Part shown: positions 1-64,000 of the stretch, in pieces | Numbering within the stretch: position 1 is the stretch's first letter | How the letters are laid out: each line of letters starts with the position of its first letter | NCBI GenBank assembly: GCA_028285265.1 | Contig: JANQPX010000030.1 | Span: forward strand, 124,001 to 188,000 | Origin: Geminicoccaceae bacterium | GTDB lineage: Bacteria > Pseudomonadota > Alphaproteobacteria > Geminicoccales > Geminicoccaceae | Length of the DNA stretch: 64,000 bases | Direction: 5' to 3' | Made by a program: the position numbers and the translations under genes | Notes under the pieces: generated by a model | The model's database searches: none | Told to the model about the DNA's origin: nothing | What the model saw: the letters and a program-made list of their open reading frames with translations, nothing else

Positions 1-1472
1 GCGATCGGAACACCCCAGGCACGTTGGCGCGAGACGCACCAATCTGGCCGGTGCTCGATCATGCTTCGGATCCGATTTTCTCCCACTGTTGGGACCCAGC
101 GTGTGTCGCTGATTGCCTGAAGGGCTTTGGCGCGAAGCTCGCCATCACCATCCATCGGGATGAACCATTGCGGTGCGGCACGAAAGATCAGCGGAGCCTT
201 GGAGCGCCAGGAATGCGGGTAACTATGTACCAGCTTGCCCTTGGCGAGCAGGGCCTTGTTAGCCATCAGCTTTTCGATGACAGGTTCTGCCGCTTTGAAG
301 ACGTGAACGCCTTCAAATAGCGGTACATGATGGGTGTAGAGTCCATCTTCAGCGACCGTATCCGGGACTTCAAGGCCATAATGCTGACCAAGCTCGAAGT
401 CATCCGCCCCATGTGAAGGCGCAATATGAACGAGACCAACGCCCTGTTCCGTGGTGACGAAATCTGCCGGCAGCAAGGGTACGGTAAACTCGTAGCCGCC
501 AAGACCGTGGAACGGGTGACGTGCAAACATGCCGTCAAGACTCGAGCCCTTGAAACTGGCCAAGACTTTGTGGCCGGAAATCCCAACGTCGTTCGTGACC
601 GAATCGAGCAGTGCCGTAGCGAGCACCAGCTTTTCGCCGACGACGGCGTGGGAGCCATCGGTGACCGCAGCAACCTCAATCACGACATAGTCGATATCGG
701 CACCATAGGCGACTGCACGGTTCGCCGGCATTGTCCAAGGTGTCGTTGTCCAAATGAGGACGCTGGCACCCTGAAGTTCAGGTGTCGACGCATTCGTCAA
801 CGGGAAGCGAACGATGATGGTGGTCGAGGTGTGGTCGTGATACTCAACCTCGGCTTCAGCAAGTGCCGTCTTCTCCACGACGGACCACATCACCGACTTC
901 CGGCCTCGATACAGCTGATCTGACATGGCGAATTTGGCGAGCTCGCGGAAGATGCCTGCCTCTGCCTTATGATTCATTGTGGTGTAGGGATTGTCCCAAT
1001 CACCGAGGCAGCCAAGCCGCTTGAACTCGTCTCGCTGGACATTCAGCCAGTGCTCGGCGAACTCGCGGCATTCTTTACGAAACTCATCGACCGGAACAGC
1101 ATCCTTATCCTTCCCGGCCTTGCGGTACTTTTGTTCGATCTGCCATTCGATTGGCAGACCATGGCAATCCCAGCCCGGAACGTAGTTGGCATCTTTGCCA
1201 AGCATCTGCTGATTGCGGTTGATGACATCTTTCAAGATCTTGTTCAGAGCCGTGCCCATGTGCAGATGGCCGTTCGCGTAAGGGGGACCATCATGCAAAA
1301 TGAACTTCTCTTTGCCCTTCGACGCGTCGCGTTGGCGACGATAGAGGTCGAGCCTTTCCCAACGCGCCAACGTTTCCGGTTCGCGTGCCGGGAGGTTAGC
1401 GCGCATTGAGAAGGGGGTTTTGGGTAGGAAGACGGTGTCGCGATAGTCTTTCTTGTTCGGATCGGCGGTCAT
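1..1472 (-). CDS. ileS: Isoleucine-tRNA ligase, N-terminal part (cut by window edge)
   Basis: Charges tRNA-Ile with isoleucine in the cytoplasm. Only about the first 490 residues are present; the gene runs off the left edge. Residues about 61-73 read DGPPYANGHLHMG, the class I HIGH-type nucleotide-binding motif in its IleS form, followed by the typical YVPGWDCHGLPIE stretch. The start is the ATG at 1470-1472, which gives MTADPNKKDYRDTVFLPKT, a usual IleS beginning. It lies downstream of ribF on the same strand, the classical ribF-ileS order. The KMSKS loop and editing domain cannot be checked in full here. Confidence 0.95.
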   Translation of the reverse strand, partial: MTADPNKKDYRDTVFLPKTPFSMRANLPAREPETLARWERLDLYRRQRDASKGKEKFILHDGPPYANGHLHMGTALNKILKDVINRNQQMLGKDANYVPGWDCHGLPIEWQIEQKYRKAGKDKDAVPVDEFRKECREFAEHWLNVQRDEFKRLGCLGDWDNPYTTMNHKAEAGIFRELAKFAMSDQLYRGRKSVMWSVVEKTALAEAEVEYHDHTSTTIIVRFPLTNASTPELQGASVLIWTTTPWTMPANRAVAYGADIDYVVIEVAAVTDGSHAVVGEKLVLATALLDSVTNDVGISGHKVLASFKGSSLDGMFARHPFHGLGGYEFTVPLLPADFVTTEQGVGLVHIAPSHGADDFELGQHYGLEVPDTVAEDGLYTHHVPLFEGVHVFKAAEPVIEKLMANKALLAKGKLVHSYPHSWRSKAPLIFRAAPQWFIPMDGDGELRAKALQAISDTRWVPTVGENRIRSMIEHRPDWCVSRQRAWGVPI

Positions 1473-1601
1473 CAGATCAGCTCGTTAATGTCGGCAGAGG
1501 GCGGCAGGAAGCCGCCGTCAGACTTGTTTACGCAAAATTCTGAAAAAGTCACGGGGGAGGTGCTGCCGGGGCGGCGTCTGTTCAGGACCTAAAAATCGAC
1601 T

Positions 1602-1623
1602 TGCCCGGGCGAAGTCCCGGGCA
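1602..1623 (-). terminator. Perfect 8-bp hairpin between ribF and ileS
   Basis: TGCCCGGG and CCCGGGCA are separated by six bases. Read on the minus strand, the stem is followed a few bases later by a short T-run (GATTTTT). It sits in the 227-base gap after ribF and before ileS, so it could end ribF transcription or act as a leader element of ileS. A second small inverted repeat (GGCGGC/GCCGCC) lies near 1510. Function is inferred from position only. Confidence 0.4.
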
Positions 1624-1699
1624 GCAAACCTCCAGGCGATCAGGTAAACCAACGTTTTTTTGGCATGGCAAGATCATGGTCGATCCGCTCTCGTCGGGG

Positions 1700-2686
1700 T
1701 CAGACCTTTAAGTAGGCATCTGGGGCCGTCTTCGCCAGGGCCTCCTTGGCATCTTCGCAGTCTTTCGCCATTTGAGCTTTCAAGACCTCAATATCGGCAA
1801 AGGCTTTTTCACCCCGAAGCCATGCCACGAACTGACAGCAAAGACGCTTGCCGTAGAGATCGACCTTCCGGTCCATCAGGTAGACCTCGAGGAGGTGGCC
1901 TTGCTGATCGCTGAATGTTGGACGATAGCCAATATTGGCAGCCCCATCGGCGACAATCGTCTCATCGCCCTCGGTCCAGCTCGCGCGGACAGCATAGACA
2001 CCGGCCATCGGCCAAAGCGCTGGGCCTCGCGGTGATCCTGTTTCAGGAGGTCGAATGTTCGCTGTGGGATAACCGAGTTCTCGGCCTCGCTTATCGCCAC
2101 CGACGACCCGTCCTTCGATCATGAAGGGATGGCCCAGAAGGTCAGCTGCCTTTGCGACGTCGCCATGAGAAAGCACGGTGCGAATGCGGCTCGATGAGCA
2201 GACCTCGCCATGCCAATGCACTGGATCAATACGAGTGACGTCAAAACCATGGCTCTTGCCGAGCGTGATCAATGTTCCGGCATCGCCGCTTGCCTTGTGT
2301 CCGAAGCGAAAGTCGTAGCCGATAACGACATGGCGCACACCGAGACCGCGTTCCAAGACATCGAGAACGAAGGCTTCTGGGCTTTTCTCGCGCATGGCCT
2401 GGTCGAAGACCAGCGCAAACTGAAGCTGGACGCCGATGCCGGCTAAAACCTTCGTCTTCACACGAAAGGGCGTAAGCCGCTTCGGGGCGATCTCGGGCCT
2501 GAGCATCTGCAACGGATGGGGTTCGAACGTTACAATGCCAAGCGGTGCACCGAGCATCTTGGCTTGGCTTCGTGCGGCTTCGATCAGCGCCTTATGGCCC
2601 CGATGCACACCATCGAAGTTGCCGATCGCGACGACAGCACCTCTGGCGTCGTCGGGCAGGTCTTGATACGAGCGATGAACCTTCAT
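1700..2686 (-). CDS. ribF: Bifunctional riboflavin kinase / FAD synthetase
   Basis: Converts riboflavin to FMN and FMN to FAD in the cytoplasm. The 328-residue protein has the family's usual length. The N-terminal adenylyltransferase domain shows GNFDGVHRGHKALI (HxGH-type motif, residues about 22-35), and the C-terminal flavokinase domain shows GRELGYPTAN. The ATG start gives MKVHRSYQDLP. It lies upstream of ileS on the same strand and 50 bases downstream of the start of the SDR gene block, a common proteobacterial neighbourhood. Confidence 0.95.
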   Translation of the reverse strand: MKVHRSYQDLPDDARGAVVAIGNFDGVHRGHKALIEAARSQAKMLGAPLGIVTFEPHPLQMLRPEIAPKRLTPFRVKTKVLAGIGVQLQFALVFDQAMREKSPEAFVLDVLERGLGVRHVVIGYDFRFGHKASGDAGTLITLGKSHGFDVTRIDPVHWHGEVCSSSRIRTVLSHGDVAKAADLLGHPFMIEGRVVGGDKRGRELGYPTANIRPPETGSPRGPALWPMAGVYAVRASWTEGDETIVADGAANIGYRPTFSDQQGHLLEVYLMDRKVDLYGKRLCCQFVAWLRGEKAFADIEVLKAQMAKDCEDAKEALAKTAPDAYLKV

Positions 2687-2736
2687 GCCCGCCTTATGTA
2701 CATGCCGGGTTCAAGCTGTAAAGGTGGCGTTGTGCC

Positions 2737-3516
2737 TCAATAGGTCCCGGGGTACGCGCCCCCATCGATGAGGAAATTCTGACCGGTGATGTAGCTGGCT
2801 TGTTGGCTACAAACAAAGGCGCAAAGCTCGCCGAACTCCTCAGGATGGCCGAAGCGCTTCGCCGGGATAGCGGCCATCGCATCGTTCGCCAGGTCTTCCT
2901 CGGAGCGCCCGGTCTTCTGTGACTGGAAGGCAAAACCAGAGCGCAGTCGATCGGTATCGAAGCGGCCGGGCAAAATGCTATTGATGGTAACATTGTGGGC
3001 GACGGTTTCCCGCGCGATGCCGGCGACGAAGCCGGTCAAGCCGGCGCGTGCACCGTTTGAAAGGCCGAGGATCGCGATTGGAGCCTTCACCGAGGACGAG
3101 GTGATATTAACAATCCGGCCGAATTTTCGACTGATCATGTCGTCGACGACGGCTTTGATGAGTTCAATCGGCGTGATCATGTTGGCATTCACCGCAGCAT
3201 GCCAGTCATCTGGCGTCCAGTCCCGAAAGTTGCCGGGCGGAGGACCTCCTGCGTTGTTGACGAGGATGTCCATCTCAGGACAAGCGTCAAGGGCAGCTTT
3301 TCGACCGGATTCGCTCGTGATGTCGCCAGCAACCATGGTGACGTTAACGCCGGTCGCGTCACGGATATCTTTCGCGGTTGCTTCAAGTGCGCTTTCAGTG
3401 CGTGCCGTGATGGTCACGTCGACACCATTCTTGGCGAGCGACATAGCGCAGCCGCGCCCAAGCCCCCTGCTTGCCGCACATACCAGCGCCTTTTTGCCGG
3501 CAATTCCCAGATCCAT
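2737..3516 (-). CDS. SDR-family oxidoreductase without the usual YxxxK
   Basis: A 259-residue short-chain dehydrogenase/reductase with an N-terminal Rossmann motif (ASRGLGRG), NNAGGPPPG in the middle and a C-terminal ITGQNFLIDGG. Start chosen at the ATG giving MDLGIAGKK because AGGGAG stands just upstream; a longer frame would run into hda. At the catalytic position the expected Tyr-x3-Lys reads S-N-G-A-R (in LSNGARAG), so the usual Tyr and Lys appear replaced. Some FabG-like SDR subfamilies share this change. Substrate unknown. It follows hda on the same strand by 28 bases. Confidence 0.85.
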   Translation of the reverse strand: MDLGIAGKKALVCAASRGLGRGCAMSLAKNGVDVTITARTESALEATAKDIRDATGVNVTMVAGDITSESGRKAALDACPEMDILVNNAGGPPPGNFRDWTPDDWHAAVNANMITPIELIKAVVDDMISRKFGRIVNITSSSVKAPIAILGLSNGARAGLTGFVAGIARETVAHNVTINSILPGRFDTDRLRSGFAFQSQKTGRSEEDLANDAMAAIPAKRFGHPEEFGELCAFVCSQQASYITGQNFLIDGGAYPGTY

Positions 3517-3544
3517 CCTTGCGACTCCCTGTGTTCCGTTGGGT

Positions 3545-4234
3545 TTAGTCTTTGTCATCGCCGCCGATGCCGAGCGCAAGACGAGCAAGCGGAATCGTTA
3601 TCGGTCTTTTCCGAACAAGCGACAAGCGGTCAAGCTCCTCAACGAGGTCACGAGCTGCCGAAAAGGATCGTTCCATGTGCGTGAGGAGATAGCGGATGAC
3701 CGGCTCAGGCACGGCCAATTGACGATCATCAAATAGCTTAAGAAAAAGGGCAGCAAGGAGATGATCATCGGGGCGGCCGATTGCCACCGAAGGGGCCGCA
3801 GTGAGGCGTGAGCGCAGGTCGGGAAGGTCAATCGACCATTGGGGGACGGGGCATGTTGCGGTTAGAAGAAGATGGCCGCCGTCTTCGCGCAAGCGGTTGT
3901 AGAGCTGGAGTAGTCCAATTTCGTCGACGACCGGAACCGCAGGATCGAGGAGGTAGCATCTGTTTGCATCCAAATCGAGCACCTGATCGAGCTGCTCTGC
4001 CCTTAGGACAAGGCCCTGGCTCCTGGCTGCCCAAATCGAAGCAAGATGAGATTTGCCGGCACCCTCCGGTCCATAGAGGATAAGGGCAGGCGCGGGCCAT
4101 TTCGGCCACTGAGCGATCCAAGAGAGCGCGTCTTGATTGCAGGGTGCCGGCATGAAGTCCTCGATGCCGGCCGCCGCAACATGTTCAAAGGCAAGCGGAA
4201 TCTGGCCGGTTAATGACGCCTTGGATGGCGTCAT
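3545..4234 (-). CDS. hdaA: DnaA-regulatory ATPase, Hda/HdaA type
   Basis: A 229-residue AAA+ protein related to the ATPase part of DnaA. Known members bind the sliding clamp and stimulate hydrolysis of DnaA-ATP, limiting re-initiation. Visible are a Walker A (GPEGAGKSH), the sensor-1 region HLLLTATCP and an N-terminal GQIPLAFEH that resembles the clamp-binding start of Hda proteins. Its start overlaps the stop of the upstream permease gene by four bases, so the two are translationally coupled. This gene pair is common in alphaproteobacteria. Confidence 0.85.
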   Translation of the reverse strand: MTPSKASLTGQIPLAFEHVAAAGIEDFMPAPCNQDALSWIAQWPKWPAPALILYGPEGAGKSHLASIWAARSQGLVLRAEQLDQVLDLDANRCYLLDPAVPVVDEIGLLQLYNRLREDGGHLLLTATCPVPQWSIDLPDLRSRLTAAPSVAIGRPDDHLLAALFLKLFDDRQLAVPEPVIRYLLTHMERSFSAARDLVEELDRLSLVRKRPITIPLARLALGIGGDDKD

Positions 4235-5427
4235 CCGAGTGTGCCAGTTTTCGGTTGAACATCATCGCCTTCATGCGCCTGTTCGTTTGCCTTCGTTGGA
4301 GATGCGACGTTCACCTGGCTGGTTTTAAGCGGATCCTCGTCAGGATCGATGTCGTCATCCTCATGGTGAAACAATTCGCTTTGCTGATAGCGCTCGAGAC
4401 CAAAGCGAATGAGAACACCGAGAACCGCGGCAAACGGTACGGCAAGAAGTGTTCCGAGAATGCCGAAGAGTGTCGTGCCGGCAAGGACCGCGAAGATCAT
4501 CCAGACCTCGTGGAGGTGGATGCGACTGCCGACCAGGCGAGGGCTGATGAGATTACCCTCGATGAACTGACCAACGGCAAAGATACCAGCGACCAAAGCG
4601 ATCATCGAGACGTCCTGGAACTGGAATGCCGCAACCGACAGACCGACTGCGAGACCGAGGGCCATGCCGATAAAAGGGATGAAGGAGAAAAAGCCGGTCA
4701 GCAACCCGATGATCAGCCCATAACGGAGATCGACGGCCCAAAGGCCGAGCGCGTAGAAGGTTGCGAGAAAGGTACAGACCAATCCTTGGCCTCGCAGAAA
4801 ACCGGCCAGGACTTCGTCAATTTCACGCCCGAGCCGATCGGCAGACACTCGATTTCTTGGGGGCACAAGACTTCGAAACTGGGCGATCATACGATCCCAG
4901 TCGCGAAGCATGTAAAAGGTCACGATTGGGGTGACGAACAGGAGTGCCACCAGGTTCAAGAGCGCCACACCCGACTGCAGCAGGCCGGTGACGGACCGGA
5001 CCACGACCCCCATCGCCTGGCCAGCTTGCTCCCGAATCAATCCTTCCGCCGAAAGATCCGAACCGAAGCTGAACCGTTCGATAAGGCCGGTCAGGAGTGG
5101 CAAAAGACGCCCTCGAAGCTGCTCGACATAACCGGGAAGTTCTTTCGCCAGCTGACCCGCCTGGGCGACGAGTGGGGGTAAAAGAAGGAGTAAAACGACG
5201 GTCAACACCACGAAGAAACTGCAGGTGATCAACGCTGTCGCAGCTGTCCGGCTAAAGCGGAGGCGCTCGAGACGATCAGCTGCGGGGTCAAGCATGTACG
5301 CGGCTGCCATGCCGACAAGGAAGGGCAGCAGGATTTCCTTCAACAGAACCAGGCCGGTTAACACCAGCGTGATTGGCAAGAGCACAAGTAAAATGAGACG
5401 CAGGCCTTCACGCCAGGAAAACGTCAA
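4231..5427 (-). CDS. AI-2E family transporter (PerM-like permease)
   Basis: A 398-residue polytopic inner-membrane protein of the PerM/AI-2E exporter family. Hydrophobic segments occur near residues 15-45, 60-85, 150-175, 215-260 and 290-330. The family motif region PFIGMALG and the stretch EGNLISPRLVG are present. The C-terminus is a hydrophilic acidic tail (HHEDDDIDPDED). It overlaps hdaA at its 3' end and the phosphatidyltransferase gene at its 5' end by four bases each, so the three form an operon. The transported substrate in this family is not settled. Confidence 0.88.
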   Translation of the reverse strand: MTFSWREGLRLILLVLLPITLVLTGLVLLKEILLPFLVGMAAAYMLDPAADRLERLRFSRTAATALITCSFFVVLTVVLLLLLPPLVAQAGQLAKELPGYVEQLRGRLLPLLTGLIERFSFGSDLSAEGLIREQAGQAMGVVVRSVTGLLQSGVALLNLVALLFVTPIVTFYMLRDWDRMIAQFRSLVPPRNRVSADRLGREIDEVLAGFLRGQGLVCTFLATFYALGLWAVDLRYGLIIGLLTGFFSFIPFIGMALGLAVGLSVAAFQFQDVSMIALVAGIFAVGQFIEGNLISPRLVGSRIHLHEVWMIFAVLAGTTLFGILGTLLAVPFAAVLGVLIRFGLERYQQSELFHHEDDDIDPDEDPLKTSQVNVASPTKANEQAHEGDDVQPKTGTLG

Positions 5428-6041
5428 GCGGTCTTCTCCAAATTCGCCGTGCGCAAGGCTTGGACGACATAACTACCGCCGGAAATCAAAGTCATGGCGG
5501 CAACCAGCCCTATCATCGGCTGCAACAAATGGCTGACATCGACGATATCGGCCCAAATAGCAAGAGCCATCGCCGCGAGCACGATCTGTGAGAACGTATT
5601 GAGCTTACCGGTAATCAGGGGACGTACACGAAAAACGCGATCGCGTCGTCGAATAAGGATGACGCCAGCGACGATCATGACATCGCGGCCGACCACCAGA
5701 AGGGCCAGCCAGATCGGCAAATGGCCGGCAAGTGCGAGCGCGATATAAATCCCGTCCAAGAGGGCCTTATCGGCAAGCGGGTCGAGGATCGCGCCAAGAT
5801 CGGTGCTTTGATTGAAGGTTTTGGCGATATACCCATCCAGCGCATCGGACAAGCCTGCTGCCATGAAGACCCAAAAGGCAGCCCAAACACGGTCGGTCAC
5901 GATCAGCCACATAAGCGGCGGGACCATCAGCAGTCGAACAACCGTGATCAGATTGGCGAGATTATAGGGCGATGCTGCCTTCAGAACGAGGTCGACGTCT
6001 CGTTGATCGTTGGAATCGCCGCCGTTGGCAGCAAGAGCCAT
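5424..6041 (-). CDS. CDP-alcohol phosphatidyltransferase (PgsA-like)
   Basis: A 205-residue membrane enzyme of the CDP-alcohol phosphatidyltransferase family, which transfers a phosphatidyl group from a CDP-lipid to an alcohol such as glycerol-3-phosphate. The signature D-x2-DG-x2-AR-x8-G-x3-D-x3-D appears here as SDALDGYIAK followed by LGAILDPLADK, with Lys in place of the usual Arg. Start chosen at the ATG giving MALAANGGD; a longer frame has an unlikely basic, Pro-rich N-terminus inside the upstream gene. It overlaps the end of the DUF2066 gene by about 60 bases. It could be a cardiolipin-synthase-type or PgsA-type member. Confidence 0.85.
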   Translation of the reverse strand: MALAANGGDSNDQRDVDLVLKAASPYNLANLITVVRLLMVPPLMWLIVTDRVWAAFWVFMAAGLSDALDGYIAKTFNQSTDLGAILDPLADKALLDGIYIALALAGHLPIWLALLVVGRDVMIVAGVILIRRRDRVFRVRPLITGKLNTFSQIVLAAMALAIWADIVDVSHLLQPMIGLVAAMTLISGGSYVVQALRTANLEKTA

Positions 6042-7111
6042 GACTCCTCCTCCCGCGACAACGTCAGGCCAAGACGGTCTAGAGCCTGCTCGAAGCCGGC
6101 CTCGTCGCCCACATAGTCGATTTGGGCTTTCACCAGGTTCTGGGCAAACGCTGCGATCTCGATCTTGCTGACGACCGGCAGGTCTTCCAAATCCCGGCTC
6201 ATCTTCACCCAATCGGCGAGGCTTTCGATTGGGATATCTACGAAGATGAGGCCGCCAGTATCCAAACGCAAGGTATGCTGGCTTTTCCATTGCTCATCAA
6301 GGCTATCCTGTAGCCTAACGACCGCATTTTCCAAGACCGCATCGAGCGTCTCGCCAGGTGCACCATTCAACGTGAAGGGCTGACCGCTCCGATTGACATT
6401 GCCAACACGCCTAGCACCGAGTCTGATCGATATGGGCCCAGTCTCGGCCGGACCGGAAAGCAACTCGACACTCGCGATGATACCATCCTTGGCACCGTAG
6501 CGACTGGCGAGCCGTTGCAACGCCAATTGATCACCATTAGCTGCCTGCTCGACCGTCATCGCCGTCATGTCTTCAAGATCGCCGAGGGGCATCATCAAGC
6601 GAAATGGCCGTTCAGACTCGAGGGTTTTAGCCCATGCGGTCCACCAAGGATTGCGATCTGGCCAGACAAAGGTGCCATCCGGTCCTGTGAAGAGCGGCAA
6701 CACGACGAGGGGTGGCGATACGCGCTCTGAAAACGGCAGGCGCTCGTCCTCCAGGAGTTTCTTCACCTTCTTTGCGTCAAAGGCGACCGTCATTCGAGCG
6801 AGATAGCGCGTATTAGAAAGCTGTTCGCCCTGAATCTCAAAATTCTGGACATAAGTGTCGGGCGACACCCCTGTCGGCAAACGCCCATGGTCGCTTGCGG
6901 GTACCAAACGCCGTAAGAGCTTCCTGAAACCTTCGCGTTGCCCCTCAGCATGGGCTTGGTTTCGCGCCGCAACCGCGTTTTCTGCGGTCGCATCCACCGG
7001 AATGTTGGCCACCGTGTAAAGATCGGCTGTTTGCGCGTGCAAGGGGGCTGTCAGCAGCCAAACCATGCAGAGAGAAAACGTCGCAGTGAGAAAGCGTTGG
7101 GATTGAAGCAT
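5981..7111 (-). CDS. DUF2066 domain-containing secreted protein
   Basis: A 376-residue protein that starts with a clear Sec signal peptide (hydrophobic FLTATFSLCMVWLLTAPLHA, then AQTADLYTV). The body matches the DUF2066 family found next to phosphatidyltransferase, perM and hda genes and divergent from purM in proteobacteria. No enzymatic motif is visible. The start is taken at the ATG that begins the signal peptide; a TTG 25 codons upstream would put a hydrophilic stretch before it. Role unknown; the gene order is conserved and suggests an envelope function. Confidence 0.8.
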   Translation of the reverse strand: MLQSQRFLTATFSLCMVWLLTAPLHAQTADLYTVANIPVDATAENAVAARNQAHAEGQREGFRKLLRRLVPASDHGRLPTGVSPDTYVQNFEIQGEQLSNTRYLARMTVAFDAKKVKKLLEDERLPFSERVSPPLVVLPLFTGPDGTFVWPDRNPWWTAWAKTLESERPFRLMMPLGDLEDMTAMTVEQAANGDQLALQRLASRYGAKDGIIASVELLSGPAETGPISIRLGARRVGNVNRSGQPFTLNGAPGETLDAVLENAVVRLQDSLDEQWKSQHTLRLDTGGLIFVDIPIESLADWVKMSRDLEDLPVVSKIEIAAFAQNLVKAQIDYVGDEAGFEQALDRLGLTLSREEESWLLLPTAAIPTINETSTSF

Positions 7112-7204
7112 TGCAAAGCAGTCCAGATCGCCTAAGGTGACGTCACTCAACCATTTGGGCACGTCCGATACAAGACTCAAGCTCAAACCGATGACCGAAC
7201 TGCA

Positions 7205-8272
7205 ATGACCTCATCTTCATCATCGCGTCTGGCCGACGATCGCTATCGCGAGGCCGGTGTCGATATCGACGCCGGCAATGACTTCGTAAAAGCCATTGGC
7301 CCGTTGGCGCGGTCAACGGCTCGTCCGGGCGCTGGCAGCGCACTCGGCGGATTTGGTGGCCTCTTCGATTTAAAAGAGGCTGGAATCGACGATCCGGTCC
7401 TCGTCGCAGCGACCGATGGCGTTGGCACCAAATTGCAACTCATTGCCAAGGCCGATCAGCATAAGACAGCCGGCATCGATCTTGTGGCGATGTGTGTGAA
7501 TGACCTTTTGGTACAAGGCGCTGAACCGCTTTTTTTCCTCGACTATTTTGCAAGCTCCAAGCTCGATCCACTCGCCGCCAAGGACGTGATCGCCGGCATT
7601 GCTGAAGGTTGCCGGGAGGCCGGTTGTGCGTTGATTGGCGGTGAAACTGCTGAGATGCCTGGCCACTATAAACCCGGTGACTTCGATCTGGCCGGTTTCG
7701 CCGTTGGTGCGGTCGGGCGAGACAAAATGCTACCGCGCGATGATCTCGCCGTTGGCGACGTCATCCTTGGCCTCGCCTCATCAGGCATCCACGCCAACGG
7801 ATTTTCGCTCGTGAACAAACTGCTTCGCGATAAGCGCTTGGCGCTGAGCGATCCAGCGCCTTTTGATCCGAAAAAAATTCTTGCCGATCTCTTGCTCACA
7901 CCAACTCGGATTTACGTGCGGAGCTTGCAGGGCCTCATCAAGGATGGAAGAGTCAAAGCGCTTGCGCACATTACCGGCGGTGGACTGGTCGACAACGTAC
8001 CACGCGTGTTACCGACGGACATGATGGCCGTCATTGACGCGAGTGCCTGGCAGGCGCCGCCCGTGTTCCGCTGGATCTACGAGGCTGCCGGCATGACGCC
8101 TGAGAGCCTTCTTCGAACCTTCAATTGTGGAATCGGCATGGCCTTGATCGTGGCGGCGGACGAGGTGCGCTCGGTGACGCAGACCCTGAGAGACCTGGAC
8201 GAGACCGTCTATCATTTGGGCGCGCTGGTTCCGGGTGAGGGGCCGCCTTGCGTTGAAATTACGGGCGTTTAA
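7205..8272 (+). CDS. purM: Phosphoribosylformylglycinamidine cyclo-ligase
   Basis: AIR synthetase, the fifth step of purine biosynthesis: closes the imidazole ring of FGAM using ATP. The 355-residue protein has the usual length. It shows [12 protein letters not shown] near the N-terminus, the GVGTKLQ motif, [18 protein letters not shown] and GGETAEMPG, all typical of PurM. It is followed 12 bases later by purN, the usual purMN operon, and is divergent from the DUF2066 gene. Confidence 0.97.
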
Positions 8273-8284
8273 GGCCGTCGCTAT

Positions 8285-8953
8285 ATGGGTAAAGCCGACG
8301 TGAATCCCGTGCAAACCCGTGTTGCGGTGCTGATCTCTGGTCGCGGCTCAAATTTGAAAGCCCTGATCGCGGGCCAGCAATCAGGGGGATCGTATCAGAT
8401 CGCTTTGGTCGTCTCCAACCGATCGCAAGCACGAGGCCTTACCATCGCCAGCGAGGCCGGCGTGCCGACCCGCGTGATCGATCACACATTGTTTGATGGC
8501 CGCGAACCGTTCGAGCGGGTGATTGATCAAGCATTGAACGAGGCCAATGTCGAACTTGTCTGCCTCGGTGGATTTATGCGTGTCTTGACTCCTTGGTTTG
8601 TCAAGCGATGGCAGGATCGCCTGCTCAACATCCACCCCTCACTCTTACCGGCGTTTAGGGGGCTCGACACACATGCCCGGGCATTGAATGCAGGTGTGCG
8701 TGTCCATGGCTGCACAGTCCATTTCGTCCGCCCTGAACTCGATAACGGACCGATTGTCGTTCAAGGAGTCGTTCCCGTGATTGAAGGTGATACCGAGCAG
8801 AGCCTCGCTGCAAGGGTGCTTGAAACTGAGCACCGTGCCTATCCTGAAGCCTTGGAACTGATCACCTCCGGACGAGCGCGGCTTATCGATGGGCGTATCG
8901 TGGTCGAGGAGGGATGGGCCGGTGGCACGATCTGGAACGAGCTCGCTGGATAG
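8285..8953 (+). CDS. purN: Phosphoribosylglycinamide formyltransferase
   Basis: GAR transformylase 1, which transfers a formyl group from 10-formyl-tetrahydrofolate to GAR in purine synthesis. The 222-residue protein carries LISGRGSNLKAL at the N-terminus, the catalytic region LLNIHPSLLPAFRG, then HGCTVHFV and the terminal DNGPIVVQ. It is the second gene of the purMN operon. A small inverted repeat (ATGACGA/TCGTCAT, 8979-8997) lies 25 bases after the stop and may help end transcription. Confidence 0.97.
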   Translation: MGKADVNPVQTRVAVLISGRGSNLKALIAGQQSGGSYQIALVVSNRSQARGLTIASEAGVPTRVIDHTLFDGREPFERVIDQALNEANVELVCLGGFMRVLTPWFVKRWQDRLLNIHPSLLPAFRGLDTHARALNAGVRVHGCTVHFVRPELDNGPIVVQGVVPVIEGDTEQSLAARVLETEHRAYPEALELITSGRARLIDGRIVVEEGWAGGTIWNELAG

Positions 8954-9096
8954 GGGGGGCGGCGAAGCAAAAAGCCCCATGACGAGCACGTCGTCATTCT
9001 CGATGTTCGGGTGTATAGCTTAAGATGTTCTTCATGAAATTGCGTTAAGACGAGGGGCTCCACCGTAGTATCGGAGTAAGAGCCATCGCGATCGCG

Positions 9097-9624
9097 TTGA
9101 AGTCTCCCAGGTTTGGTGAGCAGTGGCTTAGCCAGCATCAACTTGGCTATGTCGGATTAGATGATGATGACAGAACGGCGATCCGTGAATTTGCTTTGCT
9201 TTGGGGGATTTTTGAAAGCCAAGCTCTGTTTGGCGACGGCACCATTGATGGCATGACCAATTACATCGATGAGATCGCTCGCATGGCAGAAGCTGACCAA
9301 CGAGTCCTGTTAACCGCGCCCTTCATTCCCCATGTCGCGCATTTCCGCGATCAATACGTCGATAGTGAGCGTGCCACGACCAATGGCGCCTTCGAGACAC
9401 TGAATTTCAAGGACACAGCGTCCAAAGTACTGGTGCGGCGTGCCTTGGTGACGCTCAATGAAGAAACCCCTGAACTCGTCAAAGCTTTGCTGATTATTGT
9501 CTACCATCTGCGCCGCCGGTTGTTCCAAGGGCTGAAATGGCAACGCACTTGTGACAAGCAGCGGGACGACCTCTATCATGCCTCGAAGGTGCTGATGAAG
9601 GCCGTCGATATGTCGATCGCTTGA
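9097..9624 (+). CDS. Conserved hypothetical protein, HEPN-like pattern
   Basis: A 175-residue soluble, mostly helical protein that I do not recognise as a named family. The start is a TTG; no strong ribosome binding site is visible, so the exact start is uncertain. Residues 31-40 (EFALLWGIFE) and 134-147 (IVYHLRRRLFQGLK) resemble the two helices of HEPN-type proteins, where a typical second helix reads RNNLFHG. Here the catalytic His position is Gln144. It stands alone between purN and gmk, which is on the other strand. Confidence 0.6.
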   Translation: MKSPRFGEQWLSQHQLGYVGLDDDDRTAIREFALLWGIFESQALFGDGTIDGMTNYIDEIARMAEADQRVLLTAPFIPHVAHFRDQYVDSERATTNGAFETLNFKDTASKVLVRRALVTLNEETPELVKALLIIVYHLRRRLFQGLKWQRTCDKQRDDLYHASKVLMKAVDMSIA

Positions 9625-9731
9625 CCGCCAGATACACCCGCAAAGGTCTGCTTGACACAGCGCGCTTGACGATGGGAACGACCTATTTTTGGCGCTGAGT
9701 CCGGTACGACAGCTAGAAAACGCGGATCGTT

Positions 9732-10400
9732 CTAAAGAGCCGGAGCTTCGCGGAATTGGCTGACAAAGTCGGCCAATCCGACCTGGCGGCGTCGTTTCAG
9801 CCGTTCCGCAACGAGAACGGAGCGGGCGGCGTTTACGCTCCTTTCGAGATCATGATTGATCATCACGTAGTCGTATTCTGCCCAATGTGTGACGTCGGCA
9901 GCGATCTGGGCAAGGCGTTTGGCAACAACCTCATCAGTGTCTTCGGCGCGCTTGCGAAGTCGTCTTGCCAGCTCTTCGGTTGATGGAGGCAGGATGAACA
10001 TGGTGACGATATCCTGCGAGACCTGTTGGCGCAGCTGCTGTGCGCCCTGCCAGTCGATGTCGAAGAGAACGTCTTGGCCCGAGTCGAGTGCCCCTTCGAC
10101 CGCAGCTGCTGGCGTACCATAGCCGTGACCATAGACCTCTGCATGCTCTAGCAGTTCGTGATTTTCGACCAACCGGTCATAGTGTTGACGATCGATGAAA
10201 TGATAGTGCACGCCATCAACTTCACTTGGTCGTCTAGGGCGTGTCGTGACGGACACTGAAAGGGATAGTTCCGGTTCAACGTCGAGAAGCCTTCGCGCGA
10301 TCGTGGTCTTGCCCGCGCCGGAAGGAGAGGACAGCACGAACATGAGACCGCGGCGTTTGACGCGAATCTGGGCGGGGATGGATGCGCTCGGAGACATCAA
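9732..10400 (-). CDS. gmk: Guanylate kinase
   Basis: Phosphorylates GMP to GDP with ATP. The 222-residue protein has a P-loop SSPSGAGKTT at residues about 24-33, the GMP-binding region SVTTRPRRPSEVDGVHYHF, and the DVLFDIDWQGAQQLR stretch. Length and motifs are normal. It is downstream of mltG on the same strand, an alphaproteobacterial arrangement with the fatty-acid genes. Confidence 0.96.
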   Translation of the reverse strand: MMSPSASIPAQIRVKRRGLMFVLSSPSGAGKTTIARRLLDVEPELSLSVSVTTRPRRPSEVDGVHYHFIDRQHYDRLVENHELLEHAEVYGHGYGTPAAAVEGALDSGQDVLFDIDWQGAQQLRQQVSQDIVTMFILPPSTEELARRLRKRAEDTDEVVAKRLAQIAADVTHWAEYDYVMINHDLERSVNAARSVLVAERLKRRRQVGLADFVSQFREAPAL

Positions 10401-10576
10401 ATAACCCTGGCAATCAGAGACAGATGGGAGAGTAGGTTGTTATGTCGGAAACGTGCGGCTTGTGATCACCGCTGACGACGTCATAGCCGAACCCGTCCCA
10501 AGCGCCAATCCCAAGTTCCGAATAGGTCGACTTCGGCTCGCTTGCCCAGCCTATGTCATTCTTAAGATCGCGACCG

Positions 10577-11680
10577 CTATGAAGAGGATTGCCCTAAGGG
10601 GCTGTCCACTGCGGCCTCTGGCTTGGACTTGCTTCTGCTGGCCGCGCTTTCTGGCGCTGGCCCGAGATCTGAAGGACGCGGGGGTGTTGGCTTGATGGGT
10701 GGGCTTTCCTTACCCGCTTTGATACGCCGCCAGCGTGCAACATTCTCATTGTGTTGATCCAGTGTCTCGGCGAAAGCATGGCCACCAGTGCCGTCCGCGA
10801 CGAAATAGAGATAGTCATGCTGATCAGGGTGCATGACCGCCTCAATGGACTCGCGTCCTGGATTGCCGATCGGTCCCGGTGTCAATCCTTTAATTCGGTA
10901 GGTGTTGTAGGGATGATCCAGTTTCCAGTCTTGGCGAGTCAGCTCTCGGTCCAATGGACCTTGGCCGTCGGTCAGTCCGTAGATGATTGTGGGATCAGAT
11001 TGCAGGCGCATGCCTTGTCTCAAGCGGTTCACAAAGACGGCGGCGACTTTGGCTCGTTCCTCGGCAACAGCTGTCTCCTTGTCGACGATCGAAGCCATGA
11101 TTAAGGCATCGTTCGGGGTCGAGAAGGGTAGATCGTCTGCGCGATTGGCCCAGGCATTTTCGAGGACCTCGGCCATGGCGTCTTGCATGCGCTTGACCAT
11201 CGCCGCCTTGGTGTCTCCTTTTGAAAAGAGATAAGTCTCCGGCAAGAGAGACCCCTCGGGGGGGATCGCCGGCAGGTCTCCGGTCAGCCCATCGGCTTGG
11301 TTAAGCGCACGGAAGACTTCGGCAACGGTTTGCCCCTCAATCACGGTGATTTTTCGGGCGATCGTTTTGCCTTCGGTAATGATGGCGATCACTTGATCGG
11401 GCGTGACATGGGCAGGGAAGGCATATTCGCCAGCCTTGAGCCGTCGATCGTGCCCGCCTAGTCGAACGGCCAGCTGAAACAGCCAGGGATGGCGAATGAC
11501 GTTCGCCTGCGTCAGGCGGTGTGCGATGGATTGGAGCCCGGACCCTCTGGGCAAGTTGACGATCGCTTCCGCATTGTTGGGCCCACTGGCTACCAGATAG
11601 CGATTGAAGCTGGAAAGCGCATAGCTTGCGCCACCGGCCAAAATTGCCAAGAACAGAAGGACAAGAAGAACCCTGCGCAT
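10577..11680 (-). CDS. mltG: Endolytic murein transglycosylase MltG
   Basis: An inner-membrane lytic transglycosylase that cleaves nascent glycan strands and so limits their length. The 367-residue protein has one N-terminal membrane segment (VLLVLLFLAILAGGASYAL), a LysM-like region and the YceG catalytic domain. The catalytic glutamate motif reads ASIVDKETA, followed by VAAVFVNRLRQGM and LQSDPTIIYGL. A hydrophilic Pro/Ser-rich C-terminal tail of about 50 residues follows the domain. It lies 18 bases after fabF in the fab-mltG-gmk run. Confidence 0.94.
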   Translation of the reverse strand: MRRVLLVLLFLAILAGGASYALSSFNRYLVASGPNNAEAIVNLPRGSGLQSIAHRLTQANVIRHPWLFQLAVRLGGHDRRLKAGEYAFPAHVTPDQVIAIITEGKTIARKITVIEGQTVAEVFRALNQADGLTGDLPAIPPEGSLLPETYLFSKGDTKAAMVKRMQDAMAEVLENAWANRADDLPFSTPNDALIMASIVDKETAVAEERAKVAAVFVNRLRQGMRLQSDPTIIYGLTDGQGPLDRELTRQDWKLDHPYNTYRIKGLTPGPIGNPGRESIEAVMHPDQHDYLYFVADGTGGHAFAETLDQHNENVARWRRIKAGKESPPIKPTPPRPSDLGPAPESAASRSKSKPEAAVDSPLGQSSS

Positions 11681-11698
11681 CCCCCTCTCACGCCCAGC

Positions 11699-12967
11699 TC
11701 AGTGCTCGGGCGGTCTGGCGATGACCAGTGTCGCGTTCGTGCCGCCGAAGCCGAATGAATTGGAGAGAGCGGCGCGAACTTCGCGTTCTTTGGCTTGATG
11801 AGGTACGAGGTCGAGATCGCACCCTTCTGACGGATCGTCCAGGTTCAGTGTAGGCGGCACTGTTTGATGGCAAATCGCCAACAAAGCGAAAATCGCTTCA
11901 ACGCCACCCGCTGCGCCAAGAAGATGCCCGATCGCTGACTTGGTCGACGACATTGATACGTTGTCAGAAGCGCCGCCAAAGAGTCGTTTGACAGCACCGA
12001 GTTCAATCTCGTCGCCGAGGGGAGTCGAGGTGCCATGGGCATTGACATAGTCGATATCGGACGGTGCAAGTCCTGCGCGATCCAAGGCCATCTTCATCGA
12101 GCGATAGCCGCCATCGCCATCGGGGCTAGGGGCCGTGATATGGTAGGCGTCGCCCGAAAGTCCGTAGCCCACGACCTCGCCGTAGATCTTGGCCCCGCGA
12201 GCGCGCGCATGCTCGAGCTCCTCCAACACCACGATGCCTGCGCCTTCACCCATCACAAAGCCGTCTCGACCCTTGTCCCAAGGGCGAGACGCTTTTGCCG
12301 GCTCATCATTGTAGTGGGTAGAGAGGGCTTTCATCGCGGCGAAGCCAGCGATCCCGATTCGACAAACGGCTCCCTCGGCACCACCCGCGATCATAACGTC
12401 GGCATCACCGAGCTGAATGAGGCGGGACGCATCGCCAATCGCGTGTGCACCCGTCGAACAGGCTGTGACGACGGAATGGTTCGGTCCCTTAAAGCCGTAG
12501 CGGATCGAGACCTGGCCACTCACGAGATTGATCAAACAGGCAGGGATAAAGAATGGACTGACCCGGCGCGGCCCCTTCGTCTCAAGGTCGACCGCCGTGT
12601 CAGCAATCGTGCCGAGTCCCCCAATTCCCGAGCCGATCAAAACACCGGTACGTGTCCTGGCCGCCTCATCGTCCGGTGTCCAGCCCGAGTCCTCAATCGC
12701 TTCTGTCGCCGCCGCAATGCCGTACAAAATGAAGGGATCATTTCGCCTGGCATCTTTCGCCGACATGACTTCGTCGACTTTGAAGGCTCCACTACCTTCT
12801 GTTGGGATCAAGCCTGCGACTTTTGCCGGCAAGTCATCGACGTTGAAACGGTCGATTCGACGAAGGCCGCTTTCAGCCGCAATGAGCTTGCGCCAACTCA
12901 CGTCAACGCCAGCTCCTAAGGGGGTCACCAAGCCAATGCCGGTGATCACTACGCGTCTAGACGACAT
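11699..12967 (-). CDS. fabF: Beta-ketoacyl-ACP synthase II
   Basis: Elongating condensing enzyme of type II fatty acid synthesis, joining malonyl-ACP to acyl-ACP. The 422-residue protein has the catalytic Cys in VVTACSTGAHAIG and the two catalytic His residues in NAHGTSTPLGD and SAIGHLLGAAGG. It lies directly after acpP in the order fabD-fabG-acpP-fabF, all on the minus strand. Confidence 0.97.
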   Translation of the reverse strand: MSSRRVVITGIGLVTPLGAGVDVSWRKLIAAESGLRRIDRFNVDDLPAKVAGLIPTEGSGAFKVDEVMSAKDARRNDPFILYGIAAATEAIEDSGWTPDDEAARTRTGVLIGSGIGGLGTIADTAVDLETKGPRRVSPFFIPACLINLVSGQVSIRYGFKGPNHSVVTACSTGAHAIGDASRLIQLGDADVMIAGGAEGAVCRIGIAGFAAMKALSTHYNDEPAKASRPWDKGRDGFVMGEGAGIVVLEELEHARARGAKIYGEVVGYGLSGDAYHITAPSPDGDGGYRSMKMALDRAGLAPSDIDYVNAHGTSTPLGDEIELGAVKRLFGGASDNVSMSSTKSAIGHLLGAAGGVEAIFALLAICHQTVPPTLNLDDPSEGCDLDLVPHQAKEREVRAALSNSFGFGGTNATLVIARPPEH

Positions 12968-13047
12968 GGAAAGACCAATCCACGCTTGTCAGAACGAGAA
13001 AGCCTGCGGCCGCCAACTGGCGACCGGTCGGGACATGCTCGCCAGTG

Positions 13048-13290
13048 TCAAGCGCTTTGGGCGTTACTGTCGATATAGTTGATGGCATCCTTGATCGTAA
13101 GGATCTTTTCGGCAGCTTCGTCGGGAATCTCGCAACCGAACTCTTCTTCGAACGCCATGACCAACTCGACTGTATCAAGGCTGTCAGCGCCGAGATCATC
13201 GACAAAACTGGCGTTTTCGTTGACCTTACCCTCGTCCACGCCGAGATGTTCGATAACGATCTTTTTGACGCGATCAGCAGTCTCACTCAT
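13048..13290 (-). CDS. acpP: Acyl carrier protein
   Basis: Small acidic carrier that holds growing acyl chains on 4'-phosphopantetheine. The 80-residue protein has the modification site in [13 protein letters not shown] (Ser of the DSL motif). Starts [10 protein letters not shown], as usual. Its neighbours are fabG upstream and fabF downstream. The 196-base leader between fabG and acpP is unusually long for this operon and holds small hairpins. Confidence 0.97.
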
Positions 13291-13486
13291 AGGGGGGCTT
13301 CCTCGATTGATCAGGCCGGCGAACCGCTGTGCCCGGCCGAAGGGGCATCACGCTTGGGCAAGCGCCCAACACGCGATGCGGCTACTAACACAATCCTGAC
13401 GTTGTTGACCAGCCGTCTGGATAAAATCTGACCAATCCATGTAGGCAGCTTCGCCGATTATCACAAGCTCAATCGCCTTAAAGGTA
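13291..13486 (-). promoter_or_regulatory. Leader between fabG and acpP with small hairpins
   Basis: A gap of 196 bases upstream of acpP. It holds two short inverted repeats: TTGGGC/GCCCAA around AAGC (13354-13369) and GGCCGG/CCGGCC near 13312-13336. acpP is often expressed more strongly than its neighbours, so a separate promoter or processed leader is plausible, but I do not see a clear -35/-10 pair. Confidence 0.35.
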
Positions 13487-14221
13487 TCAAATCATCGCCA
13501 TGCCGCCGTTCACATGCAGCGTTTGGCCAGTGACATAACTCGCCTCGTTGCTTGCGAGATAGGCGACGGCCGCAGCGATATCGTCGCTTTGGCCGAGCCG
13601 ACCGATCGGAATCTGACCAAGAAGCCGCTCTTTCTGATCATCACCTAAGACATCCGTCATCGCCGTTTCGATAAATCCAGGCGCAACACAATTCACCGTA
13701 ATGCCGCGTGATGCGACTTCAGCGGCTAGCGCTTTCGACATGCCGATCATACCGGCTTTAGCGGCGGCGTAATTCGCCTGGCCGGGATTCCCGGTAACGG
13801 CAACGATGGACGTGATGTTGATAATGCGTCCTAAGCGCTTTTTCATCATGCCGCGCAAGAGTCCGCGAATGAGGCGGAAACCTGCGGAGAGATTGACATC
13901 GATCACGGTTTGCCAGTCGTCATCCTTCATGCGCATGGCGAGATTGTCGCGCGTGAGGCCGGCATTGTTGACCAATATGTCGACACCATCGCTACCAAGA
14001 CCGGCGAGCATTTGATCAACGCCATCCTCCGCACCGAGATCAGCCACCAAGGTTTCGGCACGCTCGCCCAGCTCTCCGGCGAGCGCATCGAGAGCTTCTT
14101 GCCTCCGACCACTCAGGACAACTTGGGCTCCTTGGCTGTGAAGCCGCTTTGCAATGGCGCTGCCAATGCCGCCAGACGCGCCAGTAACAAGCGCGCGCCG
14201 CTCGGAAAGATCGAACATCAA
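13487..14221 (-). CDS. fabG: 3-oxoacyl-ACP reductase
   Basis: NADPH-dependent reduction of beta-ketoacyl-ACP in fatty acid synthesis. The 244-residue SDR protein shows TGASGGIGSAI near the N-terminus, NNAGLTRDNLAMRM, and the catalytic YAAAKAGM (Tyr-x3-Lys). The start may be either of two adjacent ATG codons (14221 or 14218). It lies 24 bases after fabD. Confidence 0.96.
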   Translation of the reverse strand: MMFDLSERRALVTGASGGIGSAIAKRLHSQGAQVVLSGRRQEALDALAGELGERAETLVADLGAEDGVDQMLAGLGSDGVDILVNNAGLTRDNLAMRMKDDDWQTVIDVNLSAGFRLIRGLLRGMMKKRLGRIINITSIVAVTGNPGQANYAAAKAGMIGMSKALAAEVASRGITVNCVAPGFIETAMTDVLGDDQKERLLGQIPIGRLGQSDDIAAAVAYLASNEASYVTGQTLHVNGGMAMI

Positions 14222-14245
14222 CTTCTCCTGTAAACTTTTCAGCAG

Positions 14246-15199
14246 CTAATTTGGGTCGACTGACGCGTTGAGAAACGCCTCAAGATCCTCGGCCGTCCCG
14301 ATCGTTTGTGCGCCGAGGTTGCGGTCAATTCGACGAGTTAGGCCTGTGAGAACTTTGCCGGCTCCAAGCTCGACCAGGTGATCAACGCCCCGATCAACCA
14401 AGGCTGTGACACTTTCCCGCCACCGGACACGTGATGTCACTTGTTCAATCAACGCGTTGCGCAACCGAGTCGGATCCTCCTCAGGAGCAGCCGTGACGTT
14501 GATGACCACAGGCAAGGCCGGCTTTGTAAGCTCGATTTCGGCAAGGGCTTCCGCAACAGCATCAGCCGCCGGCGCCATAAGTTGGCAGTGAAAAGGAGCG
14601 CTAACCGGCAACAGCAGGCTACGTTTTGCACCCTTGGCTTTGGCAATCTCGACTGCTCGTTCAACGGCAGCCTTATGTCCACTCACCACCACCTGACCAG
14701 GCGCATTGTCGTTCGCGACATCACAGATCTGGTTTTCTGCCGCCTCACCCGCGACCGCTTCGACATCGGCGACGTCCAGACCGAGAACAGCAGCCATCGC
14801 CCCTTCGCCAACGGGGACGGCGTTCTGCATTGACCGTCCACGAAGCTGAAGCAAGCGGGCCGCAACGTCGATCGAGAAGGCGCCGGATGCTGCTAGAGCC
14901 GAGTACTCTCCAAGGGAATGGCCGGCGACAAAAGTCCCGAAATCGGCGAGCTTCCTATCACTCCTGGCTTCGAGAGCGCGCACAGCTGCTAGGGAAACCG
15001 CCATCAAGGCGGGTTGCGCGTTTTCGGTAAGACGCAGTTCATCGTCGGGGCCATCGAACATGAGGGTCGAAAGGGCCTTGCCGAGTGCCTCATCAACTTC
15101 GTCAAACACGGCACGGGCAGCTGGCTCAGTATCATAAAGAGAGCGGCCCATGCCGACGCTTTGTGATCCTTGACCGGGGAAGATAAAAGCTCTGCTCAT
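14246..15199 (-). CDS. fabD: Malonyl-CoA:ACP transacylase
   Basis: Moves malonyl from CoA to ACP. The 317-residue protein has FPGQGSQSVGMG at the N-terminus, the active-site serine in GHSLGEYSA and the catalytic His in SAPFHCQLM. First gene of the fabD-fabG-acpP-fabF-mltG-gmk run, divergent from the rpsF operon. Confidence 0.97.
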   Translation of the reverse strand: MSRAFIFPGQGSQSVGMGRSLYDTEPAARAVFDEVDEALGKALSTLMFDGPDDELRLTENAQPALMAVSLAAVRALEARSDRKLADFGTFVAGHSLGEYSALAASGAFSIDVAARLLQLRGRSMQNAVPVGEGAMAAVLGLDVADVEAVAGEAAENQICDVANDNAPGQVVVSGHKAAVERAVEIAKAKGAKRSLLLPVSAPFHCQLMAPAADAVAEALAEIELTKPALPVVINVTAAPEEDPTRLRNALIEQVTSRVRWRESVTALVDRGVDHLVELGAGKVLTGLTRRIDRNLGAQTIGTAEDLEAFLNASVDPN

Positions 15200-15286
15200 C
15201 TTATGAAGACATCCTTAGGCCATGCTCAGTTTAATGCTAAGTTGGCGATCAAGGTCTATCGTGCACTTAATCTCTGTCAAGCGGGC

Positions 15287-15314
15287 TTGCCCAAGCTGGA
15301 AATTGTTGTATAGT
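15287..15314 (+). promoter_or_regulatory. Sigma-70-type promoter and leader of the rpsF operon
   Basis: TTGCCC (15287-15292) and TATAGT (15309-15314) are separated by 16 bases and point toward rpsF. The resulting leader of about 110 bases contains GGGCC-GAC-GGCCC (15328-15340), a compact hairpin whose loop side carries CCG. Leaders of rpsF in many bacteria bind the S6:S18 complex through a CCG-containing motif, so autoregulation is possible but unproven here. Confidence 0.5.
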
Positions 15315-15434
15315 CTCGCGTCAGTTTGGGCCGACGGCCCGATTTCGCTGGATAGCTACCTGGAACGGGTCGGCGCACTAGGCGCGGTCCGTATATTGCT
15401 ATGGTCGCATCCCGACAGGTTAAGGAGCTGCAGA

Positions 15435-15887
15435 GTGACCGCAACGCGGTGTTACGAACATACGATTATTGCGCGCCAAGATCTTTCGCCGCAGCAAGCC
15501 CAAGCGCTCGCCGAAACGTATGCTGGCGTGATCGGTGAGCATGGCGGCGAAGTCACCAAGAATGAGTATTGGGGACTGCGCAATCTCGCTTATCGCGTCA
15601 AGAAAAACAGGAAGGGGCACTATCTCCACCTGAATTTCAAGGCGCCTGGAGATTTGGTCAAGGAATTGGAGCGTCAGGAAGAGTTGAGCGACGACGTCAT
15701 CCGCTACATGACGGTGCGCGTCGACAAGCTCGATGATGGACCCTCGATCCTTATGCAGGTGCGTTCGTCGCGAGAAGAACGCGGGCGGCGCGATGATGGC
15801 CCGCGGCGGCATCATGGCGACCGGGACAGAAACGAACGTGGTGGCGACCGGGCCGAACGGCCTGACGAGGCAGCCAGTAAGGACTGA
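15435..15887 (+). CDS. rpsF: 30S ribosomal protein S6
   Basis: Binds S18 on the platform of the small subunit. I place the start at the GTG at 15435, seven bases after AAGGAG, giving a 150-residue protein that begins near CYEHTIIARQDLS, the usual S6 N-terminus; a longer open frame upstream has no support. YWGLRNLAYRVKKNRKGHY is typical. The C-terminal 35 residues are an Arg/Asp/Gly-rich tail, common in alphaproteobacterial S6. First gene of rpsF-rpsR-DUF2232-rplI. Confidence 0.93.
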   Translation: MTATRCYEHTIIARQDLSPQQAQALAETYAGVIGEHGGEVTKNEYWGLRNLAYRVKKNRKGHYLHLNFKAPGDLVKELERQEELSDDVIRYMTVRVDKLDDGPSILMQVRSSREERGRRDDGPRRHHGDRDRNERGGDRAERPDEAASKD

Positions 15888-15941
15888 GGCTTTGCAGCGT
15901 CGGAAGCGGCGTCTCCATCTACCAGAAAGACATAGATCATC

Positions 15942-16250
15942 ATGAGTGAACAAACTTCATCTTACGGCGATAGCGGCGGACGCCCGCCTCGGGGTGGCGG
16001 TGGTGGCGAGCCTCCCAATATCACCATACGCAGGCCGTTTTTCCGGCGGAGGAAGTCCAGTCCTTTCGCTGGCGATGATGCTGCGAAGATCGACTATAAG
16101 GATGTAAAGCTTTTGCAACGCTTTGTGTCCGAGCGCGGCAAGATCGTACCGAGACGGATTACGGCAGTGACGGCCAAAGAACAGCGCGCGCTTGCTCAAG
16201 CGGTTAAGCGAGCTCGTCTCTTGGCGCTCTTGCCCTTCGTCTTGAGCTAA
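15942..16250 (+). CDS. rpsR: 30S ribosomal protein S18
   Basis: Partner of S6 in the small subunit. The 102-residue protein has the core [13 protein letters not shown] and [19 protein letters not shown]. An N-terminal Gly/Pro-rich extension of about 25 residues precedes the core, making it longer than the roughly 75-residue E. coli protein. C-terminus ARLLALLPF is typical. Confidence 0.95.
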
Positions 16251-16288
16251 TCCGAGCGTCTCTCTTAAAGAAACGGTCGTGACCCTCC

Positions 16289-17206
16289 ATGTCCCAAGCG
16301 CTTGCCCTCGCCGTATTGGCCGGCATCATCAGCGGCGCCCTGGGACTGGCGCCGATCTCAGGCTCGATCGCGCTCGTTCTGGTCAGCTATTTTGTCATGC
16401 TGCCGATGATGCTGGCAGGTCTGACATTAGGCCTGACCGCAGCGCTGATCGCCGCCGGGGCAGCTATTCTGTTCAACGGTGTGATCGCAGGTATTCTTCC
16501 TGCGTTGATCTTTGCTATCGCCTTCGCGCTTCCAGCGCTCTTGGTGGTTCGGCAGGCGCTTTTATCAAGGCAGGATTCAACAGAGGGGCTCGTTTGGTAT
16601 CCGCCCGGCTTGATCCTGGCACAACTTACCGTCGTGGCCGTCGCATTGTTGGCCGCCGTCTTCTTTGCCTTTATGGGGCAACCGGACGGTCTCTTGGGGA
16701 TCATCGAAGCAGTTTTGGTCGACGCGATCCAGCAAATCAGCGAAGCGGCGGGCCAGTCGGCGCCAGATGTCGAATCGATCAGAACCAGCGCAGTTTTTGT
16801 ACCGGCATTGGTCGGTTGTTCGTGGCTGGTTATGGCAGCAGTCAATGCAGCACTTGCCCAAGCGATCGCGGTGCGCAGTGGGTGGAATCGTCGACCGAGT
16901 CCAACGCTCGCCGATTTGGAGCTCCCCTCTTGGCTTTGGCCGCTCATCGGCGGCGCGTTGTTAATGTCCCTCCTTGGATCAACGGGCTTAGGCCTTCTCG
17001 GTCGTTCCGCGTTAATCATTCTGATCGTGCCGTTTGGTTTTCTGGGGCTCGCCGTCATCCACAAATTCGCGAACCGCTGGTCGTACCGACAGTTCGGCCT
17101 TGCAGCGGTTTACGCTGGAATCATCGTGCTCAACTGGCCGATCCTAGCGGTCGTCCTTTTGGGTTTGGTTGAAGATTGGGCGCATTTGCGCCGCCGTTAC
17201 ATGTAG
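16289..17206 (+). CDS. DUF2232 family polytopic membrane protein
   Basis: A 305-residue, very hydrophobic protein with about seven to eight membrane segments. DUF2232 proteins sit between rpsR and rplI in many alphaproteobacteria, as here. No catalytic motif is visible and its role is unknown; a transporter-like or S-component-like role has been suggested for related families. The ATG start is preceded by a short purine-rich stretch. Confidence 0.8.
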   Translation: MSQALALAVLAGIISGALGLAPISGSIALVLVSYFVMLPMMLAGLTLGLTAALIAAGAAILFNGVIAGILPALIFAIAFALPALLVVRQALLSRQDSTEGLVWYPPGLILAQLTVVAVALLAAVFFAFMGQPDGLLGIIEAVLVDAIQQISEAAGQSAPDVESIRTSAVFVPALVGCSWLVMAAVNAALAQAIAVRSGWNRRPSPTLADLELPSWLWPLIGGALLMSLLGSTGLGLLGRSALIILIVPFGFLGLAVIHKFANRWSYRQFGLAAVYAGIIVLNWPILAVVLLGLVEDWAHLRRRYM

Positions 17207-17227
17207 TGAGATCGGAGGAAGTATCCC

Positions 17228-17809
17228 ATGCAGGTCATTCTGCTGGAGCGTATTGAGAAACTGGGCCAGATGGGTGATCTTGTCACCGTCAAGAACGGCT
17301 TCGCGCGGAACTATCTGGTGCCTCAGGGCAAGGCGATGCGCGCGACGAAGGCGAATTTGAAGGAATTCGAGCGCCGCAAGGTCGAGTTGGAAGCCTCCAA
17401 TCTGAAGCGCAAAGAAGAGGCTGAAGCTGTCGCTGGGAAGATCGATGGTCAATCGGTAATCATTATTCGACAGGCCGGCGAATCGGGGCAGCTTTACGGC
17501 TCAGTTGGCAATCGCGACATTGCGGAAGCTTTTGCTGCCGACGGCGTAACGTTCGAGCGCCGTCAGGTTCGTCTTGATCAGCCGCTTAAGATGCTCGGCG
17601 TTCATGCGGTCCGCGTTGCACTTCATCCCGAGGTCGATATTGAGGTCAAAGTCAATGTCGCGCGATCGGAAGAAGAGGCAGAGATTCAAGCCGATCCAGA
17701 GCGCGCAGCCGCCTACGCTGCTGCCCAAGCTGCTGAAGAAGAAGAGGCAGCGGCTGAACTCGCCGATATGGGGGCTGAGCTCCGCGAGGCCGAAGGTGAC
17801 GAGGGCTAG
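17228..17809 (+). CDS. rplI: 50S ribosomal protein L9
   Basis: Large-subunit protein at the base of the L1 stalk. The 193-residue protein begins [22 protein letters not shown] and carries [13 protein letters not shown], the L9 signature. The C-terminal 45 residues are an acidic, Ala/Glu-rich tail beyond the normal two-domain protein. GGAGG lies about seven bases before the ATG. Last gene of the operon. Confidence 0.96.
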
Positions 17810-17952
17810 GCCAACGCTTTGCAGCCTTTAGAGCCTTGGTATCGCTCGCTGCAACGCAAAAAAATCACTGGCTACACACGAGGCGATTGGTCTAGTGTGT
17901 CTTTTTGGTCGCTTGTGATCGTAAAGCGACTCAGTGATATGGCTTGACAAAA

Positions 17953-18591
17953 ATGGCTCAGCGAAAGAAGGCAAATGGTACCGCCGAAGACGGCGTCGCC
18001 ATCGTCAAGAAATACGCCAATCGGCGCCTCTACAACACTGCGTCCAGTAGCTACGTCACCCTTGATGATCTCAGTAAAATGGTGAGGGACGGCGATAATT
18101 TCGTCGTCTACGATGCCAAAACCGGCGAGGACCTAACACGGTCAATTCTGACACAGATCATCATGGAGGAAGATGGTAAGGGCAGGAATCTTCTGCCAAC
18201 CAACTTTCTTCGTCAGCTCATCCGCTATTACGACGACAGCCTTCGAGCATTCCTGCCGCGTTATCTTGAGATGAGCATGGAGAACTTCTCAAGCAATCAA
18301 GACCAAATCCGTCACTACATCGAAGGCACCTTTGGCCGTTTCTTCCCCATGGGTCAATTCGAAGATATGGCGCGTCAGAACATAGCCCTTTTCCAACAAG
18401 CGGCCACCATGTTCAATCCGGCCACGGGCGAAAAGACGGGGACGGATATGCCGGCAGCTGAAAGCGGCCGGATCTCACCCGAGCAAACAGATGCCTCGAA
18501 CGACATCCAGGAATTGAGTGCGAAAATCGAAGCTCTTCAGGCTGAGCTATCGAAATTGGTTGAAGCCCAGAAGGACAAGACCAAACGCTAA
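17953..18591 (+). CDS. phaR: Polyhydroxyalkanoate synthesis repressor PhaR
   Basis: DNA- and granule-binding regulator of PHA storage. The 212-residue protein begins after an ATG at 17953 (a TTG three codons earlier is possible). VKKYANRRLYNTASSSYVTL is the PHB/PHA accumulation regulator DNA-binding domain, followed by two PHB-accumulation repeats and a C-terminal coiled-coil-like segment (IEALQAELSKLVEAQ). phaA/phaB/phaC are not in the window. Confidence 0.9.
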   Translation: MAQRKKANGTAEDGVAIVKKYANRRLYNTASSSYVTLDDLSKMVRDGDNFVVYDAKTGEDLTRSILTQIIMEEDGKGRNLLPTNFLRQLIRYYDDSLRAFLPRYLEMSMENFSSNQDQIRHYIEGTFGRFFPMGQFEDMARQNIALFQQAATMFNPATGEKTGTDMPAAESGRISPEQTDASNDIQELSAKIEALQAELSKLVEAQKDKTKR

Positions 18592-18789
18592 ATGCGATAG
18601 GGTGTGCGCCGACTGCATTGACGACCGAGGCTGCGGTGCAGACGTTTCTGGACGGACTTTTGCCACTGGCCTTCGGGAGTTGGATCGCGTGACAGCACGC
18701 ACCGCTCCCTTCTTTACAAACGTCTAAAAAATCGACGGAGAGCGGAGGGCTCATCGGCAAGATGCCGTCATGCGGTCTCCTCTAAACCG

Positions 18790-19293
18790 TCAGCTCCGCT
18801 GATCCCGTTCCAGGTGCTTTCGAAAGCTTCGCTCCAGACTTGCGCTGTTGCTTGGACCGACGAGAGTGTCTTGTCGTTCGCCCTTGCCATCAAAGAGGAG
18901 CAAGGTGACATGTTGTACACCGTGCTTGTTGGCCAGACGACGCCCCTTGTCCTGACGTATATTGGCGACGAGATATTGAAGCTCGCCGTCTTCGAATTGC
19001 TCCAATGCCTTGCGTGTTTCCTTTTGTAAGGCTTGGCAAACGGGACATTGCGGATCGTGGATCTGAACGATCGTGGGGATTCCGTTCCCAATCTTGCTGA
19101 GATCAGCTTCTTGGATCCCTGCTCGAACTTCGGAGACGACATACCACCCTATGCCGCCTACAGCTGCAATCGCCAATGCGCTGTTCCCGAAGCGGCTCAT
19201 AAAACCACGGCGGTCGGTCTGAACGTCTTTTGCCGCAGACTTTTTTCTCTGCTTGCCCGCATGTTTTTGCGATCGATTCTTCACCTTGGTCAC
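18790..19293 (-). CDS. Membrane-anchored thioredoxin-like protein
   Basis: A 167-residue protein with a very basic N-terminus, RRGFMSRFG and a hydrophobic segment (about residues 37-53), so it is either anchored with its domain in the periplasm or exported by Tat. The thioredoxin-like domain has CPVC at residues 83-86. The start is a GTG with GGAGG nine bases upstream. An ECF-type promoter (19332-19356) lies 39 bases upstream. Its likely role is thiol reduction or oxidation in the envelope; the partner is unknown. It is divergent from the DsbA-like gene. Confidence 0.75.
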   Translation of the reverse strand: MTKVKNRSQKHAGKQRKKSAAKDVQTDRRGFMSRFGNSALAIAAVGGIGWYVVSEVRAGIQEADLSKIGNGIPTIVQIHDPQCPVCQALQKETRKALEQFEDGELQYLVANIRQDKGRRLANKHGVQHVTLLLFDGKGERQDTLVGPSNSASLERSFRKHLERDQRS

Positions 19294-19331
19294 GTCTAAA
19301 GCCCTCCGGCATGGTCACGTCTAAGAGCTAT

Positions 19332-19356
19332 AACGAACGACCCGGCAAAAAGTTCG
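19332..19356 (-). promoter_or_regulatory. ECF-type promoter of the thioredoxin-like gene
   Basis: On the minus strand CGAAC (19356-19352), 16 bases, then CGTT (19335-19332). The base context GAACTTTTTGCC...CGTTATAG closely resembles the promoters at 19512, 21541, 23277 and 23476. It is placed so that a transcript would start about 32 bases before the GTG start codon. Confidence 0.65.
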
Positions 19357-19511
19357 CTGCAAATGCGAGTTTTCGTGGTGTCTTTATTGACGATACCGAT
19401 TTCAAGCCATCGTCCTACCATCTCTTCGTTTGTGGACGGCCTCCTCCCTTCGCCGATCATCGTTACGTGCGTACCATGAGGCTCCGTCAACATCTGGTAC
19501 CGAATTCATCC

Positions 19512-19536
19512 GGAACTTTTTCCATCGTGGTTCGTT
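19512..19536 (+). promoter_or_regulatory. ECF-type promoter of the DsbA-like gene
   Basis: GGAAC (19512-19516), 16 bases, CGTT (19533-19536): an exact match to GGAAC-N16-CGTT. The -35 is followed by TTTTT and the -10 by TCAAA. The expected transcript start is about 40 bases before the ATG at 19582. Confidence 0.7.
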
Positions 19537-19581
19537 TCAAATAGGTAACGCGCAATTGCTTGATGGTCTTTGGAGGACGCG

Positions 19582-20181
19582 ATGGGTTCAATCTCGAGAA
19601 GACAGCTCGGCTTTCTGACGGCTGGACTGGCATTGGCAGCCGGAACCAGCCGTTCATGGGCTACCGACGTTATTGAAACGGCAATCGGTGATCTGAATGC
19701 ACCGGTCACGATCATCGAATATTCGTCGTTGTCTTGCCCCCATTGTGCCAATTTCCACAACAACACCTATCCGGAGCTCAAGAAGCGCTACATCGATACC
19801 GGCAAAGTCCGGATGATTTTCCGAGACTTTCCGCTGAATCAGCCGGCAGTGCTGGCAACGGTCGTGGCGCATTGCGGTGGATCTGAGCGCTATGTCGGTT
19901 TCATCGATGTCATGTTCAAAACCCAGGCGACCTGGGCGCAATCTCACGATACGGTATCAGAGCTCAAGAAACTGGCCAGGCTTGGAGGGCTCCGGGAGGA
20001 ACAAGTCGACGCCTGTCTCAACGATCAAAGTCTTGTCGATCGTATTTTGAAAGGCCGCCTTGCCTGGCAACAGGAACATAAGGTGCAGTCGACGCCGACC
20101 TTCGTCATCAATGACGAAGTCTATCCTGGCAATCGAAGTATCGATGAGTTCGCAGCGATCATCGAGCCGCTGATCGGCTGA
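19582..20181 (+). CDS. DsbA-family thiol:disulfide interchange protein
   Basis: A 199-residue exported protein. SRRQLGFLTAG at residues 5-15 is a twin-arginine-like signal. The active site is CPHC (52-55) and the cis-proline loop reads STPTF near residue 173. Start chosen at the ATG preceded by GGAGG; an upstream in-frame start four codons earlier has no site. Known relatives oxidise or isomerise periplasmic thiols, and many bacteria pair such proteins with redox enzymes or cytochromes. It shares a promoter type with the nearby sigma and Aio-like genes. Confidence 0.88.
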   Translation: MGSISRRQLGFLTAGLALAAGTSRSWATDVIETAIGDLNAPVTIIEYSSLSCPHCANFHNNTYPELKKRYIDTGKVRMIFRDFPLNQPAVLATVVAHCGGSERYVGFIDVMFKTQATWAQSHDTVSELKKLARLGGLREEQVDACLNDQSLVDRILKGRLAWQQEHKVQSTPTFVINDEVYPGNRSIDEFAAIIEPLIG

Positions 20182-20236
20182 TCACCTAAAATCATACGTC
20201 GTGCAACTGTCGATTCTTTGAAGGGTTGGATGGCGT

Positions 20237-21523
20237 CTAGTATCGTGCTGCCAGCGGCGAGAAGGGAATGAAGTCACAGGTGTCGCCGGGTGCAAGCTCG
20301 CTCAGACCAGGTGGGAAGACTGCAAATCCGCTCGCTGAAGCAAGTGCTGAGATTCGCGCTGAGAAACCGGACTCGGCAACGGACAGAACTGGGGTGGGGC
20401 CAGCATAGCCAATAATTGTAGCTGGGCGGAATTCGACCCTGCCGGGTCGACGTTTTAGGCTAAAGTTCACTCTTGCCTGGATACGGATAGGAAGGCTGTC
20501 GCTGAAGCCGGCACGCCGTCTGAGCGTGCGTGCGCCAATCAGTGCAAAGGTCGTGAATACCGATACTGGGTTGCCAGGCAGGCCGAGAAAGATCGCAGCG
20601 CCAAGGCGGCCGACGGTAAGCGGCTTGCCGGGTTTCATCGCGACTTTGATGGCCGCCGATTCGCCGCCCAATTGTTCAAAGAGGCGGGGTAAGTAGTCCG
20701 CATCGCCGACCGACATGCCGCCCGTGGTGATGATTACATCAGCGGTCTTCGATGCTTTGGTAAGCGCGGAGGTCAGGCGGGTAATATCGTCAGGGATGGC
20801 GCCGTAATCTGTCAGGTTGATCCAGGGTTTGCTCAGATCGGCAAGCATGGCGTAACGGTTCGAATTGTAGATCTGACCGTCGCTAAGCGGGAAGCCTGGT
20901 TGGACCAGCTCCGAGCCGGTGCAGATCAGCGTGACCTCCAGCCTTCGCCGAACGGATACCGTGGTCCGACCGATGGCTGATAGCGCAGTAAGTTCGCGAG
21001 CGCCAATCTCGCGTCCTGGGTTGAGCAGCCTATCGCCAGGGCGTGCATCTTCGCCCCGGCGACGAATGTTGAGGCCCTCCTTTGGGGGCTCGGTGACGGT
21101 GATTGACTGTTCACCGCGTTCGACGTGCTCCTGCATAACGACGGCGTCAAAACCGGTCGGGATGGGAGCGCCAGTCATGATGCGCACAGCACCGTTATCC
21201 GAGATCCCATCGGGCTCATCGCCGGCCAAGAGGCAGTCGATGATCGGAAAGGTCCAGGGGCTGTCGCCGCTCAGTCTTCCAATCTGGAGGGCGTAACCGT
21301 CCATCGCCGCAGCGTCGAAGGGCGGCAGATCCATTGTTGCATCGACCGTTTCAGCAAGTGCTCGTCCAATGCTGCGCTCAATAGAGAGGTCTTCGACGTC
21401 CACGACTGGTTCGGCGATGTCGAGGGCCCGCTGAATAGCAGCATCAAGCGAAAGGAGTGTTTTGTCTGAGGAGGAACCGCGAGGAAACTCCTGATCTTGA
21501 AAGGCCGGTGAGGCTGATGTCAT
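20237..21523 (-). CDS. moeA: Molybdopterin molybdenumtransferase MoeA
   Basis: Inserts molybdate into adenylylated molybdopterin to give active Mo cofactor. The 428-residue protein has the MoeA N-terminal region DLPPFDAAAMDGYAL, GAPIPTGFDAVVMQEH, the MPT-binding TGSELV and TTGGMSVGDADY, then GLPGNPVSVF. Its own ECF-type promoter (21541-21566) lies just upstream. No other Mo-cofactor genes are visible here, but the molybdoenzyme operon starts 2 kb away and seems to share the promoter type. Confidence 0.95.
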   Translation of the reverse strand: MTSASPAFQDQEFPRGSSSDKTLLSLDAAIQRALDIAEPVVDVEDLSIERSIGRALAETVDATMDLPPFDAAAMDGYALQIGRLSGDSPWTFPIIDCLLAGDEPDGISDNGAVRIMTGAPIPTGFDAVVMQEHVERGEQSITVTEPPKEGLNIRRRGEDARPGDRLLNPGREIGARELTALSAIGRTTVSVRRRLEVTLICTGSELVQPGFPLSDGQIYNSNRYAMLADLSKPWINLTDYGAIPDDITRLTSALTKASKTADVIITTGGMSVGDADYLPRLFEQLGGESAAIKVAMKPGKPLTVGRLGAAIFLGLPGNPVSVFTTFALIGARTLRRRAGFSDSLPIRIQARVNFSLKRRPGRVEFRPATIIGYAGPTPVLSVAESGFSARISALASASGFAVFPPGLSELAPGDTCDFIPFSPLAARY

Positions 21524-21540
21524 CGTTCAATCAATCCGGT

Positions 21541-21566
21541 AACGCGACTTTGGCAAAAGAAGTTCG
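21541..21566 (-). promoter_or_regulatory. ECF-type promoter of moeA (17-base spacer)
   Basis: On the minus strand CGAAC (21566-21562), 17 bases, CGTT (21544-21541). The -35 side reads GAACTTCTTTTGCC, like the other sites. The expected start lies about ten bases before the moeA ATG, which leaves a very short leader. It is weaker than the others because the first base is C and the spacer is 17. Confidence 0.5.
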
Positions 21567-21590
21567 GTCAATGATCAGGCAGAAAAGGTA

Positions 21591-21646
21591 CGCTGGATCC
21601 CTGCGGCACCAATCAACTGGGAGGGCGTTGCTGCAGGGATCCGGCG
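21591..21646 (-). terminator. 18-bp stem hairpin after the anti-sigma gene
   Basis: CGCTGGATCCCTGCGGCA (21591-21608) pairs with TGCTGCAGGGATCCGGCG (21629-21646) with only G-U wobbles, around a 20-base loop. On the minus strand it is followed by TACCTTTTCTG. It lies between the end of the sigma/anti-sigma operon and the moeA promoter, so it would isolate the two transcripts. A binding site is an alternative reading. Confidence 0.5.
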
Positions 21647-21668
21647 TTAGCTAGGAGAGGCAAAGACT

Positions 21669-22574
21669 CTAGGCCTGGTCACCTAGCGCTGGGTTCGATC
21701 GGGCCGATGAGGGCCCATCGATCCGACCGAAATCCGCGATCGTTGAAGCGGTGCTATCCAAAGCTGCAACTTGGCTTCGCGCCAGGGCAGCCAGGAATAT
21801 CGACATATCCTGCTTCGGTATGTCAGAGACGACGGTATAGACCAGTTCACCCTTACGCCAGATCATCGTTCGCAAGCCATCAACCTCATGGGTAGACAGG
21901 CTGATACCGAGCTCCGGGTCGTAGGCGCTGCTGGGTAGGGCGATGTCATGCGCCGTCATGACGTAGACGGCGAGCGACTGGTCGCCCCGCCGATAGGAAA
22001 AGGCGCTCAAACGGCGCTCAAGAAGCCAGCAGAGCCGACCACCAACCAGTTCGAAGCCCGCGACCTTGGCCTCGAGCTTGGGGGCTTCGAAGGTTAGCCG
22101 GCTGGCGAACCAGCTTCGGATGGTTGTTGGATCGCGGCTCGCAATATCCAGGTTACGGCCACTATCGCGATAGGTCGAGAAGTCATGGATGGGCGCAGCG
22201 ATGATCGAGTTTGCCGGTTTCATCCACTGCCATGTCAAACCCGCTGGCAACGCTATCATGATGAGTAGCGAGGCCGCCATGGCCATCTGCCAGACAGGCT
22301 GATTGTACCAGGCCTTCGATTGAGTTGGACGATGATCATCTAGACTTTCGGGCAGGCGCACTTCGATCCGCTTCCAGAGGTCACTCGGCGCTTTGACATC
22401 GCTGAGGCCGGCCTTAATCGTTCTGTTCAACGTCCGAAGATCCTCGACGCTTTGGCGACAAGTCGCGCAATGGTCGAGATGATCGCTGATCATCCTTTTT
22501 TCGTCAGCGCTGCACTCGCCATCGACGAAGGCTTCGAGATCGTAGGTGTTCTTGTTGCAAGGCATCGTAAGCAT
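21669..22574 (-). CDS. Membrane anti-sigma factor with zinc-finger-like domain
   Basis: A 301-residue protein whose N-terminus has the anti-sigma zinc motif H-x3-C-x2-C (His32, Cys36, Cys39). One membrane segment follows at about 93-115, and a 185-residue domain follows outside. This is the layout of an ECF anti-sigma that holds its sigma at the membrane and senses an envelope signal. It lies five bases after the sigma gene. The signal is unknown; Cys residues near the motif would allow redox sensing, but this is inference. Confidence 0.82.
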   Translation of the reverse strand: MLTMPCNKNTYDLEAFVDGECSADEKRMISDHLDHCATCRQSVEDLRTLNRTIKAGLSDVKAPSDLWKRIEVRLPESLDDHRPTQSKAWYNQPVWQMAMAASLLIMIALPAGLTWQWMKPANSIIAAPIHDFSTYRDSGRNLDIASRDPTTIRSWFASRLTFEAPKLEAKVAGFELVGGRLCWLLERRLSAFSYRRGDQSLAVYVMTAHDIALPSSAYDPELGISLSTHEVDGLRTMIWRKGELVYTVVSDIPKQDMSIFLAALARSQVAALDSTASTIADFGRIDGPSSARSNPALGDQA

Positions 22575-22579
22575 TCCCG

Positions 22580-23188
22580 TTAGAACAACGATACCACACG
22601 GGGACTGGTCGTCGTGTCGTGGTGCTCTTTTGCTCTCCGCTCGAGAGTGAGATCGAGCTTTCGCTGAAGATGTTTGCGCGCCCGGTGCAGCTTGGATCTC
22701 ACCGTACCGATCGGCAGATCCAAGCTTTCCGCGGCCTCGTCGTAGGACATCCCTTCGATCAGAATCAAGACAACAACGGCTCTGGGTTCAGGCGCCAATG
22801 TTGCAAGGGCGTCTATGAGAGCCTGTTGTGTGTCGCTGCGCATCGCCTGAACTTCTGGGTTGTCGGCACAGCGATCACTCGACTGGAAGCCTTCGCCTTC
22901 TGCAGGAGCCACGTCGATCGGCACCATTGAGATGGCGGCGTTTCGACGGATGTGATCGATGCAGAGATTGGCGAGAATGCGAAACAGCCAGGCCTTGAAG
23001 TTGGTGTCATGTCGATAACGGGCGAAGTTGGCGTAGGCTTTCAGGCAAGTCTCCTGGACGATGTCTTCGGCAACGGCGTGATCATGGGTCATGCGCAAAG
23101 CGGTTCGGTAGAGACCGTCCAGATGTTGCTGCGCTAACTGGACGAACAGCTTTCGAGATCCTTGCTTTCCCGATGAATCACTCACCAA
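22580..23188 (-). CDS. ECF RNA polymerase sigma factor
   Basis: A 202-residue sigma-70-family regulator with region 2 (DHAVAEDIVQETCLKAY, then FKAWLFRILANLCIDHIRR) and region 4 (LATLAPEPRAVVVLI and MSYDEAAESLDLPIGTVRSKL, the helix-turn-helix). No receiver-type extra domain is seen. It is co-transcribed with its anti-sigma and preceded by an ECF-type promoter (23277-23301), which suggests autoregulation. It is divergent from the Aio-like operon, whose promoter has the same form. Confidence 0.9.
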   Translation of the reverse strand: MVSDSSGKQGSRKLFVQLAQQHLDGLYRTALRMTHDHAVAEDIVQETCLKAYANFARYRHDTNFKAWLFRILANLCIDHIRRNAAISMVPIDVAPAEGEGFQSSDRCADNPEVQAMRSDTQQALIDALATLAPEPRAVVVLILIEGMSYDEAAESLDLPIGTVRSKLHRARKHLQRKLDLTLERRAKEHHDTTTSPRVVSLF

Positions 23189-23276
23189 AAGTATCCTGCC
23201 TAGAAGACGACGTCTTAAAAGTGTGTACGTTGCTACAGCCCTGATCCTGAGGCCAAGTCACGTTTTCAATCTCTAA

Positions 23277-23301
23277 AACGAACCTGCCGCCAAAAAGTTC
23301 T
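23277..23301 (-). promoter_or_regulatory. ECF-type promoter of the sigma/anti-sigma operon
   Basis: On the minus strand AGAAC (23301-23297), 16 bases, CGTT (23280-23277), followed by TTAGA. One mismatch to GGAAC. The flanking sequence GAACTTTTT...TTCGTTTTAG is nearly the same as that of the Aio-like promoter on the other strand. The leader of about 80 bases also holds the short palindrome AAGACG-A-CGTCTT (23204-23216). Confidence 0.65.
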
Positions 23302-23475
23302 CAAAAAATGAGGAATTCGCTTATTGCGATGATTGGTGCGGGAGATTCGATAGAGTCAGAGTCTTTATCATATTCTGTAACTCATTGAAAAATATAAGTT
23401 TGATGTGATTTTTCGAAGGTTATCGGAGGCCTGAGCCATCTGAAGATTAGAATTCGAAAAAATTTACCATGGTAC

Positions 23476-23500
23476 GGAACTTTCTCCCGAGGCCTTCGTT
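23476..23500 (+). promoter_or_regulatory. ECF-type promoter of the Aio-like operon
   Basis: GGAAC (23476-23480), 16 bases, CGTT (23497-23500), an exact match to GGAAC-N16-CGTT. The expected transcript start is near 23507, before GGGAG (23522-23526) and the GTG at 23535. This also argues that an ATG at 23469 cannot be the real start, because it lies upstream of the promoter. The general stress sigma EcfG of alphaproteobacteria recognises the same core, so it is an alternative user. Confidence 0.7.
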
Positions 23501-23534
23501 TCAGTCAGCAGAGGCCACATCGGGAGATATTGTT

Positions 23535-24101
23535 GTGACAGTTCTAGACAATCAAAATTCGAGTGAAGACATACTTCCATGCATGCGCCGACGCGAGTTG
23601 CTGATGGCCAGTGCCGTCGGGGCAACGGCGGCGACGTTGGCGCCTGGCGTGACCATGGCAGCGACTGAGGGTGGGGCTGGCACCTATCCGCGTCTCTCCG
23701 TGATCAGGATGAGTGATCTCATTGAGGGCGAGCCGGTCGCGTTCAGCTACCCGCTCGAAGAACAGCCCAACATGATCGTCAAGCTGGGAACGCCGGCACA
23801 AGGCGGCGTCGGGCCGGATGAGGACATCGTCGCGTTCAGCGTGCTCTGCACCCATATGGGCGGCAGTTTGCGTGGCAAATACAACCACGAATTCAAGTCG
23901 ATGGGCCCGTGCCCGTTCCATTTCTCGACCTTCGACCTGACCAAGAGCGGCGCGATTGTGCATGCCAGCGCTACCCAACATCTACCGCAGGTGAAGCTCG
24001 AAGTGGACGGCGATGATGTGATCGCCGTCGGCATGAACGGCCTTGTCTATGGCTACCGCGACAATCTCAAGGACGGCTCGCCTGTCGTCATGCAGGGCTG
24101 A
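23535..24101 (+). CDS. Rieske 2Fe-2S subunit of an Aio-like oxidase
   Basis: Small subunit of an arsenite-oxidase-family enzyme, passing electrons from the Mo subunit to a cytochrome. The 188-residue protein starts at a GTG eight bases after GGGAG. A twin-arginine signal (MRRRELLMAS, 17-26) would also carry the large subunit out. The Rieske cluster is Cys105-x-His107 and Cys126-x2-His129. The two extra Cys that form a disulfide in bc1-type Rieske proteins are Gly110 and Phe128 here. It is followed 35 bases later by the large subunit. Confidence 0.85.
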   Translation: MTVLDNQNSSEDILPCMRRRELLMASAVGATAATLAPGVTMAATEGGAGTYPRLSVIRMSDLIEGEPVAFSYPLEEQPNMIVKLGTPAQGGVGPDEDIVAFSVLCTHMGGSLRGKYNHEFKSMGPCPFHFSTFDLTKSGAIVHASATQHLPQVKLEVDGDDVIAVGMNGLVYGYRDNLKDGSPVVMQG

Positions 24102-24136
24102 CCAGGCTGGTCCGAGAGAACATGGGATAAGAGACG

Positions 24137-26773
24137 ATGGCGAAACGAAACGATCTTTCTGAGAAACAAGCGGTTAGCCGGCGGGGTCTGCTGCTCGCGC
24201 AGCGCAGCCCCTCGATCGACTATGGTGTCTACCAACCGGCGGTCGACGAGGTGCCGGTGCCGCCTGCGGATGCCGAGGTGCATCCCACAGCCTGCGAATA
24301 CTGCATCGTCGGCTGTGGCTACAAGGCCTACACCTGGCCGGTGGACAAGGAGGGCGGCCCGAAGGCGGATCAAAACGTGTTCGGAAAGGACTATCCGATC
24401 AAACCGGCGAGCGGCAATTGGGCCAGCCCGGAAATGCACAGCATCGTCCGCAAGGACGGCGAGCTGCACAACCTGCTGGTCATTCCCGATGGCGAGACCG
24501 CCGTCAATCGGAAGGGCAATCACTCCGTGCGCGGCGGCCGTTCCGCTCAAAAGCCCTACAGCCCAAACCGACCGACCTCGGACCGCCTGCAGGCACCAAT
24601 GGTGCGCGTGAACGACACGTTGCAGGCGATCTCTTGGGAGGACGCCACCTCGATCATTGCCGAGCTTTCACAATATGCGATCGAAAAGGAGGGCCCGAAC
24701 GCGTTTGGCATGCGCTACTACTCCTATCAGTTCTGGGAGAACACGTTTGCGCTGACCAAGCTGATCTACAAGAACATCGGGACAGCGGTCGGTGCCGAGC
24801 ATGACAAGCCGACGGCTTCCAACGACGCAACCGGTCTTGATGACTGCGGCGTCGACGGCTTCTCGACCTCCTACTCCGACTTCCAGCAGGCCGACGTGAT
24901 CTTCATGTCCGGCTTCGACCCTTACGAAAACCAGACGATCCTGTTTACTGAGTGGATTGCCCCTGGCGGTGCCAAGATCATCTTCGTCAACCCGCGAAAG
25001 AGCCCGACCGCGGTTTATGCGGAGCGGAACGGCGGCCTGCACCTGCAGGTGCAGCCGAACACCGACACGGTCCTGAACAACGCCATCCAGCGCTACATCA
25101 TCGAGCAAGGCTGGGAGGATCGTGAGTGGATCGATCGGATGACGGTCAGCCGCGACGACATCGAATCCGAAGACCCCAAGCACTGGCGCCGCCGGTCGTT
25201 CGGTCAGACCTTCGAAGAGCATAAGGCCTGGCTGCTTTCCGACGACACCTACACGCTTGAAAACGCTGAGCGCATCACCTGGGTGCCGAAGGAAAAGATC
25301 ATCAAGGCAGCCGAGATGCTCGCGCGGCCGCGTGGCAAGCTGCGGACCAAGGCGGCTTTCATGCTAGAGAAGGGCAATTATTGGTCCTTCAACTTCCCGG
25401 CCAGTGCGTCCCTTTCCTCACTCGGTCTGGTCTGCGGCGCTGGCAGCCGGCCCGGTCATAATATGAGCCGCGCTGGCGGTCATCAGCGCGGCGGCATGAA
25501 GGCGGCGGGTTATCCGCTGAAGAAATCCTGGGTGAAATCGAAGCACGGCCGCCAGGGCGAGAACGCCCTGATGCCGGTGAACTTCGATGAATATGCCATG
25601 TCCGGCAAGCTCAAGGTCGCCTGGATCCTCGGCACCACCTGGCTCGACTCGATGAACGCCGCCCAGGCCATCCGGCTGAAGCTGGGCGAGATGACCAGGA
25701 AGCATCCGATCTATCCGGAAAGCCTGGACAAGAATGCAATCGTCGAGGCGTTCAAGCGGCGCATGGACGACGGTGGCATGTTTCTGATCCAGCAGGACAT
25801 CTTCCCGAACTCGCTGACCCAGTTTGCCGACATCGTGCTGCCTGCTGCAACCTGGGGCGAGGTCGACTTCGCACGCGCCCAAGGCGAGCGCCGCCTCCGC
25901 ATCTACTCGCGCTTCAATGATGCGCCGGGTGACGCAAAGCCCGACTGGTGGATCATTGCCCAGGTCGCCAAGAAGATGGGTTACGAGGGCTTCGATTGGG
26001 AAGAGTCCAACGACGTCTTCGAAGAGGCGGCAATGAAGTCCGAGGGTGGTCACTATGACGCCTCCAACCTGGTACGCATTGCCCGGGAAAAGGGCATGAA
26101 GACTCACGAGCTTCTGCGTGAGATGAGCACCACGGGCATTCAGCTGCCCGCCCGTATCGTCAATGGCGAACTCAAGGGAACGCTTCGTCTGCACGACGAG
26201 ACCTTCCCCGCTGAAGAGGTCGACACCGCGCCCAAGATCGTAAAGCAATTCAAGACCGCGAGTGGCAAAGCGATCTTCATGAAGGGCGACTGGGACCTAG
26301 TGAAGGACACCTTCGAGCAGTTCCGTCCGCAAGGGGACGAGCTTTGGGTTTCGAATGGCCGGATCAACCACATCTGGCAGTCCATGTATGACGACGCGAG
26401 GAATCCCTTCGTCAAATCGCGCTATCCCTCGAACTTCCTAATGATCAATCCGGCGGACGCTGAACCGCGCGGCATCGAAAGTGGCGATCTGGTCACGGTC
26501 GAGAACGACAAGGTGCTGAACCAGCTCGGCGAGATGTCCCGTGGTGTTGTCTCCCTCGTCGCCTACGTCACCGACGAGGTGGGCGAGGGTGTTACCTACA
26601 CCTACGCCTTCTATCCCGGCCAATCCGCCGACCTTGTCGTGCCCGCCGTCACCGACCCGGTGACCGGCGTCTACAACTACAAGATCGGCAAGGGCGTGGT
26701 GAAGAAGTCAGGCGAGACGCCGCTCAAGTCGGTCGATGGCAGCATGTCCTTCATTCCACGGACAGTCGGTTGA
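24137..26773 (+). CDS. Aio-family molybdopterin oxidoreductase, catalytic subunit
   Basis: An 878-residue DMSO-reductase-superfamily enzyme, closest by eye to arsenite oxidase AioA (usually about 820-850 residues). The 3Fe-4S motif is Cys53-x2-Cys56-x3-Cys60 (CEYCIVGCGY), with a Ser (HSVRGG, Ser130) where AioA has Ser rather than a fourth Cys. SRAGGHQ (Arg445, His449) matches the Arg and His that help bind arsenite in AioA. In contrast, the region 223-261, where AioA has its His and Glu ligands, holds neither His nor Glu (Thr232 at the His position). The substrate is therefore open. It is exported with the Tat-signalled Rieske subunit. Confidence 0.9.
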   Translation: MAKRNDLSEKQAVSRRGLLLAQRSPSIDYGVYQPAVDEVPVPPADAEVHPTACEYCIVGCGYKAYTWPVDKEGGPKADQNVFGKDYPIKPASGNWASPEMHSIVRKDGELHNLLVIPDGETAVNRKGNHSVRGGRSAQKPYSPNRPTSDRLQAPMVRVNDTLQAISWEDATSIIAELSQYAIEKEGPNAFGMRYYSYQFWENTFALTKLIYKNIGTAVGAEHDKPTASNDATGLDDCGVDGFSTSYSDFQQADVIFMSGFDPYENQTILFTEWIAPGGAKIIFVNPRKSPTAVYAERNGGLHLQVQPNTDTVLNNAIQRYIIEQGWEDREWIDRMTVSRDDIESEDPKHWRRRSFGQTFEEHKAWLLSDDTYTLENAERITWVPKEKIIKAAEMLARPRGKLRTKAAFMLEKGNYWSFNFPASASLSSLGLVCGAGSRPGHNMSRAGGHQRGGMKAAGYPLKKSWVKSKHGRQGENALMPVNFDEYAMSGKLKVAWILGTTWLDSMNAAQAIRLKLGEMTRKHPIYPESLDKNAIVEAFKRRMDDGGMFLIQQDIFPNSLTQFADIVLPAATWGEVDFARAQGERRLRIYSRFNDAPGDAKPDWWIIAQVAKKMGYEGFDWEESNDVFEEAAMKSEGGHYDASNLVRIAREKGMKTHELLREMSTTGIQLPARIVNGELKGTLRLHDETFPAEEVDTAPKIVKQFKTASGKAIFMKGDWDLVKDTFEQFRPQGDELWVSNGRINHIWQSMYDDARNPFVKSRYPSNFLMINPADAEPRGIESGDLVTVENDKVLNQLGEMSRGVVSLVAYVTDEVGEGVTYTYAFYPGQSADLVVPAVTDPVTGVYNYKIGKGVVKKSGETPLKSVDGSMSFIPRTVG

Positions 26774-26790
26774 GAACAGGGAGCGACCTG

Positions 26791-27549
26791 ATGAAGACTT
26801 TCATGACGACAACGGCGCTCTCGGTAGCCGGCGCGGCCGTCCTGGCCATGGGAATCTCTGAACAGAGCCTCGCCCAATCCGCGGTACAGGAGGCGACCGA
26901 CGAACTCCTGGCACTCGGCGAGAAGACCTATATGCGCGAATGCGTGGCATGCCACGGTGCCGAGGGCGATGGCGAGGGGCCGGGCAAATACATCCTGAGT
27001 GAGAAGCCGAGGAACTTCCAGCTCGCCACCTATAAGTTCCGTTCGACGCCGAGCGGCGACGTGCCGTTGCCTGAGGATCTGTTCAAGACCATCACCAACG
27101 GGCTTCAAGGAAACGGTGCCGCGATGCCGGCTTTCGCCTCTCTTTCCGAGGACGAGCGCTGGGGGCTGGTGCATTACATCATCCAGCTTGGCGGCATCGA
27201 GGACGAAGAGCCGGAGGCGATCGAAGTGCCGGCGGAGCCTGAAATCACTGAAGCCAGGCTGGCGAACGGGGCGGACGTCTATAACCGTCTCAAATGCGCC
27301 ACCTGCCACGGCGATGACGGCTGGGGTGACGGTCCGTCCTCTTTGACGCTCAAGAATGATGCCAAGGAGCAGGTTTATCCGACCAATATCGCGATCGGCA
27401 TCTTCAAGGGCGGCACCAGTGGCGTGGAGCTCTATAAACGGATCGCCACCGGTCTCGACGGTTCGCCCATGCCATCTTACGCCGACGAAGCGTCGCCGGA
27501 CGAGATCTGGGACGTCGTCCATTACACGCTGAGCCTGGTCGAAAAGTAG
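26791..27549 (+). CDS. Dihaem cytochrome c
   Basis: A 252-residue periplasmic electron carrier with a signal peptide (about residues 1-29) and two c-type domains: CVACH (51-55) with a later MPAF methionine, and CATCH (169-173) with PMPSY. AGGGAG lies before the ATG, 17 bases after the molybdoenzyme stop. It is the obvious acceptor for electrons from the Rieske subunit. The two domains closely resemble the last two domains of the CcoO fusion at 31446-33185 (shared PRNF, YKFRST, SGSPMPSY-like stretches). Confidence 0.93.
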   Translation: MKTFMTTTALSVAGAAVLAMGISEQSLAQSAVQEATDELLALGEKTYMRECVACHGAEGDGEGPGKYILSEKPRNFQLATYKFRSTPSGDVPLPEDLFKTITNGLQGNGAAMPAFASLSEDERWGLVHYIIQLGGIEDEEPEAIEVPAEPEITEARLANGADVYNRLKCATCHGDDGWGDGPSSLTLKNDAKEQVYPTNIAIGIFKGGTSGVELYKRIATGLDGSPMPSYADEASPDEIWDVVHYTLSLVEK

Positions 27550-27618
27550 AGCGGGGCAATCCGATCTGATCAGGTGTCGAGGATACGCGTCCAAAATGAG
27601 CAAAAAGGAAAACGCGGA

Positions 27619-28356
27619 ATGAAGGCGAGCACATTCACGATGGCCTTGGTCGCGAGCACGGCCCTGGCCGCGACTGCGGCCGAGGCCAAATACAAAGAGA
27701 CCGAGGTCACCGACGGCGGCAGCGTTCAGGGTGCTGTTATGTTCGACGGGGCCGCTCCCGACCTGCCTCTCGCGGAGATCGCCAAGGACAACGAGGTCTG
27801 TGGCGACGGTAGTGTCATTCCCAATCCAGTAACGATCGGCGCAGGCGGCGAGCTTGAAGGTGTGGTGGTCTATCTGGAGGAGGTCAACGAGGGCAAAGCC
27901 TGGCCGGAGCAGGAGTACGTTCTGGACCAGCAGGAATGTGCTTTTGAGCCCTATCTACAGGTGGTGCCGAAAGGCGTCGAAATGACGATAAAGAACAGTG
28001 ATCCCGTCTTGCACAATGTGCATCCCTTCGAGATCGTCGGCGACAAGCGGCGCACACTTTTTAACTTGGCCCAGCCACAGCAGGATCAGGTCAACACCAA
28101 GAAGATCAAAACGCGCAGAGGTAAGGCGGTCGAGCTTGCCTGTGACGCCCACGCTTGGATGGCCGGCTGGCTCTATGTTCTGGAGCACCCATACTACGCC
28201 GTGGTCGGCGCCGATGGCACGTTCGAGATCGGCGACATCCCGCCCGGTGACTATAATCTGGTTGCCTGGCATCCAGTTCTCGGCACCCAGGAACAGGATA
28301 TCCAGATTGCCGCCGGCGGTGCTGCGGACGCGTCGTTCCAATTCATCGGCAACTGA
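27619..28356 (+). CDS. Cupredoxin-like secreted protein
   Basis: A 245-residue protein with a signal peptide. The C-terminal half has HNVHPFE (132-138) and CDAHAWM (Cys175, His178, Met181), which together fit a type-1 copper site His...Cys-x2-His-x2-Met. It resembles plastocyanin-like proteins annotated as methylamine-utilisation or carboxypeptidase-regulatory-like; the final part (IPPGDYNLVAWHPVLG) matches that fold. AAGGAA precedes the ATG. It may be a second electron carrier of the cluster; copper binding is inferred. Confidence 0.75.
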   Translation: MKASTFTMALVASTALAATAAEAKYKETEVTDGGSVQGAVMFDGAAPDLPLAEIAKDNEVCGDGSVIPNPVTIGAGGELEGVVVYLEEVNEGKAWPEQEYVLDQQECAFEPYLQVVPKGVEMTIKNSDPVLHNVHPFEIVGDKRRTLFNLAQPQQDQVNTKKIKTRRGKAVELACDAHAWMAGWLYVLEHPYYAVVGADGTFEIGDIPPGDYNLVAWHPVLGTQEQDIQIAAGGAADASFQFIGN

Positions 28357-28398
28357 CCCGTAAGGCTTTGTAGAGTACCGCAACTTTGTGTTGAGGGA

Positions 28399-28461
28399 GC
28401 AGTGGGTCGAAGACGGTCCAGGCCCAAGTTTGACCCGCTGCTTTCCATCCCACGTTTTTTT
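28399..28461 (+). terminator. Hairpin with T-run between the carrier genes and the oxidase genes
   Basis: GCAGTGGGTC (28399-28408) pairs with GACCCGCTGC (28432-28441) with one G-U pair; seven T bases follow at 28455-28461. The 13-base distance to the T-run is long for a classic terminator. It could act as a partial terminator, giving more transcript of the molybdoenzyme genes than of the oxidase genes. Confidence 0.4.
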
Positions 28462-28501
28462 GAAATTCGGGCACCAATTACCATGAGGGGCGGCCAGTCG
28501 C

Positions 28502-29443
28502 ATGAATGCGATCACTCACATCCTACTGACGAAAGCCGCGAGGATAGGCGCGGTCGCTACAGTCGCTTTCGGCTTTCCGTCAGGTGCGGCCTTGGCCTCC
28601 GACGATGTCGAAACAGTGCTCAAATCCTATCTGCGCGCCCTTTACAGCCGTGACGCACAAACAGCTTACGAACGCCTCTCGTCGATGGATCATTCCATCA
28701 AGACATTTGATGAGTATGCGCAGGAGGTCGGCGCGTTTGACGGCCCTGCGCTGGTCGTCGCCAAAGCACTCGCCGAGCAGATCGACTTCGGTGCCTTTGA
28801 GATCGAAGAGGCGGACGATCACGTCGACGTTACCTTCGACGTCACCCTTCCCAATGCCAACGATCCCGCCATCAAGGAGATGATGCGCAGCTTTGACGCC
28901 AAACGGCTGAGCGAACTGACGCCGTCAGAGATCGAGACGCTGATGGCCGACATCGAGACGATGCGTTTGACCGGTGGGCTTCCCGTGCTCGAATCCGAGG
29001 GCGAGCGCTGGTCGCTGGTGCGCGAAGGCGATCAGTGGCGCGTTTTCGAGAACTGGGCAGAGGCGGTCGAGGTCCGTTTCGATGCCGCGACCTTCCACGA
29101 TTTGCCATGGGAATTCGAGCCCGTGCGCACGCGCGTGATGGCGAAGCATGGTGAAACCATCCAGATGGCCTATCGCGCCAGGAATGTCGGCGACGAAGAG
29201 ATCACGGCGAAGGCACGGCACATCATTGGACCGGACGACGATGCCGATTTTCTCGACATCATTTCCTGCTTCTGTTTCCTCGAAGAGACCCTGGCGCCGG
29301 GCGAAGCGACCGAGTTGAGTCTGGTCTTCAGGGTGGACTACGAGGCGCCCGACGACGCCACGGCCTTCACTGTCAAGTACGAATTCTATCCGGCCGAGCG
29401 CTTTCCCGAGGTCGAGCAAGCCCATGCGCGGGGCCAGCGCTGA
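28502..29443 (+). CDS. Secreted protein: NTF2-like region fused to a Cox11/CtaG domain
   Basis: A 313-residue protein. Residues 1-33 are a signal peptide, and about 34-185 form a region with the feel of an NTF2-like or SnoaL-like fold (LKSYLRALYSRDAQTAYERL, then GDQWRVFENW). Residues about 200-305 match Cox11: LPWEFEPVRT, GETIQMAYRARN, and the copper-binding CFCF (256-259) followed by LAPGEATEL. Normal Cox11 is anchored by a membrane helix and delivers copper to the CuB site; here the helix is replaced by this other domain. AGGGG lies before the ATG. It overlaps the next gene by one base. Confidence 0.8.
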   Translation: MNAITHILLTKAARIGAVATVAFGFPSGAALASDDVETVLKSYLRALYSRDAQTAYERLSSMDHSIKTFDEYAQEVGAFDGPALVVAKALAEQIDFGAFEIEEADDHVDVTFDVTLPNANDPAIKEMMRSFDAKRLSELTPSEIETLMADIETMRLTGGLPVLESEGERWSLVREGDQWRVFENWAEAVEVRFDAATFHDLPWEFEPVRTRVMAKHGETIQMAYRARNVGDEEITAKARHIIGPDDDADFLDIISCFCFLEETLAPGEATELSLVFRVDYEAPDDATAFTVKYEFYPAERFPEVEQAHARGQR

Positions 29444-29964
29444 TGCCTGCCTTCGGCCCGAAAGCGCGGCTTTTCGCGGCGATCGTTTTCTTGGCGCTGT
29501 CGACTGCCGCTTGGGCGAGCGGGCCGATGGGCGACCTTGAGGTGCGCGTCACCGACCACAAGCCTGGCATCGATCAGTTTAGCGCGCTCGATGTCACGCT
29601 TAAGGCAGTCGCTTTGCATGAAAAAGGGCAAGGGCGTCGCGAAGGCTGGCGGGACATCGCTGGGCCGTCACCGGCGATCGACATCGTCCCGCTCAAGGAC
29701 GGCGTCTACGAATCGTTGGGCTCCGTCCGTGTGCCGACCGGCGCCTATGACGCCGTCGCCGTCCGTTTCGACAAGGTCGACGGTGAGCTGAAGTCCGACT
29801 ACGAGCCGACCATCTGGCTCGAGGATGCGATCGTTCGCATCGACCTTGCCATCACCGAGCAGGAGAACTTGCCGCTGGTCGTCGATCTCTATGCCGAAGA
29901 CCAGACCGAGCATGATCCGCCACGCTATGTCGTCAAGGTTAAGGAGGTGCGTCTCGGTGAGTAA
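29443..29964 (+). CDS. Secreted DUF4382-like protein
   Basis: A 173-residue protein with a signal peptide ending near AAWASG. The body is beta-rich (GDLEVRVTDHKPGIDQFSALDVTLKAVALHEKG) and resembles DUF4382, a periplasmic family of unknown role. No cysteine pair or haem motif is present. It overlaps the Cox11-domain gene (TGATG) and precedes ccoN by 35 bases. A role in assembling or stabilising the oxidase is suggested by position only. Confidence 0.6.
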   Translation: MPAFGPKARLFAAIVFLALSTAAWASGPMGDLEVRVTDHKPGIDQFSALDVTLKAVALHEKGQGRREGWRDIAGPSPAIDIVPLKDGVYESLGSVRVPTGAYDAVAVRFDKVDGELKSDYEPTIWLEDAIVRIDLAITEQENLPLVVDLYAEDQTEHDPPRYVVKVKEVRLGE

Positions 29965-29999
29965 TGCCGCCGCGCGCCCGTCAGGGGAAAGAAGAGTGC

Positions 30000-31433
30000 A
30001 TGTCTAACGCAGCCGCAATGCCGACGATGAACTCACAGGAACTGGATGATCTCGTCGACAGACCGCTTGTCCGAAAGTGGCTGCTGACCGGCATGTTCTG
30101 GCTCATGTTCGGGCCGACCGTCGGCGCCGTCATCTCCACCTTCTTCAACTACCCCGACTATATGGGCACGGCGCTGGAGCTGCAGTTCGGTCGCCTTCGC
30201 CCGCTGCATGTGAACGGCGTGATCTTCGGCGCCTTCTCCACGCTGTTCATCGGCCTTTGCTACTACGTCGTGCCGCGCCTCTGCGGCGTGCGCGTCGTCT
30301 GGGAGGATTGGGCCCACCGTCTTTGCTGGATCTGGAACCTGACGCTCGCCGCCGGCATGGTGTCGCTCGCTTTCGGCTACAACCAAGGTCTCGAAGCAGG
30401 CGAGTTTCCGTTCTTCGTCGATCTCGTCATCTTTGTCGCGATCACCTTTCTTTGCGCGCAATTCCTGGTAACTACGGCGAACCGCAAGGAGCCGCAGCTC
30501 TACGTTTCCATGTGGTATCTACTCGCCGGCTTTGTCTGGACCGTGATGACGATGATTCTGGGCTCGTTCATCCTGCCCTACTTCATCTCCGGCATCTCGA
30601 GCGCCGCCTTCCACGGCCTCTATATCCACTACATCGTCGGTCTCTGGATCACGCCCGCTGGCTACGTCCTCATCTACTACTTCCTGCCGGCAGCCGTGCA
30701 GAACCCGATCTACAGCCACAAGCTCTCCCTGGTCGGCTTCTGGTCGCTTGCCCTCTTCTACCCCTTCGTCGGCATTCACCACTATCTCTACTCGCCGATC
30801 GCGGATTGGGCGGAGACGCTGGCGATCATCACCTCCATGCTGCTGATCATCCCTGTCTGGACCGTGCTCCAGAATTTTTTCGGGACGATGATCGGCCGCT
30901 GGCGCGACTTCGGCAAGAACCTGCCGGCCAAGTTCTTCATCATGGGCTCGATCATGTATCTGATCGGCTGCTTCCAGGGCTCGACCGAGGCGCTGCGCTC
31001 GATCCAGGAGCCGACCCACTTCACTGACTTCGTGATCTCGCACTCCCACCTCACGATCTTCGGCACCTTCGTGGTCTGGGCGGTGGGTGGCCTGGTTTAT
31101 GTCTGGCCGAAAATCCACGGCCGCGAACTCTGGTCGTTCAAGGCGGGCAACTGGTCGTTCTGGCTGATTACGTTAGGCATCAGCACCATGGGCATCGTGC
31201 TGACCGCGCAAGGCCTGCAGCAGGGTTACATGTGGATGGCTGGCGTCGAGTGGATGGACTCGCTTGTACCGCTCAAGGCGTTCTGGTTCACCCGCACCGT
31301 CGCGGGAATCATCATGGATCTCGGCATGACGCTGCTGGTCTACAACCTGATCCGCACCGCGATGCCTGAAGAGTCGGTCTCACCTGAGACCACCGGGACC
31401 GCGTCGCCTGTGCCATCTCCCGCGACTGCCTAG
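30000..31433 (+). CDS. ccoN: cbb3-type cytochrome c oxidase subunit I (CcoN)
   Basis: Catalytic haem b / haem b3-CuB subunit of a cbb3-type oxidase, reducing O2 to water. The 477-residue protein starts at an ATG preceded by GGGGAAAGAAG. It has about 12 membrane helices. Ligands are visible: His70, His210 (YIHYIVGLW), His260-His261 (GIHHY), His348 and His350 (SHSH). The catalytic Tyr of the cbb3 class lies six residues before the HH pair (Tyr254). The gene lies inside the Aio-like block, 35 bases after the DUF4382-like gene. Confidence 0.94.
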   Translation: MSNAAAMPTMNSQELDDLVDRPLVRKWLLTGMFWLMFGPTVGAVISTFFNYPDYMGTALELQFGRLRPLHVNGVIFGAFSTLFIGLCYYVVPRLCGVRVVWEDWAHRLCWIWNLTLAAGMVSLAFGYNQGLEAGEFPFFVDLVIFVAITFLCAQFLVTTANRKEPQLYVSMWYLLAGFVWTVMTMILGSFILPYFISGISSAAFHGLYIHYIVGLWITPAGYVLIYYFLPAAVQNPIYSHKLSLVGFWSLALFYPFVGIHHYLYSPIADWAETLAIITSMLLIIPVWTVLQNFFGTMIGRWRDFGKNLPAKFFIMGSIMYLIGCFQGSTEALRSIQEPTHFTDFVISHSHLTIFGTFVVWAVGGLVYVWPKIHGRELWSFKAGNWSFWLITLGISTMGIVLTAQGLQQGYMWMAGVEWMDSLVPLKAFWFTRTVAGIIMDLGMTLLVYNLIRTAMPEESVSPETTGTASPVPSPATA

Positions 31434-31445
31434 CGAGTAGAAACA

Positions 31446-33185
31446 ATGCTTACTATGAACCTCAGAACGGTCTCGCTGGTCGCCGGTTTCGGCTTCGTCA
31501 CGCTCGCGACCTTCACCCAGGGCGTTCTGCCGATGCTCGAGCCGCAAACGCTGACCGACAAGGTGACCCGCGTGGTGCGCACCGATCTCGGTGAGCTGAA
31601 ATGGATAGAAGCCCAGGCGGTCGACTACACGCCCGAAGAACAGATGGGCCGGGACATCTATATCCGCGAGGGCTGCTGGTACTGCCATTCGCAATATGTC
31701 CGTCCGGTCACCGGAGAGACGCTGCGCTGGGGGCCGATCACCCAGGCCGGTGAGTATGCCTATGATACACCACATCTTTTCTCGACACGGCGCATCGGCC
31801 CCGACCTTTCGCGTGTGGGTCTGAAATATTCGGACGAGTGGCACTATGCCCACTTTTGGGATCCGCGCATGATCATCCCGGAGTCGATCATGCCGCGTTT
31901 TATGAAGCTGTTCGATGCGCCCGAAGAACCTGTGGCCGTGGTCGACGGTCCGGATGGTCTCAAGACCGTCGAGCAGAATGAGGTCACCGAGGCCATTTTC
32001 GACTTTTCCAAAGCCGGAGATGCGGCTGCACATCTCAAGATTACCCCCAATCAAGACGGCCTCTTGTTTGTACCGGAGCGCGGAAAATATCCCGTGATCT
32101 GGACACCGAACGATGAGTTCACTGGAGACAACGTCGAGCTTGCCGTGGTGACCGAGGAACTGACGTCGCTGGTCGCCTATCTGCAAAAGCTCGGCATGAA
32201 TCGTGGCAAATGGCGCGATGTGTTCGCCTCGCAGACCGCGGATATCAGCCAGGTGAGCTTGGAAAGAGATGAGGAGTGGATCGGGCTTGGGCGGAAGGTC
32301 TATGACCGCCGCTGCGCTGGCTGCCACGGCGTCGAAGGAGACGGCAATGGCCCGGCGGCGACTTTCACCTACCGGGACCGTCCGCGCAATTTCAACCAGG
32401 CTGTGTTCAAATTCCGATCGACGGGCTCCGACTCGCTGCCGACCGATGGTGATCTGCTGCGAACTTTGGTGAGAGGCGTTCGCGGCACGTCGATGCCAGC
32501 CTGGCACATGCTGTTGGAGAAGGAACGCCAAGCGGTCATTCAATATATCAAATACGAACTGGCCGTGGATCGCTCGGATCCTGAAGATCCTTATGTGATC
32601 TTCGAAGAGGAGGAGCCTGAGGAGCCCATCCATATAGCCCGTGCGCCCGAACCCGACGAGGACATGATCGCCGAAGGCCAGGAGATCTGGCAGCAGGCCA
32701 AGTGCTGGGAGTGCCATGGCGAGACTGGCAAAGGCGATGGCCCGAAGTCTGTAGGCTTGAAGGACGACAACAAGTTTCTGATCTGGCCTGCCGATCTGAC
32801 CACTGGTCAGTTCAAATCAGGACCGTCCGTGCGGGATATGTTCCGCACGATCTCCAATGGACTGAGTGGATCGCCGATGCCGTCTTACTCGGACTCGTTT
32901 GACGAAGATGAGCGCTGGGCGCTTGCTTACTACGTGATGTCGCTTTCCTCCTTTACCGATCCCTTGAGCCGCAAGCCGCTCGTCATCGACGACGCCGATC
33001 GCGACGCACTGAACGATCCTGATCTTGAGGCGCGTCGATCAGAAGACGCTTACAAGCCGGAGAAGGCCATCGCCGACTCGAACACGCGCTATGGCGGGAA
33101 TGCCTGGGCGAAGCGGCGCGGTATGGAGGTTATCGGCGATGCGAATGCCGACGAGACACGGACGTTTGAGATCAAGCAGCAATGA
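31446..33185 (+). CDS. CcoO fused to a dihaem cytochrome c module
   Basis: A 579-residue membrane protein. Residues 1-250 match CcoO: an N-terminal helix, CWYCH (77-81), SQYVRPVTGET, RIGPDLSRVG, DPRMIIPESIMP. Two further c-type domains follow, CAGCH (290-294) with GTSMPAWH and CWECH (420-424) with SGSPMPSY. In usual cbb3 oxidases the two extra haems sit on CcoP, a separate subunit. Here they are on the same chain as CcoO. The C-terminal tail (about 500-579) is hydrophilic and unlike known domains. Confidence 0.9.
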   Translation: MLTMNLRTVSLVAGFGFVTLATFTQGVLPMLEPQTLTDKVTRVVRTDLGELKWIEAQAVDYTPEEQMGRDIYIREGCWYCHSQYVRPVTGETLRWGPITQAGEYAYDTPHLFSTRRIGPDLSRVGLKYSDEWHYAHFWDPRMIIPESIMPRFMKLFDAPEEPVAVVDGPDGLKTVEQNEVTEAIFDFSKAGDAAAHLKITPNQDGLLFVPERGKYPVIWTPNDEFTGDNVELAVVTEELTSLVAYLQKLGMNRGKWRDVFASQTADISQVSLERDEEWIGLGRKVYDRRCAGCHGVEGDGNGPAATFTYRDRPRNFNQAVFKFRSTGSDSLPTDGDLLRTLVRGVRGTSMPAWHMLLEKERQAVIQYIKYELAVDRSDPEDPYVIFEEEEPEEPIHIARAPEPDEDMIAEGQEIWQQAKCWECHGETGKGDGPKSVGLKDDNKFLIWPADLTTGQFKSGPSVRDMFRTISNGLSGSPMPSYSDSFDEDERWALAYYVMSLSSFTDPLSRKPLVIDDADRDALNDPDLEARRSEDAYKPEKAIADSNTRYGGNAWAKRRGMEVIGDANADETRTFEIKQQ

Positions 33186-33194
33186 GGCCAAGCG

Positions 33195-33356
33195 ATGTTT
33201 GAACAGACAATCCTTCAATTCCTCGTGGCCGCGTTTATGAGCTTGGGCGGTGTGTGCGTATTCATCTGGGCGGTTCTCTCCGGTCAGTTCAATGGGATCG
33301 AAGAACCAAAATATCGCGTCTTCGAGATGGAGAGGGATGACGATGTCCGACAATAG
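33195..33356 (+). CDS. ccoS: CcoS-like oxidase assembly protein
   Basis: A 53-residue protein with one membrane helix. The stretch VFIWAVLSGQFNGIEEPKYRV matches the CcoS signature FIWAVxSGQFDDLExPAYR. In known systems CcoS is needed for cofactor insertion into CcoN. The stop overlaps the next gene's start by 14 bases. Too short for a long-frame search but well supported by motif and place. Confidence 0.85.
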   Translation: MFEQTILQFLVAAFMSLGGVCVFIWAVLSGQFNGIEEPKYRVFEMERDDDVRQ

Positions 33357-33540
33357 TTCCGGTCATAATAAGGACGTGCCGCATCACCAGCAGGTCGAGA
33401 GCTATGGCGGCGGCCATATTGAGGCGCGTCACGGACGGGTCAATCTCTGGCTCGCCCTCGTCTATCTCATCATGTTCATCTGGGCGATCTACTACGGCTT
33501 CACATATTGGGGCGGTCTCGGCCCCGGCCTCGACTACTAA
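33343..33540 (+). CDS. CcoP-like single-helix membrane stub without haem motifs
   Basis: A 65-residue protein: a hydrophilic N-terminus rich in His (VPHHQQVES), then one membrane helix (VNLWLALVYLIMFIWAIYYGF), then GGLGPGLDY. This layout resembles the N-terminal membrane part of CcoP, which ends in a Trp/Tyr-Pro-Gly stretch before its cytochrome domain. There is no CXXCH. The two cytochrome domains may have moved to CcoO, leaving the membrane part as its own gene. The start overlaps ccoS. Confidence 0.7.
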   Translation: MSDNSSGHNKDVPHHQQVESYGGGHIEARHGRVNLWLALVYLIMFIWAIYYGFTYWGGLGPGLDY

Positions 33541-33653
33541 GCGGCATGGTCACCTTTAGCGATAGGATCGCTTTGACCAAGATTGTCGGTATACGGCCAA
33601 GTCTAACGAGGCCGAGAACATGCCCAAAGCCCACCAAAGGGACGCATTGAATC

Positions 33654-33758
33654 ATGGATATCGGTCTAAAAGTCCTTCTCGGCTATACGATCTTGAATGG
33701 TGCGATCCTGAGTTACGATCTCGCCTATAACATTGTCCGTGCCTTGGGCGTCTTTTAG
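33654..33758 (+). CDS. Very small membrane-like protein
   Basis: A 34-residue frame (MDIGLKVLLGYTILNGAIL...) with one hydrophobic stretch. It lies in the small-gene run of the cbb3 block, 113 bases after the CcoP-like stub, and 11 bases before another 34-residue frame. I do not recognise it. Small single-helix subunits such as CcoM or CcoH-type helpers occur in cbb3 oxidases, so it could be one of these. Confidence 0.5.
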   Translation: MDIGLKVLLGYTILNGAILSYDLAYNIVRALGVF

Positions 33759-33769
33759 GGGGGACTGTC

Positions 33770-33874
33770 ATGATGGGAGCGATGTCCGCACCTGAGCTGT
33801 TCGGCTTCACTATCTTCATCGCGATGACCGTCGCGTTCTTCGCCTGGATCGCCTATCTGATCTTTTTCAGATAG
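33770..33874 (+). CDS. Very small membrane-like protein
   Basis: A 34-residue frame with a clear single hydrophobic helix (FTIFIAMTVAFFAWIAYLIFF) ending in Arg. GGGGGGA stands just before the double ATG, a strong ribosome binding site. It is likely real and likely a small oxidase subunit or assembly aid, judged from place and composition only. Confidence 0.6.
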   Translation: MMGAMSAPELFGFTIFIAMTVAFFAWIAYLIFFR

Positions 33875-33979
33875 CTGTGTGACCACGTCGTGGACGTTGA
33901 CCGCCAGTGTCTGGATTGATGGTATGTCGCCTGGTTTGAGATGGTCAGCGATGTGGCGATTTGTTGCGACAGGGCCGAC

Positions 33980-34777
33980 ATGAGTGCCTTTCTGGTCGCT
34001 ATGTTGGCAGGTGTCGCCGGCAGTTTTCATTGCGTTGGCATGTGCGGCGGCTTCGCCTGCGGCCTTGCCCAGGCGCGAGGGGGGCCAAGATCCGCATTTG
34101 TGATCCAAGGCCTTCTCTACAATACTGGCCGTGTCGTCAGCTACGCCTTCATCGGCGCCCTTGCCGGGCTTCTTGGGCATGTGCTCATTGGCGGGCATGC
34201 GCATTCGGTAGGTGTGGCCCCGAACTTCGCCGCGATCGCTATGGATGCCACGACACATGGCATGATCACGGCTGAGCTGATGCCGGAGCCCCACGGCATG
34301 GTTCTGGCTGGCGAGATCGGCTGGGCGCAGCGAAGCCTGTCCATCCTTGCAGGGTTGCTGATGCTGGTGATGGCCTCGGAGCTCTTGGGCCTGCGCCGTC
34401 GAGCCCCCGCAAACTGGACAAGACTAGGCAGCGAGGGCTTCGCCAAGGTTTTTCGTACATTGTTGACATCCAAGCGCCCAACAGCAGCGTTGGCGCTCGG
34501 TGTTGCCAATGGATTTTTGCCCTGCCCGTTGGTCTTCGCCTTCGCTGCGGCGGCCGTCGCCACTGGAACCGTCGTCGATGCGGTCCTGCTGATGACCGCC
34601 TTCGGACTTGGCACCTTTCCAGCCATGTTTTTCATGGGCACCGTCGGTTTCTTCATGACGCCCGTGGCGCGCAAATGGGGTGTGCGCTTTTCCGGCGTCT
34701 TTGTCCTGGCAATCGGGCTGGTGACCTTCATACGCGGCCTTGCGCCGAACCTGCTGCATGGCATGCACATGACATGA
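33980..34777 (+). CDS. SafE/TauE-family membrane protein of a cbb3 cluster
   Basis: A 265-residue protein with about seven helices. The N-terminus has GSFHCVGMCGG, and a later GFLPCPLVFA; these Cys-containing helices are usual in the SafE/TauE (UreH-like) members that sit beside ccoGHIS genes. Start chosen at the ATG in front of MSAFLVAML. Such proteins are proposed to move or hand over copper for oxidase assembly, but the substrate is not proven. It overlaps the ATPase gene by four bases. Confidence 0.85.
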   Translation: MSAFLVAMLAGVAGSFHCVGMCGGFACGLAQARGGPRSAFVIQGLLYNTGRVVSYAFIGALAGLLGHVLIGGHAHSVGVAPNFAAIAMDATTHGMITAELMPEPHGMVLAGEIGWAQRSLSILAGLLMLVMASELLGLRRRAPANWTRLGSEGFAKVFRTLLTSKRPTAALALGVANGFLPCPLVFAFAAAAVATGTVVDAVLLMTAFGLGTFPAMFFMGTVGFFMTPVARKWGVRFSGVFVLAIGLVTFIRGLAPNLLHGMHMT

Positions 34778-36981
34778 CAGATTTGCCGGCCAGGACCTCG
34801 ATTTCTGATTTTGCCAACGCTGACGCCGTCGAAGGCGCATCCGCAGCTTCTCCGTTCTGCGATCACTGCGGTCTGCCGCTTGGGCGTCTGGACTATCGGC
34901 GCGACGACGAAGATCAGCCTGTACAGTTCTGTTGCTACGGCTGCTATATCGGCTGGCAGGCGGCGAGAGGCGGTGGGGATGATGTCGCCGCGGTCGGCTT
35001 TTTGATTCGCTTGGGCGTCGGCGCCTTCCTGGCGATGAATATCATGCTCTTCAGCCTGCTCCTCTACACAGGCGCGCTCGACGGTATCGATCTCTGGCTG
35101 AAGCCCTACGTGCACGGTCTTCTCTGGATTTTGGCAACGCCGGTACTGATTATCCTCGGAGGACCATTTTTTAGAGAAGCGATCACCGGTCTTATCGACG
35201 GCAGGCTTGTATCATCCGTCCTGGTCGTGATTGGCACGTCAGCGGCTTATGCCTATTCGGCCATTATCACGTCGCAGGGCGGCGATCGCGTTTACTTCGA
35301 CGCCGTGGCCCTGATCTTGGTGCTCTTCACCCTTGGCCGATATCTGGAAGCCGAAGGCCGCGCCCGTGCCGCGCGCAGCCTTCGGCCCTTCCTCAATGCC
35401 GAACAGCTAAAGGTACGTTGCCTCATCGATGATCGCGAGCTTGTTCTGCCACTTGCAGAAGTGACACCAGGCATGCGGGTTCGGATCGAGCCTGGCGAGC
35501 GCACGCCGGTCGACGGTAAGGTGATTGAGGGTGTGTCGACGGCCGAGGAATCATCGCTCACCGGTGAACCCTGGCCTGCAGAGAAACAACCGGGTGCGGA
35601 CGTGCTCGCCGGCAGTTACAATGGGGATGGTGTTCTCATCGTCGAGGCGACGGCTCCCGGCCTCAACTCTCGCTGGATCACCATCTGCCGAGAAGTTCGA
35701 CAGGCCCTGTCGCAGCCGACGCACTTGCAGCGGCTCGCCGACAAGGTTGCTAGGCTGTTTGTGCCCTCGGTGATGATCATCGCTGTCGTTGCGGCTTGGT
35801 TCAACGGCCATGACGGAACGATCGATGCCGCCCTTTTGTCCGGCCTTGCCGTTCTCGTCGTCGCCTGTCCCTGCGCGCTTGGCCTCGCCTCGCCGTTAGC
35901 CACCAGCATGGCTGTCGGTCGCTTGGTCGAGGCTGGTATCACGCTTCGCCACGGCCTTGCACTTGAGGCTCTCGCGAGCGTGCGCACAATGGCCCTGGAT
36001 AAAACCGGCACGCTCACCGCTGGTCATATCACATGTCGGGAGACGGTCGACATCGCTGCTGATCCTTGTGACGGCTTGTGGCGCGCCGTCAGCCTCGCGG
36101 TTCATTCGAAACATCCGATCTCCAAGGCCATCTGCCGAACGGCCGCTGAGCACGGTATTGAGGGCTGTGCGGCTTCGGAGGTCGAGATCGTACCGGGCAT
36201 GGGTATTCGCGGCACTATCGACGGTGAGATCGTGATCTTGGGCAATGCGCGCTGGCTTAAGAGCGCAGGGATCGATCTGCCGGAGAGGGTGCAAAGAAAG
36301 ATGATCGCGGCGACAGAACAGGGACGGATGCTCGTCTTGGTCGGCTGGAACGGACAGGCGCGCTTCCTCATGACCTTCGACGACGTCAACCACCCCGATG
36401 CAGAGGCGCTGATCAAGATCCTCCGGAATGACGGCGTACACACCATCGTTCTTACCGGCGATGGCAAGCAGCAGACGGAACGGTTTTGTCGCTCGCTGGG
36501 CATCGATCACTGGTTTGCGGAGACCACGCCCGAAGGCAAATGCGCTGTTTTGGACGCCATTGCGGCGAATCGACGGCCGCTCGCCATGGTGGGAGATGGA
36601 GCCAACGACACGACAGCGCTGACCCGCGCAGACGTGGGCATCGCCGTGGGCAGCGGCACGGATCTGGCGCGTGAAACCGCTGACATCGTGCTACCGTCAG
36701 CAGGAATCGCTGCATTGCCCATCCTCCTTCGGCTGGCGCGTGTCACCAAAAGAACGATTGCGACGAACCTCACCTGGGCTTTCGGCTACAACATTATCGC
36801 CATCGGTCTCGCCACAGCCGGTCTGCTCCAGCCGATCATCGCTGCCACCCTCATGGCCGGTTCTAGCCTCGCGGTCGTCGCCAACACCGTGATGAGACTA
36901 GCACCAGGGGATCAAGTGGGAGGTTCGGGAAGACCTTCGCCACGTCAATCATCGGCGGGAGGGGCCGTATCAGCGCAATGA
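34774..36981 (+). CDS. ccoI: CcoI-type copper-transporting P-type ATPase
   Basis: A 735-residue P1B ATPase that exports copper for oxidase assembly. The N-terminus has CDHCG (29-33) and CCYGC (53-57), the metal-binding arrangement typical of CcoI. The transmembrane CPCALGLASP, the phosphorylation site DKTGTLT and GDGANDTTAL are present. The ATGA overlap with the preceding SafE gene shows coupled translation. Neither ccoG nor ccoH is seen beside it. Confidence 0.95.
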   Translation: MTDLPARTSISDFANADAVEGASAASPFCDHCGLPLGRLDYRRDDEDQPVQFCCYGCYIGWQAARGGGDDVAAVGFLIRLGVGAFLAMNIMLFSLLLYTGALDGIDLWLKPYVHGLLWILATPVLIILGGPFFREAITGLIDGRLVSSVLVVIGTSAAYAYSAIITSQGGDRVYFDAVALILVLFTLGRYLEAEGRARAARSLRPFLNAEQLKVRCLIDDRELVLPLAEVTPGMRVRIEPGERTPVDGKVIEGVSTAEESSLTGEPWPAEKQPGADVLAGSYNGDGVLIVEATAPGLNSRWITICREVRQALSQPTHLQRLADKVARLFVPSVMIIAVVAAWFNGHDGTIDAALLSGLAVLVVACPCALGLASPLATSMAVGRLVEAGITLRHGLALEALASVRTMALDKTGTLTAGHITCRETVDIAADPCDGLWRAVSLAVHSKHPISKAICRTAAEHGIEGCAASEVEIVPGMGIRGTIDGEIVILGNARWLKSAGIDLPERVQRKMIAATEQGRMLVLVGWNGQARFLMTFDDVNHPDAEALIKILRNDGVHTIVLTGDGKQQTERFCRSLGIDHWFAETTPEGKCAVLDAIAANRRPLAMVGDGANDTTALTRADVGIAVGSGTDLARETADIVLPSAGIAALPILLRLARVTKRTIATNLTWAFGYNIIAIGLATAGLLQPIIAATLMAGSSLAVVANTVMRLAPGDQVGGSGRPSPRQSSAGGAVSAQ

Positions 36982-37121
36982 CCGACAAGCCAGAGCCGTA
37001 CGGTTTCTCCGATGACGAGAAGGCGGATCTGTTTGTATTTCTAGAGAGATTGAAGGGCGAAGAAATCGTGATCCGGCGTCCTGAACGTTCGCCCTACGGC
37101 TTCTTGGCCTTTCCTCTATGA
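36978..37121 (+). CDS. Small hydrophilic protein after ccoI
   Basis: A 47-residue frame (MTDKPEPYGFSDDEKADLFV...) whose ATG overlaps the ccoI stop (ATGA), with no membrane helix. The coupling and codon quality make it likely to be translated. I do not recognise a family. It ends the plus-strand respiratory block; the next gene runs the other way. Confidence 0.5.
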   Translation: MTDKPEPYGFSDDEKADLFVFLERLKGEEIVIRRPERSPYGFLAFPL

Positions 37122-37144
37122 ACCAATGGTGATCGCCGAAGCTT

Positions 37145-37789
37145 TCAACGTGAGGCGACGGCAACATTCCTGTGAATGAAGCCATAGGGGTAATAGGTAT
37201 TCCCGCCGAAATGTCCGCCTTCAGTGTTCCAAAAGCGCACAGCAGACCAGTCGTTGTTTTCGGAGACATCGATCACTGGCGCCATCCGATGAATGCGGCC
37301 TTTGTTCAGCCAGTTGGCATGGCTCACCAGTGCTGTGCGGTTATCGATGACCTCTTCAACATAGGCGACATGGCCAAGGCTATTTTGCTTTCGTTTGAGC
37401 ACCATCACGGCACCGGCACGCGGATGTTGGCTCCTGGGATATCGCCCTGCAGCCTGACCCCACCATGTCCAGGCATTGCCCCGAATCTCGATGTTGGAGA
37501 GGTCGCGAGCATAAGGCACGCATTGAAGGGGCTTTTTCGGTGTGATGATGTTGGCAAGGAGTGGTTTAGGCAGATTGGCGATCGGTCGGACTTGTTGCTT
37601 CGACGACGTCACAACCTGAGTCGCCTGGAGACGAGCATAGCGCACGGCGCTTTCCGTCGGTTTGACCTGCTGCAGCGCGGTCGGCCTTGCCAGTCTCTCC
37701 GGTCCCGACGAGCATGCCGAAACGACGGCGGCCGCGACCACGACAAAGAGCCAAGGCGATGCCTTGGGCCGATATTCTCGCTTATTCAT
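37145..37789 (-). CDS. CHAP-domain lipoprotein
   Basis: A 214-residue protein with a lipoprotein signal (VVAAAVVSACSS). The C-terminal half matches the CHAP amidase fold: CVPYARDLSNIEIRGNAWTWWGQA, then GHVAYVEEV and VSHANWL, which supply the Cys, His and Asn of the active site. Such proteins hydrolyse peptide cross-links in peptidoglycan. It is followed by rlpA in the same direction; both face the envelope. Confidence 0.88.
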   Translation of the reverse strand: MNKREYRPKASPWLFVVVAAAVVSACSSGPERLARPTALQQVKPTESAVRYARLQATQVVTSSKQQVRPIANLPKPLLANIITPKKPLQCVPYARDLSNIEIRGNAWTWWGQAAGRYPRSQHPRAGAVMVLKRKQNSLGHVAYVEEVIDNRTALVSHANWLNKGRIHRMAPVIDVSENNDWSAVRFWNTEGGHFGGNTYYPYGFIHRNVAVASR

Positions 37790-37942
37790 TCATTTTTATC
37801 CGACTCGATAGCTTTTCCCTTATCATCGCTGTAAATTTCTAAGGCAAGCTTAACGTTCTGAGAAAACGATTTTTTTACCATGGACGTACAGCCTTGCAAC
37901 GCCGGCACGGTTGATGTGGCCGGTCAGGGCAGCACCCTTCAA

Positions 37943-38488
37943 TCAGTTAACTGTGGCCAGATGCTGATGGATCTCGGCGCGACGTCGCTGGGGTGGAGCA
38001 ACGCCGTCAGCAAGACCCAAATAGACAACTTCGACTTTGGCTGTCCCTTGGTCCTTAAAGCCCAGTTCCCAGGCAGCGCGCCTGGAGAGATCGATAATTC
38101 GCCGTTTGGCGAAGGGGCCTCGGTCGTTCACGCGTACGGTGATACTTCGACCGTTTTCGAGGTTGGTCACACGTGCGATACTTGGCAGCGGTAGCGTCGG
38201 ATGGGCCGCCGTCATGCCGTGCATATCGTAGACCTCGCCATTGGCGGTCTTTCGCCCGTGGAAGGGATGGCCGTACCAGGAGGCGACGCCGATTTCACGA
38301 AAATCGTTGACCATGCGCGGGTAGTACCATTCACCGTTGATTTGGTAAGGCTGACCAATTTTAAAGTGGCCTCCCCGCGGGCCGTGTAGGCCATTTTGAC
38401 AGGCTGCCAGGACAAGGCTGATTAAACCGAGCATCGCACAGCTCAGTAGCCTACGCAAAAATGACCGGCCTCCGCATGTCATGCGCAT
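37943..38488 (-). CDS. rlpA: RlpA-family septal ring lipoprotein
   Basis: A 181-residue lipoprotein with signal ending LVLAACQNG. The double-psi beta-barrel of RlpA is shown by GVASWYGHPFHGRKTANGE and RVNDRGPFAKRRIIDLS. Relatives are lytic transglycosylases that cut bare glycan strands. No SPOR domain is present after the barrel, unlike many RlpA proteins. Start chosen at the ATG preceded by AGGAAGG. Confidence 0.9.
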   Translation of the reverse strand: MRMTCGGRSFLRRLLSCAMLGLISLVLAACQNGLHGPRGGHFKIGQPYQINGEWYYPRMVNDFREIGVASWYGHPFHGRKTANGEVYDMHGMTAAHPTLPLPSIARVTNLENGRSITVRVNDRGPFAKRRIIDLSRRAAWELGFKDQGTAKVEVVYLGLADGVAPPQRRRAEIHQHLATVN

Positions 38489-38595
38489 ACCCTTCCTGTC
38501 GCCGTGACGGGTTTTCCACATCAACAGCATAGATAAAACCAAGAGGCAACCAGATAGATGGCTATTTCATCGACAAAATGACATTGTAGATGAAG

Positions 38596-38629
38596 AAAAA
38601 GCGCCAACTCACTCGGATGGCACTTTTTT
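38596..38629 (-). terminator. Intrinsic terminator after the SDR gene
   Basis: GCGCCA and TGGCAC, with A5 and T6 flanks, form a hairpin around ACTCACTCGGA. On the minus strand the stem runs into TTTTTCTTC. It lies 40 bases downstream of the SDR gene at 38671 on that strand. One mismatch in the stem. The T-rich flanks suit both directions. Confidence 0.5.
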
Positions 38630-38670
38630 GCCGACGTGGCCTGACGCTTATTTTTTATTCGAATTCAACC

Positions 38671-39444
38671 TTAACGCGCAGTCCAGCCACCGTCAACTGG
38701 AAGAATGACACCGGTAATCATTGATGCCGCGTCGCTAGCAAGGAATGCTATCGCGGCTGCAACCTCTTCTGATTCGACGAATCGTCCCATCGGCGTGTGC
38801 TCGAGCAACCGGTCCACCATCGCGTTGTCGCTCATAAGCGGGGCCGTCAGCGCCGTGCGGGCAAAGGTTGGCGCGACAGCATTGACTCGGATGCCATGTG
38901 GCGCCCATTCGCAGGCGAGTGCTCGGGTCATATTGACGATCGCCCCTTTGGCGGCGTGGTAAGCGAGATTGGGATAATGCGCACCACCGACGAGCCCCAT
39001 GATCGAGGCGACATTGACAACGGCACCCGACCCCTGCGCCAACATGTGCGCACCTGCTGCGCGAACAGCATAGAAGCTGCCTTCTGGACCAGCGGCCATG
39101 ACTCGTTGCCAGCGCTCGGTTTCGAGATCGACGGTGGCACTCCTTGCGCCAATGCCGGCATTGTTGACCAGTATATCAAGTCGCCCATGCCTATGGGCTA
39201 CATCGTTGATGACATCGTTGACGGCCACTTCATTGGTGACATCGACGGCGAACGCTTCACCGCACTCGAGTTCATCCACAACGGCCTGCGCGGCTTCGCC
39301 GTCAATATCCGTCACGGCGACGATCGCGCCATGAGATGCAAGCGCATGCGCGGTCGCACGGCCGAATCCGGCGCCGCCGCCAGTGACCAGCGCCACGCGG
39401 TTATCGAGGCGGTGAAGTCTTTGATAGTCCGTCGGATCGGCCAT
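38671..39444 (-). CDS. SDR-family oxidoreductase
   Basis: A 257-residue NAD(P)-dependent short-chain dehydrogenase. Visible are VTGGGAGFGRAT, NNAGIGARS and the catalytic YHAAKGAI (Tyr-x3-Lys), then GVILPVDGGWTAR at the end. Start chosen at the ATG before MADPTDYQR with GGGAG upstream. Alternative starts lie eight codons earlier. Substrate unknown; the neighbouring TAXI binding protein and amidohydrolase do not point to one. Confidence 0.88.
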   Translation of the reverse strand: MADPTDYQRLHRLDNRVALVTGGGAGFGRATAHALASHGAIVAVTDIDGEAAQAVVDELECGEAFAVDVTNEVAVNDVINDVAHRHGRLDILVNNAGIGARSATVDLETERWQRVMAAGPEGSFYAVRAAGAHMLAQGSGAVVNVASIMGLVGGAHYPNLAYHAAKGAIVNMTRALACEWAPHGIRVNAVAPTFARTALTAPLMSDNAMVDRLLEHTPMGRFVESEEVAAAIAFLASDAASMITGVILPVDGGWTAR

Positions 39445-39574
39445 CCTTTGAGCTCCCTTCGAGCACAACCATCTGAGCTCAAGAAATGCTGCATCGTCAG
39501 CAGGCGGTCGTCTAGTCCATTGGCCGATGTGATCGGCGCCCGGTAGGGCCCGTTACCCCAGGAAAAAAATAGGT

Positions 39575-40528
39575 TTAAAAGCGTTGCCAGCCGCTCAGAT
39601 CGGCGTTCAGGTCGACTTCTCGCCACTTTTGATGAAAGGGGGGCTGCTGAAGTCGGCTCAATCGTTCTGCGAAGTCATTATAGAAGCTGTTGAGTTGCAC
39701 GCGTTTCTCATGCCTGGCTGACCAGGCATAAACGGCCATGACTGTCTGGACGGCGAGTGTTCTGACGATGTCGCCGTTGGGAACGAGCGCAGGATATTCC
39801 TTCGACGAGATCTCCGCAGGAAGGTAATCACCACCGATCGCCTCGACGGGAACTGACAGCAGATGGACCCCGTCTAAGTCAGCTGCTTCACTGATTTGCC
39901 GTGTCGGCATCGCGTCAACTCTGACCCAAGCATCAATTTCGCCCTGACGCAATTTGTCGAGAGCAACATGGTAGTCGTCATCGCCGACAATGACCGACAG
40001 ACCGAGCGCCTGGAACACAAGGCTGGCAGTAAGAAAGCTGCCGCTTGACGGAGGACCGAAATTGACCCGTCGTCCTTCAAGATCATCGATCGACCTGATG
40101 TCCTGACTGGCCAGGAGGTGGAATTCTTTGTGATAAAGCTTCGATAGAAATCTGATCTTGTCGCCGATATCAGGAAAGAGTTCGGCGCGTTTATAGAAAT
40201 CGAGGACGTCGGCTTGGACCCAAGCTATGTCGACGCCGCGAAGCAACAACAGATCTTCAATCGCGCGCACCGAACCGAAGCCAGCCATCGGCAGTATGCG
40301 CTGGTCATAGCCTCGATCGAGGACAACGGCGAGGTCGGCGATCATCGCGAAATCGGTTCCTCGGGCATCGTCCCCAAGGATACCCAACACACCTTGATTG
40401 ACGAGTTGTCGCTGTTGGCTGATGTCGAGGGCTTGGGTCTGATCTTGGGGCAGTAGGAACCAAGATACCGTAATTAAGATGACCGCCAATGTCTGTCTTC
40501 TAAGGAATGATCTCTCAGCACGTTGCAT
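39575..40528 (-). CDS. TAXI-type TRAP substrate-binding protein
   Basis: A periplasmic solute-binding protein of the TAXI family (about 317 residues from the chosen ATG; a longer frame adds 18). It has a signal peptide (RRQTLAVILITVSWFLL). GRRVNFGPPSSGSFLTA and the stretch around LDGVHLLSVP fit the family. TAXI proteins usually serve a fused DctQM permease, but no permease gene lies beside it. It is divergent from an N-formylglutamate amidohydrolase. Confidence 0.8.
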   Translation of the reverse strand: MQRAERSFLRRQTLAVILITVSWFLLPQDQTQALDISQQRQLVNQGVLGILGDDARGTDFAMIADLAVVLDRGYDQRILPMAGFGSVRAIEDLLLLRGVDIAWVQADVLDFYKRAELFPDIGDKIRFLSKLYHKEFHLLASQDIRSIDDLEGRRVNFGPPSSGSFLTASLVFQALGLSVIVGDDDYHVALDKLRQGEIDAWVRVDAMPTRQISEAADLDGVHLLSVPVEAIGGDYLPAEISSKEYPALVPNGDIVRTLAVQTVMAVYAWSARHEKRVQLNSFYNDFAERLSRLQQPPFHQKWREVDLNADLSGWQRF

Positions 40529-40752
40529 TGTTGTTATGACAACCATCTTTGCTAAAACATAAAGCCAGTGTTGTTTAATCACCCAGAGGCACAGGCACCC
40601 ATGAAGGATCGGGCTCCTCAGGCGTGAGATAGTCGGCGAGACGGTGCGCCGGCGTCAAGATGGGGAATTTTCCCAGCAGCTGAAGTGTTTTCGACTGTTG
40701 CAGTGACGTTGCCCAGACGTCGGTGTCGGTCTCAATATAGCCGTGGGGGCGA

Positions 40753-41529
40753 GTGATGGCACTTTTGGAAGAGGATGAACCATTCCCAGTGGATGTCATC
40801 AATCTCGGCGGCGATAGCCCCATTTTTCTTGTTTGCGAGCACGCTGGACGACGCATTCCGCGAAAGCTTGGAGATATGGGGCTGTCTGATGGTGATCGGC
40901 AGCGTCACATCGCTTGGGATATCGGTGCGGAGGCTGTCTCAATCCAACTCGCCGAGCGTCTCAATGCGCCCTGCATTACCCAAGTTTACTCGCGCCTAGT
41001 CTGCGATTGCAATCGGGACATCCATGTCCCGAGCTTTATCCCGGCAATGAGCGAACGCACCGTGATTCCAGGCAATGCCGCGGTAACACCCGCCGAGCGC
41101 GACGCGCGGATCGAGGAGATCTACCGCCCTCTCCACGATCGTATCCGTGATGAGCTGGACAAGCGGTCCGCTACAGGGCGACCAACGATTTTTGTCAGCA
41201 TGCACAGTTTTACACCGATCTTTATGGATGAAGAACGACCGATGCATATCGGCCTGCTGTTCGACCGTGATCCACGTATGGCCTCGTTGGTGGGTAGCGT
41301 GCTGCGGGCTGACTCCGATCTGATTGTGAGTGACAACGAACCCTATGCCCTGGACTGGAGACGCGACTTTACGGTCCCTGAACACGGTGAGCGGCGGGGC
41401 ATTCCATCATTGGAAATCGAGATACGTCAGGATCTTATCGCGAATACAGAGGGGCAAGTCGCATGGGCTGAACGTTTGGCGCATGCGTTAGAGCAAAGCG
41501 CATTGCACCTTTTGAGCGAGGTGTCTTAG
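40753..41529 (+). CDS. N-formylglutamate amidohydrolase (first copy)
   Basis: A 258-residue enzyme of the N-formylglutamate deformylase/HutG2 family, which releases formate and an amino acid. It shows VCEHAGRRIP, HIAWDIGAEAV, YSRLVCDCNRD and HSFTPIF, the metal-binding and core stretches of the family. A second copy at 61001 shares CEHASNRIP, SHVAWDPGAEGV and HSFTPVF. It is divergent from the TAXI gene. It overlaps the epimerase gene tail-to-tail by four bases. Confidence 0.9.
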   Translation: MMALLEEDEPFPVDVINLGGDSPIFLVCEHAGRRIPRKLGDMGLSDGDRQRHIAWDIGAEAVSIQLAERLNAPCITQVYSRLVCDCNRDIHVPSFIPAMSERTVIPGNAAVTPAERDARIEEIYRPLHDRIRDELDKRSATGRPTIFVSMHSFTPIFMDEERPMHIGLLFDRDPRMASLVGSVLRADSDLIVSDNEPYALDWRRDFTVPEHGERRGIPSLEIEIRQDLIANTEGQVAWAERLAHALEQSALHLLSEVS

Positions 41530-42500
41530 CGAAGTGCGTCTGCCGAGATGACATCGTTTCTGAGCATTGTCTGGAAGGTGTCGAAGGTGGATTGTATACC
41601 CTCACGCAGCGAGAGATGACCGAAATCGCCGAGATAGGCGCGAATCGGTTCATCTGATAGTTCGGCAGGAAATGGCAGCGGATCACCTTCGATCGAAATC
41701 GCCGCCGCCGGCGAAATCTCTTTGATGATGTCGACCCAATCTTTGACGGTACAGGGCACGCCATTGTGGTCGAACATGACGGCCTCGTCTCGATCGACCG
41801 AGACGGCTTTGATGAAGGCACTCGCTACTTCACCTGCGTGCAGCCCGGAAACCGCACCAGAAAATGGGATCGCGTAGGGCTTGCCCGCGGCTGCAGCGAG
41901 AATGGCCATGGTTGTCTTTGACGTCATACCCTGATCTCGGCCAATGCCATAGACGACGCCTGGACGAATGCCGACGCTTGGCACGTTCCAATCTTGGCAG
42001 TAGACCTTGGCGATCATCTCGTCACAATATTTGTAAGCCCCATAGAGTGTCGGTAACCAAGGCTGGTCGGGAAAAAAGCTATGCGCGGCGATCGAGCTCG
42101 CAAAGGCGACCCGCTTGAGATTCTGGGCACGTGCCGCCTCGAATATGTTGACCGAGCCGACCACATTCACTTTCGCACCGTTGATCGGATCGGCTTTGCA
42201 AAAAGGCACTTGCAGGGCAGCGAGGTGGATAATGGCGCGTACATCGTGATCACGCACCACGGCCATGACGCGCTCGCTGTCAGCAATGTCCCCGGTCTCC
42301 CAAGGGAGTGCATCAACCTTATCATCGGCCATCAGTAGTTTGGGCCGCCGTTTATCGTCATTGAGATCGAATGCTATCACCGGGACGCCGGCCCGCTCCA
42401 GCAATGCGAGGACCCAGGCGCCGATGCATCCACCAGCGCCCGTCACCAGCACGGGTCCATCAAAGCCACCGGGATTCACAAGGTAGGTTTCAAGGCTCAT
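41526..42500 (-). CDS. NAD-dependent epimerase/dehydratase
   Basis: A 324-residue extended-SDR protein. The Rossmann motif reads VTGAGGCIGAWV, a central ASSIAAHS supplies the Ser, and YGAYKYCDE carries the Tyr-x3-Lys pair. It resembles UDP-glucose 4-epimerase-like enzymes with unknown sugar or ketose substrate. It stands alone between the amidohydrolase and a small membrane protein gene. Confidence 0.87.
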   Translation of the reverse strand: MSLETYLVNPGGFDGPVLVTGAGGCIGAWVLALLERAGVPVIAFDLNDDKRRPKLLMADDKVDALPWETGDIADSERVMAVVRDHDVRAIIHLAALQVPFCKADPINGAKVNVVGSVNIFEAARAQNLKRVAFASSIAAHSFFPDQPWLPTLYGAYKYCDEMIAKVYCQDWNVPSVGIRPGVVYGIGRDQGMTSKTTMAILAAAAGKPYAIPFSGAVSGLHAGEVASAFIKAVSVDRDEAVMFDHNGVPCTVKDWVDIIKEISPAAAISIEGDPLPFPAELSDEPIRAYLGDFGHLSLREGIQSTFDTFQTMLRNDVISADALR

Positions 42501-42528
42501 CTTTTACTCTCTCGTGCCGGTAAACCAT

Positions 42529-42909
42529 CTAACGCCGCCTGCCTGCGGCGACCAAGTCGCGGCCAGCAGCAATGATTCCCTTAATGATGTTTGCGATTGC
42601 ACCCAGGATCCAGAGAAGGAGGAGGACAAAGATCAAGCTGCGTAACGGCTCGCCAATAGAAAATGTGATGGCGCTTTCACCGAACTGGCCAAAGAAGGCC
42701 TGCTCGTCTTGTTGCGTCTGTTGCAGCAAGACGGTGACGAGCTCGACGTCGGAGGGCGCTCTCAAGATCTCGAGAAGGATCATGCCGAGATAAACGAGCA
42801 TCAGCGCGCCTAGCAGGACCAAACCAATACCGAGAACCATGAGGGCTGACGCTCCGCCCCCTCTTGGCTCGCTATCGCCCCTTTCCTGGATCTCCACGGT
42901 CGAGGCCAT
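42529..42909 (-). CDS. Small two-helix membrane protein
   Basis: A 126-residue protein with two hydrophobic helices (about 21-48 and 91-115) separated by an acidic, Gln-rich loop (LQQTQQDEQ). No family recognised. It lies between folD and the epimerase on the same strand. The ATG is preceded by GGGAGGACG. Confidence 0.6.
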   Translation of the reverse strand: MASTVEIQERGDSEPRGGGASALMVLGIGLVLLGALMLVYLGMILLEILRAPSDVELVTVLLQQTQQDEQAFFGQFGESAITFSIGEPLRSLIFVLLLLWILGAIANIIKGIIAAGRDLVAAGRRR

Positions 42910-42975
42910 GACGTCCTCCCGATTCTTGTTTTCTTGCGCTGGGCATCTCCAAGCAGCCGCTTGGGCTGCCCTGAC

Positions 42976-43866
42976 TTAGCGCAGGCTATTTTGAGCGGCA
43001 ACGAGTGTGTTCTTGAGGAGACAGGCGACTGTCATCTGGCCGACTCCACCCGGAACTGGCGTGATCGCACCAGCGACTTCTTTAGCTTCATCATAGGCAA
43101 CATCGCCGACCAGGCGGCCGCGGCCGTTGTTTTCTGGTCCCTCAATCCGATTGATGCCGACATCGATCACGGTGGCACCAGGCTTGATCCAGCTACCCTT
43201 CACCATCTCCGCTCGGCCGACTGCTGCGGCGAGAATGTCCGCTTCCCGGCAAAGGGAAGGAAGATCCACGGTGCGCGAATGCGCCGTGGTGACCGTGCAG
43301 TTTTCGGCGAGCAGCAGAGCTCCAAGCGGCTTTCCGACGATATTAGAGCGACCGAGCACCACAGCATGTAGACCTGAAAGGTCGTTACCCAGCACGCGTT
43401 TCGCGAGCATCACGCTTCCCATGGGCGTGCAGGGAACGAGCAGCGTCGGGTCGATACCGCTTTTGGCCGAAAAAAGACGGCCGACATTCATCGGATGAAA
43501 TCCGTCCACGTCCTTTGCCGGATCGATCGCATCCAAGACTGCCGCCTCGTCGATATGATCGGGAAGTGGAAGCTGTACGAGAATGCCGTGGGTGGCCGGA
43601 TCAGCATTGAGTGAGGCGATAGCCTTCAGCAGCTCATCCTGGCTGGTCTCAGCGGGCATCCGATCAACGCCGCCGGCGATGCCGACTTCTTGTGCCGTGC
43701 GCTCCTTGGTGCGCACATAGGCTTGACTAGCTGGGTTATCCCCAACCAGGATCACCCTCAGCCCGGGCGGCAAACCTGCCTTTGCCGTGAAGGTGGCAAT
43801 TTCTGCCTTCAACCTGTCCCTGAGCTCAGCCGCCGCAGCTTTGCCGTCGATCGTCGTTCCGCTCAA
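42976..43866 (-). CDS. folD: Methylenetetrahydrofolate dehydrogenase / cyclohydrolase
   Basis: Bifunctional enzyme that interconverts 5,10-methylene- and 10-formyl-tetrahydrofolate. The body has [26 protein letters not shown] and [13 protein letters not shown], FolD signatures, and the end has [11 protein letters not shown] choose a TTG start at 43866 because GGAGG is placed before it and the protein then begins with the usual [15 protein letters not shown]; a longer frame to 43959 has no homologous feel. Together with yggT it matches a common alphaproteobacterial order. Confidence 0.94.
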
Positions 43867-44090
43867 TCCTTTTCCTCCCAAGCCAACGTGTTTGCCCAAG
43901 CCTTTTGGTACAGCCTTTTCGTCATGCCACAGCCTTACTTCATGCCAGGATCTCGTCAATATCGCCGGTATGCCAAGCTCATCGCCTGAGCCAGAGCTTC
44001 GACATGGGACGGGATCGGTCGGCCTGCGACAACATCGTCATCAAGGACCACATCGAGTGAGGTCCAAAACGTCGCAATCACCCCCGGCAG

Positions 44091-44387
44091 TCAGAAGATC
44101 CAGGCAGAGAGGACGTGGCGGGCAAACTCGATGCCGACGATCAGGATGATCGGCGATATGTCGATGCCACCAAGATCAGGAAGTGCATTTCGGATCGGCC
44201 GCAGCGCAGGTTCTGTCAGCTTATAGAGCGACTCGCCTACCTGACCCACGAAGGGGTTGCTGCGGTTGATAACGCCGAATTGCACCAGCCAGCTTAGGAT
44301 CACCGAGATGATCACGGCGATCAAAAACAGCCAGAGAAGTGTATCGAGCAGATAATGGATCGGATTCACCGGGAAAATCCCCATCAA
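44091..44387 (-). CDS. YggT-family membrane protein
   Basis: A 98-residue protein with two hydrophobic helices (about 7-30 and 75-95). The YggT pattern PIHYLLDTLLWLFLIAVI, then FVGQVGESLYKLTEPALRPIR is present. YggT proteins act in osmotic tolerance or envelope assembly in some species; the role here is unknown. In many relatives a DUF167 gene lies between yggT and folD; none is seen here. Confidence 0.88.
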   Translation of the reverse strand: MMGIFPVNPIHYLLDTLLWLFLIAVIISVILSWLVQFGVINRSNPFVGQVGESLYKLTEPALRPIRNALPDLGGIDISPIILIVGIEFARHVLSAWIF

Positions 44388-44631
44388 GGGTTGTTTAGGC
44401 GGGCGTTGCGCATCCGAGGTTCTACGTAAACACGACGACTATATAAACACCCTAGTCCATCCCGCCAAGCGCGGCCTGGCGCCCAGGCCCGAAGCTCATC
44501 TTAAATTCCAAACGGTATGTCTCCTGGTTTATGACCGCGTCTAGATATACCGACGTCCAGATCAAGATCTGCACGACACGTCGTGCCTACCCTTGACAGA
44601 CGAGGGGGAGATTACCATACCCAACCTTGAC

Positions 44632-44707
<76 letters not shown>

Positions 44708-44748
44708 CTTCACAGTGGGCGGGGTCTCGTCTAAAGAAGATCCTATGT

Positions 44749-44824
44749 GGGGCCGTAGCTCAGTTGGGAGAGCGCGACATTTGCACTGTCGAGGTCATCG
44801 GTTCGATCCCGTTCGGCTCCACCA
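44749..44824 (+). tRNA. tRNA-Ala (anticodon UGC)
   Basis: A 76-base cloverleaf with encoded CCA and the same acceptor stem with G3-U70. The anticodon stem CGACA/TGTCG encloses TTTGCAC, giving anticodon UGC. It is almost the same as the tRNA 41 bases upstream outside the anticodon arm and T stem, so the pair is likely a tandem duplication. It is not inside an rRNA spacer. Confidence 0.93.
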
Positions 44825-45043
44825 TCTCTCCAACGACCTAACGTTCCACCTGGCTTCGAGCTGGTTGTTACCTTGCCGCGCGGCGATGGTGTGCACGCCA
44901 TTCAAGCTCGGTTCGAGAAGCGCCGGTATCCGAACCTTGGACAGCTGATAGCGCCTGTTCGATGGGTGAGGAGGCCTATGTCACGCGGTAGGGATTTCGA
45001 CAACGGTCTCAAAAACCCCTCATGGCGATCGCTGTTGGCGGGG

Positions 45044-46168
45044 CTAGATATCGGAAAACTCTTTGCGAAGGGCCGGACCATGCTGATCAAGTTCCGGCAC
45101 ATCACCGTAGGTCGGGGCATCAGTGCCTATTGTGGTGGCGCCTGGCCCAAGAATCTTTATCGGTCCGGTTGGCGTAGGGACTGTGATGAACTGTTGCTGG
45201 GGGTGCCGGACGACATCGTCCATATCAGACAGTCGTCCGATCGCTATCCTAGCTTCTTCGAGTAGTGCAATATTCTCCTCCCGTCCTCGTTGTTTGAGAT
45301 TGTCGCCGACGAAACGATCGAGTGCGTCACGATGGGCCACGCGCGCGGAATTGGTGCAGAATTCCGGTCGCTCGGCTGCATCTGGCTCCCCAAATGCTTC
45401 GCAAAGACTTTTGAATTCCCAGTCGTTTTGGACCGAGAGGAGAAGGGGTTTGCCGTCGGCACAATCGAACGCGCCATAAGGCGCTACGGTTGGGTGCTTA
45501 AGGCCTGGTCGTCCCGGTTCCTTGCCGCCATAGTGATACTGCATGAAGGGGACGTTCATCCAGTCGGCGAGGGCGTGGAAAAGGGAGACCTCGATCTGTC
45601 GGCCTTGGCCCGTTAGGCTGCGTCCAATCAGCGCTTCAAGGATCGCCTGATATGCCGTCATTCCCGCTGCGATATCGCAAACAGATACCCCAACACGAGC
45701 GGGTCCATGTTCCGCCCCGGTGATGGCGGCAAGACCGGTTTCGGCCTGAATGAGCAGGTCATAAGCTTTTTGACTTGCGCGAGGTCCCTTGCTGCCATAG
45801 CCGGAAATTGAGCAGATGATCAGCTGAGGATGTCGTGCCGCCAGTTCCTCCGGTGCGAGGCCTAGCCGATCGATAACACCGGGGCCGAGATTTTGGATGA
45901 AGACATCCGCCTTCTCCAACATGGCCGTCAGCAATGCCTTGTCAGCGGTCTCCTTGAGATTAAGTGCGATTGATTCTTTGCCGCGATTGAGCCAGACGAA
46001 GTAGGCACTGTTGCCGTTAGCAAGTGTGTCATAGTTCCGCGCGAAATCTCCTTCGGGCCTCTCGACCTTGATCACGCGTGCGCCTGCATCAGCGAGCTTG
46101 CAGGACGCGTAAGGCGCAGCGACTGCATGTTCGACCGAAACGACGGTTAAGCCTGCTAAATCGTTCAT
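45044..46168 (-). CDS. CaiB/BaiF family CoA-transferase
   Basis: A 374-residue class III CoA-transferase. The N-terminus reads LTVVSVEHAVAAPYAS, the catalytic Asp lies in QKAYDLLIQAETGL, and GQGRQIEVSLFHAL is typical. Its divergent partner is a MaoC-type hydratase. Such pairs occur in mesaconyl-CoA / methylmalyl-CoA and itaconate metabolism, so a C4-C5 dicarboxylyl-CoA is a likely substrate, but this is by context only. Confidence 0.88.
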   Translation of the reverse strand: MNDLAGLTVVSVEHAVAAPYASCKLADAGARVIKVERPEGDFARNYDTLANGNSAYFVWLNRGKESIALNLKETADKALLTAMLEKADVFIQNLGPGVIDRLGLAPEELAARHPQLIICSISGYGSKGPRASQKAYDLLIQAETGLAAITGAEHGPARVGVSVCDIAAGMTAYQAILEALIGRSLTGQGRQIEVSLFHALADWMNVPFMQYHYGGKEPGRPGLKHPTVAPYGAFDCADGKPLLLSVQNDWEFKSLCEAFGEPDAAERPEFCTNSARVAHRDALDRFVGDNLKQRGREENIALLEEARIAIGRLSDMDDVVRHPQQQFITVPTPTGPIKILGPGATTIGTDAPTYGDVPELDQHGPALRKEFSDI

Positions 46169-46257
46169 TGATCGTCTCCCTGGTAGCCCTCAAGAGCCTT
46201 ATCGGGCAAAACAGGGCAAGGCCGATAGAAGTATTTCCGACCCCTTAGGCGAAGACG

Positions 46258-47088
46258 ATGGATAAGACAATCGACGGCGCCATTCGCATAGCTTGTGAGG
46301 CGCATATCGGACGATCTCGTACCGCTGAAGACTCCATGGCGCGAGAACCGGCGGAGAAGCTTGCCGTCATTCTCGATGCCAACCTCCCGGAAGGCGGCCT
46401 GCCGCCGACTTGGCATTGGGCTTACTTTGGTAAAGCGATCTCGAAACATGAGATCGGCCGTGATGCCCATGAAAGATTAGGCCTCTTCCTCCCGCCGGCA
46501 CCCTTTGATCGTCGTATGTGGGCAGCTGGCGAGGTGACCATGCAACGACCGCTTCGCCTGGGCATACCAGCAAAACGCGTTTCGACAATCACCGACGTTA
46601 CTTTTAAAGACGGCTCGAGTGGACCGCTGTGTTTTGTAACAGTTGAGCACGTGGTTACCCAAGAGGGTGAGCCTACCGTTCGGGAGCGCCAGACGATCGT
46701 CTATCGAGACCGGGGAACCTCTGAGCGACCACTTCGCGAGGCTCATGATCCGGTGCCTGTGGGGTATCGTGTCCATCCGGACTGGCAGCTATTCTTTTAT
46801 TCTGCCGTCACCCATAATGGTCACCGCATCCATTGGGATCGGGACTTTTGCCGCGATGTCGAGGGCTACCCCGGCCTCGTCGTTCATGGGCCGCTGATGG
46901 CAACAGAGCTTTGTGATGCGATGCGTGATGGCCTCGCACCTTGTCACTTCGTCTTTCGAGCGACGGCGGCTGTTTTCGAGACCAGCCCGACCCGAATGGT
47001 GTTGGGCAAGCAAGGGCGGGCTCGCGAAGGCCGAATCGAACGCTCGGACGGTGTGGTCTCGATGAAAGCGGAGCTCACCAGGCTCTAG
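46258..47088 (+). CDS. MaoC-like acyl-CoA hydratase
   Basis: A 276-residue double hot-dog protein of the FAS1-type dehydratase/MaoC family. The N-terminal half has ILDANLPEGGLPPTWHWAYF and LGLFLPPAPFDRRMWAAGE; the C-terminal half has SAVTHNGHRIHWDRDFCRDVEGYPGL, with the active-site Asn/His, and GLVVHGPLMA. It resembles mesaconyl-C4-CoA hydratase and related beta-subunit-free enzymes. It is divergent from the CoA-transferase. Confidence 0.84.
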   Translation: MDKTIDGAIRIACEAHIGRSRTAEDSMAREPAEKLAVILDANLPEGGLPPTWHWAYFGKAISKHEIGRDAHERLGLFLPPAPFDRRMWAAGEVTMQRPLRLGIPAKRVSTITDVTFKDGSSGPLCFVTVEHVVTQEGEPTVRERQTIVYRDRGTSERPLREAHDPVPVGYRVHPDWQLFFYSAVTHNGHRIHWDRDFCRDVEGYPGLVVHGPLMATELCDAMRDGLAPCHFVFRATAAVFETSPTRMVLGKQGRAREGRIERSDGVVSMKAELTRL

Positions 47089-48549
47089 TCACGAGACGTC
47101 AAGCACGCGTGTCGCCGTTTCCGGCGCTGTCGTTTCGATGAAGGCCTTCATCAAGAGATTCTGGGCAACGGTTAGTCGATAGCTTGCTGATGCCCTCATG
47201 TCGGAAATTGGCGCTAGCTCTTTGGCCAAAGCTGCTTGCCCCGCTTTAATGGTCGCCATATTCCAAGGCTTACCGATCATCGCTCGCTCGGTGTTGATTG
47301 CGCGCTTTGGCACAGCGGCCATGCCACCAAAGGCAATCCGGAGGTCTTTGACGGTTTGGTCGGCTTCGAACGCCAGCGCGAACGCACCGAGTACAGCCGA
47401 AATATCCTGATCCAGGCGTTTTGAGATCTTATAGCATCTCAGTTCAAGGTTTGATGTTGGTATGTCGATGTCGACAACAAACTCTCCGGGCTGAAGCGCG
47501 GTTTTCCGATAGTCGAGATAGAAGTCTTCGAGAGGTAACCTACGCTGTTGCTTGCCGCGGCGCAGCAGGATGGTGCTGCCCAGTGCAATAAGGGCTGGCA
47601 TGGTGTCGCCAATCGGTGAGCCGTTGGCCACATTGCCGCCGATCGTGCCCATCGCACGGACCTGCGCACCGCCGATCCTCCGGATCAGTTCCCCAAAGTC
47701 CGGCCAGGCTTGGGCGATGACCGCATGCGCGTCTTGATAGGTGCAAGCCGCGCCGATCCTGAGCGCATCACCTGCCTTCTCGATGCGGGACAATTCCGGC
47801 ACGCGCGTCATGTCGATCAGCTGATCCTGCGTTCGATGTTGTTTCGTCACCCAAAGCCCGACATCCGTACTGCCGGCAAGCAGGGTGGCCGTCGGTTGTT
47901 CCTGAATAGCTGTTGCCAGTTCCTCCAGTGAGATGGGCGCGCGGTAGGAACGACCACGGTTCTGGATTACAAGAGGTGTCGTCGTATCGAGTTTTTCCAG
48001 CGCGGCAATCGTCTGGCTCTTGCGCACGTCAAAGACATCATCGGGTCCGGTGTGGAGCGCGTCGCTCGCCGCTAGGATGGGCCGGTAGCCTGTACAGCGA
48101 CAGAGATTGCCCTGAAGAGCGTTGCAGATGTCTGCGCGCGTTGGCAGTGAGTCTGAGGCGCTGCGTTGCTTGCTAAAGGCAAACAAGGCTTGAACGAAAC
48201 CTGGCGTGCAAAAGCCGCATTGCGAGCCGTGATGGTCGACCATGGCCTGCTGGACGGGATGAGCCTCGCCTGCCTCGCCCTTCAAATGCTCGACAGTGAT
48301 CAGCTGGCGGCCATCGAGCTGTGGCAGAAAGACAATGCAGGCATTCACAGGTTTGTAGAGAAGCTCGCCATGTCTAACGTCGGCTAAGACCACAGTGCAG
48401 GCACCGCAGTCGCCCTCGGCACACCCTTCCTTCGTGCCAGTGAGCGCCATGGATTCTCGAAGCCAATCCAGCACCGTTTGATTGGGATCAACATCGTTTA
48501 GGGCTATCGGCTCAAAGCCTAAGAGAAACCTGATATCGGATCTTGCCAA
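47089..48549 (-). CDS. xdhA: Xanthine dehydrogenase small subunit, XdhA-like
   Basis: A 486-residue FAD and 2Fe-2S subunit. The first cluster uses Cys43, Cys48, Cys51 (GCAEGDCGAC), the second CGFCTPGF and CRCTGYRP. FAD binding is shown by AGSTDVGLWV and IGGNVANGSPIGDTMPAL. The subunit normally pairs with the molybdenum subunit XdhB encoded just downstream; here the next gene faces the other way, so no xdhB or xdhC is adjacent. Confidence 0.92.
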   Translation of the reverse strand: MARSDIRFLLGFEPIALNDVDPNQTVLDWLRESMALTGTKEGCAEGDCGACTVVLADVRHGELLYKPVNACIVFLPQLDGRQLITVEHLKGEAGEAHPVQQAMVDHHGSQCGFCTPGFVQALFAFSKQRSASDSLPTRADICNALQGNLCRCTGYRPILAASDALHTGPDDVFDVRKSQTIAALEKLDTTTPLVIQNRGRSYRAPISLEELATAIQEQPTATLLAGSTDVGLWVTKQHRTQDQLIDMTRVPELSRIEKAGDALRIGAACTYQDAHAVIAQAWPDFGELIRRIGGAQVRAMGTIGGNVANGSPIGDTMPALIALGSTILLRRGKQQRRLPLEDFYLDYRKTALQPGEFVVDIDIPTSNLELRCYKISKRLDQDISAVLGAFALAFEADQTVKDLRIAFGGMAAVPKRAINTERAMIGKPWNMATIKAGQAALAKELAPISDMRASASYRLTVAQNLLMKAFIETTAPETATRVLDVS

Positions 48550-48673
48550 GGTTGGGACTCTCCAAAAATCGCATCATGTCACGTTAAGCCAGTCATCGGA
48601 TGTGGGAAAGCAAAGATGGGACCAAGACGCTTGCGTTTGCGGTCACCTCTCGCCATTTCTGCGTTTAGCGACG

Positions 48674-49561
48674 ATGGCGATGGGAATAGCAGTGCGAGAG
48701 TTGAGCGCAAACGACCGAGCCGGGCTGGCTCCCAAATCCGAGACCATGATGGACATGTCTGACACGGTGTCGACGCCCGCGTTCGGGGGGCCGTTCGATT
48801 TGAACTGGATCGGAATCTGGACGCTCTACACCAAAGAAGTGCGCCGATTTATGAAAGTACCGTTGCAGACAATCGCAGCACCGTTGATGACGGTGCTGAT
48901 GTTTCTCCTGGTGTTTTCTGTTGCGCTTGGTAGAGGCGGACGGACCATCGGCGATCTGCCATTTTTGGATTTTCTCGCGCCGGGTTTGATCATGATGGCG
49001 ATTATCCAAAATGCTTTCGCTAACACGTCCTCCTCGATCATGATCGGGAAAATTCAAGGGAATATTGTTGATGTCCTCATGCCGCCTTTTCGAAGTGGCG
49101 AGCTTCTCTTCGGTCTGGTGGCCGGAGGGGTCACTCGGGGGATGGTCGTCGCACTGGTGGTTATGATTGCTATGTTGTTCGTCGTTGAGACCGACAAGAT
49201 CTCTTGGATATTGGCGCTTTTTTATACGCTGTCCGGGTCACTAATGCTCTCAATCCTGGGGTTTCTTGGGGGGCTCTGGGCGGAGAAGTTTGACCAGATG
49301 TCAGCTGTTACGAATTTCTTGATTACGCCCTTGTCCTTTCTTTCCGGTACGTTTTATTCGATCACGCAACTCCCCGATAACCTCCAAGCCATCGCCTTTC
49401 TCAACCCTTTCTTCTATTTGATTGACGGCCTTCGCTACGCCATTGTTGGCTATAGCGATGGCTCGATCTTTGTCGGTATGCTGGTCGTGACCGCCATCAA
49501 TGCTGGACTTTGGACCCTTGCTTATCGTTTGTTACGTCGAGGCTATCGAATCAAAGCCTGA
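48674..49561 (+). CDS. ABC-2 type transporter permease
   Basis: A membrane protein of about 295 residues with six hydrophobic segments, matching the ABC-2 permease family (YadH/NodJ type): IWTLYTKEVRRFMK at the start of the domain, FLAPGLIMMAIIQNAF, and PLSFLSGTFYSITQLP. The start is uncertain (48674 or 48746). No ATP-binding subunit lies beside it, which is unusual for this family. Confidence 0.83.
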   Translation: MAMGIAVRELSANDRAGLAPKSETMMDMSDTVSTPAFGGPFDLNWIGIWTLYTKEVRRFMKVPLQTIAAPLMTVLMFLLVFSVALGRGGRTIGDLPFLDFLAPGLIMMAIIQNAFANTSSSIMIGKIQGNIVDVLMPPFRSGELLFGLVAGGVTRGMVVALVVMIAMLFVVETDKISWILALFYTLSGSLMLSILGFLGGLWAEKFDQMSAVTNFLITPLSFLSGTFYSITQLPDNLQAIAFLNPFFYLIDGLRYAIVGYSDGSIFVGMLVVTAINAGLWTLAYRLLRRGYRIKA

Positions 49562-49685
49562 TTTTTTTCGAGAAACGCCAATCATTTATTAAGTCCGGTA
49601 CGCTATCCTTCGCTATGCGGATTGAGTGCAGGCGTTGGTGAGTCGGGGCGACAATGCCTGCCCAATGTGAAGTCATGGAGACGCC

Positions 49686-50147
49686 TTGTTGAACGACGTT
49701 GCGCCAAATCGCACGCCTATTGAACTCTTGCTGATCGACGACGATCAGGCTGATATTTTCTTGGCAAGCCGAGCGCTCAAACGGTGCAAGACACGCGTCG
49801 AGATCCAGGTGGCCCGCAATGGTGAAGAAGGTCTCGCCCTTCTTCGACAAGAGCAAGGCCATGAAGGCGCCAAGCGACCCGACTTGATCTTTCTCGATCT
49901 CAACATGCCCAGAATGAACGGCCATGAATTTTTAGCGGCGATGAAGGCAGATGGAAACTTCAAGTCCATTCCCACGATCGTCATGAGCATGTCGGAGGAT
50001 GAGGCCGACATTCAAAAGAGTTATGAGCTGCAGGCCAACGCCTATATTGCAAAGCCCATTGAACTCGATGCCTTTGCTAGCATTATTCGCCTTATCGATG
50101 ATCATTGGTTCCGCGCTGTCCGCCTGCCGCCCCGGCTTGACAGCTGA
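49686..50147 (+). CDS. Single-domain response regulator (Rcp1-like)
   Basis: A 153-residue receiver protein without an output domain. The acid pocket is LLIDDDQAD, the phosphorylated Asp is in DLIFLDLNMPRMNG, then TIVMSMSEDE and the Lys in AYIAKPI. The long loop GEEGLALLRQEQGHEGAKRPD is typical of phytochrome-partner Rcp1-type regulators. The start is a TTG after GGAG. No kinase is nearby. Confidence 0.86.
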   Translation: MLNDVAPNRTPIELLLIDDDQADIFLASRALKRCKTRVEIQVARNGEEGLALLRQEQGHEGAKRPDLIFLDLNMPRMNGHEFLAAMKADGNFKSIPTIVMSMSEDEADIQKSYELQANAYIAKPIELDAFASIIRLIDDHWFRAVRLPPRLDS

Positions 50148-50224
50148 GGATGTAAACCGGTCTTCATGTCGACCATCATCGGATAAGAGATCGCCTCTGG
50201 GTTTTTCTTACGGGGTATCTTCCC

Positions 50225-50368
50225 TCATCGCTGGCGTTCCTCAGTCTCACGTCGCCACGTTTCTTTGAGGCCGCCCTGGTCCGAGAATTCCTCGGTTAGC
50301 AAGCGCCGTTTCTCAAGGTTCTCGCAGATTTCCGAAAGCTGATCGACCGGCATCGCATGGTTCGGCAT
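50225..50368 (-). CDS. Possible small charged protein (weak)
   Basis: A 47-residue frame (MPNHAMPVDQLSEICENLEKRR...) rich in Glu, Arg and Lys, with a composition like a real helical protein. There is no clear ribosome binding site. It lies in the otherwise empty stretch 50148-50604 between the regulator and argD. I see no other feature in that stretch. Confidence 0.25.
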   Translation of the reverse strand: MPNHAMPVDQLSEICENLEKRRLLTEEFSDQGGLKETWRRETEERQR

Positions 50369-50604
50369 GCATCATGTTGTTTGAAGAAAGAGCATTTCAG
50401 GAAATTCAAGCAATGGTTGATATTTGAGAAAGGTCGATTCGAGGGGCGAAGCATCGACAATCGAGATGATACCGTTGACAGGGCGCGCCATTCCCAGCAA
50501 ATCTGTCGGTTTCCAGCCATGTCTGAGGTAGCAAAGTCGGTGTGTCGTCTGATCGATGCCGCTAAGCCGACATGACTCCTTGGCCGTTGAACAGAGACAA
50601 AACC

Positions 50605-51834
50605 ATGTTGAATGCACCCATGCCATCCGTCCTTCCGGTTTACAAACGGTATCCGGTGACGTTTGAACGCGGTGAGGGCGCTTATCTCTACGATCGCGAA
50701 GGCCGCCGGTATCTTGATTTCTCAAGCGGCATCGCCGTGACCCTGCTCGGACATGCCCACCCGCATTTGGTCGGTGTGCTCAAGGCGCAGGCCGAGCGAC
50801 TTTGGCATGTGTCGAACCTTTATGGTATTGAAGGACAAGAGCAGCTTGCGGACCGTCTGGTTGAACACTCCTTTGCGGACACCGTCTTTTTCTGCAATTC
50901 GGGGGCTGAAGCACTTGAATGCGCAATCAAGATGGTCAGGCGATTTCATCATGATCGCGGCCAGTCGCAACGCCACAAAGTCATTGCTTTCGACGGCGCC
51001 TTTCATGGACGGACGATGGCGGCCATCTCGGCGGGAGGCCAAGCGAAATATCTCGAAGGCTTTGAACCAGCCCTTCCGGGGTTCCCCAAGGTAGCACCTG
51101 GTGATCTGGGAGCGGTGGCCCAGGCGATCGACGACGAGACCGCTGCGATCCTGATCGAACCGGTGCAGGGAGAGAGTGGCCTTCGCGCTTGGGATGCGAG
51201 CTATCTTGAAGGATTGCGCCGGCTCTGCGACGAGCAAGACCTCCTTTTGATTTTCGATGAGGTCCAGACGGGGCTTGGGCGAACCGGCAAGCTCTTCGCT
51301 TACGAATGGACCCAGATTACGCCCGATCTGATGGCGCTTGCCAAGGGCATTGCCGGCGGTTTTCCGATGGGAGCGTGTCTTGCAACGGCGCGTGTTGCCA
51401 ACGCCATGGCACCGGGCACCCATGCCTCGACCTTTGGCGGCAATCCGCTTGCCTGCGCCGCCGCCAATGGTGTTCTCGACGTTCTTCTCGAGGACGGTTT
51501 TTTCGATCGAGTGCATATCGCTGTCGAGACACTCCGGCACGAGATGGAGCGCTTGGCAACAGCCTTTCCGTCGATCATCACCGAATTGCGCGGCAAGGGC
51601 CTTATGTGTGGATTCCGTCTGAACGATGCGCTGGTCAACGGCGAGGTCGTCGCCGAACTGATCAACCACGGTCTGCTGACCGTGCCCGCCGGTGACAATG
51701 TCGTTCGGCTGCTTCCTCCGCTCATCATCAGCGAGCGTGAGGTCAAAGAGGCCGTCACCACGCTGGAGGAGGTGTTCCAATCTTTTGTTGATGAGCAGGC
51801 ATCAACGGGCGGCGATGGGCAGTCAGCGCCATGA
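50605..51834 (+). CDS. argD: Acetylornithine aminotransferase
   Basis: PLP enzyme of arginine synthesis, making N-acetylornithine from its semialdehyde. The protein of about 409 residues shows GSGIA-type [48 protein letters not shown], the PLP Lys in [11 protein letters not shown] and [11 protein letters not shown]. The start is taken at ATG 50605 ([11 protein letters not shown]); 11 codons more are possible upstream. It overlaps argF by four bases. Confidence 0.95.
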
Positions 51835-52733
51835 GTAGACATTTCCTCGACATTCACGAGCTTGAAAGCGGCGTGTTGAGGCAGATTCTCGACGTGGCGA
51901 TGGAAGTTAAAGGTGAAGAGAAAAGAACGCAGGCCTCGCGTTTGTCGCAAAAGACGCTGGCCATGATTTTCGACAAGCCGTCGACCAGGACACGCGTATC
52001 CTTCGAGGTGGCGATCAAGATGCTTGGGGGTGATGCTGTCGTCCTGAATGCTAAGGAGATGCAGCTTGGCCGCGGTGAGACGATTGGCGACACAGCACGC
52101 GTTCTCTCCCGCTATGTCGACGCGATCATGATCAGGACCGACAATCACGACAAGCTCTTGCAGCTCGCTGAGGCTGCCGACGTTCCGGTCATTAATGGTC
52201 TTACCGACTTCTCTCATCCCTGCCAGATCATGGCTGACATCATGACCCTCGAGGAACATTTGGGGCCGATCCGTGGCAAGACGCTCGCTTGGACCGGAGA
52301 TGGTAACAACGTAGCAACGTCCTGGATCCACGCCGCTCAGCGCTTCGACTTTAACTTGAACATTGCCTGTCCAGAAGCGCTTCGGCCCAATCCTGAGGTG
52401 GTCGCGTGGGCCGAAGAACGCCAAGCACGTGTCAGCATCATGGAAGATCCCAAAGCGGCGGTTGCTGGCGCGGAGGCCGTGATGACCGATGTCTGGGTCT
52501 CCATGGGCGACGAGAATGCCGACGAACGGCGTTCTTTGCTTGCTCCTTATCAGGTCAATGATGAGCTGATGACGGCGGCGACACCGGAAACTCTATTCCT
52601 CCACTGCCTGCCCGCCCACCGGGAAGAGGAAGTCACAACATCGGTGATTGATGGCCCACAATCGGTGGTGTTTGATCAAGCGGAAAACCGCCTCCATGCG
52701 CAAAAGGGTATTCTTGCATGGTGTCTGGGTTGA
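51831..52733 (+). CDS. argF: Ornithine carbamoyltransferase
   Basis: Forms citrulline from ornithine and carbamoyl phosphate. The 300-residue protein has the carbamoyl-phosphate motif STRTR in [13 protein letters not shown], the HPCQ motif in [11 protein letters not shown], and the ornithine-side HCLPAHR. Translation is coupled to argD by an ATGA overlap, a common alphaproteobacterial argD-argF-hslO order. Confidence 0.97.
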
Positions 52734-52817
52734 TCCAGGCGTCATCTTTGCGAAGATGGGCGATAGGTTCTTAAGAGGCTTTCCCGCTTTGGCGTAACGG
52801 GAACATCCGGAGGTTCG

Positions 52818-53741
52818 ATGACTGCCGAATCCATCGCCGACGACATTTCGAAGCCATTTCAGCTTGAGCAAAGTGCACTGCGTGGCAGACTGATCCGGCT
52901 TGGTGACACGGTTGACGTTGTCTTGACCCGACACGACTATCCGCCTGCCGTAAGTCGGCTGCTCGGCGAGATGTTCGTGCTTGCCGCAACCCTTGCCGGC
53001 GGGCTGAAGTTCAAGGGAACCTTTAGCCTGCAGACCCGTTCTGATGGACCCATATCTCTGATGGTGGCCGACTGTACGCATGACGGTGGCATGCGCGGCT
53101 ATGCGAAGTTTGATGCGGAGGCTGTGGCAGCGGCCGATGACGCAAGCGTCCCATCACTTCTTGGTAAAGGACATTTCGCGGTCACCGTGGATCAAGATAA
53201 TCAGGGCGCTGCCTATCAAGGACTGGTAGAACTTGAGGGCGACAGCCTGACTGATTGTATCCATCAGTATTTCCGACAGAGTGAGCAGGTGAAGACCGGC
53301 ATGAAAATCGCTGTCGAGCATTTGAACGATGGTGCCGGCACGGCGTTTTGGCGAGCGGGAGCCGTGATGGTTCAATGCCTCCCAGAAGAGGTTTCTGCTG
53401 ATCAAGACAAGGATGCGATCGAAGATTGGCGGCGCACCATGATGCTGTTGGGCACAGTCAAAGACGCCGAACTCCTTGATCCGGATTTGTCGCCTGAGCG
53501 CCTTCTTCTCCGTCTATTCCATCAAGAAGGCGTCCGTATTTTCGATCCACAGCCGCTCAGTGTCCGCTGCCGCTGCTCGCGCGAACGGGTTGAGGCGATG
53601 CTAAAGCGATTCCAACCTGAGGACATCGACTCAATGCGGCAGGAAGATGGTGGCCTGTTCGTGACCTGTGAGTTTTGCAATGAGACTTACCGGTTCGATG
53701 AACGTGCCGTCGGAGAGCTCATCGGTCAGCGGACCCACTAA
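52818..53741 (+). CDS. hslO: Redox-regulated chaperone Hsp33
   Basis: Holdase activated by oxidation, protecting proteins under oxidative stress. The 307-residue protein has the zinc-binding C-terminal motif CRCS (Cys-x-Cys) followed by CEFC (Cys-x2-Cys), the redox switch. The N-terminal domain begins near DDISKPFQLEQSALRGR. It follows argF as in many alphaproteobacteria. The ATG follows CCGGAGG. Confidence 0.95.
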   Translation: MTAESIADDISKPFQLEQSALRGRLIRLGDTVDVVLTRHDYPPAVSRLLGEMFVLAATLAGGLKFKGTFSLQTRSDGPISLMVADCTHDGGMRGYAKFDAEAVAAADDASVPSLLGKGHFAVTVDQDNQGAAYQGLVELEGDSLTDCIHQYFRQSEQVKTGMKIAVEHLNDGAGTAFWRAGAVMVQCLPEEVSADQDKDAIEDWRRTMMLLGTVKDAELLDPDLSPERLLLRLFHQEGVRIFDPQPLSVRCRCSRERVEAMLKRFQPEDIDSMRQEDGGLFVTCEFCNETYRFDERAVGELIGQRTH

Positions 53742-53770
53742 GCCGCTGAAACCCCGTATCTAGACGTTCT

Positions 53771-55393
53771 TCAGGCGAGTTGCTCTTTCAAGTGATCGGC
53801 AAGCCGCAGCGCGAGCGCGACGATGGATAGGGTGGGTTGAGCACTGCCTGAGGTTGAAAAAACCGAGCTTCCGGCGATCCAGAAGTTGTCGACATAATGC
53901 ATCTTGCAATTGGCGTCGACGACGCCTTGCTTCGGATCGTCGGCCATCCGCGTGGTGCCGATATTATGATTTGAGATCCAGTCGAGATAGGAAAAACGCT
54001 TGGCTTCGGGGCTTTCGTGAAAGCGCATCATCCAATCGTCGGCAGGCTCCTCCAGGAACCAGTCATGGAGCTTTAGTCTGCCAAGACCGGTCCGCGCTAG
54101 CTCAGCGCCCATGACTTCGGCGAGACGCCGCATCGACACATGATCGAGTTCGGTCATACGCCAATCTAATACAGCACGCGGCATGCCGAACATGTCGACT
54201 TCCTTGGCATCCAAAAGAACGCGGCTATCAGGATTGGGCACAGGATCGGTGCAACCGAAGAGACCAACATAGGTCACATTTTGGACGGTTTTTCGTCCCT
54301 GGATGAAGCGTTGCCAAGCTGCGATTGCGACTTCATCAAGATTGGCCATAACGCGAAGTGCAGACGATGCGAATGGTGGCGCCCCATCGACTCCGCGCAT
54401 ACGCTCGACCAGATCGATTGCCGCATTCATACCTTCGGAGTCTTCAAGTTCGTTCACCAGCCAGCAGGCTGAATTGGTGACACCGAGATCTTCCTGGAGC
54501 GAATCGGGCAAGGCGAAGCGTGGCAGAAACTCCGAACCACCTTGGAATTGCCGTCTTGCCGCATCAAGGAGAGTCACCGGATCAGCCGTGATGATGTCGC
54601 CAATGAGCATATGGGCGTGATCGGAGAAGTAACGCCCAACCACATCGTGGCGGTTGCCAAAACCATGCGGCTCGGTCCGTCGATTGGCCAATAAAAGCCG
54701 AGCGTTCTCCAAGGCGCCGCAGGCAAGAACAAAGGCCTTGGCTTTGACCTTGGCTTGTTGACCTTTAAAGGACCTGACGGTCACGTCGTGGACGTGGTTC
54801 GCCTCGTCGGTGGTACCGATGTCGACGACATTGGCGTGCAGCCAAATGGTGACGTCCTCCGCGGCCTCAAGATCCTGACGATAAACCTCACCAAAGCGCG
54901 TCGGTGGTGAGCGCTGGTCGGTGGTCTTAATGAGCTTTGTCGGGTCGAAGCCTGGCGGATCGACATCAAAATGTTCCCAGAATTCATTGTGTTCCAAGCG
55001 ATAGTCGAGTTCGACGATCGCTTGGGCTGGTTCGTAATAGGGGCGTAGATCCTCTCGATCGATCGGCCAGCCGCTGTTCGGGATCCAAGGGCGTGCTTGA
55101 AAGTCGATGGGATCAAGCATCATGCAGCGGCCACTCCAGTGATTGGTCGAGCCGCCGAAATAGCGAAGTCGGGTCGTATCGATAGGAAGGTAGTCGAGGC
55201 CGACAATCTCGCCTTCATAAATTTCCTGACTGTCAGCCTCGATCTCAAGGCCGCCACCTTCTAGAACAATAACTTGAAGGCCGCTGTTGCGAAGGGCTCG
55301 AGCAAGCGTGATTCCGGCAGCACCGGCGCCAATGATGCAGAGATCAGCCTCGATGTCACTGCTCTCGTCTCGTTGGTCAAGATCGCGGATCAT
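53771..55393 (-). CDS. GMC-family FAD oxidoreductase
   Basis: A 540-residue flavoprotein of the GMC (glucose-methanol-choline) type. The N-terminal FAD motif reads IIGAGAAGITLARAL; FGGSTNHWSGR and the C-terminal SNHNIGTTRM and SGSAQPTLSI are typical of the dehydrogenase branch. Start chosen at the ATG after GGAGAGG; an earlier in-frame start has no support. It overlaps the upstream small protein by four bases. Substrate unknown, often a sugar or alcohol. Confidence 0.9.
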   Translation of the reverse strand: MIRDLDQRDESSDIEADLCIIGAGAAGITLARALRNSGLQVIVLEGGGLEIEADSQEIYEGEIVGLDYLPIDTTRLRYFGGSTNHWSGRCMMLDPIDFQARPWIPNSGWPIDREDLRPYYEPAQAIVELDYRLEHNEFWEHFDVDPPGFDPTKLIKTTDQRSPPTRFGEVYRQDLEAAEDVTIWLHANVVDIGTTDEANHVHDVTVRSFKGQQAKVKAKAFVLACGALENARLLLANRRTEPHGFGNRHDVVGRYFSDHAHMLIGDIITADPVTLLDAARRQFQGGSEFLPRFALPDSLQEDLGVTNSACWLVNELEDSEGMNAAIDLVERMRGVDGAPPFASSALRVMANLDEVAIAAWQRFIQGRKTVQNVTYVGLFGCTDPVPNPDSRVLLDAKEVDMFGMPRAVLDWRMTELDHVSMRRLAEVMGAELARTGLGRLKLHDWFLEEPADDWMMRFHESPEAKRFSYLDWISNHNIGTTRMADDPKQGVVDANCKMHYVDNFWIAGSSVFSTSGSAQPTLSIVALALRLADHLKEQLA

Positions 55394-55749
55394 CTTGGTT
55401 TCCTCTCCAAGTGAACCGCGGCACAAAGGTCTGCTTCCGATTGCGCCATCACCCAGCCATCGAGCGTCACGATGTTCAGGTTGTCGAAATCCGACTGGCA
55501 TCGCATCATCAGTCGCTGGTGCCTGGCGCTTTTACGCAGCGCTGCCAATTCCGTCGCAAGGGATCGTCCACGGGCACCTGCCAGCGGATCGTGTTGCCAA
55601 TGAAGAGCACCCAGATGGGATGCTAGACGATCATCGCCGAACATCTCGGTGAATAAGGTATGGGCGCGTACTGGAGTCGCACCGATCGTCGGCAAAACAA
55701 GGCTCGCCAGCGAGAGGGCGGAGAGCCTAATCAAATGGCGTCGTTTCAC
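55390..55749 (-). CDS. Small exported partner of the GMC oxidoreductase
   Basis: A 119-residue protein with an N-terminal RRHLIRLSALSLASLVLP signal (Tat-like) and the terminal stretch VTLDGWVMAQSEADLCAAV. This DGW-x-S/A-x-x-E-A-x-L-C pattern is seen in small Tat proteins encoded beside GMC oxidoreductases. The ATGA overlap shows coupling. It may aid export of the flavoprotein to the periplasm. Confidence 0.72.
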   Translation of the reverse strand: MKRRHLIRLSALSLASLVLPTIGATPVRAHTLFTEMFGDDRLASHLGALHWQHDPLAGARGRSLATELAALRKSARHQRLMMRCQSDFDNLNIVTLDGWVMAQSEADLCAAVHLERKPR

Positions 55750-56025
55750 TTTCTTCCTTTATCGCAGATCAGCAGAGAATTGCTGGCATTTAGGAACAAA
55801 CGTCATAGTTTTGGTAAACTGCAGCGTCAATGAATTGTGTCTCCAGGATCGATCGGTGAGATCGAAAAGGCTGGGTGGCGCATCAATGTCGATCAAGCCA
55901 GCGGTGTCGTTGATCAAGAGGGATGGTTCGGCGGTTCACAGGCATTGGGCCAGCGTTAACGCAATGGTAACTGAAGCCTGCCAAGATGGGGCCATTCTCG
56001 ATAGTCAATCACATCGGGCGGAGAC

Positions 56026-56394
56026 ATGGCCAAGATCGTCGTTATCGAAGATGAGGCGGATTTACGGGATATTCTGGTCGAAGAACTCACTGACATGGGC
56101 CATGAGATCTCGATCGCTGTCAATGGCGAGGAGGGCCTGCAGGTCATTCTTGAGGAAACGCCTGATTTGATCCTGGCCGATATCAATATGCCGAAGCTGG
56201 ATGGACGTGAGCTACGGAACCTTCTGGTAAGCGAGCACCCCAGTCATGCAGCGATTCCATTTTGCTTCATGTCCGCCTTCGCCGATCAACAAGACATCAA
56301 AGAAGGCATGAAAACAGGGGCTACCCACTATTTCACCAAGCCGCTTGACTATGGTGAGTTGGAGGATTGGATCGGCGAGCGCTTACCTTCGTGA
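56026..56394 (+). CDS. Single-domain response regulator (CheY-like)
   Basis: A 122-residue receiver. The acid pocket is VIEDEADLRD, the phospho-Asp is in DLILADINMPKLDG, then the Lys in HYFTKPLD. CGGAGA precedes the ATG. No output domain and no kinase gene nearby. Tail-to-tail with the glutamine-synthetase-like gene. Confidence 0.88.
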   Translation: MAKIVVIEDEADLRDILVEELTDMGHEISIAVNGEEGLQVILEETPDLILADINMPKLDGRELRNLLVSEHPSHAAIPFCFMSAFADQQDIKEGMKTGATHYFTKPLDYGELEDWIGERLPS

Positions 56395-56467
56395 TAGGAA
56401 ACGCCCGACCCTGCAGCTCTTGGGATGACGTGAGCAGATTCCTGCATTGGTGTTCCATCGTTTCCTC

Positions 56468-57835
56468 TTAGCAACGTTCGAATCCTCGCTGCACATCCCA
56501 GTCTGTCACAACACGGTCGGCTTCTGACTGTTCCCATCGGGCAGCATGTAGATAGTGATCGATGACGTCGTCGCCGAAGGCGGCACGAAGCATCGAGGAG
56601 CGATCCAAAGCTGATATCGCGTCGCGCAGTGTCTTCGGAATATCTCGAACCCCTTCGCCTTGATAGGCGTCGCCGACGAAGGCTGGTTCCAGTTCGAGCT
56701 GTCGTTCAATGCCATCCATGCCAGCGGCGAGCAAGGCTGCCATTGCGAGATAGGGATTCAGATCTGCGCCTCCCACCCGGCATTCGACACGGACAGCCTT
56801 GGTTCCCGCGCCACAGACGCGATAGCCTGCGGTTCGATTGTCCATGGACCAGACGGCCTTGGTCGGCGCGAAGGTCCCGGCGGCAAAGCGCTTATAGGAG
56901 TTTATGTACGGGGCGAGAAAATAGGTAATGTCGTCGGCGTGATGCAGCAGTCCGGCCAAATAATGTCGCATCATAGGTGACATGCCGTGATCGGCCGAGC
57001 TGTCAAAGAAGAGCGGCTTACCGTTGATATCGGACAAGGATTGATGGATATGGCAAGAATTACCAGCATGGCTTGTGTCCCACTTCGCCATAAAGGTCAA
57101 CGCGCGGCCTTTGGACCATGCAATCTCTTTTGCTGCGTTTTTGATCAGTGCATGTCGATCTGACATCGTGAGCGCTTCGGCATAGCGGATATTGATCTCT
57201 TCTTGGCCCGCATCTGCCTCACCCTTGGTATTCTCGACCGGGACGTCGGCGCCTTCGAGTCCGTTTCGGATCGCGCGCATGACCTCCTCTTCCTTCGTTG
57301 TCTGGAAGATGTGGTAGTCTTCGTTATAGGCGCTACTTGTAGTCATAGCCCGATGACCGTTGAGTCGCAGTGCCTCGTAACTCTCTTGGAAAAGGAAAAA
57401 CTCGAGCTCGGAGGCCATCAAGGCCTTCATTCCGAGATCGGCCAAGCGATGGCATTGCTTTTTTAGGATCGCCCGTGGGGAGTGAGGGACCTCGGCGTGA
57501 CTATGATGATCAATGACATCGCAGAAGACGAGGGCTGTTCCCTCAAGCCACGGTATGCGCCGCAATGTCGAGAGGTCGGGCTTCATGGTATAATCGCCAT
57601 AGCCACGTGCCCAGCTCGACGCCTTGTATCCGTCGATTGTGCTCATCTCAAGATCTGTGGCGAGCAGGTAGTCGCAACAATGAGTCTCGTCATGCGCGGA
57701 GTCGACGAAGTAATTCGCGTGAAAGCGCTTGCCCATGAGCCGGCCCTGCATGTCGACCTGCACAGCGAGCACCGTATCGATATCGCCGACCGCTACGGCT
57801 TCTTTCAAATCCTCAAAGGTCAAGGCTCCCGCCAT
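56468..57835 (-). CDS. Glutamine synthetase family protein (gamma-glutamyl ligase-like)
   Basis: A 455-residue member of the GS superfamily. ELEFFLF, GEADAGQEEINI, HIHQS, NSYKRF, NRTAGYRV and ECRVGGADLNPYLAMAALL are present. Such PuuA- or GlnT-like enzymes add glutamate to amines or amino acids rather than making glutamine. The canonical E. coli PuuA-type order is absent, but a TRAP transporter and a formylglutamate amidohydrolase lie next to it. It appears to be transcribed separately, after the terminator at 57868. Confidence 0.87.
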   Translation of the reverse strand: MAGALTFEDLKEAVAVGDIDTVLAVQVDMQGRLMGKRFHANYFVDSAHDETHCCDYLLATDLEMSTIDGYKASSWARGYGDYTMKPDLSTLRRIPWLEGTALVFCDVIDHHSHAEVPHSPRAILKKQCHRLADLGMKALMASELEFFLFQESYEALRLNGHRAMTTSSAYNEDYHIFQTTKEEEVMRAIRNGLEGADVPVENTKGEADAGQEEINIRYAEALTMSDRHALIKNAAKEIAWSKGRALTFMAKWDTSHAGNSCHIHQSLSDINGKPLFFDSSADHGMSPMMRHYLAGLLHHADDITYFLAPYINSYKRFAAGTFAPTKAVWSMDNRTAGYRVCGAGTKAVRVECRVGGADLNPYLAMAALLAAGMDGIERQLELEPAFVGDAYQGEGVRDIPKTLRDAISALDRSSMLRAAFGDDVIDHYLHAARWEQSEADRVVTDWDVQRGFERC

Positions 57836-57867
57836 CGTTGTACTCCAGAGCTCGTCATCAAAAGAAA

Positions 57868-57896
57868 ACGCGGCCCAGGGCGTACCCGGGCCGCGT
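57868..57896 (-). terminator. Intrinsic terminator of the TRAP operon
   Basis: ACGCGGCCC and GGGCCGCGT, with GGG/CCC inside and one bulged A, form a 12-bp stem around CGTA. On the minus strand it is followed at once by TTTTCTTTT. It lies just after dctP (57913-58962), a textbook Rho-independent terminator. Confidence 0.85.
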
Positions 57897-57912
57897 CAGC
57901 GTTATAAGAGAC

Positions 57913-58962
57913 CTAGGTATACCGGTAAGGACGTCCAGCTTTTTCCATAGCTGCGTTATAGTCCTTTAGGATCTGGACCACTTTCGCCTTGGTTTCGCTC
58001 TCAGAGGCGATTTCGTCCCAGAACTCGCGTGCGGCGGCTTCGACCGTCGCCCATTCTTCGTCCGGGATTGTCGTGAGCTGCATCTTGGTGCCTTCGGTGC
58101 GAAGTTTGGCTTCGCCACCCCAATACCAGTGCTGACGGTAGTAGTGCGAGCTGTCCATCGTCAGCTTCAACAGTTCCTGTAGATGCTCCGGTAGCTCATT
58201 CCAACGATCCATGTTGGCGAAGAAGGAGCCGCACCAAGCGCCTGAGATATTGTTCGTCAGGAAATAGTCGGTAACGTCTGCCCAGCCGACCGTGTAGTCC
58301 TCGGTGATGCCTGACCAAGCAATGCCGTCGAGTTCGCCCGTCTGAACTGCGACCTCGATATCTTCCCAGGGAAGGGTCACCGGAACAACGCCAAATTGTG
58401 AGAGGAAGCGGCCTGCTGTTGGGAATGTGAAAACCCGTTTACCCTGCAGGTCGGCCAAGCTTTCGATTGGATCCTTCGTCGCGAAGTGGCAGGGATCCCA
58501 AGCACCCGCCGACAACCATTTCACGCCGACTTTTTCGTACTCAGCGTCCCAGATTTCGGCGAGTCCCCATTGATTGAAGAGCACCGGCACGTCGAGCGAG
58601 TATCGGCATGCAAACGGGAAGTAACCGCCAAAGACGGTCACTTCGGTGGGGGAGGCCATGCTATCATCATCGGATTGCACCGCGTCGATTGTGCCGTTCT
58701 GCATGGCACGGAAAAGCTCACCCGTCGGCACAAGTTGGTCCGCGGTGTAGAGCTCGATTTCCATCTCGCCGTTAGCGACCTTATTGAAGCTGTCGACCGC
58801 AGGCTTGATGACATGTTCGGCGAGCGCTGGTCCGGCATAGGTCTGAAGCCGCCATTTGATGGTCGATTGGCTGTGGACCGCCGGCGCAGCCAATGTTGCC
58901 GTTGCGGCGCCAGCAGCGCCCGCGGCGCTGGCCTTTTTCAGGAAGTCACGTCTTTGGGTCAT
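57913..58962 (-). CDS. dctP: TRAP substrate-binding protein DctP
   Basis: A 349-residue periplasmic binding protein of the DctP type. TQRRDFLKKASAAG is a twin-arginine signal. The body has the TRAP binding fold (LADLQGKRVFTFPTAGRF, AVQTGELDGIAW). The start is the ATG preceded by GGGAG. The operon reads dctQ-dctM-dctP and ends at the terminator. The ligand is unknown; the neighbouring GS-like and formylglutamate genes suggest an amino or carboxylic acid. Confidence 0.9.
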   Translation of the reverse strand: MTQRRDFLKKASAAGAAGAATATLAAPAVHSQSTIKWRLQTYAGPALAEHVIKPAVDSFNKVANGEMEIELYTADQLVPTGELFRAMQNGTIDAVQSDDDSMASPTEVTVFGGYFPFACRYSLDVPVLFNQWGLAEIWDAEYEKVGVKWLSAGAWDPCHFATKDPIESLADLQGKRVFTFPTAGRFLSQFGVVPVTLPWEDIEVAVQTGELDGIAWSGITEDYTVGWADVTDYFLTNNISGAWCGSFFANMDRWNELPEHLQELLKLTMDSSHYYRQHWYWGGEAKLRTEGTKMQLTTIPDEEWATVEAAAREFWDEIASESETKAKVVQILKDYNAAMEKAGRPYRYT

Positions 58963-59000
58963 TGTTCTTTCTCCCACCTTGGGCCGATCGCCGGCCTCGT

Positions 59001-60323
59001 TCACTTGCTATAGACGTAGTCCGGCAACCAAAGGGCGATGCCGGGGAAGGCCATCACCAAAGCCAGCGCCAGAATCATGACGCCAACGAAGGGGATGATC
59101 GAGCGGTAGATGTCGCCGAGCGAGATCTCGGGCGGCGCCATCGCGCGCATCAAGAAGAGATTGTAACCGAAGGGCGGTGTCATATAGGCGATCTGCGTGG
59201 TGATGGTGTAGAGCACCCCATACCAAATCAGGTCAAAGTCCAGCGCGCGCACTAACGGAATGTACAGAGGGGCAACAATCACCAGCATTGCGGTGTCATC
59301 GAGAAAGGTGCCCATGAGCAGGAAGGAGAGCTGCATGAGGATCAGGATGATCCAGGGATCAAGCCCGAGCTGCTCCGTGAACAGGTTCTCAATCGCGCGA
59401 ACGGCGCCCAAGCCGTCGAACACGGCGCCGAAGCCCAGCGCAGCAAGAATGATCCACATGAACATACAGGAGATGCCGAGCGTATTCCTCACGGAGGTCT
59501 CGAAGACCTCGCTGGTCATTCTTCCTTTAAGCACGGCTGCAAGAAAGGCGGCGAGCGCACCGATCGCCGAACTTTCGACGAGGCTGGTCCAGCCATTCAC
59601 GAATGGCACCATCATCACGGCAAAGATGCCCACTGGTAAAAGTCCGGCGCGCAGAAGGCGAAGTCTTTCGGACATCGAGATATCGCGATCTGCTGCCGGC
59701 AGGGCCGGTCCTAGATGAGGCTGCAAACGGCAGCGAATCGCGATGTACAGGATAAACATCCCTGCCATCATGAGACCTGGCAACACCCCGGCAAGCCATA
59801 GTTGACCAACGGGCTGTCGGGCGATCATGGCATAAAGCACGAGCACCACAGAAGGCGGTACGAGAATACCGAGGGATGAGCCGGCCTGGATCACACCCGT
59901 GACCATGCGTTTGTCGTAGCCACGCTTGAGGAGTTCGGGCAATGCGATGGTCGCGCCAATCGCCATACCCGCGACCGATAGGCCATTCATTGCCGAGATC
60001 AGAACCATGAGGAGGATGGTGCCAATCGCAAGTCCGCCGCGCACCGGACCCATCCAAACATGAAACATGCGGTATAGATCGTCGGCAATGCGACTTTCCG
60101 AGAGAATATACCCCATGAAGATGAACATCGGCAGCGTGAGAAGGGGGTACCACGTCATCAGTTTGATGGCTGCAGAAAAGCCAATTTCTGAGCCGCCGGT
60201 GCCCCAGAGAGCCAGTGCAGAGATGACGGCAACAAAACCAATAGCGCCGAAGACTCGCTGTCCCGTCAGCAGCATCAGCATCATGGTCGAGAACATTAAG
60301 ATGGCGATCATCTCGTAGGACAT
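59001..60323 (-). CDS. dctM: TRAP transporter large permease DctM
   Basis: A 440-residue polytopic permease with about 12 helices. The DctM features LPMFIFMGYILSES and GSSLGILVPPSVVLV are present. It overlaps dctQ at the start by one base and lies 38 bases upstream of dctP. It imports the substrate bound by DctP using an ion gradient. Confidence 0.93.
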   Translation of the reverse strand: MSYEMIAILMFSTMMLMLLTGQRVFGAIGFVAVISALALWGTGGSEIGFSAAIKLMTWYPLLTLPMFIFMGYILSESRIADDLYRMFHVWMGPVRGGLAIGTILLMVLISAMNGLSVAGMAIGATIALPELLKRGYDKRMVTGVIQAGSSLGILVPPSVVLVLYAMIARQPVGQLWLAGVLPGLMMAGMFILYIAIRCRLQPHLGPALPAADRDISMSERLRLLRAGLLPVGIFAVMMVPFVNGWTSLVESSAIGALAAFLAAVLKGRMTSEVFETSVRNTLGISCMFMWIILAALGFGAVFDGLGAVRAIENLFTEQLGLDPWIILILMQLSFLLMGTFLDDTAMLVIVAPLYIPLVRALDFDLIWYGVLYTITTQIAYMTPPFGYNLFLMRAMAPPEISLGDIYRSIIPFVGVMILALALVMAFPGIALWLPDYVYSK

Positions 60324-60853
60324 CAGGAACGTCCCTCAGCAAGAGAGTCGATCTTGATTCCACGAATACGGGCGATGTCCCGTATAAGCTCAGCGATAGC
60401 CTGAAGCAGCATCAAGGTGATCCCGACACACATGATGACCTTAATCGGCCACATATAGGGCCGCCAAGCCGTGGCGCTGCGTTCGCCATATTGAAGCGAA
60501 TAGCTGGTACTGGACAAACCACCATAAAGGAGTACGCCGAGATAAAAGATCAGAAAGCAGACGGTAAAAGCATCGAACCAGGCTTTTCTCGTCGGCGACC
60601 AATTCCCATACAGCAGGTCCATTCTGACATTGGTACCGAGTTGGATCGAGTAGGGACCGCCCAGGATGTAGTAGCTGACCATGGCGAATTGGGCCATTTC
60701 GAGAGTCCAGAGGGACGGCAGGAAGAACGTCTTTGACAGTGAAGACCAGAGTAGGATCGCCATCATCACGAAGATGCCGTACATGACAATCCGCCCTATT
60801 CGGCGGTTCAGCCTGTCGACAAGGCGGACGTAGCTCAAAAAGGCGTCAGGCAT
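60323..60853 (-). CDS. dctQ: TRAP transporter small permease DctQ
   Basis: A 176-residue four-helix subunit of a TRAP transporter. It begins with a short hydrophilic segment and contains SYYILGGPYSIQLGTNVRMDLL, a DctQ hallmark. First gene of the dctQMP operon. Confidence 0.9.
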   Translation of the reverse strand: MPDAFLSYVRLVDRLNRRIGRIVMYGIFVMMAILLWSSLSKTFFLPSLWTLEMAQFAMVSYYILGGPYSIQLGTNVRMDLLYGNWSPTRKAWFDAFTVCFLIFYLGVLLYGGLSSTSYSLQYGERSATAWRPYMWPIKVIMCVGITLMLLQAIAELIRDIARIRGIKIDSLAEGRS

Positions 60854-61000
60854 GATCCTCCGCTCATGGCATCGACTTTAAGAACAGGTCAGCACCAGTC
60901 TTCGAAGTGGCTTGGGCCGAAGTCAAGCGATTGCGATATGTAAAATGTTGGCCGTGTAGTGCGAAGCAAGAAGCCACAGTGGTTGAATAGACGTGTTCCT

Positions 61001-61855
61001 TCAATCTGCCGTTCCATAGTCGTCGGCGCGTTGGCGAGACGCTGTTCTCTTTAAACTCTCGGCAATGAGTCCGGCTAAACGCATGGCCATGCTTTGCTGC
61101 GTTGTCGCACAACCGATAAGATCATTCCTGATCTCGATCATGACATTCAATAAACCGCGTGCGATGGCATCGACCCGAAGCGTATGGGTTACGTGATCCT
61201 GGGGGCCATACGGCTCGTTTCGCCGGACGTCGAGGTCCGTCCATTCCGATGATATCTCGAGCATAGCGTCGGCTAGCACTGGATGGATATCGTGCAAAAG
61301 GCCCAGTTCAACAGTCCGCTGTTGTCCGTAAAAGACCGGCGTAAAGGAGTGAATCGTGATCACAGCTGGAGCGACACCCTGCGCCACTTTCTGATCGAGA
61401 TGCCGTTTAATCGCTTCTCGAAAGGGCCAATAGATCGCTTGCACCCGTCGTTGTCGTGCGAGGTCTGAGAGATCGACATTTCCGGGAATGTCGAAAATCT
61501 CACTCCTTACCGGCATGGCACTTTCGGCCTCCGGAGGGCGATTGCAGTCGTAAACCAAGCGGGAGAACCGCTGGAGGATGAGCGGCGCGTCAAGCGCTTG
61601 AGCCAAATGCCTCGCAACACCTTCAGCGCCAGGGTCCCAAGCGACGTGACTGGACAGCACCTCGCTATCAAGGCCGAGGTCGTTCAGCGATGCTGGGATC
61701 CGATTGCTTGCATGTTCACAGGTCAGCAGGATATCTGCACGACCATGTTGGTTCACCCATTCGACGGGTGATCCTTCATCTGGCGCAAGTAGAGGATCGT
61801 TTGCGCCGACGATCTGGAGGCGCGGCGACCCTGTTATTGCAGCCGCTTTTCGCAT
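61001..61855 (-). CDS. N-formylglutamate amidohydrolase (second copy)
   Basis: An enzyme of about 284 residues of the same family as the gene at 40753: CEHASNRIP, SHVAWDPGAEGV, RFSRLVYDCNR, HSFTPVF and IEIRNDLI. Start chosen at the ATG preceded by GGAG; an ATG seven codons earlier is possible. It lies upstream of the TRAP operon, separated by about 150 bases. It may process an N-formyl or N-acyl amino acid taken up by the TRAP system. Confidence 0.88.
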   Translation of the reverse strand: MRKAAAITGSPRLQIVGANDPLLAPDEGSPVEWVNQHGRADILLTCEHASNRIPASLNDLGLDSEVLSSHVAWDPGAEGVARHLAQALDAPLILQRFSRLVYDCNRPPEAESAMPVRSEIFDIPGNVDLSDLARQRRVQAIYWPFREAIKRHLDQKVAQGVAPAVITIHSFTPVFYGQQRTVELGLLHDIHPVLADAMLEISSEWTDLDVRRNEPYGPQDHVTHTLRVDAIARGLLNVMIEIRNDLIGCATTQQSMAMRLAGLIAESLKRTASRQRADDYGTAD

Positions 61856-62387
61856 CGGCTCTCCAACAAATTCCACAGTTCCAAGATGACTTTTACTGCG
61901 GTTGGGGTGGCGACGCCAGAGGTTTGCGGGCTCCTTGCAGCCGAGGGCAGCCGCTGTAGGTATGAAAACGACGAGTCATCGGGAACGATGATTGTCGCCT
62001 CCTGGTTTTTTAAAAAAGAAAACTAATCGCGCTCAAAATGAAAATTCTTGCTGATCTTGGAAAATGAAATCAGGTGGCGAAAAAACCACAATGATTTTCT
62101 GCCATTAGACTGGTTGTCATGCCTTGGGGAACGACTAAAACTTACGGTCGCTTTGCATAGACGTCTGGCGGTGACAGATGCGTTTTCAGTTTTTTTCTTT
62201 GTTCTTCGGGGGTTTTCGGTAATTGCCGCCTGGCTTCTGATCGGAGGTTTTGCATCGCATGATCCGGATCCCATCGCGATCCGGAGGTCCAAGTGGGCTT
62301 AGTCGTCGCTGACTGGGTCCGGTTTGGAGTCATGGTTGAGGGCTATGACAATGCAATCGAACCTGCGAGATATATGGGAACGACGCC
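61856..62387. other. Gene-poor AT-rich stretch before the secretin gene
   Basis: No convincing gene in 532 bases. It holds the palindrome TTTTTTAAAAAA near 62010 and a hairpin built from AAATCA/TGATTT and GTGG/CCAC near 62070-62095. It could contain the promoter and leader of the pilus genes. I do not see a clear -35/-10 pair. Confidence 0.5.
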
Positions 62388-64000
62388 ATGTTTGGACGAC
62401 GTAATAGTCGGTCATTTTTTGTCTTAGCCAATTTGATTTTTGGGGTGATTGTTGCGAGCGATGCATCGGCAATGCCCTATGGACTGGAACAGGAACAGGG
62501 GGTTGGCGGCGGACCGGACATTGCGACGGTCAATACTGCATCGAAACAGCAGGTGCCCCATCTCGTTGGCAAAAGCGTTGGCGCTACCATTACCGTCGAG
62601 AATGACGACGGCCCCGTCATCCGAGCCGCAGAGGGTGTCCCTATCAGTCCGTTCGGCGATGAGCCGACCGTTCAGGCCTCGCCACCTTCGATCCTTTCTC
62701 GGGTGCAGGCTTTGGTTGCTGTCGCCCATGCGGAGGCCGAAGCTGCAGCGATCGCGCTTAGCATTGGCCAACAGCAGACTTCTGAGGTCTTCGCAGACAA
62801 TTCTGCGCTTACGGTGGCCCGGAACGCGCCTGTGACGGCACAGGATCTATTGAAGAAGGTCTCCTCAAGCCGCATTGGTGGAACGACAACGACCGCTCTG
62901 CCAGATGCGACGTCTCAGCCTCGCCCCGCGGCACGTCCCCTGACAAAGATCGTCAACCAGTCTGCGCCGGAACCGATCGAAAATGCCCAGTTTTCACCCG
63001 GAACTCTTGAACAACCGAGTTCGATCCTGTCGCCTCGTGTTAGTCAAGAGACGGCGCAAGCCCAGAACTCCTCGATCTTTTCACCACCGCCAAAGAAGCC
63101 CGCGCTGCCGGCCACAGTGCAGCCTTTGGCTATTGCTCCTAACGTAGCGGCATCTCCCAAAGCCTCTGTCCTTCGCCAGGCGCCGCCGCCGAACAATGCG
63201 CTGGTGGAATTGGTTCAGCCGCCGACTGATTATTCGCTCACCGTCGCTGCGGGAACCAGCCAGCTCCTCAATAGTAGTCAGCCCGTCACCAATGTCATTG
63301 CATCTGATCCCAACGTGGCCAACGCGCATCCGATTTCGGCGACTCAGATTGCCGTTCATGGTATCGGGCTGGGCAGCACCAACATGTTCGGCATCGGCGA
63401 CGGTGGTCAAGTTGTCTTCGCCATTAACGTCGATACCGTACCGAATGAGCATTTTGCACAATCACAGCTGCGCGCGGCGGCTCCTGGGTCAGGCGCCAAT
63501 GTCGCCCTCGAGTCGGGTCGATTGACCGCTCAGGGCCAGGTCGCTGGTGTAGGCGAGGCCATCGATGTGCAAAATGTCGCTTACGGCCTGGAACAAACTC
63601 AGGGGCCGACGGTAAACAACACCACGATCAACGGCTCCCAGCAGGTGAGGATTCAAGTTCGCTTCGCTGAGATCAGTCGCAATGATGTTTTCAACCTTGG
63701 TATCAACTGGAATGCTATCTTCGATGGTAGCGATTTTCTGTTCGGCCTTGCGACAGGCAACTTCTTGTCGTCGATCGCTGATACGTCTGCGAGAGATATC
63801 GCCTCTGGCAGTGGAGAAGAATTTGCCCGTATCGATTTTAACGGCGAATTTGGCGACTTTAGTGTGGATGCCTTTGTCGATGCCCTTCAGCGGGAAGGTA
63901 TCGTCAATCTATTAGCCGAGCCAAATCTCACTTCAGTCAACGGTGAGCCCGCGAGTTTTCATGCCGGTGGCGAGGTTCCCATTCTTGTCCCAGGTGGTGG
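62388..64000 (+). CDS. cpaC: CpaC/RcpA-type secretin of a Flp/Tad pilus (cut by window edge)
   Basis: At least 537 residues; runs off the right edge. The N-terminus has a signal peptide (VLANLIFGVIVASDASA). Residues about 280-345 match the pilus-secretin N-domain (DYSLTVAAGTSQLL, then VIASDPNVANAHPISATQIAV), and QVRIQVRFAEISRNDVFNLGINW and VNLLAEPNLTSVNGEPASFHAGG are secretin core. The 250 residues between the signal and the N-domain, rich in Pro, Ser, Gln and Ala, are unusual for CpaC. GGGAAC lies before the ATG. Confidence 0.88.
   Translation, partial: MFGRRNSRSFFVLANLIFGVIVASDASAMPYGLEQEQGVGGGPDIATVNTASKQQVPHLVGKSVGATITVENDDGPVIRAAEGVPISPFGDEPTVQASPPSILSRVQALVAVAHAEAEAAAIALSIGQQQTSEVFADNSALTVARNAPVTAQDLLKKVSSSRIGGTTTTALPDATSQPRPAARPLTKIVNQSAPEPIENAQFSPGTLEQPSSILSPRVSQETAQAQNSSIFSPPPKKPALPATVQPLAIAPNVAASPKASVLRQAPPPNNALVELVQPPTDYSLTVAAGTSQLLNSSQPVTNVIASDPNVANAHPISATQIAVHGIGLGSTNMFGIGDGGQVVFAINVDTVPNEHFAQSQLRAAAPGSGANVALESGRLTAQGQVAGVGEAIDVQNVAYGLEQTQGPTVNNTTINGSQQVRIQVRFAEISRNDVFNLGINWNAIFDGSDFLFGLATGNFLSSIADTSARDIASGSGEEFARIDFNGEFGDFSVDAFVDALQREGIVNLLAEPNLTSVNGEPASFHAGGEVPILVPGG

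Follow-up and report, generated by a model that had tools for sequence, protein, structure and literature searches.

The window, by which we mean the whole 64,000 nucleotide stretch of the Geminicoccaceae genome analysed here, holds an operon for a Rieske/molybdopterin enzyme beside the genes of an ECF sigma factor and an anti-sigma factor, with two thiol-redox genes and a moeA paralogue next to them and five putative promoters of one type among them. The ranks given below come from a scan with a matrix of sites from two distant relatives (L038 and L039).

18790..19293, minus strand: thioredoxin-like protein, CPVC motif (PF13098, PF00085), membrane or export signal
19332..19356, minus strand: putative promoter of the thioredoxin-like gene, CGAAC-TTTTT..GTT-CGTT, N16; rank 4
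19512..19536, plus strand: putative promoter of the dsbA-like gene, GGAAC-TTTTT..GTT-CGTT, N16; rank 2
19582..20181, plus strand: DsbA-like protein, CPHC motif, signal sequence (PF13462)
20237..21523, minus strand: moeA, extra paralogue (MoeA_N/MoCF/MoeA_C)
21541..21566, minus strand: putative moeA promoter, the weakest of the five, CGAAC-TTCTT..TCG-CGTT, N17; leader of only ~10 nt
21669..22574, minus strand: anti-sigma factor with zf-HC2 domain, predicted membrane helix and periplasmic domain
22580..23185, minus strand: ECF sigma factor; start codon GTG, or possibly the TTG at 23188
23277..23301, minus strand: putative promoter of the sigma/anti-sigma operon, AGAAC-TTTTT..GTT-CGTT, N16; rank 3
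23476..23500, plus strand: putative promoter of the Rieske/molybdoenzyme operon, GGAAC-TTTCT..CTT-CGTT, N16; rank 1
23535..24101, plus strand: Rieske small subunit, Tat-type signal (TIGR02694, above cut-off)
24137..26773, plus strand: molybdopterin large subunit (TIGR02693), in the tree within a clade sister to IdrA
26794..27549, plus strand: di-haem c-type cytochrome
27616..28356, plus strand: exported protein with a carboxypeptidase-regulatory-like fold, also in L038 and L039
28502..29443, plus strand: CtaG/Cox11-domain protein
30000..31433, plus strand: cbb3-type (CcoN-like) oxidase subunit I
31446..33185, plus strand: CcoO-like subunit with fused c-type cytochrome domains, named by sequence features and not by family scan

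Although the large subunit passes the curated cut-off of TIGR02693, the tree splits it from the four AioA (arsenite oxidase) rows at 100/100, and it falls outside the iodate reductase (IdrA) group as its sister; we rejected both the AioA and the IdrA identity, and the name 'Aio-like' given in the initial annotation does not fit. The operon shares its Rieske and molybdopterin subunits, and their superfamily, with the aio and idr operons, but idr operons have two cytochrome c peroxidases which this one lacks: no idrP1/idrP2-type peroxidase gene was found in the window or in the L038 operon, and one lies downstream in L039.

The sigma factor (201 aa) matches PF04542 and PF08281, i.e. regions 2 and 4 with no region 3, its nearest PDB sequences are M. 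tuberculosis SigH/SigE, and 15 further sigma-type genes are found elsewhere in the assembly. Its gene lies 5 nt from that of the anti-sigma factor, and the two are probably co-transcribed. The N-terminal zinc-type domain of the anti-sigma factor fits the ZAS pattern HxxxCxxC with an upstream Cys, and the putative zinc ligands C6, H32, C36 and C39 are invariant in four homologues. A structure model scores Z 6.8 to RsiW and RslA and Z 9.5 to RseB, its periplasmic domain being similar to the one at the C-terminus of RseB/MucB. A plasmid collection searched for the anti-sigma factor returned matches of 22-30% only.

The initial annotation had reported GAAC-N16/17-CGTT before five genes or operons, and the motif is present at all five places, each reported span including one extra 5' base; the exact spans are 19332-19355 (minus), 19513-19536 (plus), 21541-21565 (minus, N17), 23277-23300 (minus) and 23477-23500 (plus). 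All five point toward their own gene, as claimed, with the start codon 18-92 nt away, and every transcription unit starting within 18.8-23.6 kb has one correctly oriented site. The context described for them was also recovered: GAACTT followed by a T-rich stretch in all five, and TTCGTTT in three (TTCGTT in four). GAAC and CGTT occur in 5/5, the full GGAAC in only 2/5. An Rfam scan of the region gave no match.

How much weight these sites can bear depends on which form of the motif is counted. A whole-genome search for GAAC-N16/17-CGTT, run with fixed patterns, found the bare core to be common and at background level (603 in 8.5 Mb, fewer than the 953 of a reversed-pattern control); the window holds 7 against 4.3 expected, and at least 7 were seen in 15 of 100 shuffles. 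The bare core was dropped as evidence, and it is the extended form, GAACTT-N14/15-CGTT, that is clustered: it occurs 45 times genome-wide (reversed control 63), or once per 189 kb, and five of the 45 fall within 4.2 kb where 0.02 would be expected, a ~250-fold over-representation. The probability of five extended sites in 4.2 kb is ~2e-11, or ~5e-8 once multiplied by the number of such windows, a figure that is post hoc, the extension having been taken from these very sites. Most of the 40 extended sites outside the cluster lie inside reading frames and few are intergenic; the best-looking intergenic one (C13:111248; L010/L079), separated by 270 nt from an ORF of uncertain nature, was not adopted as a further member of the regulon.

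Both relatives carry the same operon with a sigma/anti-sigma pair adjoining it. The Mo subunit is 79-80% identical between genomes, the sigma factor 44-45% and the anti-sigma factor 28-29%, so that the pair, much less alike than the 80%-identical enzyme next to it, is not proved to be strictly orthologous. The site is kept before the corresponding sigma gene in both (L038:7619, L039:2832), where a chance match within 150 nt on the right strand has a probability of ~2e-4 to 3e-4 per genome, and a similar site precedes the Rieske gene of L039 (L039:4532). A matrix built only from the three sites of these two other genomes placed four of the window sites at ranks 1-4 of the ~128,000 positions scanned, and since its sites come from other genomes this test is free of post hoc bias. 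The moeA site was outside the top 10; its leave-one-out score, listed 11th, fell under that of some non-sites. When samples of the class and phylum were searched for more members of the enzyme clade, they yielded only enzymes of 45-49% identity, so the conservation rests on three genomes; the readable flanks of those enzymes are nearly all idr loci with no ECF gene, and one contig was too short. An idr peroxidase gene also has a motif match ahead of it, at L118:6465.

The DNA itself shows that the sites exist, cluster and are placed as described, and that the one before the sigma gene is conserved, and we consider it likely that the five are promoters of one small, autoregulated local ECF regulon, with autoregulation of the sigma/anti-sigma operon predicted through the site at 23277..23301 (minus). 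The proposal that a single switch joins all of these genes holds up well for the sigma/anti-sigma and molybdoenzyme operons, on which clustering, placement and conservation agree. For the thiol-redox genes and moeA it draws on this genome only: neither the dsbA homologue detected in one of the relatives nor the moeA homologues of both have a convincing site. Within this genome the second dsbA copy (on C74, 65% identical) and the two further moeA copies (31-35% identical) are likewise without a site.

A chance or compositional coincidence would draw on the commonness of the bare core and on an extended pattern set after the sites were seen, but the ~250-fold excess in the cluster and the top four ranks given by an independently trained matrix leave it hardly any credence. 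The sites could instead be EcfG general stress promoters and the cluster a single part of a stress regulon that spans the genome; the initial annotation had equated the core with the EcfG consensus of Alphaproteobacteria, and it does agree with the R. etli motif, published as GGAAC-N16-CGTT (PMC3892343). That match carries little weight by itself because the bare core is not rare, and it is not diagnostic of EcfG because the M. tuberculosis SigH consensus, GGAAYR-N17-GTT (PMC4803200), is closely similar. The leading G is present in only two of the five sites, the core is not enriched genome-wide, and the site is conserved alongside the local sigma gene. No match to NepR (PF18557) was found at E 0.1 in the 98%-complete assembly, with a positive Caulobacter control; no receiver-bearing PhyR was found, the PF22029 matches being ECF sigma factors or a fused protein without a receiver, and the larger ORFs checked in five other ECF neighbourhoods included no PhyR. 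A role for EcfG is thus without support and very unlikely.

A narrower version of the local regulon, limited to the sigma and Rieske sites and perhaps those of the two thiol genes, with no more than a chance match before moeA, is a genuine if doubtful possibility: the moeA site has an N17 spacer, lacks a TT ahead of CGTT, has a poor -10 context, a ~10 nt leader and the lowest score, and is absent from the foreign-trained top 10. It nevertheless combines GAACTTCTT with a CGTT, rightly placed and oriented inside a 4.2 kb cluster, in a pattern found only once per 189 kb, and the gene behind it is an extra paralogue adjoining a Mo-enzyme operon, as moeA/glp genes also adjoin some aio operons. A different signal is conceivable too, the zinc site of the anti-sigma factor sensing thiol oxidation as in RsrA, RshA or RslA, and the response being to disulfide stress, not to a substrate. 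SigH chains are the closest PDB sequences of the sigma factor and the SigH motif is similar, C6-H32-C36-C39 is invariant, two of the predicted targets are thiol-disulfide proteins, and RslA, itself a membrane ZAS protein, is redox-sensitive (PMC2877774). We judge this unlikely, as the same zinc motif is structural in some anti-sigma factors (e.g. ChrR), the anti-sigma factor here further combines a predicted membrane span with an RseB-like domain in the periplasm, and the target conserved in the relatives is the Mo enzyme and not the thiol genes.

For the local regulon that we favour, we infer recognition by the adjacent sigma factor together with the regulatory logic, signal and substrate. 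The sigma factor encoded at 22580-23185 would recognise nGAACTT(T-rich)-N16-CGTT and drive its own operon and the adjacent Rieske/molybdoenzyme/cytochrome/cbb3-type-oxidase operon, along with the thioredoxin-like gene, the dsbA paralogue and, less surely, the moeA paralogue. The anti-sigma factor, probably co-transcribed with it, would bind it through the cytosolic zinc-type domain, span the membrane and expose a periplasmic part like the C-terminal domain of RseB, and the sigma factor would be released by a periplasmic signal, probably the substrate of the enzyme or damage from it. The enzyme would then be made alongside proteins that help with periplasmic disulfides and with the insertion of the Mo cofactor.

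A Mo enzyme under local ECF control is already known, and the regulon here would be a further case. The documented example of such control with autoregulation is S. meliloti RpoE4-sorT (PMC3511301, PMC6527743). Both S. meliloti RpoE4/SMc04050/sorT (ECF26) and Starkeya novella SigE/sorAB likewise place an ECF sigma factor and co-transcribed anti-sigma factor by a periplasmic Mo enzyme and cytochrome, with a very small regulon. The RpoE4 promoter, however, is GGAAT / CGTC (PMC6527743) against GAACTT / CGTT here, the Mo enzyme there, a sulfite oxidase, has no relation to the one encoded here, and the reported targets include no thiol genes or moeA, unlike the regulon predicted here. The ECF26 (RpoE4-type) motif has a -35 of GGAATA and a GT-type -10 (PMC6180224), which GAACTT and CGTT do not match, and ECF26 membership by promoter motif was rejected. 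The GAAC-N16-CGTT core is shared with the EcfG system, whereas control here would be local, not global, with a T-rich extension, an unconserved leading G and a membrane-bound zinc-type anti-sigma factor. M. tuberculosis SigH/RshA and Streptomyces SigR/RsrA have in common with it a similar promoter, a zinc-type anti-sigma domain and redox-homeostasis targets; RsrA is a soluble anti-sigma factor, whilst the one here is predicted to cross the membrane and to carry a periplasmic domain, and the regulon would be centred on a Mo enzyme. Several annotated aio/idr examples have AioR or sigma-54-type regulators and two have ArsR-type ones, in contrast to the ECF sigma factor here; the idr loci examined contained no ECF gene, and none of the papers searched links arsenite oxidase with an ECF sigma factor.

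Tentatively, the locus may encode a member of an uncharacterised Mo-enzyme clade, sister to IdrA, that works oxidatively and is served by cytochromes and a cbb3-type oxidase of its own, under a local ECF switch in place of sigma-54 and with RseB-like periplasmic sensing by a membrane anti-sigma factor; in this genome the switch would also have recruited a dedicated DsbA, MoeA and thioredoxin-like protein. If the regulon is real, the AioA/IdrA superfamily would have come under ECF control in one lineage, although several of the annotated aio/idr neighbours examined are regulators of the sigma-54 type, and a local sigma factor would be able to take on additional dsbA and moeA copies as helpers dedicated to one enzyme. 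The signal that frees the sigma factor would then be a clue to the substrate of this rare molybdoenzyme, and the five promoters would provide a ready reporter for finding it.

All five copies of the ECF-type promoter nGAAC-N16/17-CGTT that the initial annotation had placed before the thioredoxin-like (trx), DsbA-like, moeA, sigma/anti-sigma and Aio-like units were confirmed in coordinates and orientation. Each carries GAACTT followed by a T-rich stretch, TTCGTT is present in four and TTCGTTT in three, and the spacer is 16 nt throughout except at the moeA site (17 nt). The distances listed here rest on predicted starts, with start codons read from the sequence.

Predicted promoter sites and distance from CGTT to the start codon
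19332-19356, minus strand, trx site, CGTT ~39 nt from GTG 19293
19512-19536, plus strand, dsbA site, CGTT ~46 nt from ATG 19582
21541-21566, minus strand, moeA site, CGTT ~18 nt from ATG 21523
23277-23301, minus strand, sigma site, CGTT ~92 nt from GTG 23185
23476-23500, plus strand, Rieske site (Aio-like operon), CGTT ~35 nt from GTG 23535

A short direct repeat, GGTCACGTCTAA, occurs twice between the trx promoter and the trx start codon (19287-19325), with a tiny open reading frame (MPEGF) between the copies.

The clustering of sites exceeds chance through the extended form GAACTT-N14/15-CGTT, not through the core. The bare core matched seven times in the window (4.3 in shuffled sequence), and the genome-wide search proposed in the initial annotation gave it no support (603 matches versus 953 for the reversed control), whereas the extended form occurred only 45 times in the 8.5 Mb assembly, five of them at this locus, where 0.02 would be expected per 4.2 kb stretch; the other 40 lie almost all within reading frames. 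As the extension was derived from the window sites themselves, this statistic is biased, and we therefore sought an independent test that did not use them.

Searching GTDB contigs with the molybdopterin large subunit (Mo subunit) recovered two close relatives of the enzyme (79-80% identical), in a Hyphomicrobiales MAG (L038) and an Alphaproteobacteria MAG (L039). In both, the Rieske gene is immediately preceded by a sigma/anti-sigma pair. A site precedes the sigma gene in each (L038 position 7619, GAACTTTTTTTGGCCTGCTTCGTT; L039 position 2832, GAACTTTTCCTCGTCATTGTCGTT) and another precedes the L039 Rieske gene (position 4532, GAACCTTCTTTGCCCGGTGTCGTT). The genomes of L038 and L039 contain 29 and 7 copies of the extended pattern, respectively, so a chance match within 150 nt has a probability of about 2e-4 to 3e-4 for each genome. 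A position matrix trained on these three foreign sites only ranked the Rieske, dsbA, sigma and trx sites first to fourth in the window, and the moeA site was absent from its top ten positions; we therefore regard the four as strong and the moeA site as probably real. In L039, a further ECF sigma/anti-sigma pair (534-2119) immediately precedes the one beside the Rieske gene, and the promoter of this further pair shows no pattern match to the motif. In another genome, GAACCTTTCGGAGATGAGAGCGTT lies ahead of an idr peroxidase gene (L118:6465) and may be a chance match.

The closest known arrangements are those of RpoE4 and sorT in S. meliloti and of SigE and sorAB in S. novella, in which a local sigma and anti-sigma lie beside a Mo enzyme whose substrate is the inducer (PMC3511301, PMC6527743), although their promoters (GGAAT/CGTC) differ from the window sites. 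Annotated neighbours of the aio/idr relatives examined included AioR or sigma-54-dependent regulators and ArsR-type regulators, and the idr loci with readable flanks showed no ECF gene. The core had also been equated with the EcfG consensus, and it does match the GGAAC-N16-CGTT recognised by R. etli EcfG1 (PMC3892343), but SigH recognises the similar GGAAYR-N17-GTT (PMC4803200) and the core is therefore not diagnostic of EcfG. No NepR was detected at E 0.1 in the 98%-complete draft assembly (a Caulobacter control was positive), no PhyR with a receiver was among the PF22029 matches of the source genome, all of them ECF sigmas or a receiver-less fused protein, and none was among the larger ORFs around five other ECF genes. 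With these searches empty and the core non-diagnostic, control of the sites by EcfG is unlikely, although a draft of this completeness may lack genes that the organism has.

The local sigma has Sigma70_r2 and r4_2 domains, and its closest PDB sequences are SigH/SigE chains. The anti-sigma contains a zf-HC2 domain, with C6, H32, C36 and C39 invariant across four homologues. Its AlphaFold model (mean pLDDT 64.8) is good only at about residues 121-270; residues 152-271 resemble the C-terminal domain of RseB/MucB (Z 9.5), and the N-terminus, in the weaker-predicted part, resembles RsiW and RslA (Z 6.8). Elsewhere in the source assembly, contigs C48, C74, C31 and C79 carry two rpoD-like and two rpoH-like genes, and an ECF-like sigma domain is fused, in a frame of >800 aa (L123, contig C62, 366712), to a low-complexity N-terminal part and to what appears to be an anti-sigma region with a membrane span. 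The assembly, with 6.95% contamination in 8.5 Mb, may be mixed or paralogue-rich.

The Mo subunit of the Aio-like operon scores above the 'arsenite_ox_L' cut-off, but in the tree it clusters with those of L038 and L039 in a group of their own, which is sister to IdrA and separate from AioA. Genes for a di-haem cytochrome, a Cox11-like protein and CcoN/CcoO-like oxidase subunits follow downstream, in an order kept in L038, and this operon content suggests that a periplasmic substrate is oxidised and its electrons pass to oxygen. In the operon at 24137-33185, a Mo subunit from a rare three-genome clade has cytochromes and a cbb3-type oxidase of its own. Only in L039 is the operon followed downstream by an idrP-related gene for a di-haem cytochrome c peroxidase-like protein (9475-10626).

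The source genome holds two more moeA copies (31-35% identical to that of the window) and a second dsbA (65%), and the site was found before none of them. The only dsbA homologue found in the relatives (L127, from the L038 genome) and their moeA homologues (L129, L130) had no convincing site. Conservation of the regulon is thus confined to the sigma gene and Mo operon, and the thiol and moeA units seem to have been added locally, unless their lack of conservation has other reasons. As a prediction, the local regulon originally claimed has good support; its extension to the thiol genes and moeA is plausible, though so far specific to this genome.

Follow-up and report, generated by a model that had tools for sequence, protein, structure and literature searches.

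What does a row of genes do for a cell when it places a molybdenum (Mo) enzyme next to a terminal oxidase with its own copper-maturation genes? The window analysed here, a 64,000-nucleotide stretch of a Geminicoccaceae genome, carries such a row on its plus strand (23535-37121). The first-pass annotation read it as a single self-contained module, an aio-like chain that leads electrons from a donor to oxygen. Based on profile matches, phylogeny and a comparison with related loci, we propose another model, which we hold with moderate confidence: the row may be an Idr-type locus that has received a variant cbb3 oxidase cassette where idrP once stood, and that would combine the reduction of iodate or another oxyanion with that of O2.

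Composition of the gene row

The plus-strand row is present as first read: all the named parts were confirmed, and they are co-directional, with short gaps between genes or overlaps. The row opens with a Rieske subunit of the IdrB/AioB type (23535..24101; TIGR02694, 123 bits, cut-off 95.65), which bears a twin-arginine signal and begins at a GTG start within a longer ORF (23469-24101). The Mo catalytic subunit follows (24137..26773; TIGR02693, 476.6 bits, cut-off 359), with no evident signal peptide, and then a dihaem cytochrome c (26791..27549, within ORF 26770-27549; CxxCH at ORF residues 58 and 176) and a small exported cupredoxin-like protein (27619..28356, within ORF 27574-28356). The conserved ligands of the latter, HNxH ... 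CDAHxWM, are the basis on which we regard it as a probable type-1-copper protein; an AlphaFold2 model built from a 3-row alignment has a mean pLDDT of 31, too low to add to this reading. Homologues of the copper protein occur in Idr loci and in rhizobial oxidase loci, and homologues of the dihaem cytochrome in ordinary Idr loci too, those of same-family relatives of the host included.

Behind a gap of 146 bp stands an exported protein with a C-terminal Cox11 (CtaG) domain (28502..29443; PF04442, 91.5 bits). It has a long N-terminal exported part, and it is an unusual partner for a C-family oxidase, as cbb3 oxidases normally manage without Cox11. The row continues with an exported DUF4382 protein (29443..29964; PF14321), a CcoN-like haem-copper oxidase subunit I (29964..31433; COX1, 243 bits, cut-off 34.8), a CcoO fused to a CcoP-like dihaem c domain (31446..33185; PF02433, PF00034, PF13442), a CcoS-like assembly protein (33195..33356), a CcoP-like membrane-helix stub without haem (33343..33540), two membrane ORFs of 34 residues each (33654..33758 and 33770..33874), a DsbD_2/SafE membrane protein (33980..34777; PF13386) and the CcoI copper P-type ATPase (34774..36981; TIGR01511, 437 bits). 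The limit set at 37121 lies past the CcoI stop codon: the last ~140 bases (36981-37121) fall outside CcoI and are the relic of an IdrP peroxidase. Besides this relic, the earlier reading had left out the DUF4382 gene, the CcoP stub, the two 34-residue ORFs, the DsbD_2/SafE gene and a pair of genes upstream of the row on the minus strand, which encode an ECF sigma factor (22580..23188; Sigma70_r2 and r4_2) and a zinc-finger anti-sigma factor (21669..22574; PF13490). Beyond these, also on the minus strand, moeA for a molybdopterin molybdotransferase (20237..21523; Pfam MoeA_N/MoCF/MoeA_C) is a neighbour whose link to the module is uncertain.

Conservation in two related loci

Is this arrangement accidental? 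A locus from a Hyphomicrobiales MAG (L006) contains all 14 parts, the 34-residue ORFs included, in identical order, and a search of other genomes for the same gene order, the check suggested at the outset, thus returned the entire row in a second MAG. Since the 14-gene order is repeated there, the block is not a product of chance. The core genes are 68-80% identical to those of the window (Mo subunit 80%, CcoN 74%, CcoO 68%), the DUF4382 protein 39%, and the first and second tiny ORFs 52% and 58% identical to the ORFs in the equivalent positions. A third locus, from another alphaproteobacterial MAG (L007), has the same first four genes, Rieske, Mo (79% identity), cytochrome and copper, followed by an IdrP-type dihaem peroxidase, with no oxidase adjacent. 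Past idrP its contig holds a methyltransferase gene on the opposite strand and ends 1.5 kb behind idrP. In the rest of that genome the tri-haem CcoO is matched, apart from the dihaem cytochrome, only by an ordinary CcoO.

The Mo subunit sides with iodate reductases

By sequence, the Mo subunit belongs on the side of the iodate reductases and not on that of the arsenite oxidases. It is about 30% identical to AioA as against 40-46% to IdrA, and its best matches on plasmids are from Azonexus (42%, in a locus of the order idrP1-idrP2-idrB-idrA), Thiothrix (43%) and Vibrio (40%). In a maximum-likelihood tree with 9 IdrA-type rows and 17 AioAs, the three Mo subunits (window, L006, L007) group in a single clade (100/100), sister to the IdrAs (96/98); both are split from AioA (100/100). 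The placement was unchanged in a larger tree with ten more IdrAs, drawn from an even sample of the class (19 IdrA-type rows). In both trees the Mo subunit thus stands outside the IdrA clade, as its sister, and outside the AioA clade. On average the sister clade is 45% identical to IdrA; for comparison, identity between the most distant IdrAs in the set is 47%. The three loci define a clade beside the known IdrA.

The active site points the same way. Neither the window nor any IdrA that aligns across the region has the AioA loop DHGGAGGG, whose His195 belongs to the arsenite pocket; equivalents of Glu203, Arg419 and His423 are retained (numbering of the Alcaligenes AioA). The residues specific to one group and found in the Mo subunit comprise 27 common to IdrA only and 4 common to AioA only. 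Thus, of the aio-like chain first proposed, one part stands: the genes run in one direction behind one ECF-type promoter-like site and include an oxidase and the genes for its copper maturation. Tree and active site, however, remove the AioA from it. Because the characterised enzymes on the IdrA side are terminal reductases, the Mo enzyme may be an electron sink rather than the donor end of the row. The assignment has a practical side, as genes of this kind come out of annotation models as arsenate reductase (azurin), a label that would lead surveys of the arsenic cycle astray. Relatives in the host's family (L061, L062 and L069) carry ordinary idrP1P2BA loci with the copper protein and multihaem c proteins, together with a separate AioA-type gene in the same genomes.

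A rare and portable oxidase cassette

CcoN keeps the low-spin haem ligands, the CuB histidines and the helix-VII tyrosine, and it is because of these catalytic signs that we read it as a probable oxidase and not as a nitric oxide reductase. CcoO (FixO, 158.7 bits, cut-off 29.6) has three CxxCH motifs in total, at residues 77, 290 and 420: CWYCH in the FixO domain and two extra haem sites further on. The row has no separate dihaem CcoP; its dihaem part is fused to CcoO, and CcoP itself is a membrane stub. The host genome, a draft (98% complete, 7% contamination), carries two further canonical cbb3 oxidases.

Relatives of this oxidase outside the loci above reside on plasmids of Sinorhizobium, Rhizobium and Phyllobacterium (CcoN 67-71%, tri-haem CcoO 59-60% identity to the window), where the CcoP stub is found as well and the Mo enzyme is not. 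Among 384 other Alphaproteobacteria, sampled evenly, no tri-haem CcoO of this kind appeared at E 1e-70, and CcoO had no match in a phage collection. Since it occurs on rhizobial plasmids without the Mo enzyme, yet did not turn up at this threshold among the 384, the cassette is rare and portable. Two findings had been named at the outset as speaking against a single module, namely separate transcription of the oxidase genes and their occurrence elsewhere without the Mo enzyme; the second of these, one half of that test, is what the rhizobial plasmids display. The rhizobial island is itself conserved (L058 1885-18680 on pSymA of S. meliloti ml56; L059; L060) and is found in many S. meliloti plasmids; it comprises the tri-haem-CcoO oxidase, a copper protein, a metallophosphoesterase, SCO, hemA, groEL, SoxYZ and a flavocytochrome-like gene. 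A literature search of incomplete coverage returned no paper on the rhizobial cassette or on an Idr locus with an oxidase.

A peroxidase relic and the history of the locus

The order idrP1-idrP2-idrB-idrA is common to all 17 IdrA loci whose flanks are long enough (L039, L040, L061-L063, L065, L066 and L138-L147), and the oxidase is present in none of them. The window locus has no intact idrP and no adjacent idrP1 and idrP2, only a C-terminal remnant of about 46 codons after ccoI (36981..37121, plus strand), 50% identical to residues 334-379 of the single IdrP of L007. The match (36981-37118) lies directly behind ccoI, with an E value of 1.5e-10 within the window and of 4.1e-9 when the whole genome was searched. 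The haem sites are gone and the reading frame is broken near the end. The relic (36978-37121) can still be read as a frame of 47 codons, and the stop codon of ccoI overlaps its ATG. It was seen in one genome only, that of the window; L006 shows no such relic, and no idrP was found downstream of its locus.

The relic behind ccoI, the idrP retained in L007 and the cassette found elsewhere without the Mo enzyme suggest that the oxidase was a later insertion into an Idr-type locus, in which it displaced idrP. The simplest history would start from the order B-A-c-copper-idrP, with the cassette entering between the copper gene and idrP, and idrP then decaying. The notion of one self-contained donor-to-oxygen module is only partly borne out by this comparison: the Mo enzyme is on the IdrA side, the cassette and the Mo module (the latter in L007, without an adjacent oxidase) are each found apart, and the relic suggests that the two were joined secondarily.

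Regulation of the row

An ECF-type promoter-like site, GGAACTTTCTCCCGAGGCCTTCGTT (23476..23500, plus strand), lies 35 nt before idrB, and a near match to its motif precedes the sigma gene (23278..23300, minus strand), so that autoregulation is possible. In the window the motif, SGAACYT-N14-CGTT, precedes idrB, in L006 the sigma gene, and in L007 both; the ECF sigma/anti-sigma pair is kept upstream of idrB at all three loci. The window has 4 matches against 0.15 expected; the 8.5-Mb genome has 22, of which three fall within 4.2 kb at the locus. Only well-placed sites are counted here, because genome-wide the motif is no commoner than its reversed control. Matches within a coding frame at 53016 and, in the genome of L006, within an fdh-like gene (L149) were taken as chance. 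Two divergent thioredoxin/DsbA-like genes (18790-20181) are each preceded by the motif of idrB (19332-19356, minus strand; 19512-19536, plus strand). This arrangement suggests a small regulon under the sigma factor that answers thiol or oxidative damage. Between the copper gene and cox11 (146 bp) there is no further ECF-type site, which would fit a single transcript from idrB to ccoI. No sigma-70 promoters were found, and terminators were not above chance.

A model for the locus

How would an Idr-type enzyme and a cbb3-type oxidase work together? The locus most likely specifies, as far as its gene content tells, a reductase for iodate or a similar oxyanion and a low-oxygen oxidase that share one c-type electron pool. 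The Mo/Rieske pair would act in the periplasm and reduce iodate or a comparable oxyanion of high potential; electrons from the quinol/bc1 side would be brought to this IdrAB-like enzyme by the copper protein and the dihaem cytochrome c. The oxidase would tap the same pool via the dihaem tail of CcoO and reduce O2, and cells could thereby use both acceptors at low oxygen. In addition, the oxidase might stand in for IdrP in protecting a reductase that is sensitive to oxygen, and the ECF sigma factor, perhaps sensing oxidative damage, would switch the row on. Iodate reduction requires IdrA, and a role in H2O2 removal has been proposed for IdrP1/P2 (PMC8692401, PMC10746228); their functions in iodate reduction have also been termed unclear (PMC11445184). 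Idr activity was observed only when O2 was low (PMC11445184), and in perchlorate reducers a cbb3 oxidase deals with the O2 that they release (PMC10746228). At the window locus an O2 reductase seems to have supplanted idrP, and a near relative still has the gene. Together the two loci offer a ready-made test of the role of the peroxidase and of the direction of electron flow, and they bear on how an enzyme for iodate reduction that is sensitive to oxygen could operate where water holds little of it. Several points weigh against the model: no activity is known to us for any member of the sister clade, whose mean identity to IdrA is below that between the most distant IdrAs compared; the rhizobial cassette has donor-side neighbours; the relic was seen in a single genome; and the contig of L007 stops shortly behind idrP.

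The first-pass model itself, in which the Mo/Rieske enzyme oxidises a donor and either the dihaem cytochrome or the copper protein hands the electrons on to the tri-haem CcoO, from which they reach O2, we consider doubtful, though it comes next. The entire order is kept in L006, the carrier genes sit between Mo enzyme and oxidase, AioA as the other related family is an oxidase, and the rhizobial cassette adjoins SoxYZ and flavocytochrome-like genes, donor-side genes that fit a donor-to-O2 direction; however, the Mo subunit groups with IdrA in tree and active site and lacks the arsenite-pocket histidine, and L007 retains the enzyme beside a peroxidase, with no oxidase next to it. Iodide as the electron donor was rejected as a main reading on textbook potentials, by which the step from iodide to a c-type cytochrome is uphill.

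It is unlikely that the sister enzyme of IdrA oxidises a substrate new for the family and that the cassette, inserted into an Idr-type locus, gave rise to a self-contained aerobic lithotrophic chain to O2. Rather unlikely, too, is that the portable cassette merely happens to stand behind Idr-type genes and works alone as a low-oxygen oxidase. Its solitary occurrence on rhizobial plasmids, the 146-bp gap between the copper gene and cox11 and the two canonical cbb3 oxidases of the host speak for such independence, but the block is kept in L006 with core genes at 68-80% identity, and the gap shows neither a second ECF-type site nor a terminator above chance. An arsenite oxidase (Aio) operon of the classical kind to which an oxidase has been added, favoured by the TIGR02693/02694 matches over cut-off, is highly improbable and largely refuted by the low identity to AioA, the missing His195 loop and the fully supported split in the tree.

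Comparison with known systems

The locus, read as an Idr-type row with an inserted oxidase, can be set beside several known systems. With AioAB it shares the superfamily branch, a Rieske partner, a Mo subunit of the 3Fe-4S type and the NCBI model, but it differs in an identity of 30%, in the absent His195 loop and in its position on the opposite side of the tree. With cbb3-type (C-family) oxidases that have CcoS and CcoI it has in common these two proteins, the full CcoN active site and the FixO domain; on the other hand, its CcoN is 27% identical to the canonical CcoNs of the same genome, a Cox11-domain protein is present, and CcoO bears the dihaem part of a CcoP that has shrunk to a helix. 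With the rhizobial plasmid cassette it shares CcoN, tri-haem CcoO, CcoS, CcoP stub, SafE, CcoI and copper protein, but that cassette has no Mo enzyme, has SCO and no Cox11-domain homologue that we could find, and its neighbours are soxYZ, SCO, hemA, groEL and the flavocytochrome-like gene. The idrABP1P2 loci of Pseudomonas sp. SCT and Denitromonas sp. IR-12 share the TAT-Rieske IdrB, the signal-less Mo subunit IdrA and the IdrA-type active-site loop, and some Idr loci also have the copper protein and the dihaem c. In contrast to these, the window has a Mo subunit of the sister clade, only a relic of idrP, the order B-A-c-copper, an ECF sigma pair upstream and an oxidase cassette attached.

Follow-up and report, generated by a model that had tools for sequence, protein, structure and literature searches.

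The closest described relatives of the operon considered here are the iodate reductases IdrAB, encoded together with the peroxidases IdrP1 and IdrP2 in Denitromonas iodatirespirans IR-12, Pseudomonas SCT, Azoarcus DN11 and Roseovarius azorensis, and the arsenite oxidases AioAB of Alcaligenes faecalis and Rhizobium/Pseudorhizobium NT-26. The idrABP1P2 arrangement has been reported in all neighbourhoods of the idrA clade (PMC8692401). IdrB is described as carrying a Tat signal and a Rieske motif of the form CxHx18CxxH (motif definition from PMC10149662), and Idr activity is sensitive to O2 (PMC11445184). H2O2 and hypoiodous acid have been proposed as the by-products of iodate reduction (PMC10149662); what the two IdrP peroxidases do in iodate respiration has yet to be settled (PMC11445184, PMC10149662). 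In perchlorate reducers, a cbb3 oxidase removes O2 that is made by the pathway (PMC10746228). For AioA of NT-26, it has been established that His199, Glu207, Arg447 and His451 are hydrogen-bonded to Mo=O, and that the second sphere also contains Asp169, Arg201, Lys413 and Glu453 (PMC10448176). The first two of these residues correspond to His195 and Glu203 of the A. faecalis enzyme. Finally, a clade next to IdrA in a tree published in 2021 (Halorubrum, Dehalococcoidia; PMC8692401) resembles the present enzyme by description only, as a deep branch near the Aio/Idr split; its Dehalococcoidia member has no peroxidases (PMC8692401).

The present operon lies in a stretch of 64,000 nucleotides from a Geminicoccaceae bacterium (hereafter, the window), on an 826 kb contig of a genome (G000) of 8.5 Mb with an estimated contamination of 6.95%; members of the family mostly have 2 to 6 Mb. 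The idrABP1P2 arrangement is already known; a cbb3 oxidase in the peroxidase slot of an Idr-type operon, as found here, is a new variant.

Organization of the operon

The genes follow the order of Table 1, with the ECF/anti-sigma pair divergent here. The sigma factor gene adjoins the operon in six of seven relatives, and the dihaem cytochrome c gene is common to all eight members of the clade defined below. The two enzyme subunits carry the features by which IdrA and IdrB are recognized: the Cx2Cx3C...S motif for a 3Fe-4S cluster in the catalytic subunit (878 residues) and, in the Rieske partner, a Tat signal (MRRRELLMAS), the CxHx18CxxH spacing of IdrB and an IdrB-type CTHMGG loop. An earlier sequence-only reading had placed the 3Fe-4S motif at Cys53, Cys56, Cys60 and Ser130 and an Arg445/His449 pair in SRAGGHQ, and both assignments agree with the sequence. 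The operon differs from the canonical IdrAB loci in lacking IdrP1 and IdrP2, in having a dihaem cytochrome and a cbb3-type oxidase module, and in its ECF/anti-sigma pair, many canonical idr loci having a histidine kinase and sigma-54 instead. Neither aio regulators nor arsenic genes were seen beside it.

Table 1. Genes of the Idr-type operon and its divergent regulators (window coordinates).
Feature	Coordinates	Strand	Evidence
Anti-sigma factor (zf-HC2)	21669..22574	-	Pfam; synteny
ECF sigma factor, divergent from operon	22580..23188	-	Pfam Sigma70_r2/r4; synteny
IdrB-like Rieske 2Fe-2S subunit	23469..24101	+	TIGR02694 123 bits; CTHMGG loop; synteny
IdrA-like Mo-bisPGD catalytic subunit	24137..26773	+	3Fe-4S motif, pocket alignment, profile match, tree, predicted fold
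Dihaem cytochrome c (CVACH, CATCH)	26770..27549	+	Pfam; haem motifs; synteny
Cupredoxin with C-terminal carboxypeptidase-regulatory-like domain	27574..28356 (ORF coordinates)	+	Motif alignment; model
Cox11/CtaG-type CuB chaperone fused to N-terminal domain	28502..29443	+	PF04442; PRK05089
DUF4382 secreted protein	29443..29964	+	PF14321; synteny in L053 and L148
cbb3-type oxidase subunit I (CcoN-like)	29964..31433	+	E 9e-55 to solved cbb3 oxidase
CcoO-like subunit fused to C-terminal dihaem cytochrome c	31446..33185	+	PF02433 + PF00034; motifs
Small membrane protein of oxidase module	33250..33540 (ORF coordinates)	+	48% identity in L053
DsbD_2-type membrane protein	33941..34777	+	PF13386; synteny in L053
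CcoI-like copper P-type ATPase	34675..36981 (ORF coordinates)	+	TIGR01511; 43% identity in L053

The cupredoxin retains invariant His147, Cys190, His193 and Met196 (CxxHxxM), and in its model (pLDDT 87) it resembles amicyanin and purple cupredoxin. Its true start is probably the internal ATG of MKAST; that of the small membrane protein is probably likewise an internal ATG, and the CcoI-like ORF, which overlaps the DsbD_2-type ORF, probably starts further downstream.

The region 29964-33185 is of the cbb3 type, as the CuB histidines, active-site Tyr and haem ligands of subunit I align with those of solved cbb3 enzymes and the adjoining subunit is of the FixO type (PF02433). Subunit I scores 226 bits with the CcoN equivalog model, against a cut-off of 583 bits. 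Its identification as a nitric oxide reductase was rejected (E 3e-8, compared with 9e-55 for cbb3). The Glu of the FEG motif found in cbb3 subunit I is replaced by Gln (FQG), possibly altering a proton pathway. The CcoI-type copper ATPase and Cox11-type chaperone are further likenesses to known cbb3-type oxidases, from which the module differs in having no separate CcoP; a dihaem cytochrome is instead fused to CcoO, giving three CxxCH motifs in all in the fusion. The DsbD_2-type protein probably serves in assembly of the oxidase.

The pocket of the catalytic subunit

The sequence-only reading had proposed that two arsenite ligands, a His and a Glu, were lost from this enzyme, on the grounds that residues 223-261 contain neither residue and that the His position reads Thr232. 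The first statement is literally correct; the stretch is not, however, where the ligand lies, because the ligand His222 is one residue before it. Thr232 faces the next His along, NT-26 His209, which is absent from the second-sphere residues listed in PMC10448176. In an HMMER phmmer alignment to 4AAY and a MAFFT alignment of 100 sequences, NT-26 His199, Glu207, Arg447 and His451 align to His222, Asp230, Arg445 and His449. Thus three of the four Mo-proximal residues of AioA are kept, the fourth is changed conservatively, from Glu to Asp, and none of the four is missing. Loss of the His can be rejected outright, His222 being invariant in 100/100 aligned sequences. A His and a Glu at both ligand positions had been named as the result that would speak against the proposal; the alignment gives a His and an Asp, and so that outcome in part.

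That the pocket is changed nevertheless stands, for a reason other than the one given. The remaining second-sphere residues of NT-26 AioA, Asp169, Arg201, Lys413 and Glu453, align to Ser196, Lys224, Lys412 and Arg451 by both methods, so that together with Asp230 there are four differences from AioA, and the acidic funnel of Asp169 and Glu453, with Arg201, is not found. The eight second-sphere positions read DHREKRHE in AioA (10/10 sequences) and SHKDKRHR in all eight members of the clade to which the window protein belongs. The latter is identical to IdrA of Denitromonas IR-12 (L100), a genetically verified iodate reductase, and to Idr of Notoacmeibacter marinus (L092), for which iodate reduction has been shown (PMC11445184). 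A further 82 Idr-side sequences (NT-26 numbering) all have the Ser, the His, Lys413, Arg447 and His451, and 81 have Arg453. At position 207, 65 of them have Asp and 15 Ser; at position 201, 52 have Lys. As judged by these alignments, the enzyme keeps a complete pocket of the iodate-reductase type, not a broken arsenite-oxidase pocket. The loss of two acids and the gain of an Arg at the funnel would suit an anion better as substrate than the neutral arsenious acid.

Other likenesses to AioAB are more general: the fold, the 3Fe-4S motif, the set of His222, Arg445, His449 and Lys412, and the expectation in both enzymes that there is no protein ligand to Mo. The predicted fold (pTM 0.87) has arsenite oxidases as its best PDB matches, with TM about 0.8. 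The GGAG loop of AioA is absent from the window protein, which is about 30% identical to AioA, as against 45-48% to IdrA.

Lineage and spread

In an IQ-TREE analysis of 36 sequences, AioA and the Idr side are split by a long branch with 100/100 support. The window protein falls on the Idr side, and the AioA clade has support of 100/100 without it, so that the protein lies outside the arsenite oxidases; a place inside the verified arsenite oxidases was the other result that had been named as speaking against the sequence-only reading. With seven others (L053-L059) it forms an eight-member clade (100/100; 62-80% identity), the named hosts of which include Hyphomicrobiales, Granulosicoccaceae, Minwuiaceae and Pelagibius sp. 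Alg239-R121. Grouping of this clade with the verified iodate reductases is rejected by a tree test (p=1.6e-30), and a tree in which it branches first on the Idr side is not rejected (p=0.09); its placement relative to a few Chloroflexota and Actinomycetota sequences is weakly resolved (81/70, 88/81). The tree thus assigns the catalytic subunit to the Idr side of the Aio/Idr family but outside every verified iodate reductase. Membership among canonical iodate reductases was not accepted, given this placement and the lack of idrABP1P2 synteny.

Samples of 385 genomes from the class, 31 from the order and 398 from the phylum yielded no further clade member beyond the window's own. The genes from the Rieske subunit through the DsbD_2-type protein have a third-codon-position GC of 0.71-0.85 and the copper ATPase gene one of 0.67; in the genes adjoining the operon it is 0.58-0.68. 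This raised GC, together with the spread of hosts and the pattern of sampling, suggests that the operon was acquired horizontally.

Several other family members were encountered. Deep Idr-side enzymes with the same Arg453-type pocket occur in Chloroflexota and Actinomycetota MAGs (L060, L061, L080, L111, L127) and are possibly the uncharacterised clade of the 2021 Idr paper; L127, which has sufficient flank, has no IdrP peroxidases nearby. A Planctomycetaceae idrA (L119) has no recognisable idrB or peroxidase within 10 kb. A plasmid of Vibrio sp. THAF190c carries an Idr-type catalytic gene (NZ_CP045339.1, 1544767-1547388; 40% identity) at a place where the plasmid gene table has no feature. 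The window's own genome also encodes a catalytic subunit of the type II DMSO-reductase family (L007, contig C75; TIGR03479, 1295 bits, above the family cut-off).

Exchange of peroxidase and oxidase

Outside the clade, two IdrP-type peroxidases are present in 48 of the 50 Idr-side loci with enough flank, a cupredoxin is adjacent in 29, and a CcoN homologue in none. Within the clade, operons of two types occur. Five genomes (L054, L056-L059) have one IdrP2-like cytochrome c peroxidase directly after the cupredoxin, and three (the window, L053 and L055, the last continued on the overlapping contig L148) carry the oxidase module there instead. In these three genomes the cbb3-type module stands in place of the peroxidase: genome searches gave no IdrP orthologue in any of them, the best match being 33-40% identical, compared with 64-100% in the peroxidase-type genomes. 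For the window, IdrP is found in neither operon nor genome. A distant IdrP supplied from elsewhere in that genome was rejected, the sole candidate being a general peroxidase on another contig (MauG/CCP-type, dihaem; L145 6097-7161, contig C18), 36-39% identical to IdrP. A small cupredoxin-like protein (L145 5222-5797) adjoins this gene, far from the idr-like operon. The converse, an oxidase module elsewhere in the peroxidase-type genomes, was also rejected; subunit I matches there are only 23-25% identical (30% in the L054 genome).

The L054 operon is informative as to what has been exchanged. Its catalytic subunit is 79% identical to that of the window and nests among the oxidase-type sequences; monophyly of the oxidase-type idrA without L054 is rejected (p=0.005). 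Its cupredoxin is 39% identical to that of the window and groups with the peroxidase-type cupredoxins at 100/99. On these trees the cupredoxin and the terminal module were exchanged as one unit, which suggests that the cupredoxin delivers electrons to the terminal module.

Possible functions

Our best reading, a tentative one, is that an Idr-type enzyme reduces iodate, or an oxyanion like it, when oxygen is low, and that the oxidase takes on the work of the peroxidases. As we infer it, the IdrAB-like dimer would be periplasmic, with the Rieske subunit providing the Tat signal for export. The dihaem cytochrome c and the cupredoxin would donate electrons to the Rieske centre, from which they would reach the 3Fe-4S cluster and then the Mo site, where an oxyanion, most likely iodate, would be reduced. 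The cbb3-type oxidase, fed by its matched cupredoxin, would take over from the IdrP peroxidases by consuming O2, either ambient or arising from peroxide or hypoiodite by-products. Low-oxygen reduction is favoured because the enzyme shares its pocket with a verified reductase, its sister lineage works reductively, Idr is O2-sensitive and has the proposed by-products named above, and perchlorate reducers provide a precedent for the cbb3 oxidase. The guess in the sequence-only reading that the substrate is something other than arsenite, and that it may be reduced, gains support from the IdrA-type pocket, the Idr-side placement and the IdrB-type Rieske spacing, although its premise of lost ligands was wrong. 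Against iodate reduction are the position of the clade outside the verified iodate reductases, the ECF/anti-sigma pair in place of the regulators beside many canonical idr loci, and the lack of a chlorite-dismutase homologue, none being found in the window's genome. In addition, a terminal oxidase dedicated to one enzyme is found more typically in modules that are oxidative and lithotrophic. No experiments on any clade member were found in the literature searched.

A further point against iodate reduction is that two genomes of the clade also hold a canonical two-peroxidase idr locus (L161 in the L058 genome, L162 in the L059 genome), although both are MAGs, in which mixing is possible. As these genomes hold the window-type enzyme besides idrABP1P2, it is probably not redundant with canonical Idr and probably has a distinct job. 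An AioA bearing the arsenite signature (L160) is present in the L058 genome too, so that this Hyphomicrobiales MAG appears to hold three family members: AioA (G390:C141), canonical idrABP1P2 (G390:C152) and the window-type enzyme.

Alternatively, the operon might be an aerobic oxidation module, in which arsenite, antimonite, nitrite, sulfite or selenite would serve the Mo enzyme as an inorganic donor and electrons would pass via the Rieske subunit, dihaem cytochrome and cupredoxin to the cbb3 oxidase and O2. We consider this rather unlikely, but it is the main rival to our reading, carries real weight and has several points in its favour. Lithotrophic operons have this layout, a Mo enzyme accompanied by an oxidase, a cupredoxin and a cytochrome; a complete oxidase is co-located with its own copper-assembly genes and kept in three genomes; the cupredoxin is matched to it; and canonical Idr, in one case with an arsenite-type AioA as well, is already present in two MAGs. 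In NT-26, replacing Asp169 or Glu453 by alanine costs the enzyme only 30 or 65% of its activity, respectively (PMC10448176), so that changes at those positions are compatible with arsenite as substrate. On the other hand, the pocket matches the reductase IdrA, not AioA, at 8/8 positions, close relatives hold in the same slot a peroxidase, which is not an obvious terminal acceptor, and the operon has no aio regulators or arsenic genes seen beside it. With less probability again, an Idr-type enzyme might oxidise an anion other than arsenite. The anion could be an iodine species or some other oxyanion, and the enzyme would then constitute, along with the cytochrome, cupredoxin and cbb3 oxidase of its operon, an undescribed, horizontally spread module for aerobic lithotrophy.

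A strict arsenite oxidase, the name that the NCBIfam equivalog model would give, is very unlikely. The protein scores 476.6 bits with this model (TIGR02693, cut-off 359), its fold is closest to Aio and three of four Mo-proximal residues are identical. However, TIGR02693 covers Idr too, and a plasmid idrABP1P2 locus bears the same product name; four of the eight second-sphere residues differ from those of all AioA examined and match IdrA, to which the sequence identity is also higher. Plain AioA was rejected on the pocket residues and the tree. Least probable of all is the oxidation of iodide to iodate by an IdrA-type enzyme in reverse, with high-potential electrons passing via the cupredoxin to the cbb3 oxidase: an IdrA-type pocket does occur here alongside a partner that reduces O2 and a carrier with type-1 copper, and textbook potentials make the net reaction with O2 exergonic, but the iodate/iodide couple, which we calculate at about +0.67 V at pH 7, is higher in potential than ordinary c-type cytochromes, so that transfer through the dihaem cytochromes would have little driving force, if any, and we know of no evidence for any Idr working in that direction.

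Implications for the Idr family

The scores obtained here carry a warning, as the arsenite-oxidase family model labels enzymes of the Idr lineage as arsenite enzymes. More generally, the exchange of the peroxidase for a cbb3 oxidase with a matched cupredoxin makes the question of what the IdrP peroxidases do a testable one. The expectation would be that both modules take electrons from the same carrier and remove oxygen-derived species, or else that the enzyme runs in the opposite direction.

Follow-up and report, generated by a model that had tools for sequence, protein, structure and literature searches.

Why should a Cox11-type protein be encoded among the genes of a cbb3-like oxidase? Cox11 goes with aa3-type oxidases, its known client (PMC9145763), and cbb3 enzymes do not need it in Rhodobacter sphaeroides or Pseudomonas pseudoalcaligenes (PMC5829832) or, according to work cited in PMC12617631, in Bradyrhizobium. 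The route by which copper reaches the CuB site of cbb3 oxidases is regarded as unresolved (PMC5829832; PMC9145763). We analysed a 64,000-nucleotide stretch of a Geminicoccaceae genome (the window) in which a gene for a fusion protein with a Cox11 domain lies just upstream of ccoN and ccoO. The gene and its parts are as follows.

28502–29443, plus strand: whole gene, an ORF for a 313-residue Cox11-domain fusion protein, with a full-length homologue (45% identity) at L029:14212-15168
28502–28597, plus strand: signal-peptide-like N terminus, residues 1–32, with putative cleavage (placed by eye) between ALA and SDD and a hydropathy maximum of 1.53
28598–29050, plus strand: extra N-terminal domain, residues 33–183, with homologues in L029 (41%) and L033, possibly NTF2-like
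29051–29389, plus strand: Cox11/CtaG domain, residues 184–296 (PF04442, E 7.1e-26; PDB 1so9, E 1.9e-27)
29267–29278, plus strand: CFCF copper-binding motif, residues 256–259, read from the sequence and unchanged in the two fusions and in all 22 canonical Cox11s compared

The Cox11 assignment is robust at the level of the domain. PF04442 scored 91.5 bits against the fusion (cut-off 25), and the sole hit of a PDB search was Sinorhizobium meliloti Cox11 (1so9/1sp0), over the same stretch as the Pfam match; the C-terminal Cox11 match and the CFCF sequence at 256–259 given in the preliminary description were thus both recovered. The match spans profile positions 30–147 and, since it begins at position 30, the N-terminal part of PF04442 is missing from the fusion. 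Against NF003465, the NCBI equivalog model of the classical assembly protein, the score was 104 bits, below the cut-off of 162. The protein has no cysteines other than the two of CFCF.

About 150 residues stand ahead of the Cox11 domain, behind a signal-peptide-like start, an arrangement also as first described. The start bears K/R, followed by a short hydrophobic run interrupted by PSG and the ALA–SDD junction. Residues 1–32 look like a cleavable Sec-type signal peptide. An in-frame stop lies five codons upstream of the ATG, so there is no hidden upstream membrane segment. The initial claim that the protein has no membrane anchor holds in part: the segment adjacent to the anchor in canonical Cox11 is indeed replaced by the ∼150 residues, but the hydropathy values alone (0.7–2.5 in canonical Cox11) would be compatible with an uncleaved anchor at the N terminus.

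The fusion gene has a GC content by codon position (0.64/0.42/0.74) that is typical of coding DNA. Together with the syntenic full-length homologue, this means that it did not arise by chance or as an artefact. The host assembly, with 6.95% contamination and 81 contigs, might raise the suspicion of a chimera or a misannotated ORF; the coding composition and a copy with the same architecture and gene order in an independent metagenome-assembled genome (MAG; L029) refute this, and we give the idea practically no weight.

We compared the Cox11 domain with 22 canonical alphaproteobacterial Cox11s. In the resulting tree the two fusions form a clade apart from all 22, on a long branch with full support. 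Both have kept W203, F205, P207, G217, A226, N228, A238, P244 and CFCF and, beyond it, E261, L264, P266, G267, D279, T290, Y293 and F295; the features shared with Cox11/CtaG (PF04442, 1so9/1sp0), the CuB assembly factor of aa3-type oxidases, are CFCF-x-E, W-x-F, PG(E) and framework residues. Both fusions are changed at N241, G248, Y250, F251, K253, M272, V274, L291, S292 and T294. Five of these positions (N241, Y250, F251, K253 and T294) adjoin the copper site and are near-invariant in canonical Cox11, and the changes in YF-x-K directly precede CFCF. Altered residues so close to the copper site fit with a different partner. Unlike Cox11/CtaG, the fusion also has a deletion of five to six residues after VD, the extra 150-residue N-terminal domain and a place in a C-family oxidase cluster, and it lacks the anchor-adjacent segment with the third cysteine. 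This segment, FC-x-x-TGYGG (FCQ.TGYGG), is present in 22/22 canonical proteins and in 0/2 fusions. The third cysteine of human COX11 lies immediately above the membrane and participates in copper transfer to COX1 (PMC9232578). Judged from its sequence, the fusion is a Cox11-domain protein that departs from the classical type in its anchor region, its third cysteine and its equivalog score; it may nevertheless function as classical Cox11 does.

With so much lost, copper transfer itself could have been lost, leaving a structural or regulatory accessory of CcoNO or a partner of the DUF4382 protein encoded next, in which CFCF would serve for stabilization or sensing. The missing anchor and third cysteine, the loss of copper-adjacent residues, the added domain and the overlap of the fusion gene with the DUF4382 start all speak for such a role. 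What makes it distinctly unlikely in our view is that CFCF and the following E have been conserved without exception on a very long branch with many other changes, implying selection for copper binding.

The N-terminal domain has a relative outside the fusions. A lipoprotein-like protein in another class of the phylum (L033:1408-2493) contains it as its N-terminal half, over ∼155 residues (28% identity; HMM E 1.7e-15); the two proteins differ in signal, which is lipoprotein-like in L033, and in the C-terminal part, which in L033 is unrelated and contains no Cox11 domain. PF04442 had no match in the L033 genome, and the domain is thus a module found separately from Cox11. Its own affiliation is less clear. 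No Pfam family matched it above cut-off, the closest being a weak SnoaL_4 match (E 0.057) in the L029 homologue only; a PDB search with the N-terminal profile returned no significant match, nor did comparing the profile with one annotated NTF2 protein reach significance. DUF4878 was tried as a candidate family and had no match in 120 genomes, the window's G000 included. An AlphaFold model built on the two-sequence alignment had a mean pLDDT of 54 (∼50 in the N-terminal domain, where its quality was too low for use). The predicted order of elements (helices, two strands, helices, two strands) and the closing motif LV.E...WRVF..W agree with an NTF2-like fold, which for residues 33–183 is still unproven. 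A search of one literature library found no papers joining CtaG, cbb3 and NTF2.

Downstream of the fusion lie the oxidase genes.

29443–29964, plus strand: DUF4382 protein (PF14321, E 4e-10), syntenic in L029
30000–31433, plus strand: ccoN-like C-family oxidase subunit I (PF00115); the ORF is listed from 29964, and homologues favour the ATG at 30000
31446–33185, plus strand: ccoO-like subunit with a C-terminal dihaem domain (FixO and two cytochrome c matches)
33941–34777, plus strand: DsbD_2/TauE-type membrane protein, typical of cbb3 clusters (PF13386, E 1e-39)
34675–36981, plus strand: CcoI/FixI-type copper P-ATPase, from ORF sequence features, 43–47% identical to P-type ATPases of L029 and the rhizobial clusters

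The fusion gene follows a cupredoxin-like gene and precedes DUF4382-ccoN-ccoO; the sequence TGATG combines its stop with the start of DUF4382, and 557 bp separate it from the probable ccoN start. The window CcoN is 74% identical to that of L029 and 67–71% identical to copies on rhizobial plasmids (Sinorhizobium, Rhizobium, Phyllobacterium), and shares ∼30% identity with each of the other CcoN sequences from 289 alphaproteobacterial genomes. In an alignment with five CcoN sequences it keeps the three CuB histidines, the cross-link tyrosine and the haem ligands. The TFEG motif has Q instead of the conserved E in all four members of the clade that were aligned. With CcoO and CcoI alongside such a CcoN, the cluster is of the cbb3 (C-family) type, and its oxidase represents a distinct C-family clade. 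It differs from canonical cbb3 in having no separate full CcoP. CcoP appears to be split over 31446–33540, with its dihaem part fused to CcoO; a small protein (33250–33540) that ends in YWGGLGPGLDY is conserved in L029 and the rhizobial clusters and resembles the CcoP membrane anchor.

How often does Cox11 occur next to such an oxidase? We surveyed 289 alphaproteobacterial genomes with at least 151 Cox11 loci, the window's own included; 84 of the genomes also had a CcoN-like gene. Among the 151 Cox11 loci listed, the window fusion is the only one less than 20 kb from ccoN (0.9 kb) and the next lies at 24.7 kb, a rate of linkage that is rough because of contig breaks. The cbb3 setting is thus as unusual for Cox11 as was first supposed.

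The fusion is also rare. The search for this combination of domains brought up one other full-length copy, so that the architecture is not that of a widespread named family. The genes upstream of the fusion gave access to the second copy.

23469–26773, plus strand: Rieske subunit and IdrA/AioA-like molybdoenzyme, two ORFs (TIGR02694 and TIGR02693 above cut-off)
26770–27549, plus strand: dihaem cytochrome c (two cytochrome c matches)
27574–28356, plus strand: cupredoxin-like protein, by its motif H...CDAHAWM, with a carboxypeptidase-regulatory-like tail (PF13620/PF14686 near cut-off)

In a tree the molybdoenzyme forms a separate sister clade that groups with IdrA, and it is 41–43% identical to the Azonexus and Thiothrix plasmid copies; on this placement AioA, the arsenite oxidase proper, was rejected as the head of the cluster. 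The idrP1/P2 peroxidase genes are absent from the molybdoenzyme cluster, which has an oxygen reductase instead. Divergent from the cluster is a pair encoding an ECF sigma factor and a zinc-finger anti-sigma factor (21669–23188), L030 has a comparable pair ahead of its Rieske gene, and a moeA gene (molybdopterin cofactor) lies nearby at 20237–21523 on the minus strand.

With the molybdoenzyme as query, 84,980 species genomes yielded two loci, L029 and L030 (∼80% identity). In L029, from a Hyphomicrobiales MAG, the entire cluster recurs with its gene order unchanged, cupredoxin-fusion-DUF4382-ccoN-ccoO included, and the fusion there has 318 residues and is 45% identical end to end. The sister cluster L030:4606-10626, from an alphaproteobacterial MAG, has the Rieske, molybdoenzyme, dihaem cytochrome and cupredoxin-like genes; a dihaem MauG/CcP-type peroxidase gene occupies the place where DUF4382-ccoN-ccoO stands elsewhere, and the fusion is absent, as judged from one MAG contig. 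The single Cox11 match of the L030 genome covers the entire canonical profile. The fusion is therefore present in 2/2 clusters where this molybdoenzyme is then followed by ccoNO. Genome-wide searches with the N-terminal domain, which would overlook very diverged copies, gave matches in 1/385 genomes of the class, 2/398 of the phylum, 1/150 relatives of L029, 1/31 of the order and 1/78 of the class of G588; these comprised the known copies and L033, and there was no third fusion. A tblastn search of plasmids with the fusion found Cox11-domain matches only (≤ 48% of the query among the matches listed, none > 80%), and scans of viral contigs found nothing related to it. Both of the full-length copies known are in draft or metagenomic assemblies.

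The genomes of the window and of L029 each encode a canonical Cox11 separately. Since the fusion is a Cox11 homologue and aa3 is the known client of that family (PMC9145763), it could be a second Cox11 for the canonical aa3 oxidase of its genome, located here by chance. We think this very improbable: the canonical protein is already encoded in both genomes, the fusion gene is less than 1 kb from ccoN and syntenic in two genomes, and the residues by its copper site differ from the canonical ones.

The cupredoxin-like gene, directly upstream of the fusion gene and encoding an H...C..H..M copper motif, offers another client. The fusion might load or store copper for this protein, or buffer periplasmic Cu(I), and not serve CuB; the absence of the anchor and the third cysteine, which serve delivery to a membrane target (PMC9232578), would suit such a role. 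The cupredoxin-like gene is syntenic in all clusters compared, but L030 and 4/4 rhizobial clusters have it and lack the fusion, and the fusion tracks the oxidase and DUF4382. We consider a cupredoxin or buffering role unlikely.

The rhizobial plasmid clusters (L050-L053, 6500-16700) are informative in a further respect. Their CcoN belongs to the same clade and they have neither Cox11 nor the fusion; the genes before ccoN encode SCO, the cupredoxin-like protein, a Tat-type metallophosphoesterase and a small CAMCH cytochrome. SCO/SenC and PCuAC are copper chaperones tied to cbb3 in other bacteria. They resemble the fusion in probable role and in cluster position, and belong to unrelated protein families. 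No SCO gene was found in the window or in the L029 cluster; other parts of both fusion genomes do contain SCO genes.

The fusion accompanies the oxidase, takes the place that SCO has in related clusters and, despite changes around them, keeps its copper ligands, and delivery of copper to CuB is therefore the likeliest reading. We propose, with slightly better than even confidence, that the fusion has diverged from Cox11 and acts in the periplasm as a Cu(I) chaperone or assembly factor reserved for the adjoining C-family (cbb3-like) oxidase. The CFCF pair would bind Cu(I), probably in a cluster shared between the two subunits of a dimer in the manner of Cox11; the N-terminal domain would replace the membrane helix and the third cysteine and supply docking or dimerization; and copper would be passed to the CuB site of CcoN. 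The scheme as we infer it thus comprises export, copper binding, dimerization and transfer to CcoN. In favour of the CuB chaperone, the oxidase keeps its CuB histidines and tyrosine, the fusion gene overlaps DUF4382 with ccoN next, L030 has cupredoxin, cytochrome and molybdoenzyme but neither oxidase nor fusion, SCO is encoded in the rhizobial clusters whose CcoN is of the same clade, and each fusion genome has its separate canonical Cox11. Against it, Cox11 was dispensable for cbb3 in the species tested (PMC5829832; PMC12617631), the third cysteine is gone, the copper site would not be held against the membrane without an anchor, and the SCO genes elsewhere in both genomes could metallate the window oxidase. 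Our confidence is held down because there are two fusions and only one peroxidase variant. A soluble Cox11 lineage whose client switched from A-family to C-family oxidases, with the added domain replacing anchor and third cysteine, is a tentative possibility.

Cox11 is regarded as irrelevant to cbb3-type oxidases, and the insertion of CuB into these enzymes is still poorly understood. The fusion gene also marks an unusual respiratory set, where an IdrA/AioA-like molybdoenzyme seems linked to an oxygen reductase of its own. A Cox11-type protein that is genetically tied to a C-family oxidase and has lost anchor and third cysteine provides a natural test of the parts that copper delivery requires, and of Cox11 client specificity as well. 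A real switch of client would make the fusion the first Cox11-type CuB chaperone dedicated to a cbb3-like enzyme, and would show that copper delivery can do without the membrane anchor and the third cysteine.

Follow-up and report, generated by a model that had tools for sequence, protein, structure and literature searches.

The locus described here shares much with the canonical CcoNOQP oxidases (P. stutzeri, 3mk7; R. capsulatus, 6xkw): the CcoN ligands, the mono-haem domain of CcoO, ccoS, ccoI and a helix of the FixP_N type. However, it has none of the CcoP haem domains, and its CcoO is extended. CcoP is usually viewed as the cytochrome through which electrons enter these enzymes, and its helix as an anchor. 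In R. capsulatus, this helix adjoins CcoN helices 8 and 9 (PMC7876108).

The closest described relative is the oxidase of Nitrospina gracilis, for which a three-haem fusion has already been reported, together with His202, Gly203 and Tyr208 (P. stutzeri numbering) around CuB (Lucker et al., 2013; PMC3578206); that paper notes these CuB residues in Sinorhizobium too. The subunit fusion is restated in a later Nitrospinota paper (PMC10839748), and nothing further emerged from the Nitrospinota and Nitrospirales papers searched. Like the system in our window, the Nitrospina oxidase has two extra c haems on its CcoO part and the same unusual CuB residues, but there a single 954-aa gene was read as CcoN-O-P, with the dihaem part assigned to subunit III. 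The passages found in PMC3578206 and PMC10839748 make no mention of a separate CcoP-helix stub.

Two further systems bear comparison. The bifunctional CcoO-cytochrome c family NF011054/PRK14486 is likewise a CcoO fused to an extra cytochrome c, but its model has 294 positions, the window protein, at 196 bits, falls short of the cut-off of 447, and the definition includes no stub. The other is chain B of 6h5l, from the anammox HAO-like complex Kustc0457/Kustc0458, which resembles the dihaem module of our CcoO over its whole length (41% identity) but is the partner of an HAO-like enzyme and not part of an oxidase. Neither a conserved CcoP-helix subunit, nor the two micro-ORFs described below, nor a swap of haem modules was found in the open literature searched.

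Layout of the locus and its catalytic subunit

The window is a 64,000-nucleotide stretch of the genome of a Geminicoccaceae bacterium. The oxidase genes, the possible donors and several small genes are arranged as follows:

26794-27549, + strand: periplasmic dihaem cytochrome c, separate gene (40% identity, 176 bits to the dihaem part of CcoO)
27619-28356, + strand: putative cupredoxin-like protein with a CarboxypepD_reg-like end (homologues in most alpha, gamma and delta loci and some Nitrospirota loci)
30000-31433, + strand: ccoN-like catalytic subunit, 477 aa (PF00115, 243 bits)
31446-33185, + strand: ccoO fused to a dihaem cytochrome c module, 579 aa (PF02433, 158.7 bits, plus two cytochrome c stretches)
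33195-33356, + strand: ccoS-like maturation protein, 53 aa (PF03597 FixS, 30.9 bits, cut-off 23.1)
33343-33540, + strand: CcoP-helix stub, a haem-free, FixP_N-like single-helix protein, 65 aa (conserved family, FixP_N homology)
33654-33758, + strand: micro-ORF 1, 34 aa, one hydrophobic helix (conserved family, n=44)
33770-33874, + strand: micro-ORF 2, 34 aa, one hydrophobic helix (conserved family, n=44)
33980-34777, + strand: DsbD_2-like membrane protein of the TauE/SafE type (PF13386, 137 bits; conserved operon)
34774-36981, + strand: ccoI-like copper P-type ATPase (homologue, conserved gene order)

Upstream of ccoO lie ccoN and the genes for a DUF4382 protein, a Cox11-like protein, the cupredoxin-like protein, the dihaem cytochrome c and an AioA-like molybdoenzyme. 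Within the window there is no normal ccoP, as a sequence-only reading of this DNA had stated. The stub ORF overlaps the 3' end of the ccoS-like gene, whose family has 54 members across related loci, and the order of the genes for the DsbD_2-like protein and the ccoI-like ATPase is kept in most alpha and gamma loci. The two micro-ORFs match no family in Pfam, the nearest approach being one member of the micro-ORF 2 family with 11.4 bits to FixQ, below significance; in L089, L096, L098, L099 and L121, micro-ORF 2 is joined in frame to the stub.

The six haem and CuB histidines of CcoN (H70, H210, H260, H261, H348 and H350) and the cross-link Tyr254 are kept in 69 of 69 family members. With TIGR00780 (ccoN), the window protein scores 226.5 bits, below the curated cut-off of 583, and from its sequence it is a divergent relative and not a canonical ccoN equivalog. 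The residues around CuB are of the Nitrospina type (H205-G206-L-Y208-I-H210-Y211), and they separate the family sharply from canonical CcoN: H205 and Y211 occur in all 69 members but in none of 15 canonical sequences, and G206 in all 69 but in only one of the 15. Relative to canonical CcoN, Trp203 is replaced by Gly and Asn208 by Tyr; at window position 326 Glu has mostly given way to Gln, and at position 240 Tyr has become His. In the CcoN tree, the family forms its own clade (SH-aLRT 99). A reading as NO reductase was set aside on the strength of the cross-link Tyr, conserved throughout the family. Taken at the level of sequence, the locus would encode a divergent cbb3-type (C-family) oxygen reductase.

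The dihaem module of CcoO

CcoO contains three CXXCH motifs, CWYCH at residue 77, CAGCH at residue 290 and CWECH at residue 420, distributed over a membrane-anchored mono-haem domain (FixO, residues 60-251) and a dihaem part (residues 270-502). The two additional c-type domains that the sequence-only reading had recognized are where it placed them, after CWYCH, although they make up about 40% of the protein's length and not the third that it gave.

The same reading held that CcoP had been split, its own two haem domains having shifted to the C-terminus of CcoO and its helix having been left behind as a separate gene. The division of features between the two proteins fits such an event, with two extra c haems on CcoO and none on a stub that is itself FixP_N-like, and an AU test rejected neither a clade uniting the CcoO dihaem parts with CcoP (p 0.24) nor a single origin of the module (p 0.24). 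The module itself, however, appears to have its closest relatives elsewhere. Its best scores, 170-183 bits, are with soluble or EB_dh-type dihaem cytochromes, compared to 42 bits with CcoP, and among solved structures it scores 169.8 bits with 6h5l_B but 22.6 bits with CcoP (3mk7_C). An AF2 model (pLDDT 80.1) superposes on 6h5l_B at 1.5 Å over 219 of 220 residues, with a Z score of 29.1, and reproduces both the two-domain fold and the arrangement of the domains over the full unit (Foldseek E 6.3e-19), whereas CcoP superposes on the model over one domain only (89 residues, Z 12.2). In the tree of dihaem modules, built without two long-branch rows, CcoP is set apart from all others with support of 100/100.

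From these scores and the predicted fold, the extra haem domains of CcoO appear not to be CcoP-like but to be a different dihaem module of the 6h5l_B type, and a transfer of CcoP's own domains is quite unlikely. Because both the module scores and the structural match point to 6h5l_B and not to CcoP, the proposed split is better read as a CcoP cut down to its helix, with its haems replaced. Fused and soluble modules are intermixed in the tree, and the module may therefore have been acquired by CcoO more than once.

The single-helix stub

The protein that follows ccoS was described in the sequence-only reading as a 65-residue single-helix protein with the character of the N-terminal membrane part of CcoP. 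Its sequence contains a single hydrophobic stretch and lacks any CXXCH; the two CXXCH haem domains of CcoP are absent from it. As to its kinship, a profile comparison gives different answers for the family and for the single copy: 37 of 44 stub members match PF14715 (FixP_N), with a best E value of 7.3e-7, no other family among the 24,736 Pfam models compared being matched nearly as often, and against the curated cut-off of 24.9 bits, L107 scores 29.2 and L104 24.9, but the window copy alone has no match in Pfam or NCBIfam, FixP_N included. When an HMM of the CcoP N-terminal region was run against 12,097 ORFs, stubs filled about the first 45 ranks. Comparison of the stub and CcoP N-terminal profiles with hhalign gave 80% and 88%, depending on direction (P 1.4e-5 and 3e-6), compared to at most 0.2% for CcoS and both micro-ORF families as controls.

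A helper protein of the CcoQ, CcoH or assembly-factor kind could resemble CcoP merely by virtue of being a membrane helix, and several properties of the stub would suit this: it is short, it has one helix, the window copy goes unmatched in Pfam, and in a search of the PDB with the stub profile P. stutzeri CcoP comes only at rank 4 (E 0.68). Against this, the similarity is specific to FixP_N, both among the Pfam models and relative to control helices from the same operon, and a pattern ahead of the helix, GI.E......P.W, aligns with CcoP in register; we consider an unrelated origin improbable. Since the stub is a single helix, the strength of any homology claim is limited, but within that limit the profile evidence supports a kinship of the stub family with the N-terminal domain of CcoP.

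Stubs from members of the branch comprising Nitrospinota, Gallionellaceae and Nitrospirota retain the CcoP-like motif GIxER..(I/V)P.WL. The sampled CcoP sequences all have a Glu two positions beyond the Ile; this Glu is kept in the Nitrospinota- and Gallionella-type stubs, and most alpha and gamma stubs, including that of the window, have Ala or Ser there. A Glu near this position in Vibrio cholerae CcoP is, we assume, at the entrance of a proton channel.

Distribution of the arrangement

The combination of a three-haem CcoO and a stub recurs in about 64 related loci from about eight bacterial phyla, among them Pseudomonadota, Nitrospirota, Nitrospinota, Tectimicrobiota, Acidobacteriota and Gemmatimonadota. 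CcoN was a better probe than CcoO for finding relatives: it retrieved some at 71% and 55% identity, and 70 loci in a second collection, whereas a CcoO search of 385 genomes of the class returned no full-length homologue, just the dihaem part or ordinary CcoO. The recurrence far exceeds what chance would give: a stub HMM matches 65 ORFs, those of 64 loci and the window (L056 and L110, both within this count, are one record), and every family locus that reaches past CcoO has a stub. Those lacking one are of two kinds: four family loci whose contigs stop short of it, and four distant CcoN homologues (approximately 30-34% identity), in which no clear stub is seen; the Chloroflexota and Meiothermus operons among the latter have a CcoO with one extra haem only.

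All family loci with an unbroken ccoO gene encode the three CXXCH motifs; the interrupted copies are those of L092, with an assembly gap, and L102, with a frameshift. In L102, from Manganitrophus, the dihaem part is spread over two frames (L102:9398-10235), reflecting either a frameshift or a sequencing error. In Nitrospinota, Gallionellaceae and part of Nitrospirota, CcoN and CcoO are a single protein, and the stub remains a separate gene.

Two side observations concern relatives of the fused CcoO. Homologues of the three-haem CcoO are found on at least 39 rhizobial plasmids (records H1-H12), 33 of which are predicted to be conjugative, and the oxidase is therefore probably mobile among symbionts; the annotation of a Phyllobacterium plasmid lists ccoS, the stub and one of the micro-ORFs as hypothetical proteins. 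In genome G596 (L057:2601-3890, - strand), a CcoN of 37% identity is next to a further three-haem CcoO, of 429 aa, and a helix protein of 64 aa that shows no similarity to FixP_N, an arrangement that is possibly an independent fusion.

A normal dihaem ccoP elsewhere in the genome, with a product that co-purifies with this CcoN, had been named in the sequence-only reading as evidence that would count against it. The window genome, from an assembly with 7% estimated contamination, does encode two ordinary FixP_N proteins (C74 and C16), which leaves room for a canonical CcoP borrowed from another operon, with the stub as an accessory. Each of the two, however, is near other ccoN genes, and the CcoO of the window already has two extra haems. 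Moreover, in a survey of 36 related genomes, many of them incomplete MAGs, at least 20 are without a canonical ccoP: FixP_N goes unmatched in 16, and in G748, G749, G750 and G760 the only match, judged by its coordinates, is the stub. Borrowing of this kind is very improbable.

Neighbouring genes and possible electron donors

In most alpha, gamma and delta loci and in some from Nitrospirota, the oxidase is accompanied by a cupredoxin-like protein, a metallophosphoesterase and a SoxA/TsdA-type cytochrome c, a module seen at L055:7952-10439 and in about 42 other loci. The metallophosphoesterase and the SoxA/TsdA-type cytochrome are absent from the window, which, like L064, has an AioA-like enzyme in place of that module. 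At 23534-26773 the window contains an AioBA-like pair, a Rieske protein and a molybdoenzyme (TIGR02693, 476.6 bits, cut-off 359), and the molybdoenzyme scores approximately 326 bits with solved AroA/AioA. The cupredoxin-like protein at 27619-28356 is a possible electron donor, its putative copper role being suggested by the motif HNVH...CDAHAWM. Taken together across loci, the gene neighbourhoods make the oxidase look like a module coupled to varying periplasmic electron donors.

An exported-looking protein of 313 aa encoded at 28502-29443 has a Cox11/CtaG-like domain at its end (PF04442, 91.5 bits), and the Cox11-like protein is found in the window, L063 and L064. Cox11 usually serves A-type oxidases.

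A model for the oxidase and the role of the helix

The reading we favour, to which we assign a probability of roughly 0.78, is that CcoP was truncated to its helix with loss of its haems, and that a dihaem module of another kind, acquired by CcoO, has taken over from CcoP as the point of electron entry. It draws on gene content, conservation, homologies and a predicted fold, and from these we infer the roles of the parts. CcoN would be the catalytic subunit; CcoO would contribute its own c haem and, in CcoP's place, the C-terminal module of the 6h5l_B type; and what is left of CcoP, its N-terminal transmembrane domain, would be a separate, haem-free subunit of 65 aa. The electron path would begin at a periplasmic donor, for which the dihaem cytochrome encoded at 26794-27549 and the cupredoxin-like protein encoded at 27619-28356 are candidates, and would lead through the dihaem module, the CcoO haem and haem b to haem b3/CuB. 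The stub would pack on CcoN at the usual site of the CcoP helix, serving stability and assembly and possibly forming part of a proton-channel mouth, and the two 34-aa helix peptides may be additional small subunits.

The stub is constant, even where canonical CcoP is absent, and this suggests that it has a structural or proton-path role. Its constancy could also be explained the other way round, by a free helix subunit that predates the fusion to a dihaem cytochrome by which CcoP was made: the stub is present in every complete family locus across many phyla, and members of one branch keep the CcoP-like motif. On this view the oxidase would preserve an older design. But the tree is unrooted, the family clade sits among remoter CcoN lineages whose sampled operons have no clear stub, and CcoP occurs widely among oxidases of the C family; we regard an ancestral stub as unlikely. 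Truncation of CcoP remains our preferred account of the stub. More tentatively, as a broader and still doubtful proposition, the free-standing CcoP-helix subunit could be a constant functional part of this oxidase lineage, representing either a primitive, pre-CcoP state or proof of a separate function for the helix. Such a function, for example at the mouth of a proton channel, may have outlasted the loss of the CcoP haems.

The arrangement occurs in tractable rhizobia as well as in relatives of Nitrospina and Manganitrophus, and is therefore directly testable. Small genes that are called hypothetical proteins in an annotated record gain an identity. The exchange of the haems and the retention of the helix as its own gene argue that the helix has a needed role in the membrane, and that electron entry to the oxidase is exchangeable as a module.
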